From Butyricimonas synergistica DSM 23225 (GTDB lineage: Bacteria > Bacteroidota > Bacteroidia > Bacteroidales > Marinifilaceae): 64,000 nt of DNA. Made by a program: the position numbers and the translations under genes. How positions within the stretch are numbered: position 1 is the stretch's first letter; every line of letters begins with the position of its first letter. Below the pieces are notes generated by a model that was given only the letters and a program-made list of their open reading frames with translations, was not told the DNA's origin and did no database searches. The stretch spans positions 62,202 through 126,201 of the forward strand of contig NZ_KB903369.1 of the NCBI RefSeq assembly GCF_000379665.1, in the 5' to 3' direction. Positions 1 through 64,000 of the stretch are shown here, piece by piece.

Positions 1-1
1 T

Positions 2-1597
2 TCCGGCGAGGTGGTGAAGGCTCAAACCGTGGGCGACGAGCTTTGGGGAAAGCTTTCAGAGAAAGACAAACTAAACTCCACTTATTGGCCATTGTTACGC
101 TCGAGGGCACAATCCGTGGATGGCGAGGAGATGAAGTTCGTTTGCGCCAACCGGGACTATTTCGAGAAAGAAGTGGGGACGGAAGAGGTCGGCAAGTTGA
201 TTTACAATTCCTTCATAACAGAATTGAACATGATGATTGTCTACCAGTTGCCCGCCAAGAAGTACGAGAAAATCCCGGCCATTAAAGACTTGCTTGAAAA
301 CAACGATGTCCCCCGCAAAGAAGCTCTTTTGAAAATGGCCGAATTGGCTGAAGCCCGGAAAAATTACGACGAGAAAGGTTACTTGGACATCCTTGAGGCC
401 AATTTGAACGTGTGGGAGGATTCGGAAAAAAGAACGATATTCGAGGGGGCTAAATTGTTTATCTCGCTTGCCAACGGCAAAGAACAGACGAGAAGGCTCG
501 GGGAGATCGCTTTACGGGCTCAAGAAGCCGTGAAAGACGAGGTGGTTAAAGAAGGAATTATGAAAATCGGGTTAACATCCAGGAGAATGTCGGGAGATGA
601 CGGCGTGTATTGGGAAGATCTGCCATCACTGAAAGACGTTCTGGAACGTGCTTCTCTCGAGGGCAGGTGTGTGTGCCTGTATTTCCATAATGATGGTCAA
701 ACCTCCCGGCTCATAAATGAAAAATTATTCTCCCGGAAAGACGTGGGAGATTACATGAACAGGTTCTTTATAAACTATAAGATTCACGTCGGGGAAGGCG
801 AAGGTCCGAAACTTGCCAGAAGGTCCGGCGTCATCGTACCCAACGTGGTTGTCGTGCTCGATAAAGACGGGGATGTACGGCACCGGGTAACTAATCTCAT
901 GGACAGCAATTTTATTGAACGGATGAAAGAAACTTTCGACAATAATAAAGCTATCGGGGTACTCGAAACTAGATACAACATGGGGGATCGCAAGCCTGAA
1001 TTTATGCTGCAGTATTTGACGGCATTGATTAAGATTGCCAGTCCAAAAGCCCCGCTCGTTGCCGTGGAATTATTCGCCGCACTTGATGACGAGCAGAGGG
1101 TTTCTCCCGAATTTTGGGTGTTGTATCACCCTCGATTCTCCATGATCAGTTCGGATATGAAGAATTATTTGTTCTCGAATATTCAGGAATTTCGCGAGAA
1201 ATTAGGTGCCGAGAAAGTGGACGAGCTGGTAACCTACCAGATTAATTCGGACCTAAATCAAGTCCTTTATAATGCGAAAGCGAGAACTTCTGTCGAAGAT
1301 ATAGATAGGACGATACAATTCATCAAACAAAGTAAGTTACAGAATTCGGGACAATTAATTTGTTTGGCAAATATCGTCAAACTGTTTAAGAATAAGGTTT
1401 GCAGCGTTAAGGACTACAAGAAAGCAAGCAAAGGCATGAAGCCGGAAGGAATCCCGTTTGCGGATTTATATGCGAATATTCTCGCGATGGAGCCGGGGAG
1501 AACGGAAGAGTGGAACGCGTGGGGAAAAGAGATTGTGGATTCTCTTACAGATCCTCAATATATAGAGTGGTATAAAAAATTTCTTAACTTGAAGTAG
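2..1597 (+). CDS. Secreted thioredoxin-fold protein lacking CXXC (5' end outside window)
   Basis: The frame is open to the left edge, so the true start lies upstream. The first residues (VVKAQ) resemble the end of a signal peptide and match the VKAQ cleavage region of the related gene at 52378, so probably only about 20 residues are missing. A helical N-terminal region (about 1-200) is followed by a thioredoxin-like segment at roughly 205-310 (VCLYFHNDGQTSR, then VPNVVVVLDKDGDV). Where a redox thioredoxin has WCxxC, this protein has no cysteine, so disulfide exchange is unlikely. The remaining 200 residues are helical and unrecognised. The homologue at 52378 sits directly before a secreted metalloprotease, so this gene may end a similar locus to the left. 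The role is unknown; periplasmic location is inferred. An inverted repeat and a terminator follow. Confidence 0.75.
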   Translation, partial: SGEVVKAQTVGDELWGKLSEKDKLNSTYWPLLRSRAQSVDGEEMKFVCANRDYFEKEVGTEEVGKLIYNSFITELNMMIVYQLPAKKYEKIPAIKDLLENNDVPRKEALLKMAELAEARKNYDEKGYLDILEANLNVWEDSEKRTIFEGAKLFISLANGKEQTRRLGEIALRAQEAVKDEVVKEGIMKIGLTSRRMSGDDGVYWEDLPSLKDVLERASLEGRCVCLYFHNDGQTSRLINEKLFSRKDVGDYMNRFFINYKIHVGEGEGPKLARRSGVIVPNVVVVLDKDGDVRHRVTNLMDSNFIERMKETFDNNKAIGVLETRYNMGDRKPEFMLQYLTALIKIASPKAPLVAVELFAALDDEQRVSPEFWVLYHPRFSMISSDMKNYLFSNIQEFREKLGAEKVDELVTYQINSDLNQVLYNAKARTSVEDIDRTIQFIKQSKLQNSGQLICLANIVKLFKNKVCSVKDYKKASKGMKPEGIPFADLYANILAMEPGRTEEWNAWGKEIVDSLTDPQYIEWYKKFLNLK

Positions 1598-1636
1598 AAA
1601 TCGCTTTTCTTCAATTTAATGTCGTGAATAACATAT

Positions 1637-1844
1637 CCGGAGGGTGTGTCAAAACACACCCTCGGGTCTATAAGGTTGAAAAGTCCATAAAGTCGTAAGG
1701 TCGGAATCTTACAAATGTTATAGATGATCGCATTGATAATCAATAATCTGTATAATTTTTTGACTTTATAAACTTTCAGAACCGAAGGTTCGACTTTATG
1801 GACCTTATGGACCAGGAGGTGTGTTTTGACACACCTCCTTTTTT
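1637..1844. repeat. Inverted pair of REP-like hairpin elements
   Basis: Two related elements face each other. The left arm starts with the hairpin AGGGTGTGT (1641-1649)/ACACACCCT (1654-1662), then GGTCTATAAGGT and CATAAAGTCG. Read on the other strand, the right arm (1840 back to about 1790) has the same order: a GTGTGTCAAAACACAC hairpin, GGTCCATAAGGT, CATAAAGTCG. The left arm carries about 9 extra bases. A third copy lies at 52330-52375. This looks like a dispersed extragenic palindrome family; whether it is mobile or regulatory is not known. Confidence 0.7.
1814..1844 (+). terminator. Intrinsic terminator after the thioredoxin-fold gene
   Basis: A perfect 11-bp stem, AGGAGGTGTGT (1814-1824) with ACACACCTCCT (1829-1839), has a 4-base TTTG loop and is followed by a run of T. 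It is also the hairpin of the right-hand repeat element. Confidence 0.75.
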
Positions 1845-1934
1845 GTGTTTATAAAATTAGCCTAGCTTGCACGTGATCGGGATTTGGAGAAAATCCCATG
1901 TGAACCTAGGGAAATAAGGAGGTAATCCTAAATT

Positions 1935-1967
1935 AATTTCGGTACAATTTCGGATCAACTTCGGTGC
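1935..1967. repeat. Three tandem 11-bp repeats
   Basis: Units AATTTCGGTAC, AATTTCGGATC and AACTTCGGTGC lie end to end. The period is about one helical turn. Similar CAATTCCGG-type units with the same period occur in reverse orientation at 44053-44074, which suggests a shared repeat or binding-site family. Confidence 0.6.
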
Positions 1968-2156
1968 AAAGACCTTCGGGAGCGTTTTTGACACGTGAGT
2001 GAAGCACGAGTAAAATGAGAGGAACTCCTTATTCTCCCCTTAAAAGATTGGGTTTTGTGCGTAATTTCATTATTTTTAGCACGAATTTCGGGTTTACTCG
2101 TGAGGGAGATAGACTCGGGAATAAGTTGTGTTATATAGTATTTTAACTGTTTGAAA

Positions 2157-3389
2157 ATGATGAAAACTGTTTATATTTTATTGCTTGGAGGTGTATTCTT
2201 GGGAAATCCGTTTACTGCTTTTTCTCAGGTAAAAGCCTTAAAAACGTGGTTGGGAAAAGAGGCGGATGCCCGGAAACCATTGGATAAACTGGCTATTTAC
2301 GAGAAGGCGTTGACCCGGGAGAACGCGAAGGAAATGGCGGATTTATTATTCGAGGAGAAGTTGAAAGAGATCAAGGCGACTTACAAGCGAATGTGGGGAT
2401 TGAAGTGTTTCAAGCGGGAAGCCTTGCAGATGCCTTTCGATTACAAATTATTCGGCGAGAAACCGGAAGACGGCAGAAGTCTTTATATTTCTATGCATGG
2501 CGGGGGAAATGCCCCGGAAGCTTTGAACACGCAACAATGGAAAAATCAAATCCAATTGTACCAACCGGAGGAGGGCGTTTACGTGGCACCCCGGGCACCC
2601 TGGGATGACTGGAATATGTGGTTCAAACCGGGCTTGGATGAGTTTTTTGACGCGTTGATACAGACGGCAGTGGTGATGATGGACGTGAACCCGGATAAGG
2701 TATATTTGTTGGGATACTCGGCTGGTGGTGACGGCGTGTGGCGTATGGCACCCCGCATGGCAGACCGTTGGGCGGCGGCTTCCATGATGGCGGGACATCC
2801 GGGAGAGGCTTCCCAGGTGAATTTGAGGAACGTTCCTTTCATGATCTGGATGGGCGAGAACGATGCCGCTTATGACCGCAATAAACTGGCAGCAGTGAAA
2901 GGTTTGGTGATGGATTCGTTACATGCGGCTGACCCGGACGGGTATATTCACGAAACCCATATCGTGAAAGGAAAAGGACACTGGATGGATCAGGAAGACC
3001 GTGTTGCCATTCCCTGGATGGCAAAGTTCCGGCGCAATCCCTACCCGACGAAAGTGGTATGGAGGCAGGAGGAGGTGGTGATGCCTTCTCTCTATTGGTT
3101 AAGCGTTGACCCGAAGGAGGCAAAGCACGGGATGGTGGCAATAGTGGAAAAAGAGGGAAATACTTTCACGATATTGAAAAACGATTACAAGCGGTTGACA
3201 ATCCGGTTGAATGATGAATTGATTGACCTCGAGCAACCCGTGAAAATATTTTACAACGGGAATCAGATATTTAACGGTAAGGTGAAAAGAACATTGAAAA
3301 ACATCGCTCGTTCTATTGACGAAAGAGCGGATAAGCGTATGATTTTTAGTGCCGAACTGACAGTCGTTGATAACGAGAAGGTAGAATAA
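2157..3389 (+). CDS. Secreted alpha/beta hydrolase (esterase-like)
   Basis: The product is a 410-residue exported serine hydrolase, probably an esterase or peptidase of the alpha/beta-hydrolase fold. A signal peptide (MMKTVYILLLGGVFLG, cleavage near AFSQ) is followed by a helical stretch. The catalytic domain has an oxyanion-type HGGGN at about residue 114, the nucleophile elbow GYSAGG with Ser188, a likely acid Asp236 in GENDAAYD, and a likely base His275 in KGKGHW. The order is right for a catalytic triad. The C-terminal 100 residues look like a small beta domain. The ATG at 2157 is preferred over an in-frame TTG at 2151; the ATG at 2160 is equally possible. It appears to be a single-gene unit. 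The substrate cannot be read from the sequence. Confidence 0.85.
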   Translation: MMKTVYILLLGGVFLGNPFTAFSQVKALKTWLGKEADARKPLDKLAIYEKALTRENAKEMADLLFEEKLKEIKATYKRMWGLKCFKREALQMPFDYKLFGEKPEDGRSLYISMHGGGNAPEALNTQQWKNQIQLYQPEEGVYVAPRAPWDDWNMWFKPGLDEFFDALIQTAVVMMDVNPDKVYLLGYSAGGDGVWRMAPRMADRWAAASMMAGHPGEASQVNLRNVPFMIWMGENDAAYDRNKLAAVKGLVMDSLHAADPDGYIHETHIVKGKGHWMDQEDRVAIPWMAKFRRNPYPTKVVWRQEEVVMPSLYWLSVDPKEAKHGMVAIVEKEGNTFTILKNDYKRLTIRLNDELIDLEQPVKIFYNGNQIFNGKVKRTLKNIARSIDERADKRMIFSAELTVVDNEKVE

Positions 3390-3868
3390 GAATATTTTTA
3401 TAGGATGTATTGTTTGTGACATAGAATTTTCGTTTATTGAGTGAAAAGTCATCATTATGTTATTATCTTTTTGTTAGAGAAATAAAGGTTTATCTAATAA
3501 TGATGAAGTGGTGTAAACGATAGAATTAAGAAAACTTTTGTCAACAAATGTTTTGAATTTATCTGTTGTTGACTTATCGAACTTTGAGAGTGACGATTTG
3601 CCAAGAGTTTTGAAACGATTTGTTTCAAGTAGGATTATAATTTCGAGAGTTTTGACGTGTATTGTTGGTTGCGTTTAAGATTGCATCTTGTTATTTATCG
3701 AAATGTTAAAAATGAATTGTTCTAGGTATATACTAAAAAGATAAAGAATTAACAAAGAATTAATGTAGAATCCTTTTGAATAACAAAATGAGAAGTTTAA
3801 ATTTGCTGTTACAAAAATAGTGCGTGTTCTTCAAAGAACTTTTAAGGAAATGATTAAAACAATTAAAG
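3390..3868. other. AT-rich intergenic region with promoter
   Basis: 479 bases of AT-rich DNA with no open frame of interest. The only feature I can support is the promoter near its right end (3775-3805). No clear terminator for the hydrolase was found. Confidence 0.6.
3775..3805 (+). promoter_or_regulatory. Bacteroidetes-type promoter of the TldD-like gene
   Basis: TTTG (3775-3778) and TAAATTTG (3798-3805) are separated by 19 bases, matching the -33/-7 housekeeping pattern of Bacteroidetes. The predicted transcript starts near 3812 and leaves a leader of about 55 bases. Confidence 0.65.
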
Positions 3869-5569
3869 ATGAAAAAATTAGGATTAATTATTATTAGTTG
3901 CGTCCTTTCGCTGTTTGCCGTCCAAAAGACGTATGCACAAGCGCAGGATAAGTTGTTGCAGCTATTGAAAGAAGAGTTGGCAGCCGATATGCAAGAGCTG
4001 CAAAAACAGGAGAATCCTCCTTACCACATGAATTTCCGTGTCATGGATGATCGCACGGTGAGTATCTCCAGTGCTTTCGGGGCTACTATGCGTTCACAGG
4101 AACAACACGTGCGTTCTTTAGTACCGCAAATACGTGTAGGGGATGTAAACTTGGATAACTTTAAATATAACGCCATGGGTGCAGAACCAGACCGGAATGG
4201 GAATTACCGGATGGCTTACCTGGGATTGGATGACGAGAACGGGTTGGATGCAACTCGCCAGGCTATCTGGTACGAGGTAATTCAACGTTATAATTTCGCC
4301 GTGGAAGCTTACCAGCAAGCAAAGACTCAAAGCAAAGTAAGTGTTGCCGACGAGGATAAGGCGCCTTCTTTCTCCGAAGCCCCGGTAGAGAAATATTACG
4401 AGGCCCCGATCCCCGCTGAAAAACAAGCGATTGATAAAGAAGCTTGGGAAAAGAAATTAAATGAAGTTTCTGCCGCGTTCAAGAGTGAGCCTTTGTTGCA
4501 ATCGGGAGATGCCAGCTTGAATTTCCGCGTGTTACGGACTTATTTCGTGAACACGGAAGGTACGGAAGTGGTGCAAAACCGCACGTATGCCCGCATCATT
4601 ATCAGTGCTTCCATGAAAGCCGATGATGGTATGGAGTTACCGTTGAATATGTCTTATTTTGCTTACGAGTTGAAAGATCTTCCGGGTACGGACGTGATGA
4701 TCGCAGACGCAAAGAAGATGATCGAACGGTTGAGAGTGTTACGGACAGCCCCGGTGGTTGATCCTTATACGGGTCCGGCTTTGTTGTCAGGTCCTGCAAG
4801 TGGTGTTTTCTTCCATGAAATCTTTGGTCACCGTATCGAGGGTCACCGTTTGAAATCAGGTGGACAGACTTTCAAAAAGATGGTGGGCGAGTATGTATTG
4901 CCGAAGGAATTCCAAGTATATTGTGACCCGACCTTGCGTAGCTATGCAGGTGAAGAGTTGAACGGATTCTATTTATATGACGACCAAGGTATGAAAGCCC
5001 GCCGCGTGGATGTGGTGAAAGACGGTATCTTGAGAGAGTTTTTGATGAGCCGCGTGCCTTTGGATGGGTTCCCTAGCACGAACGGACACGCCCGTACTTC
5101 CGGTGGTGGTGATCCTGTATCGCGTCAGTCTAATCTGGTAGTGGAAACAATAGCCCCGAAAACGGAAGCCGAATTGCGCCAGATGCTGATCGAAGAGGCT
5201 AAAAAACAAGGGAAAGATTATGGTTATTATTTCAAAGAAGTAACGAGCGGTTTCACGTTGACCGGAGAAGGCGGTAGCTTGAACTCCTTTAACGTGACCC
5301 CGTTGGAAGTATTTCGGGTATATGTTGACGGACGCCCCGATGAGTTGGTTCGCGGAGTGGATTTGATCGGTACCCCGCTATCCATGTTCTCTAACATTGT
5401 ATGTGGTGGCGATACCCCGAGTGTATTCACGGGTGAGTGTGGAGCGGAATCCGGTTGGGTGCCTGTTACGGCAAGTTCCCCGATGATCCTAGTGAACAAG
5501 ATCGAGACTCAACGTCGTCAGAAATCTACGGATTTACCTCCTATTTTACCGGCACCGGGAAATAATTGA
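3869..5569 (+). CDS. Exported TldD-family zinc metalloprotease
   Basis: A 566-residue TldD/PmbA-family protein. Cytoplasmic TldD works with TldE (PmbA) as a peptidase that trims small peptides such as microcin precursors. This copy has a signal peptide (MKKLGLIIISCVLSLFAV, ending near TYAQA), so it should act in the periplasm or beyond. The metal motif HEIFGH is intact (His316, Glu317, His321), and a C-terminal cysteine (about Cys512, VCGGDTPSVF) sits where the family has its third ligand. The N-terminal 300 residues form the substrate-cage half. It is longer than E. coli TldD (about 480 residues), partly through the leader and an insert near residues 150-190. An 85-base gap separates it from the second family member, so the two are probably an operon and a heteromeric pair. 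Confidence 0.88.
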   Translation: MKKLGLIIISCVLSLFAVQKTYAQAQDKLLQLLKEELAADMQELQKQENPPYHMNFRVMDDRTVSISSAFGATMRSQEQHVRSLVPQIRVGDVNLDNFKYNAMGAEPDRNGNYRMAYLGLDDENGLDATRQAIWYEVIQRYNFAVEAYQQAKTQSKVSVADEDKAPSFSEAPVEKYYEAPIPAEKQAIDKEAWEKKLNEVSAAFKSEPLLQSGDASLNFRVLRTYFVNTEGTEVVQNRTYARIIISASMKADDGMELPLNMSYFAYELKDLPGTDVMIADAKKMIERLRVLRTAPVVDPYTGPALLSGPASGVFFHEIFGHRIEGHRLKSGGQTFKKMVGEYVLPKEFQVYCDPTLRSYAGEELNGFYLYDDQGMKARRVDVVKDGILREFLMSRVPLDGFPSTNGHARTSGGGDPVSRQSNLVVETIAPKTEAELRQMLIEEAKKQGKDYGYYFKEVTSGFTLTGEGGSLNSFNVTPLEVFRVYVDGRPDELVRGVDLIGTPLSMFSNIVCGGDTPSVFTGECGAESGWVPVTASSPMILVNKIETQRRQKSTDLPPILPAPGNN

Positions 5570-5654
5570 AAATGGAGAATTGAAAATTGAAAATGATGAT
5601 TTGCGAGAGAGGGGAAGTGAGTCGTAAATCTAAAATTTAAAATCTAAAATTGAA

Positions 5655-7307
5655 ATGAAATATATATTATCGATATTATTGTTTTTCCTGCTTGTTGCGC
5701 CGCTTGCCGCACAAAATGACCAAGATCGGGTGATCTTTAAAGCTATGCAGGATGAAATGCAACGGAACAAGGAACAGTTGGTGTTGCCGGGGATGCAGAG
5801 ACCTTATTATCTTTCTTATACTTTGGGACGTTACCGTAGTTTTGAAGTTCGTGCTTCATTAGGAGGTATTGTAAACGCTTACGAAACGCCTTGGAATTCT
5901 CAGGGTGCCGTACAAATGTTTTTGGGTAATGATGACCATAACAATGATTTTATTTACGGGTTCGCGGCTGCACAATTGCCGATGCCGGCGGATATAGATT
6001 ATGATGTTCTGCGTAGGAATTATTGGATGGGGTCGGATATCATGTATAAATGGTCTTTGCAGGCTGCCAACATGAAAGAATCTTATTTGAAAGCAAACCC
6101 GAGAAAACCGGAAGAGGCAGATTTGAAAGATCGTCAACGGGTTGAGCCTGTTACCAGAATCGAGAACGCGAAGAATGCTTACTCGGTGGATCTTCCCTCG
6201 TTGGAGAACGTGGCAAAAGAGTTATCCGCGATCTTTAAGGAATACAAGGATATATTCAATTCTTCCGTGACGATTAGCGGTTCGGATATCGAGATTTACA
6301 AGATGACGACGGACAGCGTGATTTTGAAAGAACCGATGAGATATACTAATTTGTATGCCTCTGCTTATGTTGTTACGGAGGATGGTATTCGTATTGATGA
6401 TGCTTATTCTATCTTGGTGGCTCGCCCAGAGGATTTACCTTCTATTGAAGATTTGAAAAAGGGAGTGAAGGCATTTGCCGAAAATTTGATTAAATTGAAA
6501 GATGCTCCGGTTATCACGGAATATTATGGTGGTCCGGTTTTATTTGAAGGAGGGGCTTGTTCAACCGTTTTCATGTCTAATTTGTTGAAGAAAGGGGCTC
6601 TTTTCGCTTATCGTAAGCCCGACACGGATCAAGTGCAGGCAATGAAAACTTTGAATGACCGCATGGGAATGAAGATTGTAGATTCTCGTTTGACAATCAA
6701 GAATTATTCTTCTTTGGATAAGTATAACGGAACTTCTTTGTTAGGGGCTTACACGATTGACGCGGAAGGTGTTGTCCCGCCGAAAGAGGTGACTTTAGTT
6801 GAAAACGGTATTTTCATGGGTATGTTGAACGGAAACGTTCCGGCTGTGAAAGCTCCCGAATCAACCGGTAGTTTGCGCTTCTCCCTGTCTTCTCGGAACG
6901 GTGCTTTTAATTTGGCTCCCGGAACAATACATATCAAAGCAGACAAGGGAACCAAGCCGGAGAAGATGAAGAGTGCTTTGATTAAAGCTGCCAAAGAGGA
7001 AGGTTTGAAATATGCTTATATTGTACGCAGTCTTGCCGGAAAGGCTTCTCGTATCTATCGGGTAGATTTGAAAGACGGAAGTGAGACTCAAGTGCGTTTC
7101 GGGGATGTAACCGGATTCACGTTACCTAACTTGAAACGTATGTTAGGAATTTCCAGCAAGGAAAATGTAAGTAACTATATTTTTAATGGTGAAGTGTTGT
7201 CTTCTATGATTTATCCCTCTTCTATTTTAGTGGAGAACATCGAAATCAACAAGTCTGACGTGAAGAAAGACAAAGAACAAGTATTGACTTTCCCGTTGCA
7301 GAAATAG
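5655..7307 (+). CDS. Exported PmbA/TldE-like partner protein
   Basis: A 550-residue TldD/PmbA homologue with a signal peptide (MKYILSILLFFLLVAPLAA, then QNDQ). It follows the TldD-like gene and shares its overall layout, including a C-terminal segment on conserved glycine-rich turns. The HExxxH motif is absent: the equivalent region reads GACSTVFMSNLLKKG. That is expected of the non-catalytic partner (TldE/PmbA) in the known heterodimer. I infer an exported TldD-TldE-type complex. The start at 5655 gives a clean leader. An intrinsic terminator follows at 7339. Confidence 0.85.
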   Translation: MKYILSILLFFLLVAPLAAQNDQDRVIFKAMQDEMQRNKEQLVLPGMQRPYYLSYTLGRYRSFEVRASLGGIVNAYETPWNSQGAVQMFLGNDDHNNDFIYGFAAAQLPMPADIDYDVLRRNYWMGSDIMYKWSLQAANMKESYLKANPRKPEEADLKDRQRVEPVTRIENAKNAYSVDLPSLENVAKELSAIFKEYKDIFNSSVTISGSDIEIYKMTTDSVILKEPMRYTNLYASAYVVTEDGIRIDDAYSILVARPEDLPSIEDLKKGVKAFAENLIKLKDAPVITEYYGGPVLFEGGACSTVFMSNLLKKGALFAYRKPDTDQVQAMKTLNDRMGMKIVDSRLTIKNYSSLDKYNGTSLLGAYTIDAEGVVPPKEVTLVENGIFMGMLNGNVPAVKAPESTGSLRFSLSSRNGAFNLAPGTIHIKADKGTKPEKMKSALIKAAKEEGLKYAYIVRSLAGKASRIYRVDLKDGSETQVRFGDVTGFTLPNLKRMLGISSKENVSNYIFNGEVLSSMIYPSSILVENIEINKSDVKKDKEQVLTFPLQK

Positions 7308-7338
7308 TCATTACATAAGATATTTAGAACACAGGATA

Positions 7339-7368
7339 TTGGCTCGCTTCACGGCGAGCCAATTTTTT
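7339..7368 (+). terminator. Intrinsic terminator after the TldD/PmbA-like pair
   Basis: A 9-bp stem, TTGGCTCGC (7339-7347) with GCGAGCCAA (7354-7362), is followed by six T. Confidence 0.85.
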
Positions 7369-7404
7369 ATGGTCTATCGTGAGAATGATTTTTATTTGAA
7401 CAGG

Positions 7405-7436
7405 GTTGATTATTTGATTTGCAATTATTATATTTG
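7405..7436 (+). promoter_or_regulatory. Bacteroidetes-type promoter of the AAA ATPase gene
   Basis: GTTG (7405-7408) and TATATTTG (7429-7436) are spaced by 20 bases. The predicted start of transcription is about 20 bases before the ATG at 7465. Confidence 0.6.
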
Positions 7437-7464
7437 CAATAATTGAAAATTAGATAATCTGGTA

Positions 7465-8619
7465 ATGAAAGCAAAGATCAGGAATCCATTTGTGATTAGC
7501 GGGTATGTTTCTGCTGAATATTTTTGTGACCGGGAGGTTGAGAGCGATGAACTTACACGGGCTTTTTTTAATGAACGTAATATGGTAATTGTGTCTCCAC
7601 GGCGTATGGGTAAGACCGGGCTGATAGAACATTGTTTTCATTATAAACGAACACAAGAAGAGTTCCACACGTTTTTTATCGATATTTATGCTACTGGTAC
7701 ATTAAAAGAGTTTGTGTTTGCTCTTGGCAAACATATTTTTGAAACGCTCAAGCCTAAGGGGAAGAAATTTGTCGAGCAATTCTTTACCATTATAAGTTCA
7801 TTGCGTCCGGCGTTTAAGTTGGATACGGTAAGCGGTCAGCCTGTTTTTGATATAGGGATTGGAGATATTAGACAACCGGAGTTGTCTCTCGAAGAGATTT
7901 TCAGGTATTTGGAAAAAGCGGATAGACGTTGTATCGTGGCTATTGACGAATTCCAGCAAATCGCTAAATATCCGGAAAGGAATGTAGAAGCCATGTTGCG
8001 TACCTATATTCAGAAGTGTAAAAATGCTAATTTTATATTTTCCGGTAGCCAACGACACATGATGCAGAATATGTTTTTTTCAGCATCGCGACCGTTTTAC
8101 CAGAGTGCGTCTCTTCTAAATCTTGAAGCAATAACGCTGGAACGTTACAAGGCATTTGTTCATTATCATTTTAACAAAGCGGGTAAAAAGATCTCTGACG
8201 AATGTATTGAACGGGTATATGACTTGTTGGAAGGTCACACCTGGTATATGCAGGTATTGTTCAATCGTTTTTACGAGCAATTGGAGCGAGGTGAAGATAT
8301 GACAATAGCACTTGCCGATCAGTTATTGCACTCTACGGTAGAGTCAAACAAGACCGTTTACCAGAGTATGGTGACTATGTTGTCTGAAAGACAAAAAGAG
8401 GTATTATTTGCTATGGCTAAAGAAGGTAAAGCCACGGAAATAACTTCAACGGAATTTATCAAGAAACATGGCTTACATTCCCCGAGTTCCGTGCAATCAG
8501 CGGTAAAACAATTGCTTGAGAAAGAATTTGTGACCAAGGAAGGTGTATTCTATTATGTTTATGATCGTTTCTTTGGACTTTGGTTAGCAGAAGCTTACGG
8601 AACGGGATATAGTCTTTAG
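7465..8619 (+). CDS. AAA family ATPase with C-terminal winged helix
   Basis: A 384-residue cytoplasmic ATPase of the archaeal-type/STAND-related group common in Bacteroidales. The P-loop reads SPRRMGKTGL (Lys50, Thr51); the Walker B strand reads CIVAIDEF (Asp161, Glu162). A likely sensor-1 stretch follows in NANFIFSGSQRH. The last 80 residues (from SERQKEVLFAMAKEG) look like a winged-helix domain ending in a short FGLWLAE tail. It has its own promoter and a terminator upstream, so it stands alone. Such proteins are usually annotated only as ATP-binding; the target is unknown. A regulatory or defence-related role is possible, but nothing nearby supports either. Confidence 0.85.
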   Translation: MKAKIRNPFVISGYVSAEYFCDREVESDELTRAFFNERNMVIVSPRRMGKTGLIEHCFHYKRTQEEFHTFFIDIYATGTLKEFVFALGKHIFETLKPKGKKFVEQFFTIISSLRPAFKLDTVSGQPVFDIGIGDIRQPELSLEEIFRYLEKADRRCIVAIDEFQQIAKYPERNVEAMLRTYIQKCKNANFIFSGSQRHMMQNMFFSASRPFYQSASLLNLEAITLERYKAFVHYHFNKAGKKISDECIERVYDLLEGHTWYMQVLFNRFYEQLERGEDMTIALADQLLHSTVESNKTVYQSMVTMLSERQKEVLFAMAKEGKATEITSTEFIKKHGLHSPSSVQSAVKQLLEKEFVTKEGVFYYVYDRFFGLWLAEAYGTGYSL

Positions 8620-8741
8620 CTTCTACGTTTTTAGCACAAAGATGCTTTTACTTGTTTGATGATATATTCTAGTAACTTATTGTTATTTATGGTCGGATGT
8701 GAGGGAATTTCGGGGAAGGGAGAGATTTTTTATCGTGGATA

Positions 8742-8772
8742 CTTGCGATTGGTGAGAAAAGTTGTAGTTTTG
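8742..8772 (+). promoter_or_regulatory. Housekeeping-type promoter of sigma gene 1
   Basis: CTTG (8742-8745) and TAGTTTTG (8765-8772) are spaced by 19 bases, fitting the -33/-7 pattern. The leader would be about 50 bases. Confidence 0.5.
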
Positions 8773-8829
8773 TGTTGAGAAGGTATAGAAGTGTATATGC
8801 GTTAGTCCGGAATGTAAAGTAATAGGATC

Positions 8830-9375
8830 ATGGCGGAATCAGTAAATAGAAAGATTCAGGAGTATAGGTTCGAGCAAATTTTTAAAGAGTTCTCGAAGCC
8901 GATGTTTCTTTATGCCTTGAGTTTTGTGACAGCGGAAGAGGAAGCGGAAGATGTGGTGCAGGAAGTGTTCGTGAATTTCTGGAAGGATAAAACATATCAA
9001 AAAGTCCGGAATGAGGTCATGAAGACTTATTTATTTCGTTCGGTAAAGAATAATTGCCTGAATCGATTGAAGAAAAAAGATGTGCAGCGCGGTCGATTGG
9101 ATCTGCTTCGGGAAGAGGTGGTAGAGGAAGAGATGATGAAGTTGAATGATGCATTGATTCAAGAAGTGGAAAGCGAAATAGACCGGCTGCCGGAACAGAC
9201 CCGGGAAATTATTAGAGGCGTGTTTTTTCGGGAGATGAAATACCAGGAGGTGGCGGATTTGTTGGGAATTTCTATAAATACTGTGAAAACGTTATTGAAA
9301 AACGGGATAAAGCATTTGCGGGAGCGTTTTGCCGAACGAATGGATTTGTTTCTTATTATAATGCTGATTAAGTGA
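8830..9375 (+). CDS. ECF RNA polymerase sigma factor, system 1
   Basis: A 181-residue FecI-like ECF sigma factor that directs RNA polymerase to promoters of its own surface system. Region 2 is seen around residues 20-55 (LYALSFVTAEEEAEDVVQEV) and region 4 around 115-170 (LPEQTREIIRGVF, then a helix-turn-helix in EVADLLGISINTVK). There is no extra domain. An AGGA Shine-Dalgarno-like sequence precedes the ATG. The FecR-type regulator lies 96 bases downstream, and a candidate ECF promoter sits in that gap. By family knowledge the sigma factor is released or activated when the downstream receptor binds ligand. Confidence 0.93.
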   Translation: MAESVNRKIQEYRFEQIFKEFSKPMFLYALSFVTAEEEAEDVVQEVFVNFWKDKTYQKVRNEVMKTYLFRSVKNNCLNRLKKKDVQRGRLDLLREEVVEEEMMKLNDALIQEVESEIDRLPEQTREIIRGVFFREMKYQEVADLLGISINTVKTLLKNGIKHLRERFAERMDLFLIIMLIK

Positions 9376-9426
9376 CATTTGTGTTTTTGGCGTAATTTTT
9401 TTTTGTATTTTTCTTTTTTTTGATTC

Positions 9427-9453
9427 ACCCGATTTTCTTTTTTGTTGTCTATA
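9427..9453 (+). promoter_or_regulatory. Candidate ECF sigma promoter before fecR, system 1
   Basis: ACCC (9427-9430) and GTCTATA (9447-9453) are separated by 16 bases and lie 25 bases (from GTCT) before the fecR ATG. The same arrangement occurs at 21767 and 44856 in the paralogous operons. It probably lets the sigma factor drive fecR and the receptor genes. Confidence 0.6.
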
Positions 9454-9471
9454 CGGGAAAGAAAATAAATC

Positions 9472-10650
9472 ATGGAATCGTGGAATGAATTAGATGAGTG
9501 GATTGCCCGGTACAGGCAAGGGGAACTTTCAGAGCGTGATAAGTGTAATTTGCTCCGGTGGCTGGAAGCTTCGCCCGTGCATGAAAAACAGTTTCGGGAG
9601 AGGCTACAGATGGAGGTGCGTGTGGATGCTGTCGGAAGATGGAATAAGTTGGACCGTATGCAGGAAAATGTATGGAAGCGTATAACTCCGGTTCTGGAAA
9701 GTCGCGGGCGAAGATTGTACGCGTGGGGGAGTGGTGCTGCCGCCGCAATTGCTGTATTGGTTGGGTTGTTTTTCGTGTGGCAGGGACAACGGGTGGATAA
9801 AGGTAAAGGGGATACGTTTGCGAGTGTGCTACAAGTGGAAGCCGGATCTGCTAAAGCGATTCTCGTGACTCCCACCGGGGAAAGGGTTGAATTGAGGGAG
9901 GGGGAGAATCGACAGGTGGCGGATATTTCTGGTGTCGGGGTGATTCAAGATTCGATCGGGGGAGTGCGTTTCGAGGATAAAGGGATGCCCGGGGAGGGAC
10001 GATGCGAGAATAACACAATTGTTGTTCCTCGAAAAGGAGAGTATTTTGTAGTGTTGAGTGATGGCACGAAAGTTTGGCTCAATTCGGATTCACGTTTGGA
10101 ATTTCCGAATCGTTTCTTCGGGGCTTCCCGTGAAGTGAAGTTGGAAGGCGAGGCTTATTTCGAGGTGGTAGCAAATACCGGTAAACCGTTTTACGTGCAT
10201 GTGGGAGGTGCGAAAGTTCGTGTTCTGGGTACGGCATTTAACGTGATGGCTTACGGGGAAGAGGAACTTACGGAAGTTGCCCTGTTGCGCGGGAAAGTGT
10301 GTTTGGATACGGAAAAGGGGGCTTGTATGCTGGAACCGGGCGAGATAGTTTCTTTGGATAGGGAGAGTGGAAAAACGATACTTCGGAAGGGGGATGTACA
10401 GTCGATTGTTGATTGGAAAACCGGTAAATTCAATTTCGAGGATATGCCCTTGAAGGAGTTGACCGTGAAATTGTCCCGCTGGTATGGCGTGGCTTTCGTT
10501 TTTGGGGATGAGGAGGCAAAGAAATTGCGTTTCTCCGGGGCTGTGACTAAGTACAGAAGTTTGGATTACGTGCTGGGTATGATAGCGAAGACGACAAATG
10601 TGGAGTTTGCGGAGAAGGAGGGAAAGGTCGTGATTCGTGTGAAGATATGA
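9472..10650 (+). CDS. FecR-type anti-sigma factor, system 1
   Basis: A 392-residue inner-membrane regulator. Its cytoplasmic N-terminus (1-80) should hold the sigma factor. One membrane helix follows at about 84-103 (AAAAIAVLVGLFFVW). The periplasmic part has a FecR domain at roughly 190-280 (GEYFVVLSDGTKVWLN, then GEAYFEV and VLGTAFNVMAY) and a C-terminal DUF4974-type domain from about 316 (GKFNFEDMPLKELTVKL), which by family knowledge contacts the STN domain of the receptor. It lies between the sigma gene and the receptor gene, the standard order for cell-surface signalling. A hairpin (10669-10702) separates it from susC. Confidence 0.93.
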   Translation: MESWNELDEWIARYRQGELSERDKCNLLRWLEASPVHEKQFRERLQMEVRVDAVGRWNKLDRMQENVWKRITPVLESRGRRLYAWGSGAAAAIAVLVGLFFVWQGQRVDKGKGDTFASVLQVEAGSAKAILVTPTGERVELREGENRQVADISGVGVIQDSIGGVRFEDKGMPGEGRCENNTIVVPRKGEYFVVLSDGTKVWLNSDSRLEFPNRFFGASREVKLEGEAYFEVVANTGKPFYVHVGGAKVRVLGTAFNVMAYGEEELTEVALLRGKVCLDTEKGACMLEPGEIVSLDRESGKTILRKGDVQSIVDWKTGKFNFEDMPLKELTVKLSRWYGVAFVFGDEEAKKLRFSGAVTKYRSLDYVLGMIAKTTNVEFAEKEGKVVIRVKI

Positions 10651-10668
10651 AACTTACATGAAGTAAAA

Positions 10669-10702
10669 TATCCCGAACCATGGTGACGCACGATCCGGGA
10701 TA
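10669..10702 (+). promoter_or_regulatory. Hairpin between fecR and susC, system 1
   Basis: TATCCCG (10669-10675) pairs with CGGGATA (10696-10702). No T-run follows, so it is not a standard terminator. Equivalent hairpins lie at the same place in systems 2 and 3. A role in mRNA processing or partial attenuation is inferred. Confidence 0.5.
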
Positions 10703-10741
10703 GGGCTTATTAATAATAATAATATACCTATTTGCAAAAGT

Positions 10742-13700
10742 ATGAAAAAAAAGCGAACGAGGTGGTTTTTCATGCGAGGTTTTGAACCACGAAAATTATT
10801 GAGAGTAATGAAACTAAGCGTAATTTTATTATTGGCAAGTATGCATCTGGCGGTTGCCGGTGTTAAGGCTCAAGTGAAGATCACGGTCGAGGCAAAGACT
10901 GTGACTTATTTGGAGTTGTTTAGACAGATTAAACAACAGACAGGGTTTACTGTCGTGTATAGTAACAATGAACTGGATAAGTCGAAAATCGTGGAAGCGG
11001 GATTCGTGGAAACGGATTTGAAGGTTGTGTTGGGTAAGATTTTGCGAGGGACTCGTTTGACTTACGAGATGATGGATGAGTTTATTGTTTTGAAATTAGC
11101 CCCGGAGGAAAAGAAAAAATCGTTGAAAGTTGTGGGGCACGTGACCGACGCAGATAAGTTGCCTCTTCCCGGGGTGACGGTGATGGCGAAAGACCTGAAG
11201 TTGGGCACGACGACGGATCATAACGGTTTTTACTCGTTGCTTTTGACGAAGGCGGATGATGTCGTTCTGGTGTTTTCGTTTATGGGGATGAAGACCGTGG
11301 AGGTGAAGTACACGGGGCAGGATTCGATTAACGTGGTGCTAGAGGAGGATGTCAAGGCTCTGGATGACGTGGTGATTACCGGTTACGGGACCACGGCGAA
11401 GGGTAATTACACGGGAGCCGCTACCACGGTGAAAGTGGCGGATATTATGATGGCGGGAGCTTCTTCTATCGACCAGATGTTGCAGGGTGTGGTGCCGGGA
11501 ATGTTGGTGCAGTCGGGAACCGGTATGGTGGGTTCTTCTCCCAAGATTCGCGTGAGGGGTACTTCTTCTTTGTTGGGAAGCCAAGAGCCGGTATGGGTGG
11601 TTGACGGAGTGGTGCAACGGGATCCCCAGCCGTTTAACTCGGAGGATAACACGAAGTTCTCGGTGGATGCGGATGATATTTCGCAGTTGGCGGGTAATGC
11701 CATTTCATGGTTGAATCCCAATGATATTGAAACGATCACGGTTTTGAAGGATGCTTCTGCCACGGCTATTTACGGTTCGGAGGCTGCCAATGGGGTTATC
11801 GTTATCACGACGAAGAAGGCAAATGCGGGTAAGGTGTCGGTATCGTACAGCGGGGATTTCTCTATCGGGCAAAGACCTCGTTACGGGTTGTATGACCGGA
11901 TGAATTCCCAGGAAATGATGGAGTTTTCCAAGCAGATGTACGAGGATCGGGTGGTTTACCCGAGTACGATTCTGGAGATCGGTTACGCGGGATTGTTGAA
12001 GTCTTACTTGGATAAAAAGATTTCGAAGGAGCAGTTTGACGAGCGATACAAGAAAATGGCTTCTGAAAATACGGATTGGTTTGATTTGTTGTTCCGCAAT
12101 TCGTTTAGCCATAAACATAGTTTGAGTATTAGCGGCGGTTCCGAGAAAATTCAAAACAGGACGTCGTTGGGGTACACGGACGAGAAAGGTGAGGCTTGCG
12201 GGAACAACGTGGCGTTGTTTACGGCAACTTCCAACACGACGGTGAATTTGATTGACAGTAAGTTGATGGTGAATTTGTTGTTGAAGGGTACCTGGCGGAA
12301 AGCGGAAGGTTTTGCATACGACGTGGATCCTTTCAAGTATGCCTATAACACGAGTCGCGTGATTCCGATGTATAACGAGGATGGAAGTTTGTATTATCAT
12401 GAAAAATGGGCTGATGAGGGAAGTACGGTAATCAATAATAAGTACAATTACTTGTATAACATCCAGAACGAGTTGGATAACACGGGAAGTGAGAACAACA
12501 CGAAGAGTTGGGGCGCTACCTTGGATTTAAAGTGGAAAATATTGCCGGGTTTGGAATACCAGGGGTTAGTGTCTTATTCTTCCTCGTCGGCTGACGTGAA
12601 GAAGTTTGCGACGGAACGTTCTTTTTACGCGTCAACACTTCGGGGGTATGACTTTGAGGCTTACGAGAGTTCTGCCGATGAGTTCGGTTATACCCGTTTG
12701 CCTTTCGGGGGATTGCTGGAAACCGGGTTGACGGATGTAACCACGGTCACGGTGCGGAACGCTTTGGTGTATGATCGAATGTTCAAGGATGTGCACCGGA
12801 TGACGTTGCAGTTGGGTATCGAAACGAATTCTTCTAAAACGAGAGGTTCTACCGCTAAGCGTTACGGTTATTTGAGAGACCGAGGTGAGACTTTCGTGAA
12901 TCTGCCGTCGACGTACAAAGATAGATGGGGCGATCCGATAGATAATGATTTGGCGCAAGGAGAGGCGACCGTGTTGAATAAGATTGATAACAAGTTGAGT
13001 GAGTATATTTCAGCCGTGTACGCTTACGACAATCGTTACGTGTTGAATGTCAGTGCCCGTGTAGATGCTTCCAACCGTTTCGGCCAGGATAAGAACAAGC
13101 GTTTCGAGCCCACGTGGTCCGTGGGGGCGAAGTGGAGAGTGGCTTCCGAGAGATTTGCGAAAGAGTTGTGGTGGTTGAATAATTTGGATTTGATCGCTTC
13201 TTACGGTTACCAGGGGAACGCGGTGGAATCGGTTTCTCCTTACTTGATTGCGGAGCAAGGGGGCGTGAATGAATATTATAATGATTATCTGTTGAATATA
13301 AAATCTTTGCCCTATTCTGACTTGGGTTGGGAAAAGACGAAGACTTACAATTTCGGCGTGGATGCCGCCTTCTTGGATGGACGTTTGAATTTCACGGTGA
13401 ATTACTTCAAGAAAGTGAGTGATGTGCTTTCTTCCCGTAATCTCCCGCGGGAAAACGGTGTCGAGAAAGCCATCGTGGACGGGGGTGAGATGACGAATAC
13501 GGGTTACGATTTCGTGATTAATGTGATCCCGGTACGCACGAAAGATTTCACCTGGCAATTGTCGTTGAACACAGCCGTGACGAAAAACAAGGTGAATAAG
13601 AATCAACGGGTGAACACGTTGAACGATTACTTGGATGGTAGTGCCGTGGTGAACGGGGAGGCTTTTTCAACTTTCTATTCTTTCAAGTATGCCGGGTTGA

Positions 13701-14323
13701 ACGACGAGGACGGAACGCCTACATTTAAATATATGGATATCGAGAACGGGGAAAGCCCGAGAGATTATCTGGTGAAGTCCGGTAAGTTTACTCCCGATTT
13801 TTCAGGTGGTTTGAACATGATGTTCAAGTACCGGAACTGGTCGTTGTATGCGTTGTTCAACGTGCAATGGGGTGGGCATGCTCGTTTGCCGAAGTTGTAT
13901 GACACGGATAGTAATTACGGGATTCCGACCCCGGAGCAGAATGTATCCCGGGATTTAGCCAAACGTTGGCGGAAACCGGGGGATAAGACGGATATCCCTT
14001 CGATTCCAACAAGTAGCGCCTATATCAATCTCCCGATGACAGCCTCGGTAGCGGGTTCGGAAAGACGGTTGTATGATATGTATAATAATTCCGATTTGCG
14101 GGTAGCTAACACGGATTTTATCCGTTGCCGTTCGTTGTCGCTGTCTTATGATTTCGAACAGAAGTGGTTATCTCGTATCGGGGCGCAACGATTGTTGCTT
14201 AAAGCGAGTATGACGAACCCGTTCATGTGGGTTTCCGATAGCAAATGGAATGGGTTGGATCCGGAGACGGGAGATTGGCCCACGAGAAGGGTTACTTCAT
14301 TGTCTTTACAAGTGATGTTTTAA
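10742..14323 (+). CDS. SusC-like TonB-dependent receptor with STN domain, system 1
   Basis: A 1193-residue outer-membrane transporter. A long N-terminus carries the signal peptide (MKLSVILLLASMHLAVAG starting at Met23, so the start may be later than 10742). The mature protein opens with an STN signalling domain (about 48-118), then a carboxypeptidase-regulatory-like beta domain (about 127-210, VGHVTDADKLPLPGVTV), a TonB-box-like VVITGYG, the plug with the SusC motif (IRVRGTSSLLGSQEPVWVVD; DASATAIYGSEAANGVI) and a beta-barrel ending in an aromatic residue (LSLQVMF). STN plus FecR plus ECF sigma indicates ligand-triggered signalling as well as import. The SusD-like lipoprotein follows by 36 bases. 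The ligand is unknown; a protease in the operon suggests peptides. Confidence 0.95.
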   Translation: MKKKRTRWFFMRGFEPRKLLRVMKLSVILLLASMHLAVAGVKAQVKITVEAKTVTYLELFRQIKQQTGFTVVYSNNELDKSKIVEAGFVETDLKVVLGKILRGTRLTYEMMDEFIVLKLAPEEKKKSLKVVGHVTDADKLPLPGVTVMAKDLKLGTTTDHNGFYSLLLTKADDVVLVFSFMGMKTVEVKYTGQDSINVVLEEDVKALDDVVITGYGTTAKGNYTGAATTVKVADIMMAGASSIDQMLQGVVPGMLVQSGTGMVGSSPKIRVRGTSSLLGSQEPVWVVDGVVQRDPQPFNSEDNTKFSVDADDISQLAGNAISWLNPNDIETITVLKDASATAIYGSEAANGVIVITTKKANAGKVSVSYSGDFSIGQRPRYGLYDRMNSQEMMEFSKQMYEDRVVYPSTILEIGYAGLLKSYLDKKISKEQFDERYKKMASENTDWFDLLFRNSFSHKHSLSISGGSEKIQNRTSLGYTDEKGEACGNNVALFTATSNTTVNLIDSKLMVNLLLKGTWRKAEGFAYDVDPFKYAYNTSRVIPMYNEDGSLYYHEKWADEGSTVINNKYNYLYNIQNELDNTGSENNTKSWGATLDLKWKILPGLEYQGLVSYSSSSADVKKFATERSFYASTLRGYDFEAYESSADEFGYTRLPFGGLLETGLTDVTTVTVRNALVYDRMFKDVHRMTLQLGIETNSSKTRGSTAKRYGYLRDRGETFVNLPSTYKDRWGDPIDNDLAQGEATVLNKIDNKLSEYISAVYAYDNRYVLNVSARVDASNRFGQDKNKRFEPTWSVGAKWRVASERFAKELWWLNNLDLIASYGYQGNAVESVSPYLIAEQGGVNEYYNDYLLNIKSLPYSDLGWEKTKTYNFGVDAAFLDGRLNFTVNYFKKVSDVLSSRNLPRENGVEKAIVDGGEMTNTGYDFVINVIPVRTKDFTWQLSLNTAVTKNKVNKNQRVNTLNDYLDGSAVVNGEAFSTFYSFKYAGLNDEDGTPTFKYMDIENGESPRDYLVKSGKFTPDFSGGLNMMFKYRNWSLYALFNVQWGGHARLPKLYDTDSNYGIPTPEQNVSRDLAKRWRKPGDKTDIPSIPTSSAYINLPMTASVAGSERRLYDMYNNSDLRVANTDFIRCRSLSLSYDFEQKWLSRIGAQRLLLKASMTNPFMWVSDSKWNGLDPETGDWPTRRVTSLSLQVMF

Positions 14324-14359
14324 GAGATAAGTTGAAAATATTGAATAAAAAATAGTGAT

Positions 14360-15784
14360 ATGATGAAGAAGTTACAATTCATGATATGTCTGCTCGGATT
14401 GCTTGGTGCGGGGGCTTGTTCCGATTATCTGGATAAAGAGTCCTCGGATGAGGTGATCGTGAGGACGGTTTCCGATTATAGTGAATTGCTTTTGGGTGCT
14501 GGTTATCCGTCACCGTCGAAGTCTATCTATAATACACTCTATTTGCTGGATGATGATTTCATGTTGAATGAAAGGAATCTTGAAGATGATGAAGATTACA
14601 CGGGGGCGGTGAATATTTTTCCGTTCTTCACGTGGCAACCGGATATGTGGGAACGCCAGGAGGTGGACAAGAGTAATTATGACGAAATGTATTCCTCCAC
14701 TTACGAGCGGATTAAGGGTGTGAATGCCGTGTTGGACGGGATCGACGAAGCGATAGGTGATGCGGAAGAGCGGGATCAAGTGAAAGCGGAGGCTTTGGCA
14801 TTGAGAGGGTATTATTATTTTATGCTGGTGAATCTTTACGGGGAGCCCTATAATTATAACAAGAGTGCGTTGGGGGTGCCTTTGAAGTTGACTGCCGATA
14901 TGGAAACGAACGGGAAACCCCGGAGTACGGTGGAAGAGGTGTACGGGCAGATCGTGAAGGATTTGTCGGAATCGTCCGCTTTGTTTGAAAAACACGCTAA
15001 ACGGCGGGGAAGTTTCCGGGTGAATTTGCCGACGGTGAATATTCTTTTATCCCGTGTTTATTTGCACATGGAGGTTTGGGATGAGGCAATTGCTGCCGCC
15101 ACGAAAGCGATAGAGAACGGTAACTTGTTGACGAATTACGTGAATCTGCCGGAAAGTCCGATTTGTATAGCCAATTATAATTATTCGGAAGTGGAGTGGG
15201 TATATGGTAATGGGAATACGCCGACTCGCAATCTGAATGCAGTGGTCGTTTCCACGGGCTTACGTGAAAAGTTGGAGGCTAATCCGAATGATACCCGTCG
15301 GGCACTTTGGTTTGATGGTAACTGGAATATTTGTAAAAAACGTGTAAGTTACCCGAGCGGTACCCCGAGAATGCCGACGAATTCTATCCGGATGTCGGAA
15401 GCTTATTTGAATCGTGCTGAAGCTCTCGTGCAGGATGAGCAAATCGGTTTGGCTTGGGATGATTTGAAGCATTTGCGGGAGAATCGTTATCGGGATTATA
15501 ATGAAGCGAAGATTACGGATGCGGGAAAGTTGCTGGAAGAGATTCGGGAAGAGCGTCGTTTGGAGCTTTGTTATGATGAGGTGCGTTGGTTTGATTTGCG
15601 TCGTTACGGGATGCCCTCGATTTCTCATCAATATAAAGTAAGAAAATCCGCATCTTGGCAAATTTATGTTTTGCAGGAGAAAGATCCGTTGTACACGTTA
15701 CCTATCCCGAATGAAGTGATGAACGAGAATCCGGCATTACGGCAAAATGAATCGGCAAATCAGCCAGTACGCCAAGGAAGATGA
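14360..15784 (+). CDS. SusD-like surface lipoprotein, system 1
   Basis: A 474-residue lipoprotein of the RagB/SusD family. SusD proteins form a lid on their SusC partner and capture ligand at the cell surface. It has a lipoprotein leader (MMKKLQFMICLLGLL, lipobox GAGAC) and the typical SusD pattern: NLYGEPYNYN and GVPLKL in the middle and a conserved C-terminal block (RMSEAYLNRAEAL, IREERRLELCYDEVRWFDLRRYG). It is somewhat short for the family. Its stop codon overlaps the start of the next lipoprotein gene (ATGA at 15781-15784), indicating translational coupling. Confidence 0.94.
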   Translation: MMKKLQFMICLLGLLGAGACSDYLDKESSDEVIVRTVSDYSELLLGAGYPSPSKSIYNTLYLLDDDFMLNERNLEDDEDYTGAVNIFPFFTWQPDMWERQEVDKSNYDEMYSSTYERIKGVNAVLDGIDEAIGDAEERDQVKAEALALRGYYYFMLVNLYGEPYNYNKSALGVPLKLTADMETNGKPRSTVEEVYGQIVKDLSESSALFEKHAKRRGSFRVNLPTVNILLSRVYLHMEVWDEAIAAATKAIENGNLLTNYVNLPESPICIANYNYSEVEWVYGNGNTPTRNLNAVVVSTGLREKLEANPNDTRRALWFDGNWNICKKRVSYPSGTPRMPTNSIRMSEAYLNRAEALVQDEQIGLAWDDLKHLRENRYRDYNEAKITDAGKLLEEIREERRLELCYDEVRWFDLRRYGMPSISHQYKVRKSASWQIYVLQEKDPLYTLPIPNEVMNENPALRQNESANQPVRQGR

Positions 15785-16677
15785 AAATAGTGGAATTTTT
15801 AAATGTTATGATAATGAAAATAAGAATATATGCACTTCTGTTTGCTTTCGTGTTTTTAGGAGCTTGTGCCGAAGATAAGAAAATAGAAGAGATCCAGATA
15901 ACCGATCCGGATTACGTGTTGCCCCAGGGGGGAAATGCTGCCGCGGATGAGATTATTTTAGAGTTGTATAAAACTTACAATACTTATTTCTTGTATGAAT
16001 ACACTGAAAAAGATATTGAATGGACTCAGACGGCGTCTTTAACTTTTTATCAATACGAGCCGATAGATCCGAATGATGTCGAGAATTTACTGAACCTGTT
16101 GAAAATTACTTGGTTTGATTTATATAATGTGGAAGTGTTGAAGAAAATGATGCCTTATCGAGTATTTTTGACCGGAATTTTGAAAGAGGATATCGGTTCG
16201 TGGAGGGAAAATTGGGTGGATATCCCTGCTCGTTATTTGGAGAATCAGATTGCTATAAACAAGGTGGAAAAAGATGTGGCAGATATGTCTTCTGTGGAAA
16301 AAAGAGAGTTTAAATCTTATTTGCAGGCGACCTTCTTGGAGTATTGTGTGACTTACGGGGTGATAACAATTCCAGACGAGTTTTATGCAGAAAGCGATTA
16401 CTCGAAGTCATATGCAAGTAGTTCGGAGGAAGCAAGAGAATGGGGATTCGTGTATAACCCGAAAACAGATAGCGAGTGGAGTTATGATACGTGGCAGATC
16501 ACGGCCGCGGACGATCTAAACGCTTATCTGGCTTCTTTGGTGTATCGCACGACCGAAGAGTGGGCGGAAGATTTGGAGAACCCGTTGATTAGGAAGAAGT
16601 ATGATATATTGGTGAATTGTTTGAAAGAACAATATGGTGTAGATATTTGTAAAATAGGTAATATTGTTTATGAATAA
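15781..16677 (+). CDS. Lipoprotein resembling a degenerate zinc-binding metallopeptidase
   Basis: A 298-residue lipoprotein (lipobox LGAC). Translation may begin at 15781, overlapping susD, or at the ATG at 15814, which gives a more usual leader (MKIRIYALLFAFVF). The body begins ADEIILELYKTYNTYFLYEY, similar in position and pattern to the SusD-associated putative zinc-binding metallopeptidases of Bacteroidetes (PF15890-like). Those have an HExxH helix; the equivalent stretch here reads FKSYLQATFLEY, with no histidine, so catalysis looks lost. The family assignment is from memory of the fold pattern and is tentative. It may be a surface binding subunit for the same ligand. It is in the operon between susD and the intact metalloprotease. 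Confidence 0.7.
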   Translation: MKIVEFLNVMIMKIRIYALLFAFVFLGACAEDKKIEEIQITDPDYVLPQGGNAAADEIILELYKTYNTYFLYEYTEKDIEWTQTASLTFYQYEPIDPNDVENLLNLLKITWFDLYNVEVLKKMMPYRVFLTGILKEDIGSWRENWVDIPARYLENQIAINKVEKDVADMSSVEKREFKSYLQATFLEYCVTYGVITIPDEFYAESDYSKSYASSSEEAREWGFVYNPKTDSEWSYDTWQITAADDLNAYLASLVYRTTEEWAEDLENPLIRKKYDILVNCLKEQYGVDICKIGNIVYE

Positions 16678-16683
16678 TGTTGT

Positions 16684-19323
16684 ATGTATAAAATGTATTG
16701 TATGAAAAGATGGATTGTGTGTTTTTTGCTTTTGGTGTTTTTAATGCCTTTAGTACATGGAGTTACTGCGAGTGAAAGGAAAAAGAAAGACAAGGGCGAG
16801 CTTCCTGTTGCTAAGGAAACGAAATACGAGAAGTTGATGAAAAAAGCGGGACGGGAATCTGCCACGGGAGAATTCCTTTCCTTGCATAAAATCGAGGGAA
16901 AACTTTACGTGGAACTCCCGTTAAAGTATTGTGGACGTGATCTGTTGATTGCTTCCACGACAGCGGAATCCAGTAATTCCATGTTAGCTATGGTCGGGTA
17001 CAAGATGAATGACCCGTTGCACGTTAAATTTGTCAAGATGGATAGCACGATCGTGCTTCAGATGGTTAATTCCTCGATGGAGAGCGATGAAGAATTGGGA
17101 TTGGCTATCAAACGTAATTATCTGAATTCGTTTTATAAAAAGTATCCGGTGGTAACCTATAATAATGATTCGACATCGGTAGTCTTTGACATGACGGAAA
17201 TGTTCATCGGGGATGAGGAAGCGTTGAAGCCGGTGGAGAGCAATTATAGTATTCTCGGGATAACTTCTCGCTTGAAACCGGGATTCGGAATGTTGAATAA
17301 AATCAAAGCTTTCAGTGACAATATCACCATCGAGTCGTACATGACGTATGATTATAGTATCACCTTTTTTGGCGAGGAACTTGGGTCAGGTGCGTTGACA
17401 ACAAAACTCGTGCGCACGATATTGCTGTTGCCGGAAGACCAAATGAAACCGAGAATTGCAGATTCTCGTATCGGGATATTCCTTACCGGTAAAGAAAATA
17501 TCACGATGACAAAGGATGGAATTGAAAGTTACGCATTGGTCAACCGTTGGCGCTTGGAACCGAAGGATATGAAAGCGTGGGAACGCGGGGAACTGGTGGA
17601 ACCGGTGAAGCCGATCGTGTGGTATATTGATGACGCTTTCCCCGAGTCGTGGAAAGAACCGTTGAAACAATCGGTTTTGATTTGGAATAAGGCGTTTGAA
17701 AAGATTGGTTTTAAAAATGTTATGATCGCTCGTGATTTTCCGAAAGATGATCCGGATTTCGACCCAGATAACCTGAAGTATTCGTGCATCCGCTATGTTC
17801 CGATTTCTGTAGAGAATGCTATGGGACCGTCTTGGGTGGACCCGAGGACCGGAGAGATTATCAACGCCACTGTATTGGTTTATAATGATGTGATTAAATT
17901 GATCAATAGTTGGCGTTTCGTGCAAACGGCGCAGATTGACCCGAGAGTGCGAGGGAAAAAGTTGCCTCAAGAGGTTGTGGATGAATCACTGGCCTATGTG
18001 TTCGCCCACGAGATTGGTCACACGTTAGGCTTGATGCATAACATGGCAGCTTCTAGTGCGTATCCGGTAGATTCGTTACGTTCTGCCACTTTCACGCAGA
18101 AATACGGAACGACGCCTTCTATCATGGATTATGCCCGTTTCAATTATGTGGCTCAACCGGGTGATGAGGGAGTACGCGTGTCGCCTCCGGATATGGGCGT
18201 GTATGACGAGTACGCCATAAAATGGTTGTATTCTCCGATCCCAGGTAATAAGTCCGTGCAGGAAGAGGCTAAAATATTGGAAAGTTGGGTGGATGAAAAA
18301 GCCGGTGATCCGATCTTCCGTTACGGGAAACAGCAAGTGTATTCCCGTTATGACCCGAGTGCGCTTGAAGAAGATTTAGGGGATGATGCTTGCAAAGCGG
18401 GTGATTACGGTATCAAGAACTTGAAATACATCTTGAAAAACTTGAATACTTGGATTAAGGACGACGAATCGACAGCTCATCGCCAGGCATTGTATGCCGA
18501 TCTTTGCAACCAATATGCCCGTTATTTGATGAATGCTTTGGCAAACGTGGGAGGTATTTATTTGACGGAAGTAAAAGATGGTACTCCTGGCGATCGTTGG
18601 AAATCCGTGCCGAGAGAGGTGCAACAAAAATCGTTAAAATGGGTGATTAAACAACTGTGCGAAAGCGATTGGTTGGATGAAAAGGAGGTGATTGACAAAT
18701 TCCCGTTGTCGGTAAATAAATCTCTTGTTTTGAAAACGGTCGTGGGGAAAAAGTTGTTCCAGCTGAATAATGGCGTGTTGCTGTCTGCTCATGTCAGTGC
18801 TCGACCTTATACGTCAGAGGAATATTACAATGACCTTTTCTCCGGTGTTTGGGAACCGACGATCCAAGGGCGTAAATTGACAGTAGGCGATAAATTATTG
18901 CAAAGATTGGCGGTGCAAGAGGTGATCACTTCTGCCGGAAAAATCATGAAAAAGAGTGGGGGTAAGTCTTTGCAGACATTAGGTATGATTTATGCACCTT
19001 CCGTGGATGAAATCGCCCTTCGGGGGTTGGATGCCACCGGTTGGATTAACGAACATTTGCCTGAATTGAGAGCACTTGAGGAAGAATATGGCAAAGGGTA
19101 TGTAGCAGCTTGTATGCAGAAAAAACATCAATTCGGGGATACGGGTGATTATGGTTGGCAGAAAGAAGTGAACGTGGGAGCGATAGACGAATCTGCTGCT
19201 TATTGTGCTGCCATGTTAAAGAAAATAGAGCAGTTGGTAAAAACGAAGGTGTCGACAGCAAACGCTAGCGATAAAATTCATTACCAGTCTATTCTGTTAA
19301 TGATTGAGGCACAGAAGAAATAG
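16684..19323 (+). CDS. Secreted zinc-dependent metalloprotease, system 1
   Basis: An 879-residue exported protease with the DUF5118/DUF5117/DUF4953-type layout found next to SusCD pairs. A signal peptide (MKRWIVCFLLLVFLMPLV, probably starting at Met7, position 16702) is followed by beta-rich N-terminal domains to about residue 290. The catalytic domain carries HEIGHTLGLMH (His442, Glu443, His446, His452) and a Met-turn-like SIMDYA (Met481), a metzincin-type site that looks complete. It starts 6 bases after the preceding lipoprotein gene and ends the operon at a bidirectional terminator. I infer that it cleaves proteins or peptides for the SusCD pair. Confidence 0.92.
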   Translation: MYKMYCMKRWIVCFLLLVFLMPLVHGVTASERKKKDKGELPVAKETKYEKLMKKAGRESATGEFLSLHKIEGKLYVELPLKYCGRDLLIASTTAESSNSMLAMVGYKMNDPLHVKFVKMDSTIVLQMVNSSMESDEELGLAIKRNYLNSFYKKYPVVTYNNDSTSVVFDMTEMFIGDEEALKPVESNYSILGITSRLKPGFGMLNKIKAFSDNITIESYMTYDYSITFFGEELGSGALTTKLVRTILLLPEDQMKPRIADSRIGIFLTGKENITMTKDGIESYALVNRWRLEPKDMKAWERGELVEPVKPIVWYIDDAFPESWKEPLKQSVLIWNKAFEKIGFKNVMIARDFPKDDPDFDPDNLKYSCIRYVPISVENAMGPSWVDPRTGEIINATVLVYNDVIKLINSWRFVQTAQIDPRVRGKKLPQEVVDESLAYVFAHEIGHTLGLMHNMAASSAYPVDSLRSATFTQKYGTTPSIMDYARFNYVAQPGDEGVRVSPPDMGVYDEYAIKWLYSPIPGNKSVQEEAKILESWVDEKAGDPIFRYGKQQVYSRYDPSALEEDLGDDACKAGDYGIKNLKYILKNLNTWIKDDESTAHRQALYADLCNQYARYLMNALANVGGIYLTEVKDGTPGDRWKSVPREVQQKSLKWVIKQLCESDWLDEKEVIDKFPLSVNKSLVLKTVVGKKLFQLNNGVLLSAHVSARPYTSEEYYNDLFSGVWEPTIQGRKLTVGDKLLQRLAVQEVITSAGKIMKKSGGKSLQTLGMIYAPSVDEIALRGLDATGWINEHLPELRALEEEYGKGYVAACMQKKHQFGDTGDYGWQKEVNVGAIDESAAYCAAMLKKIEQLVKTKVSTANASDKIHYQSILLMIEAQKK

Positions 19324-19339
19324 GAAATGTTATATATTA

Positions 19340-19374
19340 AAAAATCCGGTCAAAACGATTTGACCGGATTTTTT
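19340..19374. terminator. Bidirectional terminator between system 1 and hsp20
   Basis: A long symmetric stem (AAATCCGGTCAAA with TTTGACCGGATTT, loop ACGA) is flanked by A on the left and T on the right, so it can end transcription from both convergent sides. Confidence 0.9.
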
Positions 19375-19390
19375 ATGGTTACCTTAAATC

Positions 19391-19819
19391 TTATTTTATC
19401 TCGATAGTTCTCTGTGCTTTTTTAATTTCCTCTACGGATATTTTTGGCAGATCGATGGTCAATACCCCGTTATCTACTCCAGCTGCAATTTTTTCCTTGT
19501 CGACGTCGTCGGGCAGAATCATGGTTTGTTGGAATTTTGAGTACGAGAATTCACGTCGCAGGTAGCGTTGTTCTTTCTTTTCCTCTTTGTTTTCAACTTT
19601 TTTCTCCATGGTGATGACGAGATTATTGTCTTCGTCTATGCGAACGTTAAAATCTTCTTTCGTCATCCCCGGGGCAGCAACTTCCACTTTATAATCTTTT
19701 TCCGATTCAATCACGTTGATTGCTGGTGCAGTTGCGTTTGCTCTCGTCATCCACTCGTTATCAAAGAAATCATTAAAGATACTTGGTAACCAATTTTGAG
19801 TTCTTCTTACAGGCATCAT
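19391..19819 (-). CDS. Hsp20/alpha-crystallin small heat shock protein
   Basis: A 142-residue small heat shock protein, an ATP-independent holdase that binds unfolding proteins in the cytoplasm. The alpha-crystallin domain spans about 35-130, with VAAPGMTKEDFNVRI near its start and the conserved GVLTIDLPK near its end. The C-terminal tail has no clear IxI; it ends in RTIEIK, which contains IEI. A good Shine-Dalgarno (AGGAG, 19829-19833) lies in the loop of a small AU-rich hairpin. A consensus-like sigma-54 promoter lies about 90 bases upstream. The gene is convergent with system 1 and stands alone. Confidence 0.93.
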   Translation of the reverse strand: MMPVRRTQNWLPSIFNDFFDNEWMTRANATAPAINVIESEKDYKVEVAAPGMTKEDFNVRIDEDNNLVITMEKKVENKEEKKEQRYLRREFSYSKFQQTMILPDDVDKEKIAAGVDNGVLTIDLPKISVEEIKKAQRTIEIK

Positions 19820-19821
19820 AA

Positions 19822-19841
19822 TTAAAGTCTCCTATCTTTAA
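19822..19841 (-). promoter_or_regulatory. AU-rich hairpin enclosing the hsp20 ribosome-binding site
   Basis: On the minus strand TTAAAG, ATAGGAGA, CTTTAA forms a perfect 6-bp stem whose loop contains the AGGAG sequence. Such a weak stem could be temperature-sensitive. It is short, so chance is possible. Confidence 0.35.
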
Positions 19842-19906
19842 GTTTAACATTCAATCTTTTCTTCGGACTTCGGTTCTTTTATGAACCGCTGTTCGATAAT
19901 GGATAG

Positions 19907-19923
19907 TGCAAAGCTTGTGCCAA
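19907..19923 (-). promoter_or_regulatory. Sigma-54-type promoter of hsp20
   Basis: The minus strand reads TTGGCAC, 5 bases, TTGCA: the -24 GG and -12 GC dinucleotides are separated by exactly 10 bases, and all conserved positions of the RpoN consensus match. The predicted leader is about 75 bases. No RpoN activator gene is in the window. Confidence 0.55.
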
Positions 19924-20078
19924 TGCGGTTTGTGGACTTTTTGTCATGGTTATTATGTCAAATTTTCATTTTTGGAGATTCTCGAGTGACAAATATTTTT
20001 CGATTTCAGGTACATTTTTGTGATAATAGTTGTAGCTTTATGGCTGTTTAAATAGGTATATACTTAATAAATATATTT

Positions 20079-20957
20079 ATGCATAGATTGAATAAAACTT
20101 ACAATTGGGCTAGAACAATATTTGTTTTGGCGTGTGTCGTTAGTCTGGGATGGATATCTCCCGTAATGGCTCATGGAATGGAGGTTCGTCAGGCTGACGG
20201 AGATACTACCGTGTATGTAGTTGCTGATGTTCAACCGGAATTTAATGGGAACTTGAATCAATGGCTCGGGGAAAATATCATGTACCCGGAGGAAGCTCAA
20301 CAGGAACGTATAGAGGGTAAGGTGTTCGTGACCTTCGTGGTAGAGAAAGATGGTGCTGTTTCACAGGTTAGAGTGGTGCGTTCGGCACATCCGATTCTGG
20401 ATGCCGAGGCTTTGCGGGTAATTCAAAATATGCCAAAATGGAAACCTGCCACTATGGGCGGACAACCCGTACGTTTCTCCAAAACTTTGCCGATCACGTT
20501 TAAATTGGCTCCCGAGGAATTGACTTACGAAATGTATTTAAAAAATTTGGAAGAAGAAGCCAAAATGTTGAAACAAGGAGAGCAATTGTCGCCGGAAGAC
20601 CAGGCTGCCCGGGTAGAGGCTTTCAAAAAGCAATTGGGCGATGATGCCACGCTTTATAAAATGTTATTGGAAAAGAGCCAGGATATAAAGAAAGGGATCG
20701 ATAGTTTGGTAAAAGCTCAAACCAAAGTATTGAAACTGAAGAAAAACGACGTCAAAGAATTGACCAAAATATACGAGAACGAGATTGATGCGAAAATCAA
20801 ATTGATCGAGAGTCTGGGAACGAATGATTTTGTTAGCAAGTTTGTTGCTTCCGAGATCAAGATGAGACAATTCGAGATGGATAAAATGTTGCAGATAAAA
20901 GATTTATTGAAAGATCGTTTCAAAGATTATTTCGAGAATTATATTTTGCCACAGTAA
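20079..20957 (+). CDS. Exported TonB C-terminal-domain protein with helical tail
   Basis: A 292-residue protein. A hydrophobic N-terminus (TIFVLACVVSLGWISPVMA) is a signal peptide or anchor. A TonB C-terminal domain follows at about 55-145 (YPEEAQQERIEGKVFVTF; DAEALRVIQNMPKW). Usual TonB proteins have the membrane anchor, a long proline-rich linker, then this domain at the very end. Here there is almost no linker, and a charged, coiled-coil-like tail of about 145 residues (146-292) comes after the domain. It is therefore not a standard energy transducer. It lies between two TonB-receptor systems as a single gene. A structural or regulatory role in the envelope is possible; function is unknown. 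Confidence 0.82.
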   Translation: MHRLNKTYNWARTIFVLACVVSLGWISPVMAHGMEVRQADGDTTVYVVADVQPEFNGNLNQWLGENIMYPEEAQQERIEGKVFVTFVVEKDGAVSQVRVVRSAHPILDAEALRVIQNMPKWKPATMGGQPVRFSKTLPITFKLAPEELTYEMYLKNLEEEAKMLKQGEQLSPEDQAARVEAFKKQLGDDATLYKMLLEKSQDIKKGIDSLVKAQTKVLKLKKNDVKELTKIYENEIDAKIKLIESLGTNDFVSKFVASEIKMRQFEMDKMLQIKDLLKDRFKDYFENYILPQ

Positions 20958-20978
20958 AGTAATTGTGTGGTATCCTAT

Positions 20979-21019
20979 TTTGGGGTTGTTCAGAAAATCT
21001 TTTTTTGAACAACCCCAAA
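20979..21019 (+). terminator. Terminator-like hairpin after the TonB-domain gene
   Basis: A perfect 14-bp stem, TTTGGGGTTGTTCA (20979-20992) with TGAACAACCCCAAA (21006-21019), encloses a 13-base loop. The T-run lies in the loop rather than after the stem, so termination is likely but not textbook. Confidence 0.65.
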
Positions 21020-21056
21020 TTGTATTAGATAATTAATGATATATGATTAATTTTAT

Positions 21057-21064
21057 TATCTTTG
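21057..21064 (+). promoter_or_regulatory. -7 element of sigma gene 2
   Basis: TATCTTTG fits TAnnTTTG and lies 19 bases before the ATG at 21084. No clear TTTG is found at the -33 position. Confidence 0.45.
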
Positions 21065-21083
21065 AGGTAGTAAAGGGATAACT

Positions 21084-21662
21084 ATGGGTTTGTCGGATAC
21101 GGATATTTTAGACTTCATTCGGAAAGATAAAGCAGCTGGAATACAACAATTATTTGTCCGGTATTATCGTCCGTTGGTGTTATTCGCCGATGAATTTCTG
21201 AAAAATCGTTTGGAGGCAGAAGATATCGTGCAGGAGTTGTTTGTGAAACTATGGGAAGATGACTATTTAATTCGGGTAACAGATGTGTCTTTAGCTTCTT
21301 ACCTTTATTCAGCCGTGAGAAATAGGGCGATTTCTTGTCTTCAAAAAAAGGATATATTACGTGGTAGCAAAGAATTGGAAGGAATGGATATTTCCGAGGA
21401 AATGGTTGTGGATATTGACGAGGAACGGATGGAGATTGTGATGCGGGAGGTTGAACGTTTGCCGGATAGAACCCGTCAGGTTGTGGAATGTGTGATGTTG
21501 AGAGGATTGAAATACAAGGAGGCGGCAGAAGAATTGTGTATTTCGATCAATACGGTGAAGTTTTTGTTAAAAGAGGGGACGAAGCGTTTGCGGGAAAAAT
21601 TTGCTTCCGTGAGATCGGATATCCTTTTTCTTTTCTTGCGTAGAGTTCAACGTCGAGAATGA
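21084..21662 (+). CDS. ECF RNA polymerase sigma factor, system 2
   Basis: A 192-residue FecI-like sigma factor. Region 2 is at about 25-60 (LEAEDIVQELFVKLWED), region 4 at about 125-180 (LPDRTRQVVECVMLRGLKYKEAAEEL, helix-turn-helix in CISINTVKFLLKEGTK). It is about 10 residues longer than sigma 1 because of a C-terminal tail (FLRRVQRRE). It heads the second cell-surface signalling operon. A candidate ECF promoter lies in the 151-base gap before its FecR gene. Confidence 0.93.
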   Translation: MGLSDTDILDFIRKDKAAGIQQLFVRYYRPLVLFADEFLKNRLEAEDIVQELFVKLWEDDYLIRVTDVSLASYLYSAVRNRAISCLQKKDILRGSKELEGMDISEEMVVDIDEERMEIVMREVERLPDRTRQVVECVMLRGLKYKEAAEELCISINTVKFLLKEGTKRLREKFASVRSDILFLFLRRVQRRE

Positions 21663-21766
21663 ATTATCGACATTGCTGACTTGCGTGTTAAGATACTTGT
21701 AATACAAATTTAGAGGATTGTTCAAGGATCGGATTATTATTTATGAAAAAAAATAGAAAATCACCT

Positions 21767-21793
21767 ACCCGTTTTTTTGATTTTTGAGTCTTA
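21767..21793 (+). promoter_or_regulatory. Candidate ECF sigma promoter before fecR, system 2
   Basis: ACCC (21767-21770) and GTCTTA (21788-21793) are separated by 17 bases and lie 26 bases (from GTCT) before the ATG at 21814. This matches systems 1 and 3 and shows that the in-frame TTG at 21784 is not the start. Confidence 0.6.
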
Positions 21794-21813
21794 CTGGTAA
21801 AAACAGGATAATA

Positions 21814-22950
21814 ATGAAGTTACCGGAAGAGATACATGAACTAATTCTAGCCAAGTTGGCAGGGGAAATTGACTCGGAAGAAGAGGCAAGATTACATGCT
21901 TGGTTGGAAGAGAACGAGCGGAATCAGGGAGCGTATCAGGAATTCTGTTCCTTGTGGTATGCGGGTAAATGGGGTGCATTGCGGGATAGTGTGAATCGGG
22001 ATAGTGGATGGGAAAAAGTGTTGCGTCGTCGTCGGTATAAATATCGTAATATGTGGTCTCGGGTGGCAGTGGCGGCTGTTGTTGTGTTCGTGATAGGTTT
22101 TGTCGGGTGGAATTGGTCGAAAGACGAGAAAGTACAAGTTACGGAGCATATATCGGTATGGAAAAATGCTGACATAAAATTAATACTTTCCTCGGGGGAG
22201 GAGGTCAATTTGAAGATGGTGGGCAAAGGTGAGATTAATGATGAAGGGATGGTTATTCGTTCCGATTCGGCTTATTTGGACTATACTGGGCAGACAGGAA
22301 TTGTTATGGGATACAACGAGCTGATTGTCCCGAAATGTGGTGAATATCGTTTGCGTTTGCCGGACGGGAGTTCCGTGGTGTTGAACGCCGAGTCTAAGTT
22401 GCGTTTTCCGTTGAATTTCACGGGAGAGAAGCGGGAGGTTTTTCTTGACGGGGAGGCTTGTTTCGAGATCGTGAAGGATTCTTTGAGACCGTTTGTCGTT
22501 CATACGGCTAAAACAGACGTGCGGGTGTTGGGTACTTTGTTCAACGTGTCTGCTTATCCGGAAGAGGTGCGTATGGAAATAACACTGGTGAATGGTGCTG
22601 TCCAAGTGAATGCGGCAGATTATCAGGAACGTTTGAAGCCCAATCAACAATTCGTGTTGGATAATAGTACTTTGCAGGCTCGAGTGCGAGAGGTGGATGC
22701 AAGAACTTATATCGCATGGACGGATGGGTTGTTCCGTTTTGATGCAATGCCTTTGGAACAATTGATGTCGAGATTGAGCCGTTGGTTCGATGTTTCTTAT
22801 GAATTCAAGGATGAAACCTTGAAAAAGATACGCTTCACGGGTGGTTTCCGGAAATACGATGATATAAACGACATCATGAAAATGATTGGGGAAATTACGA
22901 ATGTGTCATTTAAAATGGTTGATAATAAGGTTGTAATAGATAAAAAATAG
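21814..22950 (+). CDS. FecR-type anti-sigma factor, system 2
   Basis: A 378-residue inner-membrane anti-sigma factor. The cytoplasmic N-terminus (MKLPEEIHELILAKLAGEI) is followed by one membrane helix at about 84-101 (VAVAAVVVFVIGFVGW). The periplasmic FecR domain contains GEYRLRLPDGSSVVLNAESK and VLGTLFNVSAYPEE; the C-terminal DUF4974-type domain begins near DGLFRFDAMPLEQLMSRL. The start at 21814 is chosen because an AGGA-like sequence precedes it and the longer frame would begin inside the candidate promoter. It should receive the signal from the receptor at 23042. A hairpin follows 10 bases after the stop codon. Confidence 0.93.
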   Translation: MKLPEEIHELILAKLAGEIDSEEEARLHAWLEENERNQGAYQEFCSLWYAGKWGALRDSVNRDSGWEKVLRRRRYKYRNMWSRVAVAAVVVFVIGFVGWNWSKDEKVQVTEHISVWKNADIKLILSSGEEVNLKMVGKGEINDEGMVIRSDSAYLDYTGQTGIVMGYNELIVPKCGEYRLRLPDGSSVVLNAESKLRFPLNFTGEKREVFLDGEACFEIVKDSLRPFVVHTAKTDVRVLGTLFNVSAYPEEVRMEITLVNGAVQVNAADYQERLKPNQQFVLDNSTLQARVREVDARTYIAWTDGLFRFDAMPLEQLMSRLSRWFDVSYEFKDETLKKIRFTGGFRKYDDINDIMKMIGEITNVSFKMVDNKVVIDKK

Positions 22951-22959
22951 AGAATGAAA

Positions 22960-22988
22960 ATCGGGTAACGCTTGCAACATTACCCGAT
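22960..22988 (+). promoter_or_regulatory. Hairpin between fecR and susC, system 2
   Basis: ATCGGGTAA (22960-22968) pairs with TTACCCGAT (22980-22988). There is no T-run after it. The position is equivalent to the hairpins at 10669 and 46097. Confidence 0.5.
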
Positions 22989-23041
22989 ATTATCTCCCTC
23001 GGCAAAAGGGAGTGTGATTTATAAAACTTAAAAACAAATGT

Positions 23042-26000
23042 ATGAAAAAAAGTCGAAAGTATCGACCTGTCATTCTTAAAAGCAGGTGGAATAAAATTTG
23101 TACGATTATGAAATTGACATTGTTTATGTGTTGTTTTTTCGTGCTTGCCTCTTTTGGAAATAGTTTATCCCAACAGAGGGTGAGCATGAGTTTGGGTAAA
23201 ACTACGATCAAGGAAGCCTTGACAGAATTCCAGCGGATGACGAACATGATCGTGATCTATAGTGATGATAATTTCGAGGTGACTCGTGAAGTGGTAGCTA
23301 ATTTTAAAGATGTGGAATTGGATGTATTTCTCAAGGAACTATTGAAGGGAAGCGGGATGACTTATAAATTGATGGAGGATTATATTTTAATAATGCCATC
23401 TAAAGTTTCTGTTGCGGATTCCTTGAATCAATTGAAGAAATATGTTGTCCGGGGAGTTGTCAAAGACGAGAAGGGTGTGACGATGCCAGGAGTTACTGTT
23501 CTTATCAAAGAAACGAAAGTTGGGGTCGCCACGGATGTAGATGGTAAGTTTGAATTGACGACTACAGATTCAAGTAAATTAGTTCTTGTGTTTTCATTTA
23601 TCGGGATGAAAACGACCGAGGTGAAATATACCGGGCAGAAATTGATAAACGTAACCATGCAAGAAGACGTGGGAGAACTGGAAGATGTGGTGGTGACGGG
23701 ATACGCTAACGTGAGGAAAACAAGTTTTACCGGAAACTCTGTGCAGGTGAACAAGGAGGAGTTGATGCGGGTGTCAAGTCGGAATGTGGTGGATGCCTTG
23801 CAGGTATTTGATCCCTCTTTGCGGGTCATGTTAAATAACGAAATGGGTTCAGACCCGAACACGTTACCCGAGTTCTATATCCGGGGACAATCCGGTATCG
23901 GAACTAAAGAATTGGACAAAACCAATTTGAAGAGTAATCCGAATGCCCCGGTATTTATCCTGGATGGTTTCGAGGTAAGTTTGGAAAAAGTGTACGATAT
24001 GGATATGAACCGGATCGAGAGTATGACCATTCTGAAAGATGCGGCGGCAACGGCAATATACGGGTCTCGGGCTGCGAATGGGGTCATCGTGATCGAAAGT
24101 GTGGCACCGAGGGCGGGGAAATTAAACGTGTCATATAATTTGGTTACTTCATTAACGGCTCCCGATTTATCTGACTATAATCTGATGAATGCACGGGAAA
24201 AGATAGAAGCGGAAGAAGCTGCCAAATTTTATGTTCCGAAAGAGAATGCCTCTTCTTCCGAAATGAATAGGTTGGAACAGGAACGTTTGAGTAAATGGGA
24301 CCGAGTTAATGAGGGGGTGAATACTTACTGGTTGGGACAACCTTTGCAAAATCAGTTTAACCACAAGCATAGCCTTTACATTGACGGGGGAAGTGAAAAT
24401 ATCCGTTTAGGGGTTGATTTGAAATATGATATTCAGGGTGGTGTAATGAAAGAATCCGGACGCGACAAGATGGGGGTTGGGTTTTACGTGGATTACCGGC
24501 TGAAAAAATTACAAGTGAAAAATTATATCACGTACGATGAGGTTAAAGCAAAAGCATCCCCTTATGGTAATTTTAAAGATTATGCTGAGAAATTACCGTA
24601 TGATAAATTTAAGGACGATCAGGGGCATTATGTGCGTCGCTTGCAACAAGAAGACGGGAGGAACGGTTGGCATGCTCCGGCGGGTAATCTGGTAAATCCG
24701 TTATATGAAGCGAAAGAATTGTCTAATTTTAGCAAGAGCACGTATAATGAAATCACGAATAATTTGAGTGTGAACTGGTATTTGCTGGATAACCTACAAA
24801 TAAAAGGACAGTTTACCATATCGAAAAAGAATTCTTTGGCAGAAGACTTTTTAGATCCGTTGTCGGGAGAGTTCTTGACAGATGCCCAATATCCGGGACG
24901 ATTAACACAAAACAAATCGGATGAGATTCGGATTAATACCAATTTGTTTGCGAATTACGTGAATCAGTTCGGGAAAAACAATTTGAACGTGTCCCTCGGG
25001 TTGAACACAGTGGAGCGGAGGTATGAATCTTCTTCGTCTGTTTTTGAGGGATTTCCTTCGGGGCATTTACACTCCCCTCAGTATGCTGCTAAAGAAGCCA
25101 GGAAAGCCTCTTTCTCGGATAATCATACCCGTTTGTTCGGGACTTTTTTTGCGTTGAATTACACGTATGATGATATTTACCTTCTGGATGTTTCTTGTCG
25201 TTTGGATGGTTCTTCGGAGTTCGGTGCCGATAAAAAGTTTGCCCCCTTCTGGTCTGGAGGCGTGGGTTTGAATGTTCACAAGTATGAGTTCATGAAAGAG
25301 AATGACTTATTTAGTACTTTGAGGTTCCGAATTACTTACGGGCAGACCGGAAAAGTGAATTTCCCGGCTTATGCGGCGAAACATTCGTATGATTTGTTGG
25401 AAGATTGGTATGATACGGGTAGTGGGGCGATACTGAAATATTATGGCAACCGGAAATTGAAATGGGAAGTGACGAACGAGTTCGATGTCGGGATGAATGT
25501 TGGTTTGTTGAAAGAACGGATCATTTTGAAGTTTGACTACTATAATAAAGTGACCAAGGATTTGATCACCCCCGTTACGGTTCAAACGTCAACCGGTTTT
25601 ACCAGTTATAACGATAACGTGGGGGAAATCGAGAACCGGGGTGTCGAACTGGACTTGAGAGTGAATGCAATACGGCAGAAAGACCTGTCGGTGGTCGTTT
25701 ACGGGAATCTGGCTCACAACCGGAACAAGATATTGAAAATATCCGAATCGTTGAAGGCGTATAATGCTAGAATTGACGAGGAGTTCGCACAATATGAAGC
25801 CAACGGGGCTTTAAGAAAAGACCAGGCATTTGCAAAGCCTTTGCTGAAATATGTGGAGGGAGGGTCTTTGAATTCCATTTTCGGGATGAAATCTTTGGGA
25901 ATAAACCCGGCAGACGGGGATGAAATATTTGAAAGATCAAACGGAACGATTACCTACACGTGGTTTAGTCCGGATCAACAGATTATCGGAAACAAAGAAC

Positions 26001-26455
26001 CCAAAGTGCAGGGTGCTTTCGGGTTGAACGTACAGTATAAAAACATCTTCTTGTATGCCAGCTTCCTGTATGAATTTGGCGGGGATGTTTACAACGAGAC
26101 CTTGGCAACCAAAATTGAAGGCGTGGACTTGTATAGCACGAATGCAGATCGCCGGGTATTTTCCCAGCGGTGGCAAAAACCGGGAGATAAAGCAAAGTTC
26201 AAATCCATTCAGATTAATAACGTGGCAACCCGGTCGACATCGAGATTCGTGCAGACGAACAACACGATAAAATTCAATTCGTTGACCGTGGGTTATGATT
26301 TCGATGCCGAATGGATGAGAAAGATCGGTTTGGGAATGTTACGGGCACAATTCAGTATGAAGGATATAGCGAACATCAGTAACGTGAGGCAAGAGCGCGG
26401 GTTATCTTATCCTTTTGCCCGGACATTTGATTTCGCTTTAAATATAAGTTTTTAA
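23042..26455 (+). CDS. SusC-like TonB-dependent receptor with STN domain, system 2
   Basis: A 1137-residue outer-membrane transporter. The signal peptide is internal to a long N-terminus (MKLTLFMCCFFVLASFG from about residue 23). The STN domain is at about 45-118 (VSMSLGKTTIKEALTEFQRM), the carboxypeptidase-regulatory-like domain at about 135-215 (VRGVVKDEKGVTMPGVTVLI), then the TonB-box-like DVVVTGYA, the plug (FYIRGQSGIGTKELDKTN; DAAATAIYGSRAANGVIVIE) and the barrel ending in LNISF. The plug contains an insertion around TKELDKTNLKSNPNAP, seen in a subset of the family. The SusD partner starts 12 bases after its stop. By family knowledge it imports ligand and signals through FecR to sigma 2. 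Confidence 0.95.
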   Translation: MKKSRKYRPVILKSRWNKICTIMKLTLFMCCFFVLASFGNSLSQQRVSMSLGKTTIKEALTEFQRMTNMIVIYSDDNFEVTREVVANFKDVELDVFLKELLKGSGMTYKLMEDYILIMPSKVSVADSLNQLKKYVVRGVVKDEKGVTMPGVTVLIKETKVGVATDVDGKFELTTTDSSKLVLVFSFIGMKTTEVKYTGQKLINVTMQEDVGELEDVVVTGYANVRKTSFTGNSVQVNKEELMRVSSRNVVDALQVFDPSLRVMLNNEMGSDPNTLPEFYIRGQSGIGTKELDKTNLKSNPNAPVFILDGFEVSLEKVYDMDMNRIESMTILKDAAATAIYGSRAANGVIVIESVAPRAGKLNVSYNLVTSLTAPDLSDYNLMNAREKIEAEEAAKFYVPKENASSSEMNRLEQERLSKWDRVNEGVNTYWLGQPLQNQFNHKHSLYIDGGSENIRLGVDLKYDIQGGVMKESGRDKMGVGFYVDYRLKKLQVKNYITYDEVKAKASPYGNFKDYAEKLPYDKFKDDQGHYVRRLQQEDGRNGWHAPAGNLVNPLYEAKELSNFSKSTYNEITNNLSVNWYLLDNLQIKGQFTISKKNSLAEDFLDPLSGEFLTDAQYPGRLTQNKSDEIRINTNLFANYVNQFGKNNLNVSLGLNTVERRYESSSSVFEGFPSGHLHSPQYAAKEARKASFSDNHTRLFGTFFALNYTYDDIYLLDVSCRLDGSSEFGADKKFAPFWSGGVGLNVHKYEFMKENDLFSTLRFRITYGQTGKVNFPAYAAKHSYDLLEDWYDTGSGAILKYYGNRKLKWEVTNEFDVGMNVGLLKERIILKFDYYNKVTKDLITPVTVQTSTGFTSYNDNVGEIENRGVELDLRVNAIRQKDLSVVVYGNLAHNRNKILKISESLKAYNARIDEEFAQYEANGALRKDQAFAKPLLKYVEGGSLNSIFGMKSLGINPADGDEIFERSNGTITYTWFSPDQQIIGNKEPKVQGAFGLNVQYKNIFLYASFLYEFGGDVYNETLATKIEGVDLYSTNADRRVFSQRWQKPGDKAKFKSIQINNVATRSTSRFVQTNNTIKFNSLTVGYDFDAEWMRKIGLGMLRAQFSMKDIANISNVRQERGLSYPFARTFDFALNISF

Positions 26456-26467
26456 AAACGGAAAATT

Positions 26468-27931
26468 ATGAAAGAATATCGATATATAGGTATCCTATTT
26501 CTGGCAATCATCGGTTTTACGTCATGTAACAAATGGTTGGAAATAGATCCGAAAGATCAAGTCGTGGATGAAAATCTATTTGAAGATTACCGCGGGTTCA
26601 GAAATGCATTGAATGGAATTTATACTTCTTTGGCAACTTCCGAACTTTACGGTCGGGAATTGAGCTGGGGACTGGCGAGTGTGTTGGGACAGGATTATAT
26701 GGCAGGAGAAGGAGATTACACCTACCAGGCCGCACAACGTTATAATTACGAGTACGCAAGTTTGAAATCAAGACTGGCTACCATGTGGTCAACGGCTTAC
26801 AATATTATAGCCAACTGCAATAAATTGATTGAAGAAACGGAAAAACAGGATGCCTCCTTTTTCTTGTACGGGGAAGAAGAAAAGGGGATCATACTGGGCG
26901 AAGCGTTAGCTGTCCGGGCTTTGCTTCATTTCGACCTGTGTCGCCTATTTGCCCCGGCTCCTGCTCTAAATGACAAGAAAGGCTATATGCCTTATCGGAT
27001 GAATTATTCCGTGGAGATTGCATCGAAGTGGAGTGCCGATCAAGTATTGCAACAAGTGGCGAAAGATTTGCTTCGGGCGAAAGATCTGGTGGCACCCAAT
27101 GACACGATCTTGAATCGTAATATGCTATTAAATACAAGTACCGTGCGTTTGAATGGCAGTGGGGCTGTCGGAGGTACATTTTTCGGTTATCGGGGCGTCC
27201 GGTTGAACTATGTGGCAATAAACGGATTGTTAGCTCGGGTCTATATGTATGCCGGTGATTATACGAATGCAAAACATTATGCCGAATACGTGTACAATAA
27301 GTATGCTCCGGATGAAGATGATAACACGAGTGAAAGATGGGGATTCTCGACGGTAAGTGAGACAACTGCGAAAGGGAAATTTTCCAGTGATATGCTTTTC
27401 GGGCTATCGAATAAGAATCTGGTGACAGATATTGCGAATTTGGTGGCAACCTTTGGAAGACCGTTATATCTGAATGGAATCAAATCTTCTCTCGAGAATA
27501 AAGATCAGGATGATTACAGGTGGAAACTGATATATAGTGACGGTGGGAACGAGAAATGTGTGAAATGGGATGGAACCGGGGTTGCCGGCGAAGACTTGAG
27601 CGATAGGGATTATTCCATTATCCCCGTGATTCGATTGAGCGAGATATTTTACATTCTGACAGAATGCTACGTGAAGGATGGAAATGCAACCGGGGCGGCG
27701 GAAATATTAAACGAAGTGCGTAAACATCGGGGAGAATCAAGAGAGATTGCCGCCGTATCAAATGACGTGTTGGAAGATTTGCATGGAGAGATCAGGAAAG
27801 AATACATGACCGAAGGCCAGACCTTTTTCTTCTATAAACGTTTGAATCAACCTATTCGGGTAGGAATAGGAGTAATTCCCGTGGGAGATAAATTTGTCAT
27901 TCCCACGCCGGATAGTGAAGATGTCTATTAA
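26468..27931 (+). CDS. SusD-like surface lipoprotein, system 2
   Basis: A 487-residue RagB/SusD-family lipoprotein (leader MKEYRYIGILFLAIIGF, lipobox TSC). Family hallmarks are the N-terminal KWLEIDPKDQVVDENLFED, the helical middle with ILGEALAVRALLHFDLCRLF, and a C-terminal part with VIRLSEIFYILTECYV and LHGEIRKEYMTEGQTFFFYK. It should cover the barrel at 23042 and bind the imported compound. It is within the operon, 11 bases before the DUF4843-like lipoprotein gene. Confidence 0.94.
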   Translation: MKEYRYIGILFLAIIGFTSCNKWLEIDPKDQVVDENLFEDYRGFRNALNGIYTSLATSELYGRELSWGLASVLGQDYMAGEGDYTYQAAQRYNYEYASLKSRLATMWSTAYNIIANCNKLIEETEKQDASFFLYGEEEKGIILGEALAVRALLHFDLCRLFAPAPALNDKKGYMPYRMNYSVEIASKWSADQVLQQVAKDLLRAKDLVAPNDTILNRNMLLNTSTVRLNGSGAVGGTFFGYRGVRLNYVAINGLLARVYMYAGDYTNAKHYAEYVYNKYAPDEDDNTSERWGFSTVSETTAKGKFSSDMLFGLSNKNLVTDIANLVATFGRPLYLNGIKSSLENKDQDDYRWKLIYSDGGNEKCVKWDGTGVAGEDLSDRDYSIIPVIRLSEIFYILTECYVKDGNATGAAEILNEVRKHRGESREIAAVSNDVLEDLHGEIRKEYMTEGQTFFFYKRLNQPIRVGIGVIPVGDKFVIPTPDSEDVY

Positions 27932-27942
27932 TTTAAAATCGA

Positions 27943-28662
27943 ATGAATATGAGATACATTATATGGTATATAATTACAGTTCTGTGTTTGACAGCTTGCT
28001 CAAAGGTTGAGGTGGACACCTACCATGCACAGAGGTACGTCCAATTCACCCGGTTGTATACGGACACCGTTACACTTTCATTCCGTTTTTATCCGGGAGT
28101 GACAGAGATACGAGTACCTTTGGAAGTGAAACTGATAGGAGATTTGCTGGATAAGCCTGCCGCAATAAACTTGGTAGTCGATAAAGAAAATTTGACCGCA
28201 ACATCCGATATATACGGTTGGGATGAACAAGTGTTGTTCAAGGCGAATCAATCTAAAGACACGGTGTATCTGATACTGAAAAAGTCAGGAATCCAGGAGG
28301 GGGACCAGAATACTTACACGGTCGTCGTGGATATCGAAAATGGAAATGAGTTATTGATGGGAGAGATAAATTACACCCAGCGTGTATTCCGGGTAAACAA
28401 TGTGCTCAGCCGACCGGATTGGTGGACGGCAGAAGTCGTAAAATCTTACTTGGGTGCTTATTCGGACGTGAAATATCAGACTTTTATCGATCATGTCTAT
28501 ACCGGAGATTTCGAGATGAACGGAGATGCTTTGACCGATGCAGCTAAGGGAAGCCTCCGTGCATACGCTATCCAGTTTAAAAACTTTCTGAAGCGGCAAA
28601 ATCCTCCTATCATGGACGGGAATGTCGAAATGTTATCGACCGTACCTGTGATCGGTTCCTGA
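27943..28662 (+). CDS. DUF4843-like lipoprotein
   Basis: A 239-residue lipoprotein (lipobox LTAC, Cys20 of the longer start; MRYIIWYIITVLCL may be the real beginning). The beta-rich body (VQFTRLYTDTVTLSFRFYPG, IRVPLEVKLIGDLLD) and the C-terminal block (WWTAEVVKSYLGAYSDVKYQ) match the pattern I associate with DUF4843 lipoproteins, which are found after SusD genes. They are taken to be surface accessory proteins; no activity is known. The gene lies between susD and a PKD-like lipoprotein in the same operon. Confidence 0.8.
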   Translation: MNMRYIIWYIITVLCLTACSKVEVDTYHAQRYVQFTRLYTDTVTLSFRFYPGVTEIRVPLEVKLIGDLLDKPAAINLVVDKENLTATSDIYGWDEQVLFKANQSKDTVYLILKKSGIQEGDQNTYTVVVDIENGNELLMGEINYTQRVFRVNNVLSRPDWWTAEVVKSYLGAYSDVKYQTFIDHVYTGDFEMNGDALTDAAKGSLRAYAIQFKNFLKRQNPPIMDGNVEMLSTVPVIGS

Positions 28663-28704
28663 TGCCGGAATGATTCGGATTGTATAATATAAAATGAAAG
28701 AGAT

Positions 28705-30222
28705 ATGAAAATTAGATTAAATATATTCGTGCTGATTTGCGGAATGCTTTTGTCTTCTTGTTTTGATGATAAGGGCAACTACGATTACAAGATTCCGGCA
28801 ACTCAAATATTGGAAATCGATCTGGGGCAAACAGGGACATTTCAAGCAGTCATGGGAGAGTCTATCAAGATTTATCCGAAATTGACTTATAGTAACGAAC
28901 AGGATACCAATCGTTTTGATTTTGAATGGAGAATGAGTGGAGAGTTGTATTCCACGGATCGGGAGCTGGAGTATTTTGGAAAGGCTATCGGTTCCGAATG
29001 GGGTATTTTTAGCGTTATCGACCGGGAAACGGGGATGCGTAAAGACAAGCAATTTGTCATCGCTGTATCCTCTATATTCTCAAATGGTTGGACGATTCTG
29101 ACGAAAGATGGAAATCAATCGCAAATCAGCATGGTAATTAGCAAATACGTGAATGGTGCGTATGAATATACCCCTTATCGGGATGTGTTTTATAATAACG
29201 GCGAGGAAATGGGAAGCGATCCCGTTAAACTGGAAAATCACACGCCCGAGATATTGGTAATACAGCACGGGGGACGAGGAGCTGTCGAATTAAGTGGTAA
29301 TACATTAAGCCCAGTTGTCTTTCTGGAAGACGAGTTTTTGAACGGGCAGGTCCCGGAAAATTTTGTCCCGATAGATGCCTATTATAATACGAACGTAAAC
29401 ATCCTGTTGAGTCAGGACGGACAACTGTATATGCGTTATTCGGGGGTAGCCAACCATGTTGCCCCGTACAATAATGAACCCATGAATATGAATATCGGGG
29501 GAAAGTCTTCCCATGTTTCCCGGTTGATTAAACCTAGAGCCGGTTTCTGGCCGGATCAGATCTTAGTACATGATTCGAAAAATAATCGCTTGTTGTGCCT
29601 TGCGACAAATAGTTATGTCACGGGAGGAAGTTTTCAGGATATTCCGGATGGGGACTATAATTATCCCACCCCGTACACGAAGTTAAGTGACATGGGTACG
29701 ATGGAACTGGTGTACGCCACGGGTACGATGCCTGGGGCTGGCGGGATGGGATATTTTATGGTATTGAAAGATCCGCAGGCACAAACGTACTATTGCCAAC
29801 GATTTAATATCACGCAGAATGCGGCAACCGATGTGTTCACCCTTACCGCCACGCAGGCACGGGTCGGTTTCGAACGAGGAGATGCGGTGCTGACCGAGAA
29901 AAGCCAGTTTGTCTACTTCCCGACTAACGGTTATGTATTATTTACGGCAGGAGCGGCGAACGACCAGCTTTATTTTTACAATTCGACCGCTCCTCTCATT
30001 GCAGCAAAACTGGTGAAAGGATTTGAGGGTATTGAGATAAAGGCTTTGAGAATTGAAAACTTGATTTCCGTGTCGAAAGTAGGCTTGGGGCTTGGTAATG
30101 GTGATTTTGTGTTGATAGACGTTCCGTATAACTTCCACACCAACGTGGTCTATAACGAGTTATGTAGGTTTAACTTTGGGGAAATTGCGGATGTTTGCCA
30201 TAAACCGAATTATTTTCAATAG
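28705..30222 (+). CDS. PKD-like family surface lipoprotein
   Basis: A 505-residue lipoprotein (leader MKIRLNIFVLICGMLL, lipobox SSC). The N-terminal 110 residues form an Ig/PKD-like domain (DLGQTGTFQAVMGESIKIYP; FDFEWRM), and the rest looks like a beta-propeller-type repeat region (GWTILTKDGNQSQISM; NILLSQDGQLYMR; LVYATGTMPGAGGMG). This arrangement is typical of PKD-like family lipoproteins next to SusCD and DUF4843 genes. It probably helps bind the substrate at the cell surface. A 112-base gap containing a hairpin separates it from the first metalloprotease. Confidence 0.82.
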   Translation: MKIRLNIFVLICGMLLSSCFDDKGNYDYKIPATQILEIDLGQTGTFQAVMGESIKIYPKLTYSNEQDTNRFDFEWRMSGELYSTDRELEYFGKAIGSEWGIFSVIDRETGMRKDKQFVIAVSSIFSNGWTILTKDGNQSQISMVISKYVNGAYEYTPYRDVFYNNGEEMGSDPVKLENHTPEILVIQHGGRGAVELSGNTLSPVVFLEDEFLNGQVPENFVPIDAYYNTNVNILLSQDGQLYMRYSGVANHVAPYNNEPMNMNIGGKSSHVSRLIKPRAGFWPDQILVHDSKNNRLLCLATNSYVTGGSFQDIPDGDYNYPTPYTKLSDMGTMELVYATGTMPGAGGMGYFMVLKDPQAQTYYCQRFNITQNAATDVFTLTATQARVGFERGDAVLTEKSQFVYFPTNGYVLFTAGAANDQLYFYNSTAPLIAAKLVKGFEGIEIKALRIENLISVSKVGLGLGNGDFVLIDVPYNFHTNVVYNELCRFNFGEIADVCHKPNYFQ

Positions 30223-30249
30223 ATAGATTTTAATGTTTGTTTCTTGGGT

Positions 30250-30274
30250 AGAGGGCGTGTTTTACACGTCCTCT
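30250..30274 (+). other. Hairpin before the system 2 metalloproteases
   Basis: AGAGGGCGTGT (30250-30260) pairs with ACACGTCCTCT (30264-30274), with one G-U pair and a TTT loop. It resembles the GTGTTTTGACAC hairpins at 1814 and 52330 but lacks their conserved tail. No T-run follows, so read-through into the protease genes is likely. Confidence 0.5.
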
Positions 30275-30334
30275 CGGGAAACGCATACCATATCGGATGT
30301 TATTGTAAAGTGTAAATCATTAAAATAGTTTTTT

Positions 30335-32959
30335 ATGAAAAACAGATTATTCGTAGTATTGTTATTACTACTCATGCCTTATCTCGTCGAAGCAAGAAAG
30401 AAAAAAGTGGTTGCAGAGATTAAAGAGAAAAAACAAGAGACCCCTTACCAGAAATTTTTTAAAGGGAAAAAATGTGAAACGAAAAAAGGGCTATTCACGC
30501 TCCACAAAATGGATGGGAAAATCTATTTTGAACTTCCGTTGACACTCATGGAGCGGGATATGTTACTAGGCTCTACCGTGAGTGAGATCACCGACAACCA
30601 ATTTGCTAACGTGGGAGAGAAACCGTTTTACCCCCAGCACGTGATATTCACGAAAATGGATTCCATGGTGAATCTATGTTCGGTCAACACGGATTACGTG
30701 TCGGAGGATCCGCTGCTGGCAGAGAGGATCAGGATTAGTAAAAAACCGGCAGTGATGATGCGTTTTCCTATAAAAGTGTATTCGGAAGACAGCACGGCGG
30801 TGGTAATTGATATTACAGATTTTCTGTTGGACGACCGGGAAGGGATGCACCCGTTCTCTCCGTATGCCATTGCTCTAGGCAGAAGATGGATTGAGAAAGA
30901 ATTCAAAAAAAACAATTCGTTTATCACCGACATCAAGGCATTCGAGGATAACGTGAGTGTCCGTTCCTCCTTGGGCTACGTGGTTAGCTTGCGGGATAAG
31001 CAATATTATTATCTCTACAAAGTTCCTTTCACGGCAGTTATGACCCGGAGTTTCATCCTCTTGCCGGAAAAAAGCGAGGCAATGCGTCCTCGTATAGCTG
31101 ATCCTCGCGTTAATATCTTCTATCAATATCAATCGGAATTCACGAATGAACCTCGTGGAATGAAGCCTCTCTACTATGCTAATCGTTGGCGGGTGGAGCC
31201 GAGTGACGAAGTGAAATACCGGAATGGAGAGTTAGTTGAACCCAAAAAGCCGATCGTGTTCTACGTGGATAATGCTTTTCCTGAAAGCTGGCGGAAATAC
31301 ATCAAGGCAGGCATCGAAGAATGGAATGCCGCTTTTGAGCAGATCGGATTTAAAAACGTCGTGCGTGCTGTCGATTTCCCGACGGATGACCCCGAGTTCG
31401 ATCCGGATAACCTGAAATACTCTTGTGTTCGTTATTCTCCCTCGTGGGTGGCGAATGCCATGGGACCCTCGTGGACAGATCCGAGAACGGGCGAAATCGT
31501 GAATGCTTCCGTGTACGTCTATCACAATATGTTGCAACTCGTGCAGAACTGGCGATTCCTCCACACGGCACAGGCGGATGCTGACGTGCGTTCCGTGAAT
31601 ATGCCGGAAGAAATTATCGGGGATTGCATTCGCTACGTCATTGCTCATGAAGTGGGGCATTGTCTCGGTTTCATGCACAATATGTCGGCTTCGGCAGCGA
31701 TCCCGGTAGATTCCTTGCGTTCCCCGTCATTTACTCAAAAACACGGGACAACTTATTCTATCATGGATTATGCTCGTAATAATTATGTGGCACAACCCGG
31801 GGATAAGGAAAGAGGTGTAAAATTAACGCCTCCCCGTTTAGGCTTGTATGATTATTTCTCTGTTAAGTGGTCATATACCCCGCTCTTGGATGCTAAAACA
31901 TCTAAAGAAGAAGTGCCTGTTCTGGATCGTTGGATTAGTGAAAAATCAGGAGACCCGATCTATCGTTACGGGAAACAACAACTGCGTGGGCATCTTGATC
32001 CGACTTCTTTTGAGGAGGACTTGGGAGATGATGCGGTGAAAGCGGCAGGTTACGGGGTAAAAAACCTGAAATACATACTGGAAAATTTGAACACATGGGT
32101 TGGTGAAGAGGATCGGGATTATGCGTTTCGCAAACAAATGTACAACGAGGTATTGTACCAGTATATGCGTTACATAAATCACGTGATTGCCAATATTGGC
32201 GGTATCTATCTATATGAACGCTACGATGGCGACAAATGGCCAGCTTATACCCCGGTTCCGAAAGAACAGCAAAGGCGGGCAACTCGTTTTATTCTGAACG
32301 AATTGAAAGATCTATCCTGGCTGGATAACGAGGAACTGCTCAAAGGTTTTGATCTGCAGGGTAATATATCCACGAATATCGAGGATGCCATCTTCAAAGG
32401 ATTGGTTGGACGCCAACGGTTAGTGGCTATTGCGGCGGATAAAGCCGGAAAGGATGCTTACGGGCGTACTGATCTTTGGGATGACATTGCGGATTTCGTG
32501 TGGAAGCCTACTCGGCAGGGCAAAACTTTAACAAACGTGGAAAAGAAATTACAAATCAGATTACTTGCCCATCTGCTCAATTCTTCCGGTGCCGCAACCA
32601 AGACGATGAGTGGCAGTTCTTTGGCTATTGCTGCGGCGGAAGCGATGGTCGAAATCCCGGAATGCATCAAGGCTCAAAGCCGAGCCGTGTATGGTGTGTT
32701 GCCGGAAAGCGTGATGGGAATCTTCACGAATCGGGAGAGTGAACAACAGGCGATGCGGGACATTGACCCTGCAGAACAGATGGGTTTTGGTTTTTACGTG
32801 AGCGTGGTGGACGTATCCGAACCGATAGAGCATATTTATTTCGAAAAGCTAAAACAGGCTCACGAATTATTGAAGAGCAAAGCGGGTACGGGTTCTGCCG
32901 ACACAAGACGGCATTACCAACTGTTACTTTACAAAATCGGGCAAGCGTTAAACAATTAA
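30335..32959 (+). CDS. Secreted zinc-dependent metalloprotease, system 2 (intact)
   Basis: An 874-residue exported protease of the same family as the genes at 16684 and 53673. The leader is MKNRLFVVLLLLLMPYLVEA. N-terminal DUF5118/DUF5117-type domains are followed by the catalytic domain with HEVGHCLGFMH (His438, Glu439, His442, His448) and the Met-turn-like SIMDYA (Met477). All zinc ligands are present. The lysine-rich start of the mature protein (RKKKVVAEIKEKK) recurs in the paralogues. It lies 9 bases before a paralogue that lost the active site, so the two are co-expressed. It probably digests protein or peptide ligands of system 2. Confidence 0.92.
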   Translation: MKNRLFVVLLLLLMPYLVEARKKKVVAEIKEKKQETPYQKFFKGKKCETKKGLFTLHKMDGKIYFELPLTLMERDMLLGSTVSEITDNQFANVGEKPFYPQHVIFTKMDSMVNLCSVNTDYVSEDPLLAERIRISKKPAVMMRFPIKVYSEDSTAVVIDITDFLLDDREGMHPFSPYAIALGRRWIEKEFKKNNSFITDIKAFEDNVSVRSSLGYVVSLRDKQYYYLYKVPFTAVMTRSFILLPEKSEAMRPRIADPRVNIFYQYQSEFTNEPRGMKPLYYANRWRVEPSDEVKYRNGELVEPKKPIVFYVDNAFPESWRKYIKAGIEEWNAAFEQIGFKNVVRAVDFPTDDPEFDPDNLKYSCVRYSPSWVANAMGPSWTDPRTGEIVNASVYVYHNMLQLVQNWRFLHTAQADADVRSVNMPEEIIGDCIRYVIAHEVGHCLGFMHNMSASAAIPVDSLRSPSFTQKHGTTYSIMDYARNNYVAQPGDKERGVKLTPPRLGLYDYFSVKWSYTPLLDAKTSKEEVPVLDRWISEKSGDPIYRYGKQQLRGHLDPTSFEEDLGDDAVKAAGYGVKNLKYILENLNTWVGEEDRDYAFRKQMYNEVLYQYMRYINHVIANIGGIYLYERYDGDKWPAYTPVPKEQQRRATRFILNELKDLSWLDNEELLKGFDLQGNISTNIEDAIFKGLVGRQRLVAIAADKAGKDAYGRTDLWDDIADFVWKPTRQGKTLTNVEKKLQIRLLAHLLNSSGAATKTMSGSSLAIAAAEAMVEIPECIKAQSRAVYGVLPESVMGIFTNRESEQQAMRDIDPAEQMGFGFYVSVVDVSEPIEHIYFEKLKQAHELLKSKAGTGSADTRRHYQLLLYKIGQALNN

Positions 32960-32968
32960 TGTTGAGGA

Positions 32969-35593
32969 ATGATGAAGAGTTTGATTTATATATTATCTCT
33001 TGTTTTCGTTTTAGGAGGATGGAGTCATGAACTTTCTGCTAAAAAGAGAAAGAAAACAACTGGAACGAAAGTCGAGAAAGAGGTGCTGACCCCTTACGAG
33101 AAATTGTTCAAGGGGAAAAATGTGACCACGACAAAAGGACTGATGACCGTCCACATGATGAACGGTAAAGCCTATGTCGAGTTTCCGGTAGCTTTACTGG
33201 GGAAAGATCTGTTATACTCGACCTCTATCGAGGAGATCAGCGACAACGGCGAAGGTATCGTGGGGCAATTCTCGGATGACGGGTGCGTATTCCGGTTCAC
33301 GAGAATGGATTCCATCCTGCATGCCCGCATGGTAGTCGTGAGTGAGCCGGTGAACGATAGCGGTGATCCGAACGTGATTTCGGCAATCGAGAAATCCAAA
33401 ATGCCGGGAGTCTACATGACGTTGAAGATTTTGGCATATACCCCGGATAGTAGCGCAATGGTGGTCGATATGACACAATTCCTTTTGGATCATATCAGGT
33501 ACGCTAGCCCTTTTCCTGGCATGGCGGGAAATTCCATGTTTGGCTTCATTTACCGGGATCACAAGTTTGATTTGAAAAACTCCCGTTTGAAAAACGTGAA
33601 AGCCTATCCTTCTACCGTGATGGCTACTTGTGAATTGTTCTATAAAGTAGATTATTACGTGTTGGGGACCCCGGGGCGTAAGGATGTACCCGTGACCTTA
33701 ACGGCGAATAAAATGTTGACCGTGTTGCCTGAACTCCCGATGACTCCCCGGATTGCCGATTCCCGTATCGGGGTAGCATTCGTGCATAAGTCAGGGGTTA
33801 ACGGGAAATTCGGGGCGATGGCTCCGGTATATTACACGAAGAGATGGCGGATAGAACCGTCGGATGTGGTTGCTTACGCCCAAGGAAAGTTGGTGGAACC
33901 CAAGAAACCGATCGTGATGTACATGGATACGCTGGTTCCTCAGGTATGGAAAAAATACGTGAAGGAAGGAATCGAAGCATGGAATGTTGCGTTCGAGAAG
34001 ATTGGTTTTAAAAATACGATACAGGTTAGGGAATTCCCGAAAAATGATCCGAACTTCAATGCGAATGACATCGCTCATTCTGTCATTCGCTATTCACCTT
34101 CTTGGTCGTATAATATGCAATACTCTATGTTAGTTGACCCTCGTACGGGCGAAATCTTGAATGCTTCCATTTACTTGCACAATAATGCGATTTCCGTTAT
34201 GCAAAGGGAGCGTGCCATGTACACGATGGCGTCGGACCCTTCCGTGAGATGCGCTCAAATCCCGGATGAATTGGCAGGACGCCTGATTCGTGCGAACGTG
34301 ATGCAGCAAATGGGCTTCAACCTGGGGCTTCTCCCGAATGTTGCGGCTTCCTATGCCTATCCGGTCGATTCGTTGCGTTCCGCTTCGTTTACCCGAAAGA
34401 ATGGAATTGCGGCTTCTGTGATGGACTATATACAATATAACTATGTAGCCCAACCCGAGGATGTGGAAAAAGGAGTCCTGTTGGAGGCGGAAGCGGTAGG
34501 TCCTTACGATCATTATGCCATCCGCTGGCTGTATCAGCCGATAGCCGGGGTGCATGGCGCACGGGAAGAAATACCCGTACTCGATCGTTGGATTGACGAG
34601 AAAGCGGGTGACCCCGTGTATCGCTACACGTTGAGGCAGTATCCCATGTTTGCGCTCGACCCTTCTGCCCTTACCGGGGATTTGGGGAATGATCCGGTTA
34701 AAGCGCTGGAATATTTCAAAAAGAATATAAAGCGTTACCAGGAAAACTTCCGCGAATGGTTCGCCGATAATGACCGGGATATGTGGTATCGGACTCTCTT
34801 GCTAGGACGTATCGGCTTCATCTTTAGAGGAAAATTGGGTAATGTTATCAGTCACGTGGGAGGAATCTACATGAACGAAGTGAAAGTGGGAGATGGCTTG
34901 CCCGCTTATCAGGTTGTCCCTAGGGAAAAGCAAAAAGAAATCGTGAAATATGTCATCGCCCAAGCAAAAGACATCGATTGGCTATACGATGCCGAAATAT
35001 CCAGGGAGTTTGAGGTCGGAACGGACTCAAGGGTACGCCGGAAAGATATTATCGGTTCTCTGTTAGGATGTATTGGGCGGTTAGCCGTATGTGTGGAGAA
35101 AGATCCGAATGCTTATTCACCGGAGGAACTGATAGATGACGTGTATCGGGAAGTGTGGAAACCAACGATAGTCGGACGTTCGTTGACAAAAGAAGATATC
35201 ATGTTGCAGCAAAGCTTGCTCGGGTCAATAGCTATGACTTCGCAAGCCGCATCCCCTGCTGGGACATTTGAAAGTACGAAACAGATAGCTGTCAATGGCG
35301 TATCCATTTCTAGGAACGAGAATGTGGAAGAAATTTATGCCCGTCTAGGTAATGAAGATTTGTCCGAATGGGCGAAATATTCCAAGGAGCCCGATTTTAT
35401 AGAAAAGTGTGGATTCTACCCGATGATGACCAAAATCGTGGCGAATCGTTATTCAAATGCGGCACTGTACTACGAGATGCTCTTGAAGACACGGCGCTTG
35501 ATCCGGGGTGCCGTGGGAAATGCAACCGAGGAAACAAAAGCTCATTACGAGTATATGCTTTATAAAATTGATAAGATGTTGAAAGACAAATAA
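32969..35593 (+). CDS. Catalytically dead metalloprotease paralogue (pseudoprotease)
   Basis: An 874-residue exported protein, the same length as its upstream neighbour and aligned with it along the whole sequence, including PRIADSRIGVAF, WNVAFEKIGFKNTI, YPVDSLRSASFTRKNG and the Met-turn-like SVMDYI. The zinc site is gone: where the neighbour has HEVGHCLGFMH, this protein has QQMGFNLGLLP (residues 446-456). His, Glu, His and the third His are replaced by Gln, Gln, Phe and Pro. The frame is otherwise clean with no stop, so it is kept under selection for something other than proteolysis. Binding the substrate, or pairing with the active protease, are the obvious ideas (inference). It ends system 2. 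Confidence 0.88.
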   Translation: MMKSLIYILSLVFVLGGWSHELSAKKRKKTTGTKVEKEVLTPYEKLFKGKNVTTTKGLMTVHMMNGKAYVEFPVALLGKDLLYSTSIEEISDNGEGIVGQFSDDGCVFRFTRMDSILHARMVVVSEPVNDSGDPNVISAIEKSKMPGVYMTLKILAYTPDSSAMVVDMTQFLLDHIRYASPFPGMAGNSMFGFIYRDHKFDLKNSRLKNVKAYPSTVMATCELFYKVDYYVLGTPGRKDVPVTLTANKMLTVLPELPMTPRIADSRIGVAFVHKSGVNGKFGAMAPVYYTKRWRIEPSDVVAYAQGKLVEPKKPIVMYMDTLVPQVWKKYVKEGIEAWNVAFEKIGFKNTIQVREFPKNDPNFNANDIAHSVIRYSPSWSYNMQYSMLVDPRTGEILNASIYLHNNAISVMQRERAMYTMASDPSVRCAQIPDELAGRLIRANVMQQMGFNLGLLPNVAASYAYPVDSLRSASFTRKNGIAASVMDYIQYNYVAQPEDVEKGVLLEAEAVGPYDHYAIRWLYQPIAGVHGAREEIPVLDRWIDEKAGDPVYRYTLRQYPMFALDPSALTGDLGNDPVKALEYFKKNIKRYQENFREWFADNDRDMWYRTLLLGRIGFIFRGKLGNVISHVGGIYMNEVKVGDGLPAYQVVPREKQKEIVKYVIAQAKDIDWLYDAEISREFEVGTDSRVRRKDIIGSLLGCIGRLAVCVEKDPNAYSPEELIDDVYREVWKPTIVGRSLTKEDIMLQQSLLGSIAMTSQAASPAGTFESTKQIAVNGVSISRNENVEEIYARLGNEDLSEWAKYSKEPDFIEKCGFYPMMTKIVANRYSNAALYYEMLLKTRRLIRGAVGNATEETKAHYEYMLYKIDKMLKDK

Positions 35594-35619
35594 GTAACTT
35601 GTAATATTTGAGGTGGTAG

Positions 35620-35697
35620 ATCCTCACGGGTGCTTTTTACAACCAGCGGGAATGGTTGGTCGGGATCATGTTTCGAGAATAAAGCACCCGTGGGGAT
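35620..35697 (+). other. Long-stem secondary structure after system 2
   Basis: ATCCTCACGGGTGCTTT (35620-35636) pairs with AAAGCACCCGTGGGGAT (35681-35697) at 16 of 17 positions, the exception being a G-U pair. The 44-base loop holds a second hairpin, AACCA/TGGTT. There is no strong T-run. It may terminate transcription or protect the 3' end; it could also be a folded RNA. Confidence 0.5.
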
Positions 35698-35755
35698 TAG
35701 CCATTTTGTCATGACACGCGTAACCAAGCGTCAGTTCGGGACGTATATTACAAGT

Positions 35756-35771
35756 TGGTACATAGTTTGTA
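35756..35771 (+). promoter_or_regulatory. Sigma-54-like element before cbpA
   Basis: TGGTAC, 5 bases, TTGTA gives the correct 10-base spacing between GG and the -12 position, but the -12 dinucleotide is GT instead of GC. It is weaker than the hsp20 element and may be chance. Confidence 0.3.
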
Positions 35772-35805
35772 TTAACATATTATAGAATGTATAAATCATA
35801 AAAGT

Positions 35806-36714
35806 ATGGCCTATATAGATTACTATAAGATTTTAGGGGTTGATAAAAGTGCTTCGCGGGATGATATCAAGAAGGCTTTTAAAAAGTTGGCCAGAAAGTA
35901 TCACCCGGACTTGAACCCGAATGACCCGAATGCCAAGCAACGCTTTCAGGAGATAAACGAGGCAAACGAAGTATTGGGCGATCCGGAAAAGCGGAAAAAA
36001 TATGACCAATACGGGGAACACTGGAAACACGCCGATGAATTTGAAGCCCAGAAGCAGCGTCAGCAACAAGGTGGAGGTTTCGCTGGCGGCGGTCAATACT
36101 GGTCGTCGGGAGGCGGATTCTCCGGGATGGGGGATGAGGGCGAATTTTCAGACTTCTTTGAATCCCTGTTCGGTTCTCGTCGGGGCGGAGGACGTTCCGC
36201 TGGATTCCGGGGACAGGACTATAATGCAGAATTACACTTATCGTTCCACGATGCGGCGAAGACGCACAAGCAAGTGTTATCGGTAAACGGTAAAAATATA
36301 CGGATCACCGTTCCGGCAGGAGTGGCTGACGGACAGACCATCAAGTTGAAAGAACAAGGCGCTCCCGGTGTGAATGGCGGACCCAACGGGGATTTGTATA
36401 TCACTTTCGTGATCGCGGAAGACCCGGTATTCAAGCGATTGGGAAATGACCTGTACGTGACGGCTCCTTTGGATCTCTACACGGCAATTCTCGGTGGCGA
36501 ACAAATGGTCGACACGATGGACGGTAAAGTAAAATTGAAAGTAAAACCCGGAACACAAAATGGTGCTAAAGTACGATTGAGGGGTAAAGGTTTTCCCGTG
36601 TACAAGGAAGAAGGCAAATTCGGCGATCTGATCGTGACTTATTCCGTGCAGATTCCGACCAACCTGACGGAGAAACAGAAAGCCTTGTTTAAGGAATTAC
36701 AAAGTCTTAATTAA
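35806..36714 (+). CDS. cbpA: CbpA-type J-domain co-chaperone
   Basis: A 302-residue class B DnaJ-like protein that stimulates the ATPase of DnaK. The J domain is at 4-68 with the essential HPD at 33-35. A Gly/Phe-rich linker (about 85-130, GGGFAGGGQYWSSGGG) follows, then the substrate-binding C-terminal domains at about 133-295 (KQVLSVNGKNIRITVPAGV; VKPGTQNGAKVRLRGKGFP). There is no cysteine-rich zinc finger, which separates it from DnaJ proper. The modulator gene follows after 3 bases, the CbpA-CbpM arrangement known from other bacteria. Confidence 0.93.
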   Translation: MAYIDYYKILGVDKSASRDDIKKAFKKLARKYHPDLNPNDPNAKQRFQEINEANEVLGDPEKRKKYDQYGEHWKHADEFEAQKQRQQQGGGFAGGGQYWSSGGGFSGMGDEGEFSDFFESLFGSRRGGGRSAGFRGQDYNAELHLSFHDAAKTHKQVLSVNGKNIRITVPAGVADGQTIKLKEQGAPGVNGGPNGDLYITFVIAEDPVFKRLGNDLYVTAPLDLYTAILGGEQMVDTMDGKVKLKVKPGTQNGAKVRLRGKGFPVYKEEGKFGDLIVTYSVQIPTNLTEKQKALFKELQSLN

Positions 36715-36717
36715 AAC

Positions 36718-37041
36718 ATGTCAGTTATGCAAGCAGATTTGATAATAGTCAGGGAATATTGCCAGAAAAGCCACGTCGATCCGTCATTTATCATTTCTTT
36801 GGAAGAAGACGGTTTGATTGACATTCAGGTTGTCGATGGGGAGCGTTATTTATCTATTTCTCAATTACGGGATCTGGAGCGGTTTGTACACTGGCATGAA
36901 GATTTATCCGTGAACATCGAGGGCATCGGAGTCATCCACGAGTTGATGGGACGTATGCACGATATGCAGCAGGAACTCGACCAATTACGTCGGGAGGTGC
37001 GGGTGTTTCGTTCGCATTATCTCAACTATTTGGATGAGTAA
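36718..37041 (+). CDS. cbpM: CbpM-like chaperone modulator
   Basis: A 107-residue protein in the MerR-like fold of CbpM, which binds the J domain of CbpA and restrains it. It begins ADLIIVREYCQKSHVDPSFI with the typical VREYC, continues through GLIDIQVVDGERYLSISQLRDL, and ends in a short coiled coil (MQQELDQLRREVRVF). The start ATG at 36718 is followed by another at 36727. Translation is probably coupled to cbpA. Assignment rests on position and pattern together. Confidence 0.85.
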   Translation: MSVMQADLIIVREYCQKSHVDPSFIISLEEDGLIDIQVVDGERYLSISQLRDLERFVHWHEDLSVNIEGIGVIHELMGRMHDMQQELDQLRREVRVFRSHYLNYLDE

Positions 37042-37643
37042 AATGAAGCATGAGAGCGCTACTTTGCCACCCCAAAGTTTGCTCATTTGAATATCCTGAA
37101 AGAGGCAAAACTGTGTGAGATAATGAATAAGGACGCTCATGTTTGTTATTTTGGGGAATATGTTTATTTAAGATTCCCAATTCATGCGATCGGGAGGTCG
37201 GAAAAGATGAATTCACGTGTGCGCATTACGTTTGACTTCCTTTGTTTGCACGAGGGAATTTTGCGAAATGATTTGTTGAAATGTGGAGCATATGGTCTTA
37301 ACATAGAGGCTGTACGGTTTGTGAAGTCTGTCCTGAACTTCATTTCCGCTTGGAGCTCGCTTCATCGGTAAAATGTGCGAAGAATCATGACCGTACTCAT
37401 TAGTTTTAAGTTGCAATAGAAAGAAATTATTTTTCGAAAGTGTTTGCATCCATTTTTTTTGCATTTTGAGAAGTATAAGGGAAACGTATTGAATTAAAAT
37501 ATATTGATATTCAGTGGTATAAATTATTTGCGTGTGATTTGCTCTAGATAAATGAATGTTTTTTAATGTTAAATAAAACAAGGCGGGAGCATGGAATTAG
37601 ATTTTTTTATAAATTACATTCGTATTTATAAATTTATTTGAAT
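37042..37643. other. Intergenic region without a convincing gene
   Basis: Two overlapping open frames (37087-37371 plus, 37213-37581 minus) exist but lack a good start signal and recognisable domains, and each could be chance. The left half is less AT-rich than the right half and reads like the remnant of something coding. The right end (from about 37560) is very AT-rich and should hold the promoter of the next gene, but no clean TAnnTTTG is found. Confidence 0.5.
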
Positions 37644-38046
37644 ATGAAAAAGAATCTTTTTGTGATGTTTTTTTTGCCTTGTGTTAGGTATTGGATTAAG
37701 TAGTACAGCAAAAGCTAATGAACGTACTTATCCTTTTTATAGTTTTGTCGTGAATCAAGAGGGAGGTGTATTGAACGGTGCTTATGTAATTAATACTGAA
37801 CACGGGACTTATTCGGGAGCAATTATTGATGGTTTTTTTTCTGTTGAACTTTTGGCTCCAGGGTTAATATACGTATCAATTTATGTTGATGGTTATGAGG
37901 TGGAGTATGCATATTTTTATGTATTAGATCTCGAGGAGCATGTGTTTCGGTTAACTAAGCAACAAGAGAATTTTTATACTGAAATTCCTTCACCCAAAGA
38001 GGTGGTGATAATGGAACGAAACTTCTTGTGTCTTCGTAAAGATTAA
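37644..38046 (+). pseudogene. Small secreted carboxypeptidase-regulatory-like protein, frameshifted at an 8-T run
   Basis: From the ATG at 37644 the frame reads MKKNLFVMFF and then stops at 37701-37703. The next frame, from the T-run onward, continues CLVLGIGLSSTAKA and about 110 further residues to 38046. With seven instead of eight T at 37668-37675, the two parts join into a single protein of 133 residues with a perfect signal peptide. The mature part (FVVNQEGGVLNGAYVINTEHG, ... GLIYVSIYVDGYE) resembles a carboxypeptidase-regulatory-like beta domain. The interruption could be a sequencing error, a phase-variable off state or a true mutation. If expressed as is, only a weak GTG (37681) could start the second part. 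It is 28 bases before the large fusion gene. Confidence 0.65.
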
Positions 38047-38074
38047 TAAAAATATGGATTGAAAAATAGTAGGA

Positions 38075-41000
38075 ATGGATATTAAAAATAGTTGGCACTC
38101 GGTGTGGCTTGTAGCTCGATACGAGAGTAAAATCATCCGGCGTGATTTTTTGTTTTGGGTGTTGATATTTCTAGTAGTGGGGGTAATTACCTATTATCAA
38201 GCCGTGAAGCAAGGGAACTTTGGGGGAGCTTCGCCCTGGTGTCTTGTGTCTATGCCTTCGTCCATACCGTTGATGAATGCTTATTTGTTTAATATTTTTC
38301 AATCCTTTATTCTAATATTTGTTTGTTCTGGTTGGTATAGGCGCGAGATCCGAACAGATTCATTGCAAGTGATCTATGTTAGACCGCAGGGTAATATCGA
38401 GTACACGATCGGTAAAGCGTTGGGCGTATTTCGAGTATTCTTGGGGGTAAACATGGTTTCGCTGGGGGTGGCCTTTTTAATCAATCTTTTTGCGAGTCAG
38501 GCGCCTCTCCGGTTTTCTTTGTATCTTTACTATTTCTTTTCGCTCAACTTACCGTCGTTGTGTTTCGTGTTAGGTTTTTCGTTTTTGATTGTCCGTTTTG
38601 TGAGGAATGCTGCTTTGTCCTTGTTTATCTTGTTGTGTTGGATTGCTTCCGTGATACTCGTGTTGCCGTCGTTGTTTTACGGGACATTCGATGTGTTGGG
38701 GGTGTTATTACCTAATTTCTTTTCTATGGTGATTGGGCATCCTTTCGTGGGTAATTTTTTCTCTCAACGGATTGCCATTTTTTTGTTAGGAATAGGGTGC
38801 TTGTTTCTTTCAATAATGCTCTCGTGGCGTTTATGTTACGGGAAGAAAGAAAAGATCGGATTGCTTTTTTTTTCAATATTTTTACTCTTCGCCGGGGAGA
38901 TTTTTTCATGGAATTATCACCGTTTTTATTCAGATACCGAAGTTGCTCGTGCCGTTTATCGAGATACCTTCCTCAAATATGGACTCGTGGAAAATATACA
39001 CGTGGAGTATCATGAAATTATTTATCGGCAACAGGGGGCTGAATTAAATCTGTCTTCAAAACTCACCTTGATAAATACCCTTGACCGGGAAGTGGATAGC
39101 GTGATTCTTTACCTTAACCCGGGCTTAAAAGTGCATACACTGGTGTCGGCAGGGCAACCTCTTGGGTACACGAGAGAGCATCAGGCGATCGTTATCTCTC
39201 GGAAAATGCTTCCGTCTGATACATTGCGTCTGTTCATGGAGTATAGTGGGTGTATAGATGAAAATGTCTGTTATTTGGATAAACCTTTGCGTATGTCGAA
39301 TTCTTATGGTGATACCCCTTTTCGTTTTGGACAGCGGTATTGTTATGTTGGAGAAGATTACACGTTGCTTTTACCCGAGGTGTTGTGGTATCCTTTGACG
39401 TATCCCCCAACGAATCTCCATCATCCGGATTTGGTGCAATTGGATTTTACCTCGTTTGTGCTTGATTTGCCAGGGAAAAGTCGTAAGACGGTTATCACGC
39501 AGGGCATGATTCGTCGTGATAAAGAACAGGTGGTTGGTACTGACCCGAAATGCCCGGGATTAACCCTTTGTATTGGTGATTACGAGAAAAAAATAATGTG
39601 GATGGGAAAGTACTCCCTTGAGTTGTATTATTTTCGGGGACACAAATTCTTTGAGAGTTTTCCGCTATTGGATAAAAAAGAAATTAAAAAAATTGTTGCG
39701 GATGTGATGGATGCGAATTCGTTGCTTACTTATCCTTACAAGCGTTTATGTCTCGTGGAGAGTCCTATTTCGTTTTTCGTGCCTATTCGGGAATGGAAAG
39801 GGACAAGCGATTTCATCCAACCCGGTATGATATTTCTTCCCGAACAAGGAACCACCTTGGAGAGAGGAGCGGTCCTTAAAAATTTTGCACGCTCAAGTTT
39901 ACAAGAGGAGAGGCAACCGCAAGAAATCCAACGCTATCGGCTGACCTCCTTGATTCAAGGTACATTATTCAACCCCATATGCCGTTTTTATAAAGGAAGT
40001 ACCCCTATCGAGCGGTTATTCTCTTTTCTAGACAACACTTCTGAAAAAAGCGGGGTTTCATCCCGTTACGTGGAGCCATTATTTTTGGATTATTCTTCTT
40101 ACCTTTTCTCCCGGGATATGGCGGTGGTCGATTATGTTTTGAGGAGAATGAAAATAGAGTGGGATAAATATTATGGTTGGGGGATGATAAATCCGATGCA
40201 AAACGATCTTCCTTTTCTGTCTTATTTTTCGAAGCATAGCTTGGAAGACGCTTTGCGTGATTCTTCGCTTTCGCTTGCTTTCCGCAAGCGTCTACTTACA
40301 CTCAAGACATTGAGTATTAACGCTTATTTGTGTAGTCAAATTCCGAATTACGAGATATATAACTTCTTGGCTGATTTTCAAAACCGGAATCGCTATAAAT
40401 GGCCTACTTTACAGCAATTTAATCGGGAAATAGAGGATAAATATGGTGTAAATATTTATCCTTTTCTGGAAATGTGGTATCGGGATACTGCTTTGCCTTG
40501 TTTCGATGTGCGTGACGTTTCTTTTTTTCGTGTGTCGATGGAACCCGGTTTAGAGCGAAAAGAATACAAGATACATTTTAAGGTCCGTAATACAGGGAAA
40601 GCCGGGGGTACTCTTTCCGTATTGATTACACCTAATGGATTTCGTGTACCTTTCGACACTCATTATTTCTGGATATCCCCGGGAGAATGCAAAGAAGTGA
40701 AATTGTATTTTGATACATATCCTAATTTGTTGACTTTATCTATGGGTGTTGCAGCCAATTTGCCGAATTTTTTTGAATACAGGTGCGAGTCTGCTCCTTG
40801 GACTTCAGACAAACAGATTGGTATTTTTGATTGTACGCCGGGGGTATTTGAAACAAAATCGGATGAAATTATAGTTGATAATGATGATCCCAACTTTCGT
40901 TTAATAGATAAAGACGAGCGGGAGACATTGGCGTTGTTGCGGGGAAAGAAAGAGAAATACAAAGAATTTTGGAAAGCTTCTTCCAGGTGGCAATACACTT

Positions 41001-41413
41001 TGAATAGTTACTGTTATGGAAATACCATAAAGAGTGCTTGCGTGAAACTAGTTGGGGATGGCAGTGCAAAAGCTGAATGGATGACCGAAATCCCGAGAGA
41101 TGGGATTTATGAAATATTTGCGAGATATATCCAGTTCGGACCGCAATATCCCACGTTACCTTCGTTTGCGGAACTTCATTACACGGTCATTAGTGGGGAG
41201 GAGGTTTCCGAGGTCGTGATAGATACAGGTGATCGCTCTGGGATGAAAGGAAGCGAGTATTGGATCTCTCTTGGTGAGTTTGCTTTAAAGGCGGGGCAGG
41301 CTAAAGTGATATTGGATGACCGGGGGAAACAGATGGAGGATGCTAAACGTTTGGTATTTGCGGATGCGATAAAATTTGTACGAAAAATGCATACCCGCTT
41401 GGTGTCCGATTAG
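38075..41413 (+). CDS. ABC-2 permease / M1 aminopeptidase-like / golvesin-like fusion
   Basis: A 1112-residue membrane protein. The first 285 residues hold about seven helices (DFLFWVLIFLVVGVITYY; FQSFILIFVCSGWY; LFILLCWIASVILVLPSLFYG) in the style of an ABC-2 permease. A large extracytoplasmic part (about 290-980) resembles an M1 aminopeptidase scaffold: an N-terminal beta domain (LNLSSKLTLINTL) and a helical region. The HExxH helix expected near residue 620 reads RYRLTSLIQGTLF, so peptidase activity is unlikely. Residues about 990-1105 (AEWMTEIPRDGIYEIFARY; YWISLGEFALKAG; FADAIKFV) resemble a golvesin-type C-terminal beta domain. No ATPase gene is adjacent. AGGA precedes the ATG. Function is unknown; domain calls beyond the helices are from pattern memory. 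Confidence 0.8.
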   Translation: MDIKNSWHSVWLVARYESKIIRRDFLFWVLIFLVVGVITYYQAVKQGNFGGASPWCLVSMPSSIPLMNAYLFNIFQSFILIFVCSGWYRREIRTDSLQVIYVRPQGNIEYTIGKALGVFRVFLGVNMVSLGVAFLINLFASQAPLRFSLYLYYFFSLNLPSLCFVLGFSFLIVRFVRNAALSLFILLCWIASVILVLPSLFYGTFDVLGVLLPNFFSMVIGHPFVGNFFSQRIAIFLLGIGCLFLSIMLSWRLCYGKKEKIGLLFFSIFLLFAGEIFSWNYHRFYSDTEVARAVYRDTFLKYGLVENIHVEYHEIIYRQQGAELNLSSKLTLINTLDREVDSVILYLNPGLKVHTLVSAGQPLGYTREHQAIVISRKMLPSDTLRLFMEYSGCIDENVCYLDKPLRMSNSYGDTPFRFGQRYCYVGEDYTLLLPEVLWYPLTYPPTNLHHPDLVQLDFTSFVLDLPGKSRKTVITQGMIRRDKEQVVGTDPKCPGLTLCIGDYEKKIMWMGKYSLELYYFRGHKFFESFPLLDKKEIKKIVADVMDANSLLTYPYKRLCLVESPISFFVPIREWKGTSDFIQPGMIFLPEQGTTLERGAVLKNFARSSLQEERQPQEIQRYRLTSLIQGTLFNPICRFYKGSTPIERLFSFLDNTSEKSGVSSRYVEPLFLDYSSYLFSRDMAVVDYVLRRMKIEWDKYYGWGMINPMQNDLPFLSYFSKHSLEDALRDSSLSLAFRKRLLTLKTLSINAYLCSQIPNYEIYNFLADFQNRNRYKWPTLQQFNREIEDKYGVNIYPFLEMWYRDTALPCFDVRDVSFFRVSMEPGLERKEYKIHFKVRNTGKAGGTLSVLITPNGFRVPFDTHYFWISPGECKEVKLYFDTYPNLLTLSMGVAANLPNFFEYRCESAPWTSDKQIGIFDCTPGVFETKSDEIIVDNDDPNFRLIDKDERETLALLRGKKEKYKEFWKASSRWQYTLNSYCYGNTIKSACVKLVGDGSAKAEWMTEIPRDGIYEIFARYIQFGPQYPTLPSFAELHYTVISGEEVSEVVIDTGDRSGMKGSEYWISLGEFALKAGQAKVILDDRGKQMEDAKRLVFADAIKFVRKMHTRLVSD

Positions 41414-41552
41414 AAAATGTAACTTTTCTACAACTTATACGGTGACAGTTGGTTTTCAATTTTCGTTGCCTTCTCCCGCTCCTGATGCTTTTCCTGCATG
41501 TGGTGGAGACTTGCATATAATTTCGAGATTATCTTTTTGCGTTTTTGGGGGG

Positions 41553-41594
41553 TGCCTATTATTCTTCTTGATGGAAATAGGCAATCATTTTTTT
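41553..41594 (+). terminator. Terminator after the fusion gene
   Basis: TGCCTATT (41553-41560) pairs with AATAGGCA (41576-41583), followed by a run of seven T at 41588-41594. It overlaps the 3' end of the convergent Sel1 gene. Confidence 0.6.
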
Positions 41595-42532
41595 CGTTTC
41601 TCTATTTCTTTTAAATATTCTTTTGCTTCTTCCTTTCCTGCGGCGAGTGCCTGACGAAGTGTTGCTTCTGCTTTTCCGTCATTTTGTTCGAGAATATTGC
41701 CTTCAAAATACAGTATGCCGAGTTGAAGTGCGGCATCACCATTCCCGCTGCAAGTAGAGATAAATAAGTCCATCTCGATGGATTTTGGGGATTTCCCGTA
41801 CTTTAACCCATGGCATCCGCAATCAAAAAAATAGTCAGCTCTAGTGTCACGATCGTCCAGTGTTTTTTTTATTATTTTTTCAATTTTCCCCAGAAGAATT
41901 TTGGCTTCTTCGTGTCCTTGTGCGGCTGCTAATTTTGCCCATTGTTTTGCCTGTTGTTTCGTTTCATAAAAGTCTCCTTGTGCTTCTGCGTAATAACACA
42001 TTTCTGCAACGTTGAATTGTCCCTCGGCATCTCCGGTTTCCGCTGCTTTGAGATACCAAAAGAGAGCTTTTTCGTAATCCTGGGGGATTCCCCATCCTGT
42101 ATAGTTTAAATTACCCAGGTGTATTTGGGCTGGAACGTGTCCCTGTTCTGCTGCACGGGTCAAGTAAGCTATTCCATGCTCGAAATTTTTGTTCCGGATG
42201 TCTTTTAGTCCCGCCTCCGTGAGTTCTTCGTTTGACAAATCACGGGTATCGCTTTCCTCTTCTTCGTCTTGTAAATCTATCAAAACATTTTTTCTTGTTT
42301 GCGCTTGTTGTGGCGTGTTAGAAGAATATAAGTGTAAAAATAATACGATACCGCATCCTAAAATTCCCCATGAAAGATATTTAACGGTCTTGTTTTTTGT
42401 GATTACCCCGATTAATATTCCAATCAAAATAGTAATAATAATGACCAAAATGCAAATTGTCATGGCGTTTCTTGTTTTTTTATAGTTTATTATTTTGCTG
42501 TCGGAATAGTTTGATTCATTCCGACTATTCAT
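41585..42532 (-). CDS. Sel1-repeat membrane protein
   Basis: A protein of up to 315 residues. Two hydrophobic helices (ICILVIIITILIGILIGVI; YLSWGILGCGIVLFLHLY) are followed by an acidic linker (DLQDEEEESD) and Sel1-like/TPR repeats (HGIAYLTRAAEQGHVPAQIH; KALFWYLKAAETGDAEGQFN; QWAKLAAAQGHEEAKILL; ATLRQALAAGKEEAKEYL). Sel1 repeats are protein-interaction scaffolds. The start is uncertain: an in-frame ATG at 42463 gives MTICILVIII, and a TAATTTTG -7-like element at 42543-42536 would put the transcript start just inside the longer reading. It is a single gene on the minus strand, convergent with the fusion gene. Function is unknown. Confidence 0.8.
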   Translation of the reverse strand: MNSRNESNYSDSKIINYKKTRNAMTICILVIIITILIGILIGVITKNKTVKYLSWGILGCGIVLFLHLYSSNTPQQAQTRKNVLIDLQDEEEESDTRDLSNEELTEAGLKDIRNKNFEHGIAYLTRAAEQGHVPAQIHLGNLNYTGWGIPQDYEKALFWYLKAAETGDAEGQFNVAEMCYYAEAQGDFYETKQQAKQWAKLAAAQGHEEAKILLGKIEKIIKKTLDDRDTRADYFFDCGCHGLKYGKSPKSIEMDLFISTCSGNGDAALQLGILYFEGNILEQNDGKAEATLRQALAAGKEEAKEYLKEIEKRKK

Positions 42533-42669
42533 TCCCAAAATTACAAAAAAATGAAAAGAATAAACTTTTTTGTTTACATTTTCGTTTAGAACGTATAATT
42601 GGTGTACTCGAGAACGAGGATACCGGTTAAGATTGTAAATAGATTATTTTATTGATAAACGTTAAGTGT

Positions 42670-43884
42670 ATGAAAAAGATAAAAGTGGGGCTATTGCCTA
42701 AGATTATCGTGGCGATTATTTTAGGTATAGTATGCGGGCTTTTCTTCCCCGATTGGCTGGTAAGAATATTTTTGACCGTAAATGGTCTGTTCAGTAATTT
42801 TTTGGGATTCATCATTCCTCTGTTGATCTTGGGATTGGTTGCACCCGGTATTGCGGATCTTGGCAAGGGAGCCGGGCGCCTGTTGTTAATCACGGCTTTA
42901 CTGGCTTACGGGTTTACCCTTTTCTCGGGGTTTTTCACTTATTTCGCCTGTGAGTTGAGTTATCCGTGGTTGCTTGGCGACGCTGGGGAATTACACCCGA
43001 TAGAGGCTTCCGCGGCAGTACCGTTGGCACCTTATTTCACGGTGATGATGCCTCCCTTGATGGACGTGATGACTTCCCTCGTGTTGGCATTTACCCTCGG
43101 TCTGGGTATGTCCGTGATCAACGGCGCAACCTTGAAAGGGGCGATGGAAGATTTCAAGGATATTATCAACAGGGTGATTGTTTCGGTGATCATCCCCTTG
43201 TTGCCTCTTTACATCTTTGGTATATTCTTGAATATTTCAAACTCCGGTCAGGTATCCGGCGTGTTGGGCGTGTTCGTGAAAATCATCGTGGTCATTTTCT
43301 TGCTGACTATCGTGCTGTTGTTCATTCAGTTCTTTATTGCCGGGTTCGTGTCGAAGAAGAACCCGCTCCGCCTGTTCCGCAATATGTTGCCCGCGTACAT
43401 GACGGCGTTGGGGACGCAGTCGTCAGCAGCCACGATTCCCGTCACTCTTGAGCAGACGATCAAGAACGGCGTGAACCGGGAATTGGCAGCATTCGTTATT
43501 CCGCTTTGCGCAACGATACATCTCTCGGGCAGCACCATGAAAATCGTGGCTTGTGCTATGGCAATCATGCTGATGTCGGGGATGCCGATCTCCTTCGGGA
43601 TGATGGCTGGCTTTATCTTTATGCTGGGTATCGCTATGGTTGCCGCCCCGGGAGTACCGGGCGGGGCGATTATGGCAGCGTTGGGATTATTGCAATCCAT
43701 GCTCGGCTTCGATGAAACGGCGCAGGGATTGATGATCGCGTTGTATATCGCTATGGATAGTTTCGGTACGGCTTGTAACGTCACGGGTGACGGTGCGATC
43801 GCCGTTATCATGGATCGTATTAACCGTGACAGCAAACACACGGGTACCTGCGAGGAACTGGAAGAGGTCGTGATCATCGAGTAG
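42670..43884 (+). CDS. Dicarboxylate/amino acid:cation symporter (DAACS family)
   Basis: A 404-residue inner-membrane symporter of the glutamate/dicarboxylate family. The ATG at 42670 (MKKIKVGLLPK) is preferred over an upstream TTG. Hallmarks are the serine-rich loop ALGTQSSAATIPVTLEQ (about 250-270), the tip of hairpin 1, with CATIHLSGSTMKIV nearby, the hairpin 2 region VPGGAIMAALGLL, and the conserved helix 8 end MDSFGTACNVTGDGAIAVIM. By family knowledge it couples sodium or protons to uptake of acidic amino acids, serine/threonine or dicarboxylates; the substrate is not clear. It is richer in G+C than the genes to its left. No partner gene is adjacent. Confidence 0.92.
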   Translation: MKKIKVGLLPKIIVAIILGIVCGLFFPDWLVRIFLTVNGLFSNFLGFIIPLLILGLVAPGIADLGKGAGRLLLITALLAYGFTLFSGFFTYFACELSYPWLLGDAGELHPIEASAAVPLAPYFTVMMPPLMDVMTSLVLAFTLGLGMSVINGATLKGAMEDFKDIINRVIVSVIIPLLPLYIFGIFLNISNSGQVSGVLGVFVKIIVVIFLLTIVLLFIQFFIAGFVSKKNPLRLFRNMLPAYMTALGTQSSAATIPVTLEQTIKNGVNRELAAFVIPLCATIHLSGSTMKIVACAMAIMLMSGMPISFGMMAGFIFMLGIAMVAAPGVPGGAIMAALGLLQSMLGFDETAQGLMIALYIAMDSFGTACNVTGDGAIAVIMDRINRDSKHTGTCEELEEVVIIE

Positions 43885-43990
43885 TTATAGGGTAAACAAG
43901 AAGAATACCTGTATTAATTTAATATTACTAGGGGTGTAATCCCGTATCACTCCCGTGTATAATACTTTAATTAAGCTATAGATATCCTGT

Positions 43991-44104
43991 ATGAACGCTA
44001 TTCTAAATAGGGTTCGTATAGGGTTCATATAGGGTTCCTATAGCGTTCATGACGGAATTGAACCGGAATTGATACGGGTATAATATTGAATTATGTCGGG
44101 AATT
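43991..44104. repeat. 11-bp periodic repeat array with flanking inverted repeat
   Basis: Four tandem units start at 44008, 44019, 44030 and 44041: TAGGGTTCGTA, TAGGGTTCATA, TAGGGTTCCTA, TAGCGTTCATG. The same 11-base step continues with CGGAATTGA at 44053 and 44064, and GAATT recurs in phase at 44088. ATGAACGCTAT (43991-44001) is the exact reverse complement of ATAGCGTTCAT (44040-44050), so the first block can also form a hairpin. Confidence 0.65.
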
Positions 44105-44177
44105 GGGTATTTCAACACCGGGTAAACCTATTGATGGGGTAGGATGTGAATGTGTTTGATGTTTTATTCGTTTTCGA

Positions 44178-44208
44178 TTGACTTTTCGAGAGATAATATC
44201 TATATTTG
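44178..44208 (+). promoter_or_regulatory. Housekeeping-type promoter of sigma gene 3
   Basis: TTG (44178-44180) and TATATTTG (44201-44208) are spaced by 20 bases. The element overlaps the upstream part of the longest reading frame, which supports the ATG at 44229 as the true start of the sigma factor. Confidence 0.6.
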
Positions 44209-44228
44209 CTCGCTTTAAAGAGGTGCGT

Positions 44229-44774
44229 ATGCGTGAGAACTCGAAAAAAGATATTGATTTTGAACGGGTATTCAAGGAGAATTATTCCAAGCTTTATTGC
44301 CACGCGCTGAGTTTTTTTAATGACTCGGAGGTGGCAAGGGATATGGTGCATGATGCTTTCGAGATTCTTTGGAGTCGTTACGATCAATTGGAATTGAGCA
44401 CGCCGATTACTCCGTTGTTATATACTCTTGTGCGGAATAATTGCATGAATTATTTGCGGCGTTCTAAATCGCGGGAGCGGTTTGTCGCGGATGCGTTGTG
44501 GACGATGGAGGAGGCCATGGAGGACGAGGATTTGGAGCGTGAGGAGTTGATGTTTCAGTTGCGGGAGTCGATCGAGTTGCTGCCGGAACAGGTGAAGGCG
44601 GTGTTCAAGATGTGTTTTCTTGACGGGAAGAAATACCGGGAGGTGGCTGATGAACTCGGGATTTCGATTAACACGGTGAAGGCTCACGTGAAAAAGGCTT
44701 TGCGCTTGTTGCGGGAGAAGTTCTCGGGGGAACAGTTGCTTTTGTATGTGGCTTTCGTGAAATGTCGCCATTAA
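44229..44774 (+). CDS. ECF RNA polymerase sigma factor, system 3
   Basis: A 181-residue FecI-like sigma factor. The frame extends upstream to a TTG at 44178, but that lies in the promoter; the ATG at 44229 follows an AAAGAGG Shine-Dalgarno and gives the same length as sigma 1. Region 2 is at about 20-55 (LYCHALSFFNDSEVARDMVH), region 4 at about 115-170 (LPEQVKAVFKMCF; EVADELGISINTVKAHVKKA). It heads the third surface-signalling operon; its FecR partner begins 131 bases later, after a candidate ECF promoter. Confidence 0.93.
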   Translation: MRENSKKDIDFERVFKENYSKLYCHALSFFNDSEVARDMVHDAFEILWSRYDQLELSTPITPLLYTLVRNNCMNYLRRSKSRERFVADALWTMEEAMEDEDLEREELMFQLRESIELLPEQVKAVFKMCFLDGKKYREVADELGISINTVKAHVKKALRLLREKFSGEQLLLYVAFVKCRH

Positions 44775-44855
44775 TATCACTTTTTGAAATCGCTTGAATC
44801 ATAGCTATTTGTAAAAAAGTTGCAGAATAAATGGAAAAAAAGTGTTTTTTCCGTT

Positions 44856-44884
44856 ACCCTGTTTGTATCCTTTCGTGTGTATTA
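44856..44884 (+). promoter_or_regulatory. Candidate ECF sigma promoter before fecR, system 3
   Basis: ACCC (44856-44859) and GTGTATTA (44877-44884) are separated by 17 bases and lie 29 bases (from GTGT) before the ATG at 44906. The -10 part differs by one base from the GTCT of systems 1 and 2, which may reflect a different sigma specificity. Confidence 0.55.
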
Positions 44885-44905
44885 TATAGGAACAAATGTA
44901 TAACT

Positions 44906-46075
44906 ATGGATTTAGAGAAATACACGGATGAAGATATAGAGTTTGCTCTGCAATTGATTACTTGCCCGGGGCAGCTGGATCGAGCCGGGGTGGAGGCGTG
45001 GTTGAAGGATGAGGCGCACCGAGAGTTGGTGAAGGAGTTGTGCGTGTTGCGGGAAGGCGGTTTTTCCCTGGAGGAGCAAACGGACGTGGAGAAGGAGTGG
45101 CGGGTCTTTATCGGGCGGCATGCGATGAGGCGGAAACGGTTGCCGGGGTATTGGATTTCGATAGCGGCTTCTGTTGCCGCGGTGTTGCTGGTCGGGTTTG
45201 CGTGGATGTACTTTTACCGGTCGGATTCGCCGGGGAAAGCTGTGGAGAGGACTTTGGCCAAAGGTAGGGTATCGGAGGTCACGATTGTCACGGACGAGGG
45301 GGCGCGGGAGATTACTGCCGCCGGATTGTTGCAATTGGACGAGAACGCGCGGGAGCAGAACGTGTTTTCGGATTCCATTCACGGGATGAGTTATTTGAAC
45401 GTGAAGGCGGATAGCGGTTTGCAAAAGAGGTATCACACGTTGCGGGTGGCCCGGGGAGGGGAGTATTTTGTGCAGTTAGCGGACGGGACGAAGGTGTGGC
45501 TGAATGCGGAGTCGGAGTTGCGCTATCCCGTGGTGTTCGAGAAGGATTCGAGGCGGGTGGAGTTGTTGAAGGGAGAGGCTTATTTCGAGGTGAGCCGGGA
45601 CGTGAACCGTCCTTTCACGGTGGTGACGGATAAGGTGGTTACCCGTGTGCTGGGGACGGAGTTTAACGTGCGGGATTATCCCGGCAAACCGTTGGCTGTT
45701 ACTCTGGTGCAGGGGTGCGTGTCGGTGAGGGAGAATCGGGAGGATGCGGAAGAGATACTTTTGGAGCCGGGCGAGAATGCCTCGTGGCGTGAAACGGGGA
45801 CGTTGGTCGTGGAGAAGGTGGACGTGAGGAGTTACGTGGCGTGGAAGGATGGCTTCTTCTTTTACAATGATGCCCGGTTGGAAGATATGTTGGATGAACT
45901 GGGGCGTTGGTATGATTTTTCCGTGTTTTACGAGAATCCGAGCGTGAAGGATATGCGGTTTAAATTTTGGGTAAACCGGGAGGAACCGCCGGAAAAGTTG
46001 GTGGAACGGTTGAGGGAGCTGGGGATTCTAGAGGTCCGGTGGAACGGAAAGAGCCTTGTTGTTTCAGTAAAATAA
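44906..46075 (+). CDS. FecR-type anti-sigma factor, system 3
   Basis: A 389-residue inner-membrane anti-sigma factor. The frame extends up to 44831, but the ATG at 44906 (MDLEKYTDEDIEF) is preferred because the longer reading starts before the candidate ECF promoter and the paralogues begin at the equivalent point. One membrane helix at about 83-104 (ISIAASVAAVLLVGFAWMYF) is followed by the periplasmic FecR domain (GEYFVQLADGTKVWLNAES; VLGTEFNVRDYPG) and a C-terminal DUF4974-type domain (DGFFFYNDARLEDMLDEL). It should receive the signal from the receptor at 46173. Confidence 0.93.
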   Translation: MDLEKYTDEDIEFALQLITCPGQLDRAGVEAWLKDEAHRELVKELCVLREGGFSLEEQTDVEKEWRVFIGRHAMRRKRLPGYWISIAASVAAVLLVGFAWMYFYRSDSPGKAVERTLAKGRVSEVTIVTDEGAREITAAGLLQLDENAREQNVFSDSIHGMSYLNVKADSGLQKRYHTLRVARGGEYFVQLADGTKVWLNAESELRYPVVFEKDSRRVELLKGEAYFEVSRDVNRPFTVVTDKVVTRVLGTEFNVRDYPGKPLAVTLVQGCVSVRENREDAEEILLEPGENASWRETGTLVVEKVDVRSYVAWKDGFFFYNDARLEDMLDELGRWYDFSVFYENPSVKDMRFKFWVNREEPPEKLVERLRELGILEVRWNGKSLVVSVK

Positions 46076-46096
46076 TTTTAATGGAATATAAGAAAA

Positions 46097-46120
46097 AGGG
46101 GATAGTTGGCGCTATCCCTT
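46097..46120 (+). promoter_or_regulatory. Hairpin between fecR and susC, system 3
   Basis: GGGATAG (46099-46105) pairs with CTATCCC (46112-46118), with weak extension on each side. No T-run follows. It matches the position of the hairpins in systems 1 and 2 although the sequences differ. Confidence 0.5.
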
Positions 46121-46172
46121 GTAAACCTATGCGGTTTTAAAAATAAATTGTTAAATTATTAATTACAAATGT

Positions 46173-49100
46173 ATGGAAAAAAAGCGACATTCATCCCATT
46201 CTGACGGGGAAATGCGAAGAAATCGGATTGGAATACGTTTTTGCTTGTTGTTTTGCCTCTTGTGTATGACACTGGGGGTGTTCGGGCAGCAGAAAAAATT
46301 GAGTTTCAATTGGACGGAAACCCCGTTGCTTGAGGTGTTGAATACCTTGGAAAAATCGGACGTGTATAAGTTCATGTTTAACAGTGAGAGTTTGCGACCT
46401 TACAAGGTGACGGCTAGCGTGAAGGAACAGACGGTGCTCCAGATTTTGGATAAGGTTTTGGCGGAATTACCGTTCACCTACAAGGAAGATGGTGTTTTTA
46501 TTTTGATCCGCCGCAAGGAAGGCGGACAGGAGAAAGAGCAGGGTAATCTGGTTGTGAAAGGTAAGGTGTTGGATGAAAAAGGATTGCCTTTGCCGGGAGT
46601 GACTGTCCGTTTGGATAGCACGACGATCGGTACCTCGACGGCTGTTGACGGGACCTTTAATTTGCCGGTCCCGAAGAAGAACGGGCAGTTGGTGTTCTCT
46701 TTCGTGGGATGTGACACGAAAAAGGTTGTGTTCTCTGCCGGTCAGGAGCTGGTTGTGACGTTGAAGGAGAGCGCTTCCGAGTTGGACGAGGTGGTGGTCC
46801 GTGCGTACGGTACGCAGAACAAGCGGGAGATGATTAGTGCTATCTCTACGGTAAATGCCGAGGAGATGAAGGAGCTTCCGTCTGCCAGTATTACCAGTAT
46901 GTTGCAAGGGCGTCTGGCGGGGTTGAATGTCATCCAGCAATCGGGTGCACCGGGTAGCGCGGCAGTGGTGTCGGTGCGCGGTTTCAACTCTTTGCTGGTG
47001 GACGGAGCGAGTGACGGTCAGCCGTTGTGGGTGGTAGACGGGGTGCCGATGCACTCTTTCGTTTCTCCGGTGACGGGGACGAATACGCTTGCCGATTTGG
47101 ATCCCAGTATGATTGAGTCGGTGCAGGTGTTGAAGGATGCTGCCGCCGCTTCTATTTACGGAAGCCGTGCCGGTAACGGGGTGATCCTGATTACCACCAA
47201 GAAAGGAAGAGAGGGGAAAGCCAAATTCGCGGCAAATGTTTCTTATTCGTTGTCCCAGTTGATGGCGTGGCCGTTGCAGACGGGGGGACGGATGGAGAGA
47301 TGGTTGGATTTGAATCATGCGCGTCATCAGATAGAGAGTTACTGGTCCAGCAAGAAAGGGGCTTATTGTTATCCGAGTTCATACGAGGATGTTTTCTATA
47401 ATTCGAGTGCTTGGAGCGGTACGTACGATAAGTTCTGGGGAAACGGTAAAAATGATGTGGGTACGGATTACCAGTTGCAGGATAGTTTGGATCCTTTTTA
47501 CAATAACGAACGGAACTGGTGGAAACAGATATTCCGCACGGGAAAAGTGGTGGACGCAAACATCCAGGCTTCCGGCGGTTCGGATAAATTCCAGTATATG
47601 GTCGGCGCGGGCTTGTACGACGAGACGGGTATTATGATTAACAGTATTTACAAGAGAGCCAACATGCGCGTGAACCTGAATGCCAATTTGACGGATAAAC
47701 TGCACGCGGATGCCCGTGTGTATCTCTCGTACGTGGACCGTTCAATGAATAAGAGCGTGAACAATTACGATGGTATGGAAGTCGCCCCGGATAAGCAGCC
47801 GACCTATATGGGGGGAAGTAAGGAGTTGGAGGATGAATGGTTGGAGAGAATGAAGTACGTGAAGGACCGCACAGACGATTATCGTGCCATGGCGAGTATG
47901 TTCCTGGAATGGGAGTTGTTGAAAGGTCTGTCACTCTCTGCTTCGGGGAGCGTGGATTATGCCCAGGCGAATCTGAATATGTTTTACCCGAGTAATTTGG
48001 ATGAAGAGTATCACCGTAATCGTTCGACGGGTTCCGTGAACCGGGTGGTGTCGATTATGACGGAGGAGTTGTTGCATTATTCCAAGAGTTTTAACGAGAC
48101 GCATAATTTTGACCTTTTGCTGGGTATAAATGCCAACAAGGAGCAGAATTTCGGTATGAGCGGTGCCGGTATGGGTGCGCCTTCCGATTACACGTATTAT
48201 TTTAACCCGAGCTGGGTGAAACCGGTGATCGACGTGGGTAAGGATGGTTACCATAATTATATTTCCAATACCACGTACGCGTCGGATTTCACGGAAAAGG
48301 TGATGGTGAGTTATTTCGGACGTATCGGGTATAACTACAAGCAACGTTATCTGGCAGAGTTTACCTTCCGTCGAGACGGGAGTTCCACTTTCGGTGAAGG
48401 TAACCGTTGGGCGAATTTCCCATCCGTGGCTGTCGGTTGGGCGTTCTCGGAGGAACCTTTTATCAAACGATTTACCGAGGGGTGGTTGAACTGGGGTAAG
48501 ATCCGGGGGAGTTACGGGACCTCGGGGCAGACGTTTACCAAGGCGTACTTGGCTTACGGTTTGATTGGTGTGGATTCGTATAATTCTTTTATGGGGAATT
48601 TCGGAACGACACCCAGTTCCCCGATTGCTCGCGATTTGACGTGGGAGAAGACGGAACAATATGACTTGGGATTGGATTTGGATATGTTTGATTATCGCTT
48701 GAACGTGAAGTTGGACTATTATTACAAGTACACGAGTTCATTGATTTACCAGGTACCCCTGCCGGCGGCATTGTATTTGCATTCCAGTCGCACGGAGAAT
48801 GCCATGGAGGTATCGAATGAGGGTATCGAGTTGGAGTTGACTGCTGATATTTTGCGGGAAGGACCGGTGAGTTGGCGTTCCAAGTTGAATCTTTCCAGAA
48901 ACTGGAACCGTTTAGAGAAGTCGTATTCCGGTAAAGATTTGGGCGGTTTGGTGATTGGTCGTCCGTTGAGTATGATGCTGGTGACGAAAAATGAAGGATT
49001 TTATGAAAAAGAGGAGGATTTCGATATTTATTATAAGGAAAACGGTCAAAGAACTTATATACTTGGGACGTTGGTGTCGGATGGTTATCAGAATAGTGGT

Positions 49101-49649
49101 TTGATGGGGTTCTATAAATTCGCGGATTTTGATCATGATGGCCGTGTCGATCAATATTATGCCGGTTCGCCGCTTCCCGTGGCTTATGGCGGTTGGGTGA
49201 ACGAGGTGATCTGGAAGAATTTTGACTTGAACGTGTTGTTTAATTTCTCGTTCGGTCGGAAAATGATCAACGGGCGCAATACTTCATTGAGCAAGAAAGG
49301 TCCGAAATTTGCGGATTACAAGGATTTGCATTATTGGACAGAGCCGGGATGCAAGGCGAATTTGCCGCGGTTGGGAGAGTCTGTAGCGGTCTTTTTTGAC
49401 ACGAATATAGAGACGGTGCACTCGATGTCGTTGAAGCAGATTACACTGGGATATAATATGCCTAACGAGTTAATCAAAAAAGTCGGCTTCTCGGGAGCCC
49501 GTGTTTTCGTTACGGCGGAGAATTTGTTCTACTTGAGTAATTATTCGGGGGATAATCCTGAAGTGGTGGATCTGTATTCTGGACATGATAGCGGGACATC
49601 CTATCCGTTACCTCGCAAGTGGACGTTTGGTTTAACGTTAAATTTTTAA
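46173..49649 (+). CDS. SusC-like TonB-dependent receptor with STN domain, system 3
   Basis: A 1158-residue outer-membrane transporter. A basic N-terminus precedes the signal peptide (IRFCLLFCLLCMTLGVFG). The STN domain is at about 40-112 (LSFNWTETPLLEVLNTLEKS), the carboxypeptidase-regulatory-like domain at about 125-205 (VKGKVLDEKGLPLPGVTV), followed by a TonB-box-like DEVVVRAYG, the plug (SVRGFNSLLVDGASDGQPLW; DAAAASIYGSRAGNGVILIT) and a barrel ending in LTLNF. The unusual RAYG in place of TGYG at the TonB-box region is worth noting. The SusD partner begins 6 bases after the stop. By family knowledge it both imports ligand and signals to FecR and sigma 3. Confidence 0.95.
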   Translation: MEKKRHSSHSDGEMRRNRIGIRFCLLFCLLCMTLGVFGQQKKLSFNWTETPLLEVLNTLEKSDVYKFMFNSESLRPYKVTASVKEQTVLQILDKVLAELPFTYKEDGVFILIRRKEGGQEKEQGNLVVKGKVLDEKGLPLPGVTVRLDSTTIGTSTAVDGTFNLPVPKKNGQLVFSFVGCDTKKVVFSAGQELVVTLKESASELDEVVVRAYGTQNKREMISAISTVNAEEMKELPSASITSMLQGRLAGLNVIQQSGAPGSAAVVSVRGFNSLLVDGASDGQPLWVVDGVPMHSFVSPVTGTNTLADLDPSMIESVQVLKDAAAASIYGSRAGNGVILITTKKGREGKAKFAANVSYSLSQLMAWPLQTGGRMERWLDLNHARHQIESYWSSKKGAYCYPSSYEDVFYNSSAWSGTYDKFWGNGKNDVGTDYQLQDSLDPFYNNERNWWKQIFRTGKVVDANIQASGGSDKFQYMVGAGLYDETGIMINSIYKRANMRVNLNANLTDKLHADARVYLSYVDRSMNKSVNNYDGMEVAPDKQPTYMGGSKELEDEWLERMKYVKDRTDDYRAMASMFLEWELLKGLSLSASGSVDYAQANLNMFYPSNLDEEYHRNRSTGSVNRVVSIMTEELLHYSKSFNETHNFDLLLGINANKEQNFGMSGAGMGAPSDYTYYFNPSWVKPVIDVGKDGYHNYISNTTYASDFTEKVMVSYFGRIGYNYKQRYLAEFTFRRDGSSTFGEGNRWANFPSVAVGWAFSEEPFIKRFTEGWLNWGKIRGSYGTSGQTFTKAYLAYGLIGVDSYNSFMGNFGTTPSSPIARDLTWEKTEQYDLGLDLDMFDYRLNVKLDYYYKYTSSLIYQVPLPAALYLHSSRTENAMEVSNEGIELELTADILREGPVSWRSKLNLSRNWNRLEKSYSGKDLGGLVIGRPLSMMLVTKNEGFYEKEEDFDIYYKENGQRTYILGTLVSDGYQNSGLMGFYKFADFDHDGRVDQYYAGSPLPVAYGGWVNEVIWKNFDLNVLFNFSFGRKMINGRNTSLSKKGPKFADYKDLHYWTEPGCKANLPRLGESVAVFFDTNIETVHSMSLKQITLGYNMPNELIKKVGFSGARVFVTAENLFYLSNYSGDNPEVVDLYSGHDSGTSYPLPRKWTFGLTLNF

Positions 49650-49655
49650 TTGAAG

Positions 49656-51224
49656 ATGAAAAAGTATATATACATCATATTGTTGCCCGTGTTGTTCATC
49701 GTGAACGGATGTTCGGATTGGATAAACGTGGTACCCGAGAACTCGGTGACATACGAGAGTTATTTCAAGTCGGAAAAGGATGCGCAAGCTTTGTTGTTCT
49801 CGTTGGAGGTTAAGGTGCGGACGTTATTCTCTCCTTTTGCCTCGTACACGGAATTAAATAAATCGAGAAATCTCGATGAGAGTTATTTGCCGATGATGCT
49901 CTCTAATTTTGAGCGTTATTACGAGACGATTGCTTCGGCGGATATTATTATAGACAATGCTTTCCGTTTTCCCTTGGAGGAAGAGGTCATTAAACCTTAC
50001 GTGTTGCAGGCTTATTTTGCCAAGGCGGCTGCTTATTTCGCTTTGGCTACCGATTTCGGGGAAGTCCCGATTATCAAAGACGGTCGTACTTACAAGAAAT
50101 ATGGCAAAAGTTCCGTGAGCGAAGTGTTGGATGAGGCGGAAAAATGGGCGTTGAAAGCGATGGAATTGCCTAATTACGAGAATTTGAAGTTGGGCGATCT
50201 ACCCCTTTGCAAGCAGTATGCCAGTAAGGGTGCCGCTACCGCCTTGTTAGCTCATATTTATGCCTGGAGAGCCGGTGTGGAAGGTAAAACCGAATACTGG
50301 GAGAAAGCCGAGGATTTGTGTTCGCAAATCATCGAGAACAAGGTGGGAAATTACGCACTGGAAGAGAATCCGGTGCAACTGTGTTTGTCCGGTTTGCACA
50401 AAGATAGCAAGGAGAGTATCTGGGAATATTATCGCGAGTTGGAAGAACAAGGGTCTGTTTTTTATTACCAGGGAGTGAAGGAGTCGATCGGTTTCCCGAT
50501 TATCGTGACCAAGGATCCGACAACCGAACCGGATTATTATTTGACCAAGGAGCAAGTGAGAGAGTTGTATGACGTGGAGGACGGTCGTCGGGAGGCTTAT
50601 TTCTGGGCAACGGACGCGGACTCGATATTCGTGAAAAAGGTAGGTGACGAAACGATAGTGGATACGGAACGGGGAACAGAGGGCGAAGTGACCGCACGTT
50701 GGGGGAATCAGGATCTAAAATGGGCTTTCCCTGCCAAGTACCGTTACCCGTGTTACAAGTATTATAGTTGGAGTGCCACGCCCATTTGGTCGGGTATGGA
50801 CCAGAACGTGTCGAGGTTTCGTTTGGCAGAGATTATCCTGCTCCGTGCGGAGTGCCGGGTGCGTCAGGGGAAAGACAATGCCAAGGATGATTTGAATGCG
50901 GTTCGTCAGCGGGCATATGCGGGAAGTAATTTCGTTTACCAGTACCCGAATGCCGATGACGTGGAGAAGGGGTTGGATAAAGATTTGCAATTGGCGATTT
51001 TCCGGGAAAGGGAGAAAGAGTTGCTGATGGAAGGCCACCGTTATTATGACGCGCGTCGGAACGGGGTGGAATACGTGCAACGATTCTTTAAGATTTATTC
51101 TTACTTGTCGCCGCAGGATATTGAGGATGGTGCTCTTTATCAAGGAATCGTGGAAACAGCTTTTAGTAATAACGATTTATTGCGGCAAAACGTGTATTGG
51201 AACAAGAGAACACAAAACCAGTAA
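49656..51224 (+). CDS. SusD-like surface lipoprotein, system 3
   Basis: A 522-residue RagB/SusD-family lipoprotein (leader MKKYIYIILLPVLFIV, lipobox NGC). The ATG at 49656 is preferred over a TTG at 49650. Features include the N-terminal DWINVVPENSVTYESYFKSE, LQAYFAKAAAYFALATDFGE in the middle, and the C-terminal FRLAEIILLRAECRVRQGKD and FREREKELLMEGHRYYDARR. It is somewhat larger than the SusD proteins of systems 1 and 2. It should act as the lid and ligand-capture subunit for the barrel at 46173. Confidence 0.94.
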   Translation: MKKYIYIILLPVLFIVNGCSDWINVVPENSVTYESYFKSEKDAQALLFSLEVKVRTLFSPFASYTELNKSRNLDESYLPMMLSNFERYYETIASADIIIDNAFRFPLEEEVIKPYVLQAYFAKAAAYFALATDFGEVPIIKDGRTYKKYGKSSVSEVLDEAEKWALKAMELPNYENLKLGDLPLCKQYASKGAATALLAHIYAWRAGVEGKTEYWEKAEDLCSQIIENKVGNYALEENPVQLCLSGLHKDSKESIWEYYRELEEQGSVFYYQGVKESIGFPIIVTKDPTTEPDYYLTKEQVRELYDVEDGRREAYFWATDADSIFVKKVGDETIVDTERGTEGEVTARWGNQDLKWAFPAKYRYPCYKYYSWSATPIWSGMDQNVSRFRLAEIILLRAECRVRQGKDNAKDDLNAVRQRAYAGSNFVYQYPNADDVEKGLDKDLQLAIFREREKELLMEGHRYYDARRNGVEYVQRFFKIYSYLSPQDIEDGALYQGIVETAFSNNDLLRQNVYWNKRTQNQ

Positions 51225-51236
51225 TTAGGGAAAAAG

Positions 51237-51869
51237 ATGAAAAAAGCATATTTGATAATAGTAACCGCATTATTGCTACTTTCTATCGGTTGCACGAAAG
51301 ACAATTTCATTAGCACGGGCAACAGCAAGGGACGTTTTGACGGGAGTACTTTAGAGTATCTGGAGGCACATCACTACGATTGGGACTCGACGGCAATCAT
51401 GATTCGTCACGCGGGTGAAGATATGGTGAAGTTGTTCGAGGGGAAGGATGAAAAGCATCCGGAAATAACTTTTTTCGGGATGACCAATCACTCGATACGG
51501 CGTTATTTGTTGCAAAATGACATCAAGCAAGTGAGGGATTTGGACGCAGAGTGGTGTAAATCCATCTTGTTGCAACACGTGGTGGACGGGAAGCATTTCA
51601 GAACTGATTTCCCTATCGGGGAACCGGGAGATTTCGGTTCTATCGGAACGGGTGGTATCACGTTTCCTACTCTGGGAGGCACGGAGCTTTGGGTGCGTAC
51701 TTGGGTAGATGAAAAAGGTGGAATTGTAGAGAATGGGGCGAGACCGATTTTCGTGTATTTCAAAAAAGTGAGCCGGGAGTTTGATATTTCTTCCGGTGAT
51801 ATGGAACAGGACAACGGAGTGGTGCATGCACTCGAGTATTGGTTTACACTTGGTCAAGAAGAAAAATAA
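51237..51869 (+). CDS. Fasciclin-like lipoprotein
   Basis: A 210-residue lipoprotein (leader MKKAYLIIVTALLLL, lipobox SIGC). The body resembles one FAS1 (fasciclin) domain: ITFFGMTNHSIRRYLLQN matches the first conserved block (usually T.FAPTN.A), WCKSILLQHVVDGKHF the L..HVV block, and VVHALEYWF the terminal N(G)VIHVID-like block. FAS1 domains mediate adhesion or binding; fasciclin lipoproteins are often found after SusD. It lies between susD and a small lipoprotein in the operon. The FAS1 call is by pattern and is moderately sure. Confidence 0.72.
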   Translation: MKKAYLIIVTALLLLSIGCTKDNFISTGNSKGRFDGSTLEYLEAHHYDWDSTAIMIRHAGEDMVKLFEGKDEKHPEITFFGMTNHSIRRYLLQNDIKQVRDLDAEWCKSILLQHVVDGKHFRTDFPIGEPGDFGSIGTGGITFPTLGGTELWVRTWVDEKGGIVENGARPIFVYFKKVSREFDISSGDMEQDNGVVHALEYWFTLGQEEK

Positions 51870-51883
51870 AAAATGAATAGTTT

Positions 51884-52312
51884 ATGAAACATATAATATT
51901 GTGGGCTGCTGTATTGATGCTTGCCGTTTGTGCTTGCCACGAAACGACCGTGGGATATTTGAACGTGGAGAATGCCTCGTATGACCCGGACACGTCGATT
52001 ATTCGCAAAAATCCGATTTGGGATTTGGATTCTTTCCGGATGAAGGACAATTCATATTGGGTAACCTTGGGCTTGCAAGGATACGAGGGAACGCAACCAA
52101 TTTATTTCCAATTGGAGTCTGTGACTTCAAACTTGGGAGAGGAAGCTGCGGCTACATTCAAAAAGGAATTGGTGGTGAAGGGTGGTGGCGTTATGATGTA
52201 TCCTTTGGAGAATAACGCTCGACCGGGATTTTATACCGTGTCGCTTCGCTTGTCGAATGACGGGTATAGCCGGGTGATAGAGAATGTTTATACTTTTAAG
52301 GTAATCGAGTAA
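51884..52312 (+). CDS. Small surface lipoprotein of unknown function
   Basis: A 142-residue lipoprotein (leader MKHIILWAAVLMLAV, Cys in VCAC). The mature part is predicted to be mostly beta (SYWVTLGLQGYEGTQPIYFQ; RPGFYTVSLRLSNDGYSRV) and may be one Ig-like domain. I do not recognise a family. It follows the fasciclin-like gene by 14 bases and precedes a hairpin repeat and the thioredoxin-like gene, so it is likely an accessory subunit of system 3. Confidence 0.78.
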   Translation: MKHIILWAAVLMLAVCACHETTVGYLNVENASYDPDTSIIRKNPIWDLDSFRMKDNSYWVTLGLQGYEGTQPIYFQLESVTSNLGEEAAATFKKELVVKGGGVMMYPLENNARPGFYTVSLRLSNDGYSRVIENVYTFKVIE

Positions 52313-52329
52313 TATTGTGTTTTAGTTGA

Positions 52330-52375
52330 AGAGGATGTGTTTTGACACATCCTCTGGTTTATAATGTTCATAAGT
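52330..52375 (+). repeat. Third copy of the REP-like hairpin element
   Basis: The hairpin AGAGGATGTGT (52330-52340)/ACACATCCTCT (52345-52355) has the same TTTG loop as the one at 1814. It is followed by GGTTTATAATGTTCATAAGTC, which parallels the GGTCCATAAGGTCCATAAAGTC tail of the copies at 1637-1844. It ends only 2 bases before the ATG at 52378, so it lies in the ribosome-binding region of the thioredoxin-like gene. Confidence 0.6.
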
Positions 52376-52377
52376 CT

Positions 52378-53661
52378 ATGTGGAAATTATTTATATTGTT
52401 TTCGGTGTTCGTGGCGAACGTTGTCATGAATGACGTGAAGGCTCAAGGGGTGGCTTTTTACAAGGGCAAGTTCGAGAAAGCCGAGGCGGAAGCCCGGGAA
52501 GGCAAATTGCCGACGTTGTTGTATTTCCGATTGAAAGACGCGGAACCTTGTACTCTGCTGGAAAATGGTGTGTTTGCGAACGATACGTTAGGCGCCTTGT
52601 ATAACAAACGCTTTATGAATATACAGGTGGAAGCCGATAAGAAGAACACGGCATTGATTCAAAAATACCGGGTGACGGAAGTGCCGTTGGTGATCTGGTT
52701 GAATGAAACCGGCAAGGAGGCTTACCGGATCGTGGGGGATATCCCGAAAGAGGTATTCGAGCATATCGGGCGGGTGATGTTGCACGAGAGTCCTTCGTTG
52801 GAAGATTTGTTCGGTGCAGTGACAGCTAGCGATTATTCTTTGGAGTCCATGCAGACGGCTTTGCTGGAGGCTTTGTCTTTTCTGCCGGTATTGCAGGGAG
52901 AAACGTTGGACAGTTGGACGGGGGAGGTGAAGGCTCTGTTGCAGAGGTACGTGAGTGATAAAGATATGGGCGACATGGTGAACGCGAAGGATTTCAAGAT
53001 ATTGACGTCTTATTTGGATGAGGCGAAGTTGTTTGACCCGATATTCGAGTTTGTTTTGGAAAATTACGACCGTTTTTCGGAAATCATTTCAGAAGAGGAA
53101 GTTGCCGGCTTTTTGGTGGATCGGAACATGGAGCTTATCGGGCGCCTGACGTATTCCGGCAACGAGGCTTACATGGAAGCCGTGGAGCGCGTTGGCGGCG
53201 ATCTAGCCCGGGCGTATGCCACGGTGAAGAGTTTCGTGGGCATGGATACCGTGATGCGTTACCAGGCGGATGCGGATTACTGGCTTCACGGGAAGAAGGA
53301 TCAGGATGCTTACGTGGATGTTAAAAACGAGTACTTTAAAGTGTTGGGGGATAAATTGAGATGGCAGGATTTGTACAACGCGGTTATTGATTTGGGAAAG
53401 GCGACAGGCAAGAAATTCACGGAAAAGACTTTTAAGGTGTGCATGGCTTGGATAGACGTGATCGGGGCGCAACGGGATCTTGATGCCGGGATGAAGTTGT
53501 GGGTTCCCATGACGAAAGGGGATTGTTTCCTTGCCGCGGGCGACAGGGAAAACGCTAAAGCTTGCTATAATCAAGCCTATATTATCAGTATGCAGTCGAA
53601 AAATGCGGAATTGCAAGCATTTTTGAAACAGAAGGTCGCTTCCTTGAATGGAGGAAATTAA
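52378..53661 (+). CDS. Secreted thioredoxin-fold protein with a single cysteine, system 3
   Basis: A 427-residue exported protein. The ATG at 52378 gives a good leader (MWKLFILFSVFVANVVM, then NDVKAQ); the longer TTG reading would start inside the hairpin. A thioredoxin-like domain spans about 20-140 (LPTLLYFRLKDAEPCTLLEN; VTEVPLVIWLNETG with the cis-Pro-like VP). The usual CxxC is reduced to one cysteine (EPC), so it is not a normal disulfide reductase. The remaining 290 residues are helical and unrecognised. It resembles the partial gene at the start of the window. The metalloprotease starts 11 bases after its stop. A chaperone or scaffold role for the protease is a guess. Confidence 0.8.
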   Translation: MWKLFILFSVFVANVVMNDVKAQGVAFYKGKFEKAEAEAREGKLPTLLYFRLKDAEPCTLLENGVFANDTLGALYNKRFMNIQVEADKKNTALIQKYRVTEVPLVIWLNETGKEAYRIVGDIPKEVFEHIGRVMLHESPSLEDLFGAVTASDYSLESMQTALLEALSFLPVLQGETLDSWTGEVKALLQRYVSDKDMGDMVNAKDFKILTSYLDEAKLFDPIFEFVLENYDRFSEIISEEEVAGFLVDRNMELIGRLTYSGNEAYMEAVERVGGDLARAYATVKSFVGMDTVMRYQADADYWLHGKKDQDAYVDVKNEYFKVLGDKLRWQDLYNAVIDLGKATGKKFTEKTFKVCMAWIDVIGAQRDLDAGMKLWVPMTKGDCFLAAGDRENAKACYNQAYIISMQSKNAELQAFLKQKVASLNGGN

Positions 53662-53672
53662 AAGTTGCGGGT

Positions 53673-56315
53673 ATGAGAGGAAATGTGAACAGGTGGTTGT
53701 TGTTCGGGATGCTGTTTTTGTGTGTACTGAACGCTTCGGACGTTTATGCTTGGGGTAAAAAGAAGAAGAACGCGAAGACGGAAACCGTGGCTTCGGAGAA
53801 GTCTAAATACGAGGTATTCCTTGAAGCGGAAGGGTTGCGGTCGGTAAAGGGATGGTTTATCACGGTGCATAGGCTTGGGGATAAGATTTATTTCGAGTAC
53901 CCGTTGAAATACATGGGGCGGGATTTGTTGATAGCCAACACGGCTGCCGCCACGAGTGAGCCGTTGCTCGTGAACGTGGGGTACAAGGTGAGGACTCCGA
54001 TGCACGTGCGGTTTGTGCTGGAGGATAGCACGGTTTTCATGTGCGAACGGAATACTTACGTGACTCACGGGGAGGGAGAGAAGCATCTGGAGAAGGCGGC
54101 AGAGAATAGCTTTATGGATGTCAAGCAGCAGAAGATGAAGGTGGTGACTTACAACACGGACCGTTCTACTGTTGTGTTCGAGGTGACGGAGTTTTTCACG
54201 GAGAAGAATACCCGGTTGTCGCCGATAGGGGGGTATTTTGAAGGATTGCCGCTCGTGGGAGAGTTGAAGAAGAATTTGTCGTCTATCGGTGCGATCAAGG
54301 CTTTTGACGATAATGTTTCTATCGAGATGAAGGAAACGTATGCTTGTGCGTTGAAGTATGGAGAAACGTTTATCGGGCTGGGGGATGTGACGGTAAATTC
54401 GGTGAAAAGCGTGCTGTTGTTGCCCGAAAAGAAGATGAAGCCGAGAATCTCGGATCCCCGGGTCGGGGTGTTCTTGACGGGGAAGCAGGAGATGTCTTCC
54501 GAGAGGGGGGCGAAGTATTATTCTTACGCGAACCGTTGGCGCTTGGAGCCTCGCAACATGGAGGCATGGGAGCGAGGTGAACTGGTGGAGCCGAAAAAGC
54601 CGATCGTGTATTATCTGGACAACACGTTCCCCGAGGCTTGGAAGAAGCCGTTGAAGGAGGGGGTGTTGCGCTGGAATAAGGCGTTTGAGCAGATCGGTTT
54701 CAAGAATGCCGTCCGTGTGAGTGATTTTCCGTTGGATGACCCGGAATTCGATCCGGATAATTTGAAATATTCCTGTATCCGGTATTGTCCCGTGGGGATA
54801 GAGAATGCCATGGGACCTTCGTGGGTGGATCCTACCACGGGGGAAATTGTGAATGCTTCGGTGATTATTTATAATGACGCGGTGAAGTTGGCAACGCAAT
54901 GGATGTTCGTGCAAACGGCACAAGTGGATGATTCGGTTCGGTCGGGAGTGTTGTCGGGCAAGCGGTTGGAGGAGGCTTTGGCTTACCTGGTGGCTCACGA
55001 GATCGGGCACACGCTGGGACTGATGCACAACATGAAGGCTTCACATGCCTTCCCGGTGGATTCGTTGCGTTCTGCAAGTTTTACGCGAAAGTACGGGACG
55101 ACGCCCTCGATCATGGATTACGCTCGTTTTAATTACGTGGCGCAACCCGGGGATGAAGGGGTGAAGTTGACTCCGCCGGAGATTGGGGTTTATGATGAGT
55201 ATGTCATCAAATGGCTATATTCCCCGGTGGCGGGAAAGAAGACTGTGGAGGAGGAGGCTGAGTTCGTGCGGGAGTGGGTGGACGAGAAGGCTGGCGACCC
55301 GATGTACTGTTACGGGCAACAGCAGATGTTTGTGACTTATGATCCGGGAGCGTTGTCGGAAGATTTAGGAGATGACCCGATAAAAGCCGGTGATTACGGG
55401 ATTAAGAATTTGAAGTATATCCTGCCTAACGTGAACACGTGGGTGGAGAAAGACGAGTTTTCGGAGTACCGGATGGATTTGTATTTCCAGATCGTGAACC
55501 AGTATTTCGGTTATATCGCTAACGTGTTGCATCAGGTGGGAGGTGTTGATTTGCAAACGGTGAAGGAGGGTGTTGCGGATGAGCGTTACCGGTCATTGCC
55601 CCGGGAGGTGCAACGGAATTCGATGTTGTGGGCTATCCGGGAATTGCAAGGGAGCGGTTGGTTGGACGAGCAGGAGTTGAGCAAGAAGAGGTTGTCGCTG
55701 AAGTATTCGTCGTTGTTGAGAGGGGTGGCAGGCAGGATGCTGTTCGGGCGTGCGCCTTTCGTGACGTTCTCTTCTCATTTGACAGAGAAGCCTTACACGG
55801 TGAAAGATTATTACGATGATATTTACACGGGTATTTGGGTTGCTGTTGCCCGGGGAGGAAAGTTGACGGAAGGGGAGAAGGCTTTGCAGCGGTTGTGCGT
55901 GTCGATGAATTTGGAGAAGGCGAGAGGTGTGATGCGTCAGGATGGCAGGGCGTTGACCGGGGCGACGGAAAGTGGCATGATGACGATGAGCGTGGATGAA
56001 GTTATCGAGTCCGGTCTGGACGGGAGTGGTTTCGTGCGGCGTTTCCGGGAGCGTTTGGTCGAGTTCGAGAGGGAGTACGGGTCGGAATTCGTGACGGAGA
56101 GGTTGCTGTTGCATAACGCTATCGGTGTAGACCCTTACGGTTGGCAAAAGAGGGTGAACGTGGAGCCGATAGACGAGTCGTTCGCATATATTATGGATAT
56201 GTTCGATAAGATACGGAAGTTGATCGAGGGGCGGTTGAGAACGGCGAATCCTTCGGATCGGGCACATTATCAATCCATTTTGTATCAAATAAAATCATTG
56301 CATAGAATGGAATAA
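53673..56315 (+). CDS. Secreted zinc-dependent metalloprotease, system 3
   Basis: An 880-residue exported protease, closest in layout to the one at 16684. The leader is WLLFGMLFLCVLNASDVYA. N-terminal DUF5118/DUF5117-type domains run to about 290 (the family block FITVHRLGDKIYFEYPLKY is near 55-75). The catalytic site HEIGHTLGLMH (His442, Glu443, His446, His452) and Met-turn-like SIMDYA are intact. The residue numbers coincide with the system 1 protease, showing few insertions. It is the last gene of the operon, and a good terminator follows at 56344. Confidence 0.92.
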   Translation: MRGNVNRWLLFGMLFLCVLNASDVYAWGKKKKNAKTETVASEKSKYEVFLEAEGLRSVKGWFITVHRLGDKIYFEYPLKYMGRDLLIANTAAATSEPLLVNVGYKVRTPMHVRFVLEDSTVFMCERNTYVTHGEGEKHLEKAAENSFMDVKQQKMKVVTYNTDRSTVVFEVTEFFTEKNTRLSPIGGYFEGLPLVGELKKNLSSIGAIKAFDDNVSIEMKETYACALKYGETFIGLGDVTVNSVKSVLLLPEKKMKPRISDPRVGVFLTGKQEMSSERGAKYYSYANRWRLEPRNMEAWERGELVEPKKPIVYYLDNTFPEAWKKPLKEGVLRWNKAFEQIGFKNAVRVSDFPLDDPEFDPDNLKYSCIRYCPVGIENAMGPSWVDPTTGEIVNASVIIYNDAVKLATQWMFVQTAQVDDSVRSGVLSGKRLEEALAYLVAHEIGHTLGLMHNMKASHAFPVDSLRSASFTRKYGTTPSIMDYARFNYVAQPGDEGVKLTPPEIGVYDEYVIKWLYSPVAGKKTVEEEAEFVREWVDEKAGDPMYCYGQQQMFVTYDPGALSEDLGDDPIKAGDYGIKNLKYILPNVNTWVEKDEFSEYRMDLYFQIVNQYFGYIANVLHQVGGVDLQTVKEGVADERYRSLPREVQRNSMLWAIRELQGSGWLDEQELSKKRLSLKYSSLLRGVAGRMLFGRAPFVTFSSHLTEKPYTVKDYYDDIYTGIWVAVARGGKLTEGEKALQRLCVSMNLEKARGVMRQDGRALTGATESGMMTMSVDEVIESGLDGSGFVRRFRERLVEFEREYGSEFVTERLLLHNAIGVDPYGWQKRVNVEPIDESFAYIMDMFDKIRKLIEGRLRTANPSDRAHYQSILYQIKSLHRME

Positions 56316-56343
56316 CCAGTTATATAATCATTTTTAGCTATGT

Positions 56344-56397
56344 ATGCCTTTTGTTTACCTTCTTTTCAAATGAAGGGGAAACAAAAGGCATTTATTT
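56344..56397 (+). terminator. Intrinsic terminator after system 3
   Basis: ATGCCTTTTGTTT (56344-56356) pairs with AAACAAAAGGCAT (56379-56391); an inner CCTTC/GAAGG extends the stem. A T-rich stretch follows. Confidence 0.8.
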
Positions 56398-56468
56398 CTA
56401 CCAGATCTTTTGTAGGTTTACCCCTGCTTATTAAATAAGATGGTGTTCTACCATGTTTTGTAGGTGAC
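56397..56468. promoter_or_regulatory. Candidate operator repeats before the tetR pair
   Basis: Two similar sites 50 bases apart read TCTACCAGATCTTTTGTAGG (from 56397) and TCTACCATGTTTTGTAGG (from 56447). Each contains the dyad CTAC...GTAG. They lie upstream of two TetR-type genes and could be their binding sites. Confidence 0.4.
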
Positions 56469-56538
56469 AGAATCTTTTGATGTCGGTAACTGTTTATGCA
56501 CTTTTAACGTACGATAGTTATATTTCGGTTTTTATCTC

Positions 56539-56546
56539 TATCTTTG
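56539..56546 (+). promoter_or_regulatory. -7 element of the tetR operon
   Basis: TATCTTTG fits TAnnTTTG, 23 bases before the ATG at 56569. No clear -33 TTTG is seen. Confidence 0.45.
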
Positions 56547-56568
56547 CGAGAGAATAACAAATGGGTTT

Positions 56569-57168
56569 ATGGTTGAACTTCGGGATGAAATAGTAAAGAA
56601 GTCGTTTCTCCAGTTTTTGAACCGGGGGTATAAAGCCACGTCTTTGAAGGATTTGGAGCAGGCTACGGGACTGACGAAGGGGGCGTTCTATTATTATTTC
56701 AAGGATAAGCAGGAGATACTGGAAGCGGGTATCGAGCGTTATTTCAGTGTGATGCGGGAAGAGACGGACGAGGATGTGGAGCGGGTGGCGTCGTTGCGGG
56801 AGTATATCGATCTGGTGATCCGAAACAAGGAGGAAGGAGCCGATTTGTCGCAGAAATTATTCGGGTGTTTTGTTTTGGAAGTGTTGTTTTTCCAGCTGGT
56901 GTTGGAGGTGGCACCGTTGTTTCCCGGTTTCCGGGAACGGATTTACACGTTGTCGAAAATGCGGTTAACTCGTTGGGAACACGTGATTCTGAAGGCGAAG
57001 CAGAGCGGGGAGATACGGGAAACGTTGGATACCTCGGCGCTTGCCCGTAATCTGATATCGGTGTCGAGCAGTATGTTGAATATTGAGTTTGACGACCCGA
57101 ATTTCCAGTACATTTTTTCCGATATGCGGATGCAGTTTGAACAGTATTATATGTTGATAAAGAAATGA
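56569..57168 (+). CDS. TetR-family transcriptional regulator 1
   Basis: A 199-residue TetR/AcrR-type regulator. The N-terminal DNA-binding domain has the family pattern FLQFLNRGYKATSLKDLEQA followed by TGLTKGAFYYYFKDKQEILE (helix-turn-helix at about 25-50). The C-terminal 140 residues form the ligand-binding and dimerisation part. Its stop overlaps the start of a second TetR gene (ATGA). Position before an efflux locus suggests that it represses the pump genes and is released by a pump substrate. Confidence 0.9.
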   Translation: MVELRDEIVKKSFLQFLNRGYKATSLKDLEQATGLTKGAFYYYFKDKQEILEAGIERYFSVMREETDEDVERVASLREYIDLVIRNKEEGADLSQKLFGCFVLEVLFFQLVLEVAPLFPGFRERIYTLSKMRLTRWEHVILKAKQSGEIRETLDTSALARNLISVSSSMLNIEFDDPNFQYIFSDMRMQFEQYYMLIKK

Positions 57169-57767
57169 GCGGAACAAGGGATACTATCATCGAGAAGTCG
57201 TTTTTGTTGTTCCTGAAAAAGGGATATAAAGCGGTTACGCTCACGGATTTGGAAAAAGCCGTGGGGATGACGAAAGGTACCTTTTATTATCATTTTCTGA
57301 ACAAGGAGGAAGTGTTGAAGGAGGGCGTCACGAGGTATTACCGGATGTTGAATTGCCGGAGGGCGGAGGAGATCAGCCGGGTACATTCCTTGCGGGAGTT
57401 TATCGACTTGACGATTCATAATTTGATGGAGATCGAGAATTACGGGGCGAAGCGGTTCGATAGTGATATTCCGGAGATTTTGTGCTTGTCGTTGATGGTG
57501 GAGGTGATCTCGCTTTACCCGGAGTTCAAGCAGATGGTGGGGAACACGAAGGCTTCGTGGATGTCGAAGTTGGAAGAGGTGATTTTGGGGGCGAAGAGAA
57601 ATAAAGAGATTCGGGATGATGTGGATACGTCTATTTTGGCAAAGAATTTGCTGAATATTAGCATTGGGTTGATTAATTACGTGGTCATGCATCAAGATAT
57701 TGCTTACGCTTTATCTTCCGTGCGTTACCAGTACGAGCAACTTTATTCGCTCGTGAAAGTGCACTAA
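57165..57767 (+). CDS. TetR-family transcriptional regulator 2
   Basis: A 200-residue TetR-type regulator, clearly a paralogue of the gene before it (FLLFLKKGYKAVTLTDLEKA; GMTKGTFYYHFLNKEEVLK). It starts inside the stop codon of that gene, so the two are translationally coupled and made in similar amounts. TetR proteins bind as dimers; two co-made paralogues could form heterodimers or control separate operators. The efflux genes start 75 bases downstream; a short GTAT/ATAC dyad lies in that gap at 57773-57788. Confidence 0.9.
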   Translation: MSGTRDTIIEKSFLLFLKKGYKAVTLTDLEKAVGMTKGTFYYHFLNKEEVLKEGVTRYYRMLNCRRAEEISRVHSLREFIDLTIHNLMEIENYGAKRFDSDIPEILCLSLMVEVISLYPEFKQMVGNTKASWMSKLEEVILGAKRNKEIRDDVDTSILAKNLLNISIGLINYVVMHQDIAYALSSVRYQYEQLYSLVKVH

Positions 57768-57842
57768 GATTTGTATAGAGAAACATACCGAAAAGTATAA
57801 AAATAGAGAGAATTGAAAAAGGAAAATAAAAACGATAAGGTA

Positions 57843-59285
57843 ATGAAAATGTTTACAGTATGTAAATCGGGAATAGGTTGGAGTGTTGTTTTTCTGTGTT
57901 TTACGTTGTCCGTGAATGCGCAAAAAGCGTTGAGCCTGGAGGATTGCCGACGCTTGGCGATAGAGAATAACAAGAAACTGAAAATTGCAGACGAGGAGGT
58001 GAAGGCAAGCGAGGCTCAAAAAGCCGAGGCGTTCACGAAGTATTTGCCGGGTATTGATGCTATGGGGGTGTACTTGCGTAATCAAAAAGAAATTAATCTT
58101 TTGTCGGAGAATGCGTATTTGCCCGTGGGATCTTTTGGAGCGGATGGAAAGTTTACACCAGATTTGAAAGTCGGAACGGATGGAAAACCTCTTGTTGTAA
58201 ATGGTCAATATGTTCCGGATAAAGTTGCCCTTCTGCCGAAGGAGGCGATGACGGTGGATGCCAGGAATGTCGGGGTGGTGCAGGTGGGGTTGACGCAACC
58301 GGTGTACATGGGGGGAAAGATTCGTGCCTATAATCAGATAGCCGGGTTGTCGGAGCAGTTGGCAAAGAGCAAGCGCTCGGGGGAAGTGCAGAACGTGATC
58401 CTCGCGACGGACGAGGCTTACTGGCAGATTGTTTCATTGGTGAACCGGAAGAAGTTGGCGGACAAGTACGTGGAGACGTTGCAGAAGTTCGTGAAGGACG
58501 TGGAGTTGATGCACACGACGGGAGTGGCGACGAAGGCGGACGTGCTTTCCGTGCGAGTGAAGTTGAACGAGGGGGAGATGGTGCAGACGAAGGTGGATAA
58601 CGGGTTGAGTTTGTCCCGGATGCTGCTGAACCAGATTTGCGGGTTGCCGACGGATACGATTGTGACGTTGAAGGAAGAAATGACCGACACGGAGGTGGAG
58701 GAGGTGCCCGAGGAGACGCTTGACCAAGTGTATAGCCGTCGCCCGGAGGTGGCGAGCCTGCAACTGGCTGCGGATATATACAAGAAAAAGGAGAAGTTGG
58801 CTTTGTCCGAGTATTTGCCTACCGTGGCGTTGACGGCTAATTATATGAGTATGACGCCCTCTTTCTTTGATGGGATCAGTACCAAGTTCGAGGGTATGTG
58901 GAGCGTGGGCGTGGGGATAAAAGCCCCGGTTTTCCACTGGGGGGCTTCTCGCAAGAGCCTGCGGAACGCGAAGGCTCAGACGAATGCCATGAATTACAGG
59001 TTGGAGGAGGCGAAGGAGCAGATCGAGTTGCAGGTGCATCAAGCGGAGTTTAAGATGAAAGAGGTGGCAAAGAAGTTGGCGATGGCGGAGAAGAATTTGG
59101 AACGCGCGGAGGAGAACTTGAAGTTTGCCGATCTGGGTTTTCGGGAGGGGACGATTCCCGTGTTGAACGTGTTGGAAGCGCAAACGGCTTGGCTGACGGC
59201 GAACTCGGAATTGATAGACACGCGGATCGAGGCAAGGTTGTGTAAGGTTTATCTGGAAAAAGCGTATGGAATTTTAGATTTATGA
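57843..59285 (+). CDS. TolC-type outer-membrane efflux protein
   Basis: A 480-residue outer-membrane channel of the TolC/OEP family, the exit duct of tripartite pumps. The ATG at 57843 with AAGG upstream is preferred over a TTG at 57813. It has a leader (SGIGWSVVFLCFTLSVNA) and two OEP repeats: the first begins LSLEDCRRLAIENNKKLKIA, the second near DQVYSRRPEVASLQLAADIY. The long charged helices of the barrel tunnel (EQIELQVHQAEFKMKEV) end with FREGTIPVLNVLEAQTAW. It is first in the efflux operon. Confidence 0.92.
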   Translation: MKMFTVCKSGIGWSVVFLCFTLSVNAQKALSLEDCRRLAIENNKKLKIADEEVKASEAQKAEAFTKYLPGIDAMGVYLRNQKEINLLSENAYLPVGSFGADGKFTPDLKVGTDGKPLVVNGQYVPDKVALLPKEAMTVDARNVGVVQVGLTQPVYMGGKIRAYNQIAGLSEQLAKSKRSGEVQNVILATDEAYWQIVSLVNRKKLADKYVETLQKFVKDVELMHTTGVATKADVLSVRVKLNEGEMVQTKVDNGLSLSRMLLNQICGLPTDTIVTLKEEMTDTEVEEVPEETLDQVYSRRPEVASLQLAADIYKKKEKLALSEYLPTVALTANYMSMTPSFFDGISTKFEGMWSVGVGIKAPVFHWGASRKSLRNAKAQTNAMNYRLEEAKEQIELQVHQAEFKMKEVAKKLAMAEKNLERAEENLKFADLGFREGTIPVLNVLEAQTAWLTANSELIDTRIEARLCKVYLEKAYGILDL

Positions 59286-59357
59286 TTTAGTGATTTTAGA
59301 TTGAGAAATTCAGGGATTGGATGATTGATGGTATAGTGATTATTATATAAAAAGGTT

Positions 59358-60347
59358 ATGAAAGAGGAAAAGAAGGTTAGCGGAAAGGTATTGATGTTTA
59401 CGGGGATTGTCGTCATCGTATTTTTGGTGGCTGTTTTTGGATTTATATTTTGGGAGCCGGTGCCGGAGGTGATACAAGGGGAAGCGGAGGCTACGGAAGT
59501 GCGGATTTCCGGTAAGGTGCCGGGAAGAATAGAGAAGTTCCTCGTGAACGAGGGGGATCGGGTGAAGAGAGGCGACACGGTTGCCATTTTGGACAGCCCG
59601 GAAGTGATGGCGAAGTATAATCAGGCTCAGGCGGCGGAAGAGGCGGCTCAGGCTCTAAGTAATAAGGCTCAGAAGGGTGCGCGGGAGGAACAGAAGACGA
59701 TGGCTTTCCAGACGTGGAAAAAAGCTCAGGCGGCACTTGATGTTGCCAAGAAATCGTACGAGCGGGTGCAGAAGTTGTACGAGGGCGAGGTGATGTCCGC
59801 GCAGAAGCGGGATGAGGCAGAGGCAAATTATAAAGCGATGCTGGCGACCGAGCAGGCGGCAAAAGCCCAGTACGAAATGGCTCGTAACGGGGCGGAGAAA
59901 GAGGATAAGGAGGCTGCCGAGGCTCAAGTGAGCCGGGCTAAAGGGGCGGTGGAAGAAGTGAGTTCTTATATCAAGGAAACTTTCTTGATTTCGCCGATAG
60001 ACGGGGAGATTTCGGAACGTTACCCGAAGGTGGGCGAGTTGGTTGGGACGGGTTCCCCGGTGATGAATGTGCTGGACTTGGAGGATATGTGGGTTGTGTT
60101 TAACGTGAGGGAGGATTTGTTGGGGGATTTGAAGATGGGGACGGAGTTCAAGGGGTATATCCCGGCATTGGGGAATAAGGAGGTGTCCTTGAAGGTGACT
60201 TACCTGAAGAATATGGGTACTTATGCCGCTTGGAGGGCGACGAAGACGACCGGACAATATGACGTGAAGACTTTTGAGGTGAAGGCTGTGCCGACGGAGA
60301 AAGTGGAAGGGCTAAGACCGGGGATGAGTGTTCTGAAGAAAATCTAA
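59358..60347 (+). CDS. HlyD/EmrA-type periplasmic adaptor
   Basis: A 329-residue membrane-fusion protein. One N-terminal helix (VLMFTGIVVIVFLVAVFGFIF) anchors it. The lipoyl-like half-motifs are present (EVRISGKVPGRIEKFLVNEG; RVKRGDTVAILDS and, later, SPIDGEISERYPKVGELV), with a long coiled-coil hairpin between them (about 75-195, rich in Ala, Lys and Glu). It should link the inner-membrane permeases to the TolC-type channel. The first permease starts 9 bases after its stop. Confidence 0.92.
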   Translation: MKEEKKVSGKVLMFTGIVVIVFLVAVFGFIFWEPVPEVIQGEAEATEVRISGKVPGRIEKFLVNEGDRVKRGDTVAILDSPEVMAKYNQAQAAEEAAQALSNKAQKGAREEQKTMAFQTWKKAQAALDVAKKSYERVQKLYEGEVMSAQKRDEAEANYKAMLATEQAAKAQYEMARNGAEKEDKEAAEAQVSRAKGAVEEVSSYIKETFLISPIDGEISERYPKVGELVGTGSPVMNVLDLEDMWVVFNVREDLLGDLKMGTEFKGYIPALGNKEVSLKVTYLKNMGTYAAWRATKTTGQYDVKTFEVKAVPTEKVEGLRPGMSVLKKI

Positions 60348-60356
60348 AATTAATAT

Positions 60357-61529
60357 ATGCGTGAAAATATAAAAGCGGTGGGGGCGCTGATGAAGCGGGA
60401 GATTCGGATGCTGGCGGGGCGGCGGATTTACTGGTTCGTGATGGTATTTGCCCCGCTGTTCTGTTTCTTGTTTTTCATGGATTTGTTGAAAGACGGGCTG
60501 CCGAAGAAGTTGCCCGTGGCGGTGGTGGACGAGGATAACACGACGACTTCCCGTTCGCTGGTACGTTCGTTGAATGCCTTTGCCCAAACGGATGTGGTGA
60601 TGCGGACGGCGAATTTCAGCGAGGCGAGGGAGGCTTTGCAGCGGGGTGAGGTGTACGGGATATTTTATATTCCGGCAGATTTTCGGAGGGATGCCTCGAC
60701 GGGGAGTGAACCCGTGTTGTCGTTCTACACGAATGATACTTATTTTTTAGCGGGGTCGTTGTTATACAAGGATATGCGTATGCAGGCGAATTTGGCGAAC
60801 GGGGCGGTGCAGCAGACATTGCTGTTGGCGAGGGGGGAGAACCAACCCGTGTTGGCGGCGAAGCTGATGCCGGTGGTGTTGGATACTCACCCGTTGAATA
60901 ACCCGTGGTTGAGTTACTCTATTTATCTGGCGAATTTTTTGTTACCCGCTTTTTTGTGTATGTTCGTGATGTTCACCACGGTGTACAGTATCAGCGATGA
61001 GATCAAGCGGAAGACTTCGAAGGAATGGTTGCGTGTCGGCAATAATTCTATTGTTGTGGCATTATTGGGAAAATTGGCTCCGCAGGCGATTGTTTTCACT
61101 GCGATGGGAATGTTGTACCTTTCCTTGCTTTACGGGTACGCGCATTTCCCGTTGAATAGTGGTTTCTTCCCGATGTTCTTGGCGATGGTGCTGATGATCC
61201 TTTCTTCGCAGTGTTTTGCGTTGTTCGTGACGGGAATTAGCCGGCGAAGTAGGATCGCGTTGAGTGTATGTGCTTTGTGGGGAGTGTTGTCGTTTTCGAT
61301 TTGCGGTTTCACGTATCCGGTGCGCTCGATGCCGGAGTTGGCACAGATTGCCTCGAACCTGTTCCAGATGCGTCATTATTTTTTGATATACGTGGATCAG
61401 GCGTTGAATGGTATCCCGCTGATTTATTCGTGGTTGAATTACGCGGCATTGATCGTTTTCCTGTTTTTGCCTCTGTTTATTTTGCCGAAGCTGAAGCAGG
61501 ATTTGTTGGAGTTTAAATATTTGCCGTAA
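60357..61529 (+). CDS. ABC-2 type permease 1
   Basis: A 390-residue ABC-2 permease (YhhJ/YbhR-like). The first helix (WFVMVFAPLFCFLFFMDLL) is followed by a large periplasmic loop (PVAVVDEDNTTTSRSLVRSL; GEVYGIFYIPADFRRD), then five helices at the C-terminal half (LLPAFLCMFVMFTTVYSI; ALSVCALWGVLSFSICGF; LIVFLFLPLFILP). Transport should move a hydrophobic or drug-like compound to the adaptor. No nucleotide-binding subunit is found in this operon, so an ATPase from elsewhere must energise it, or it works differently. Confidence 0.9.
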   Translation: MRENIKAVGALMKREIRMLAGRRIYWFVMVFAPLFCFLFFMDLLKDGLPKKLPVAVVDEDNTTTSRSLVRSLNAFAQTDVVMRTANFSEAREALQRGEVYGIFYIPADFRRDASTGSEPVLSFYTNDTYFLAGSLLYKDMRMQANLANGAVQQTLLLARGENQPVLAAKLMPVVLDTHPLNNPWLSYSIYLANFLLPAFLCMFVMFTTVYSISDEIKRKTSKEWLRVGNNSIVVALLGKLAPQAIVFTAMGMLYLSLLYGYAHFPLNSGFFPMFLAMVLMILSSQCFALFVTGISRRSRIALSVCALWGVLSFSICGFTYPVRSMPELAQIASNLFQMRHYFLIYVDQALNGIPLIYSWLNYAALIVFLFLPLFILPKLKQDLLEFKYLP

Positions 61530-61547
61530 ACCGCTTGCGGTTTACGG
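61524..61547 (+). other. Perfect hairpin across the stop codon of permease 1
   Basis: CCGTAAACCGC (61524-61534) pairs with GCGGTTTACGG (61537-61547), 11 bp with a 2-base loop. It includes the stop codon TAA (61527-61529). No T-run follows. It may set the relative expression of the two permeases. Confidence 0.6.
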
Positions 61548-61613
61548 GTTGCAGGTTTCAAGTTGAATTTGTCTGCGGCAAGTTGCAGGTTGGAATTTAA
61601 AATCTAAAATGAG

Positions 61614-62804
61614 ATGATGTTTTTTTGGACTGACATATATTACGTTTTCAAGCGGGAGTTTTATTCGGTATTCCGGGATCATGCCGTGTTGACTTTCTTT
61701 TTGGCGTTGACGTTGGCTTATCCGGTCGTGTACACGTTTATTTACAGCAACGAGGTGGCACATGAGGTGCCGGTTGCCGTGGTCGATCACTCCCAATCGT
61801 CGGCGAGCCGGGAGTTTGTACGGAACTGGGATGCGACGGCGAGCGTGGATGTGGTAGCCCGTTGTGCGGATATGGAGGAGGCGAAGATGCTGATGTACAA
61901 GAAGGATATTTACGGGATTCTGGAGATTCCGGAGAATTTTAGCCGAAATATTGCTCTGGGGGAGCAGGCGCACGTGTCGTTGTTCTGTGATATGGGTGCA
62001 TTGCTGAATTACAAGGCTTTGCTGATGACGGGAACGGACGTAGCGTTGCAGATGAGTAAAGATATACAGATTCGGGGTATGGAGTATGCCACGAAGATCA
62101 CGGAGGAAATTAAGGCGTCGCCCGTGAAGATTCAAGACGTGAAAATGTTTAACCCGCAGGGTGGTTTTACTTCTTTTCTTATCCCGGCGGTATTGATTCT
62201 GGTGATTCAGCAGTCGTTGTTGTTGGGCGTGGGGACGATAGCCGGAACCGAACGGGACAGGCGGCGCAAGGGAAGCCGGTTACCCGTGGGGTGTCATTTC
62301 TGTCGCCCGGTACGGGTGGTGTTGGGTAAGGCGTTCGCTTATCTGCCTATTTATTTTGTGATGGGGTATTGGGTATTCTTTATCGTGCCCCGGTTGTTCG
62401 GGATGACGCAGATCGGGGAGCGGGGGGAGTTGATGCTGTTTTTGTTCCCGTTTTTGCTGGCGTGTGCGTTCTTCGCGATAGCGATGTCGTTCTTGAGCCG
62501 GGAACGGGAGATGCCGTTCTTGATATTCGTGTTCACGTCGGTGCCGTTGATGTTTATATCGGGAATATCATGGCCGAAGTCGGCTATTCCCGAGTATTGG
62601 GTGTGGTTCAGTAAGTTGTTTCCCTCGTCGTACGGGATTGATGGTTTCGTGAAGATGAATAACACGGGAGCCACGTTGTCGGAGGTGTTGCCGGAGTTTT
62701 GGGGATTGTGGATTTTAGCGCTGGTATATTTCATTGTGGCATGTTTGTTGTATAAAATAGAGTATAGAAAGCTGAAAAATAAAAAAGATTTAGTAATTTC
62801 GTAA
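61614..62804 (+). CDS. ABC-2 type permease 2
   Basis: A 396-residue ABC-2 permease, a paralogue of the preceding gene. It has the same plan: first helix (AVLTFFLALTLAYPVVYTF), a periplasmic loop with PVAVVDHSQSSASREFVRNW and DIYGILEIPENFSRN, and a C-terminal helix bundle (FTSFLIPAVLILVIQQSLLL; YFVMGYWVFFIVPRLFG; FVFTSVPLMFISGISW). The two permeases should form the membrane heterodimer. Spacing to the first is 84 bases, with the hairpin in between. Confidence 0.9.
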   Translation: MMFFWTDIYYVFKREFYSVFRDHAVLTFFLALTLAYPVVYTFIYSNEVAHEVPVAVVDHSQSSASREFVRNWDATASVDVVARCADMEEAKMLMYKKDIYGILEIPENFSRNIALGEQAHVSLFCDMGALLNYKALLMTGTDVALQMSKDIQIRGMEYATKITEEIKASPVKIQDVKMFNPQGGFTSFLIPAVLILVIQQSLLLGVGTIAGTERDRRRKGSRLPVGCHFCRPVRVVLGKAFAYLPIYFVMGYWVFFIVPRLFGMTQIGERGELMLFLFPFLLACAFFAIAMSFLSREREMPFLIFVFTSVPLMFISGISWPKSAIPEYWVWFSKLFPSSYGIDGFVKMNNTGATLSEVLPEFWGLWILALVYFIVACLLYKIEYRKLKNKKDLVIS

Positions 62805-62846
62805 CAGGGACTAAAGAAGACTGAATCTGAACATTTAAATGAAAAG

Positions 62847-63914
62847 ATGATGAAAGGTGTAGTGCTTCCTTTACTAGGAATAGTTTTGTTATTGTGTGCT
62901 TGCGGGAGTAATAAATCCGGACAAGAGCGTACGAGGGCGACGGTGAAAGCTGATACGGTAAAAGATTATCAGGGAGAGTTGTCTATTATTTACCCCGGCA
63001 AGGTGAAGGCGGCTTCGGAGGTGAAGTTGGCTTTCCGGGTGGCGGGACCGATCAAGGAGGTGCTGCCGGAAGTGGGGGCTTTCGTGAAGAAAGGTCAGTT
63101 GTTGGCTCGGATAGACCCGAGGGATTACGAGATACAGTTGTCGGCGACAGAGGCGGAGTACAAGCAGGTGAAAGAGGAAGCCGGACGGGTGATCGAGTTG
63201 TATCGGCGGGGAAGCGTTCCGGTGAATGACTACGATAAGGCGGTGTCGGGAATTAATCAGATTACGGCGAAGTATAACGCGCATAAAAACGCATTGGAGG
63301 ATACGCGGTTGACGGCTCCTTTTGACGGGTACGTGCAGAATAAATATTACGATGCGCATGAAACGGTGGCAGCGGGTTATCCGGTGGTATCGATGATTAA
63401 CAGTCATTATTTTGACGTGGAGATTGATATTCCGTCGAGTGATTTCGTGCGGCAGGATCAGTTTAAGGAGTTTTCCTGTACGATAGACGTGTTTCCGGGG
63501 AAAGTGTTCCCGCTGGAATTGATAGAGATTACACGGAAGGCGAATCTGAATCAGTTGTACCGGATGCGGTTGCGTTTAAGACCGGTGGAGGGATTGGATA
63601 TAGCGGCGGGAATGAGCGTGAACGTGACGATAGATTATAATCCTAACATGGATGCATTGGTGGTTATGCCACTGTCGGCTATTTTCGAGGATAACGGGCA
63701 GGCTTCCGTGTGGGTGTACAATCCGGAGAAACGGGTAGTGGGAAAACGTCCCGTGCATCTGAATAAATTGTTGAGGACGGGAGAGGTGATTGTTTCCGAG
63801 GGACTGGCTCCCGGGGAGATTGTGGTGTCGGCGGGTGTGCATAGCTTGAAGGAGGGGATGGAAGTCGAGTTGTTGAAGCCGGTATCGAAGACGAACGTGG
63901 GAGGGTTGTTATGA
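62847..63914 (+). CDS. RND efflux periplasmic adaptor lipoprotein
   Basis: A 355-residue membrane-fusion protein of the AcrA/MexA type (leader MMKGVVLPLLGIVLLL, lipobox CAC). It contains the barrel-sandwich motif (ASEVKLAFRVAGPIKEVLPE; GQLLARIDPRDYEIQL), a short helical hairpin, the second half (DTRLTAPFDGYVQNKYYDA) and the beta-barrel and membrane-proximal domains (GLDIAAGMSVNVTIDYN; MPLSAIFEDNGQASVWVYN). Its stop codon overlaps the start of an RND pump gene, so it pairs with that pump and not with the ABC permeases. It follows permease 2 by 42 bases. Confidence 0.92.
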   Translation: MMKGVVLPLLGIVLLLCACGSNKSGQERTRATVKADTVKDYQGELSIIYPGKVKAASEVKLAFRVAGPIKEVLPEVGAFVKKGQLLARIDPRDYEIQLSATEAEYKQVKEEAGRVIELYRRGSVPVNDYDKAVSGINQITAKYNAHKNALEDTRLTAPFDGYVQNKYYDAHETVAAGYPVVSMINSHYFDVEIDIPSSDFVRQDQFKEFSCTIDVFPGKVFPLELIEITRKANLNQLYRMRLRLRPVEGLDIAAGMSVNVTIDYNPNMDALVVMPLSAIFEDNGQASVWVYNPEKRVVGKRPVHLNKLLRTGEVIVSEGLAPGEIVVSAGVHSLKEGMEVELLKPVSKTNVGGLL

Positions 63915-64000
63915 ATCTCGCGGAATATGCTTTGAATAATAAGGCACTGGTGAAGTTTTTCATCGCAGTGCTGGTGATCGGGGGTGTTTTTGCTTTCATT
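63911..64000 (+). CDS. RND efflux pump, AcrB family (3' end outside window)
   Basis: Only the first 30 codons are visible: MNLAEYALNNKALVKFFIAV and a first membrane helix (VLVIGGVFAFI). The start ATG overlaps the stop of the adaptor gene (ATGA). The pattern, an amphipathic start followed by the first helix, and the position after an RND adaptor, fit an AcrB-type proton-driven pump. No further motif can be checked here. Confidence 0.8.
   Translation, partial: MNLAEYALNNKALVKFFIAVLVIGGVFAFI

Follow-up and report, generated by a model that had tools for sequence, protein, structure and literature searches.

Two neighbouring paralogous genes at the end of an importer operon of Butyricimonas synergistica, one with an intact and one with a degenerate Met-zincin motif, probably encode the catalytic and pseudo-catalytic subunits of one obligate heteromeric peptidase, a reading to which we assign a rough probability of 0.55. 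The genes lie in the 64-kb stretch of DNA analysed here (hereafter the window), and are termed A (intact HExxHxxxxxH) and P (degenerate motif), as are the corresponding members of the family elsewhere. As judged from sequence comparison, P lacks a zinc site, is maintained by purifying selection, always lies adjacent to A and shares the history of A. We infer, in addition, a contact between A and P, a P protein free of zinc, a role of P in substrate handling, a periplasmic or surface location and a peptide substrate. A and P would thus be two halves of one exported peptidase working with a SusCD-type importer, in which A would act as the catalytic zinc subunit and P as a paralogous subunit that has kept its fold and assembly surfaces and given up catalysis. 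P may complete or shape the substrate chamber of A, stabilise A or hold the peptide.

The gene pair and its operon

A and P were located at 30335..32959 and 32969..35593 on the forward strand, and the ORF ends leave a 9-base gap between them (32960..32968). Both encode 874 aa with the architecture DUF5118-DUF5117-DUF4953 according to the ORFs and to Pfam matches above the curated cut-offs, and the positions and lengths given in an earlier, sequence-only reading were borne out. The equal length is a coincidence, because homologous degenerate copies vary from 857 to 883 aa (822 aa in a copy with an in-frame stop). The two proteins are 38% identical in alignment. The zinc site of A, HEVGHCLGFMH (residues 438-448; 31646..31678, forward strand), is aligned with QQMGFNLGLLP in P (residues 446-456; 34304..34336, forward strand), with the replacements H to Q, E to Q, H to F and H to P; P was examined for the HExxHxxGxxH of catalytic Met-zincins, and this motif was absent. 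The Gly at the end of the helix (LGL) is kept in P, and the Met turn SIMDY of A (segment SIMDYAR, 31757..31777, forward strand) is represented by SVMDY (segment SVMDYI, 34415..34432, forward strand). The alignment thus agrees with the earlier statement that all three zinc-binding His and the catalytic Glu are changed while a Met-turn-like motif remains. P was matched by Pfam to DUF4953, DUF5117 and DUF5118 alone, with scores of 254.5 (PF16313), 104.7 (PF17148) and 50.9 bits (PF17162) against curated cut-offs of 24.2, 27 and 27, which rules out P as a member of M16. Further intact members of the family are present in the window at 16684..19323 and 53673..56315.

The operon, which lies entirely on the forward strand, begins with an ECF sigma factor (21084..21662; Pfam Sigma70_r2/r4) and a FecR-type anti-sigma factor (21784..22950; Pfam FecR and FecR_C). 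These are followed by a SusC/RagA-type TonB-dependent outer-membrane transporter of 1137 aa (23042..26455; assigned from sequence features and its position before SusD), a SusD/RagB-type lipoprotein (26468..27931; Pfam SusD-like_3 and SusD_RagB, and SusD structures by sequence), a DUF4843 lipoprotein (27943..28662; Pfam PF16132) and a PKD-like family lipoprotein, PKD_2 (28705..30222; Pfam PF16407), with A and P as the last genes. The order SusC-SusD-DUF4843-PKD_2 ahead of A and P is repeated in other genomes. At some pair loci (L038, L093 and L098), three S9 genes (DPP-IV type, prolyl-oligopeptidase) are inserted between PKD_2 and A, and a further S9 gene follows P; because S9 peptidase genes flank the pair at these loci, the cassette looks like one for peptide uptake and degradation. 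Directly after the protease operon, a DnaJ-type co-chaperone and a small MerR_2 protein form a CbpA/CbpM-like pair (35806-37041). Farther on, a 1112-aa protein (38075-41413) has apparent permease-like membrane segments, a middle part without a Pfam match and a C-terminal Golvesin_C domain.

Degenerate copies in nine genomes

All PF16313 genes of nine genomes, fragments left out, were classed (195 genes), and this full census was used in place of pattern-picked loci to check the pairing of degenerate copies for collection bias. A changed motif was detected in 41 of 111 tandem members versus 0 of 84 singletons; the remaining 70 tandem members and every singleton (84/84) carried the intact HExxHxxxxxH, which was accordingly intact in 154 of 154 A-type members. 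The 49 tandem arrays were of the types AP (33), AAA (5), AA (4), AAP (3), APA (2), APAPA (1) and PA (1). An intact copy was present in every array, and no two degenerate copies were neighbours. None of the 41 degenerate copies in the nine genomes was a solitary P away from any A. Junctions within the tandems are tight, with a median gap of 11 bases and five overlaps among 62 junctions.

Both His of the helix were lost in 38 of the 41 degenerate copies, and the Met of the Met turn was present in 24 of the 41. The other three keep HExxH and differ in the third ligand alone, reading HExxHxxGxxN or HExxHxxGxxD (C1_1674369 and C13_59397, from the window's genome, G000, and G005C4_212889). Their zinc sites are possibly altered rather than dead, and these copies were not counted as surely dead, which leaves 38 that are clearly free of a zinc site.

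By gene counts, the association of motif loss with tandem arrangement is well beyond chance (Fisher test, 2e-12, with descent ignored). When lineages were weighted by branch length, the confinement of losses to tandem lineages gave p of about 0.01-0.07 for about five to seven losses and about 0.1 for four losses; on this count, with p of about 0.01-0.1, it is weak evidence. About 53 PF16313 genes, including 11 fully degenerate copies, are present in the 4.8-Mb genome of the window and 45 in G005, and 1-5 per genome were found among the matches listed for a phylum-wide sample. The importer-linked Met-zincins are greatly expanded in part of the genus Butyricimonas, gut bacteria in which dozens of nutrient-uptake operons end with such a peptidase gene, in many cases followed directly by a dead copy. 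Since 84 singletons and intact tandem copies exist, a dead partner is not a general requirement of the family, which counts against a heteromer.

Descent and shared history of A and P

In the tree, P proteins of the window type fall into a single clade with 26 members (support 0.998), which spans Butyricimonas, Sanguibacteroides and MAGs labelled Rikenellaceae, Alistipes and Bacteroides, labels that may be wrong for single contigs. A search of this clade for orthologues with HExxH at the same position, as proposed with the earlier reading, found none among the 26, and the motif was never regained. The other P groups are separate from the window type. They comprise an older Butyricimonas group with mirrored tips (15 P and 15 A, with 2 more of each), the third genes in one class of triple, the middle genes in a different class, and a group from Prevotella, Hoylesella and Cryptobacteroides in which P precedes A, the opposite of the Butyricimonas order (loci L141, L142, L143, L146 and L270, from these three genera and from G098). 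Parsimony gave seven changes of the motif, and the tree suggests that the catalytic motif was lost about five separate times, always inside tandem arrays. The earlier reading had described a single pseudoprotease beside its paralogue; that case is real, but it is one of many.

The subtrees of A and P mirror each other. In AAP and AAA triples, the three positions yield three matching subtrees, and the clade of third copies mixes intact and degenerate members. Because this clade is mixed and all-intact AA and AAA arrays exist, the tandem arrangement is independent of motif loss. We tentatively propose a course of events across the Bacteroidales in which importer-linked Met-zincins first became tandem paralogues, catalysis was then lost about five times, and each obligate active/pseudo pair, working as a heteromer, was then multiplied as a cassette.

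Distance matrices were compared at twelve loci with both importer and protease genes (SusC partial in four). The correlation was 0.95 between A and P, 0.91-0.97 among SusC, SusD, DUF4843 and PKD_2, and 0.59-0.70 between the importer genes and A or P; with one locus per close pair, the values were 0.91, 0.74-0.91 and 0.01-0.40, respectively. Since the correlation of A with P is high and that of either with the importer genes is low, the operon consists of two modules of different history, of which A and P form one. The shared history of A and P fits a complex, and fits joint movement of neighbouring genes as well; that cassette co-movement would also produce a shared distance matrix is counted against the heteromer. 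The earlier suggestion that P is a partner of the active enzyme gains support from the obligate adjacency and the shared history, both of them indirect signs of a physical association. The other roles it had named, substrate capture and inhibition, gain no such support and are taken up below as less probable alternatives.

Predicted structures

AlphaFold2 models of P and A were built from 17-row alignments. The P model was ordered (pLDDT 78.6, pTM 0.78), and the A model was somewhat poorer (pLDDT 73.6, pTM 0.72). Neither predicted fold matched a PDB entry at E <= 1e-3; weak fold matches were to M1 aminopeptidases for both A and P, and to snake-venom metalloproteinases for A. A sequence search of the PDB found no solved structure of the PF16313/DUF5117/DUF5118 family. 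No A-P fusion protein was found, the longest open frames among the phylum matches listed being at most 1044 aa; this counts against the heteromer. A disulfide between the fixed Cys221 of P and Cys364 of A was considered and dropped, because singleton A proteins carry Cys364 just as often.

Selection on P and its possible roles

The dN/dS of close orthologous P pairs was 0.063-0.113 and that of their A partners 0.040-0.086 (NG86), ratios that are rough because several dS values exceed 1. The ratio of P to A entropy was 3.0 in the zinc helix, 3.35 between the helix and the Met turn, 1.8 in the stretch before the helix and 1.1-1.55 in the other domains; P is relaxed chiefly around the zinc site that it has lost, and the loss is local. 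Reading frames are open in all copies of the 26-member clade but one, the P of G003 (L096:4885-7353), in which a single in-frame TAG stands near codon 48 of an otherwise conserved sequence and may be either a real stop or a sequencing error. The earlier expectation of open frames in relatives thus held with this one exception. Taken with the low dN/dS and the uniform lack of HExxH in the clade, the nearly universal open frames uphold its claim that selection keeps a non-catalytic role.

That role might be exercised by P as a separate peptide-binding or chaperone-like protein, which would capture imported peptides and hand them to A with no stable complex. P does keep other conserved segments of the family, such as DPRTGEI, which precedes the zinc helix, and DSLRS..FT, which follows it (D390, R392, G394-I396 and D467-S471 invariant in 17 of 17), and the protease genes stand in the same operons as the importer genes. 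Relaxation in P, however, is strongest in the zinc helix and the Met-turn segment, which form the floor of the cleft, and in the distance matrices P is less well correlated with the importer genes than A is, which makes this explanation unlikely.

A P that inhibits A or regulates its assembly, keeping it off until export or the arrival of substrate, is less probable still. Co-expression and paralogy would suit such a role, and regulation of active relatives by inactive homologues is known (PMC11266112); yet P is as big and multi-domain as A, has no feature resembling a pro-domain or an inhibitor loop, and occurs in AAP, APA and APAPA arrays, which are unlike a 1:1 design of enzyme and inhibitor. 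It is equally doubtful that P has acquired an unrelated function, or its own activity independent of zinc, and lies beside A only through operon descent. Residues fixed specifically in P (K96 to F101, S211 to C221 and Y474 to P482) and its divergence at about 1.5 times the rate of A (17 matched pairs) could be read in this way, but an unlinked function predicts some solitary survivors, and the census held none. Decay of P as a duplicate heading for loss, to which the lost catalytic residues and the TAG near the start of the G003 copy might point, is highly improbable in view of the dN/dS, the open frames and a single P clade whose members come from several genera and from MAGs of other groups.

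The heteromeric peptidase is the reading we prefer, and the points counted for it are the census pattern, the all-intact tandems, the approximately five losses, the mirrored subtrees, the A-P correlation of 0.95, the low dN/dS, the local rise in the entropy ratio, the tight junctions, the ordered P model and the S9 genes.

Comparison with known systems

The principle of an active and a dead subunit is already known. A search for papers under the names DUF4953 and DUF5117 and under wider topics, with subscription journals mostly outside its reach, found none on the family; as far as could be checked, neither the Met-zincin family nor its obligate pairing and repeated loss has been described. 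Common gut bacteria have a large set of uncharacterised importer-linked peptidases, for which the heteromer would define a testable working unit: the pair rather than the single protein. The series AA, AAA, AAP, APA, AP and PA would offer a natural record in which the order of steps to a pseudoenzyme partnership is readable.

Both A and P have the three-domain architecture of the Met-zincin family PF16313 (DUF4953 with DUF5117 and DUF5118) and its setting in SusCD-linked operons; the zinc ligands and Glu kept by the A-type members are all missing from P. The SusC/SusD module of the operon is of the same kind as the RagAB/SusCD importers of peptides or glycans (PMC11817032, PMC7782687), and unlike these the operon adds a protease-pair module with its own history. 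Pseudopeptidases of M12, M13, M14 and M41 (ADAMs, Gone early, CPX and FtsHi) have kept the fold, lost catalytic residues and taken up roles in protein interaction (PMC11266112). They are mostly eukaryotic and show no obligate tandem with an active paralogue, whereas P is always in tandem.

In principle, the heteromer would work like the M16B pairs (MPP alpha/beta, SPH2681/SPH2682, TTHA1264/TTHA1265 and AlbE/AlbF), which consist of homologous active and inactive subunits, with the inactive half required for function and the bacterial genes often neighbours (PMC11266112, PMC12731061). A and P are likewise homologous live and dead copies encoded side by side, and their complex would complete the parallel. 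M16B is an unrelated family with an HxxEH motif and a clam-shell fold, whereas the A/P family has HExxHxxGxxH in proteins of about 870 aa and, unlike M16B, shows losses that recur within one genus. If our reading is true, A and P would represent a second, independent metallopeptidase family in which, as in M16B-type pairs, one subunit is live and the other dead.
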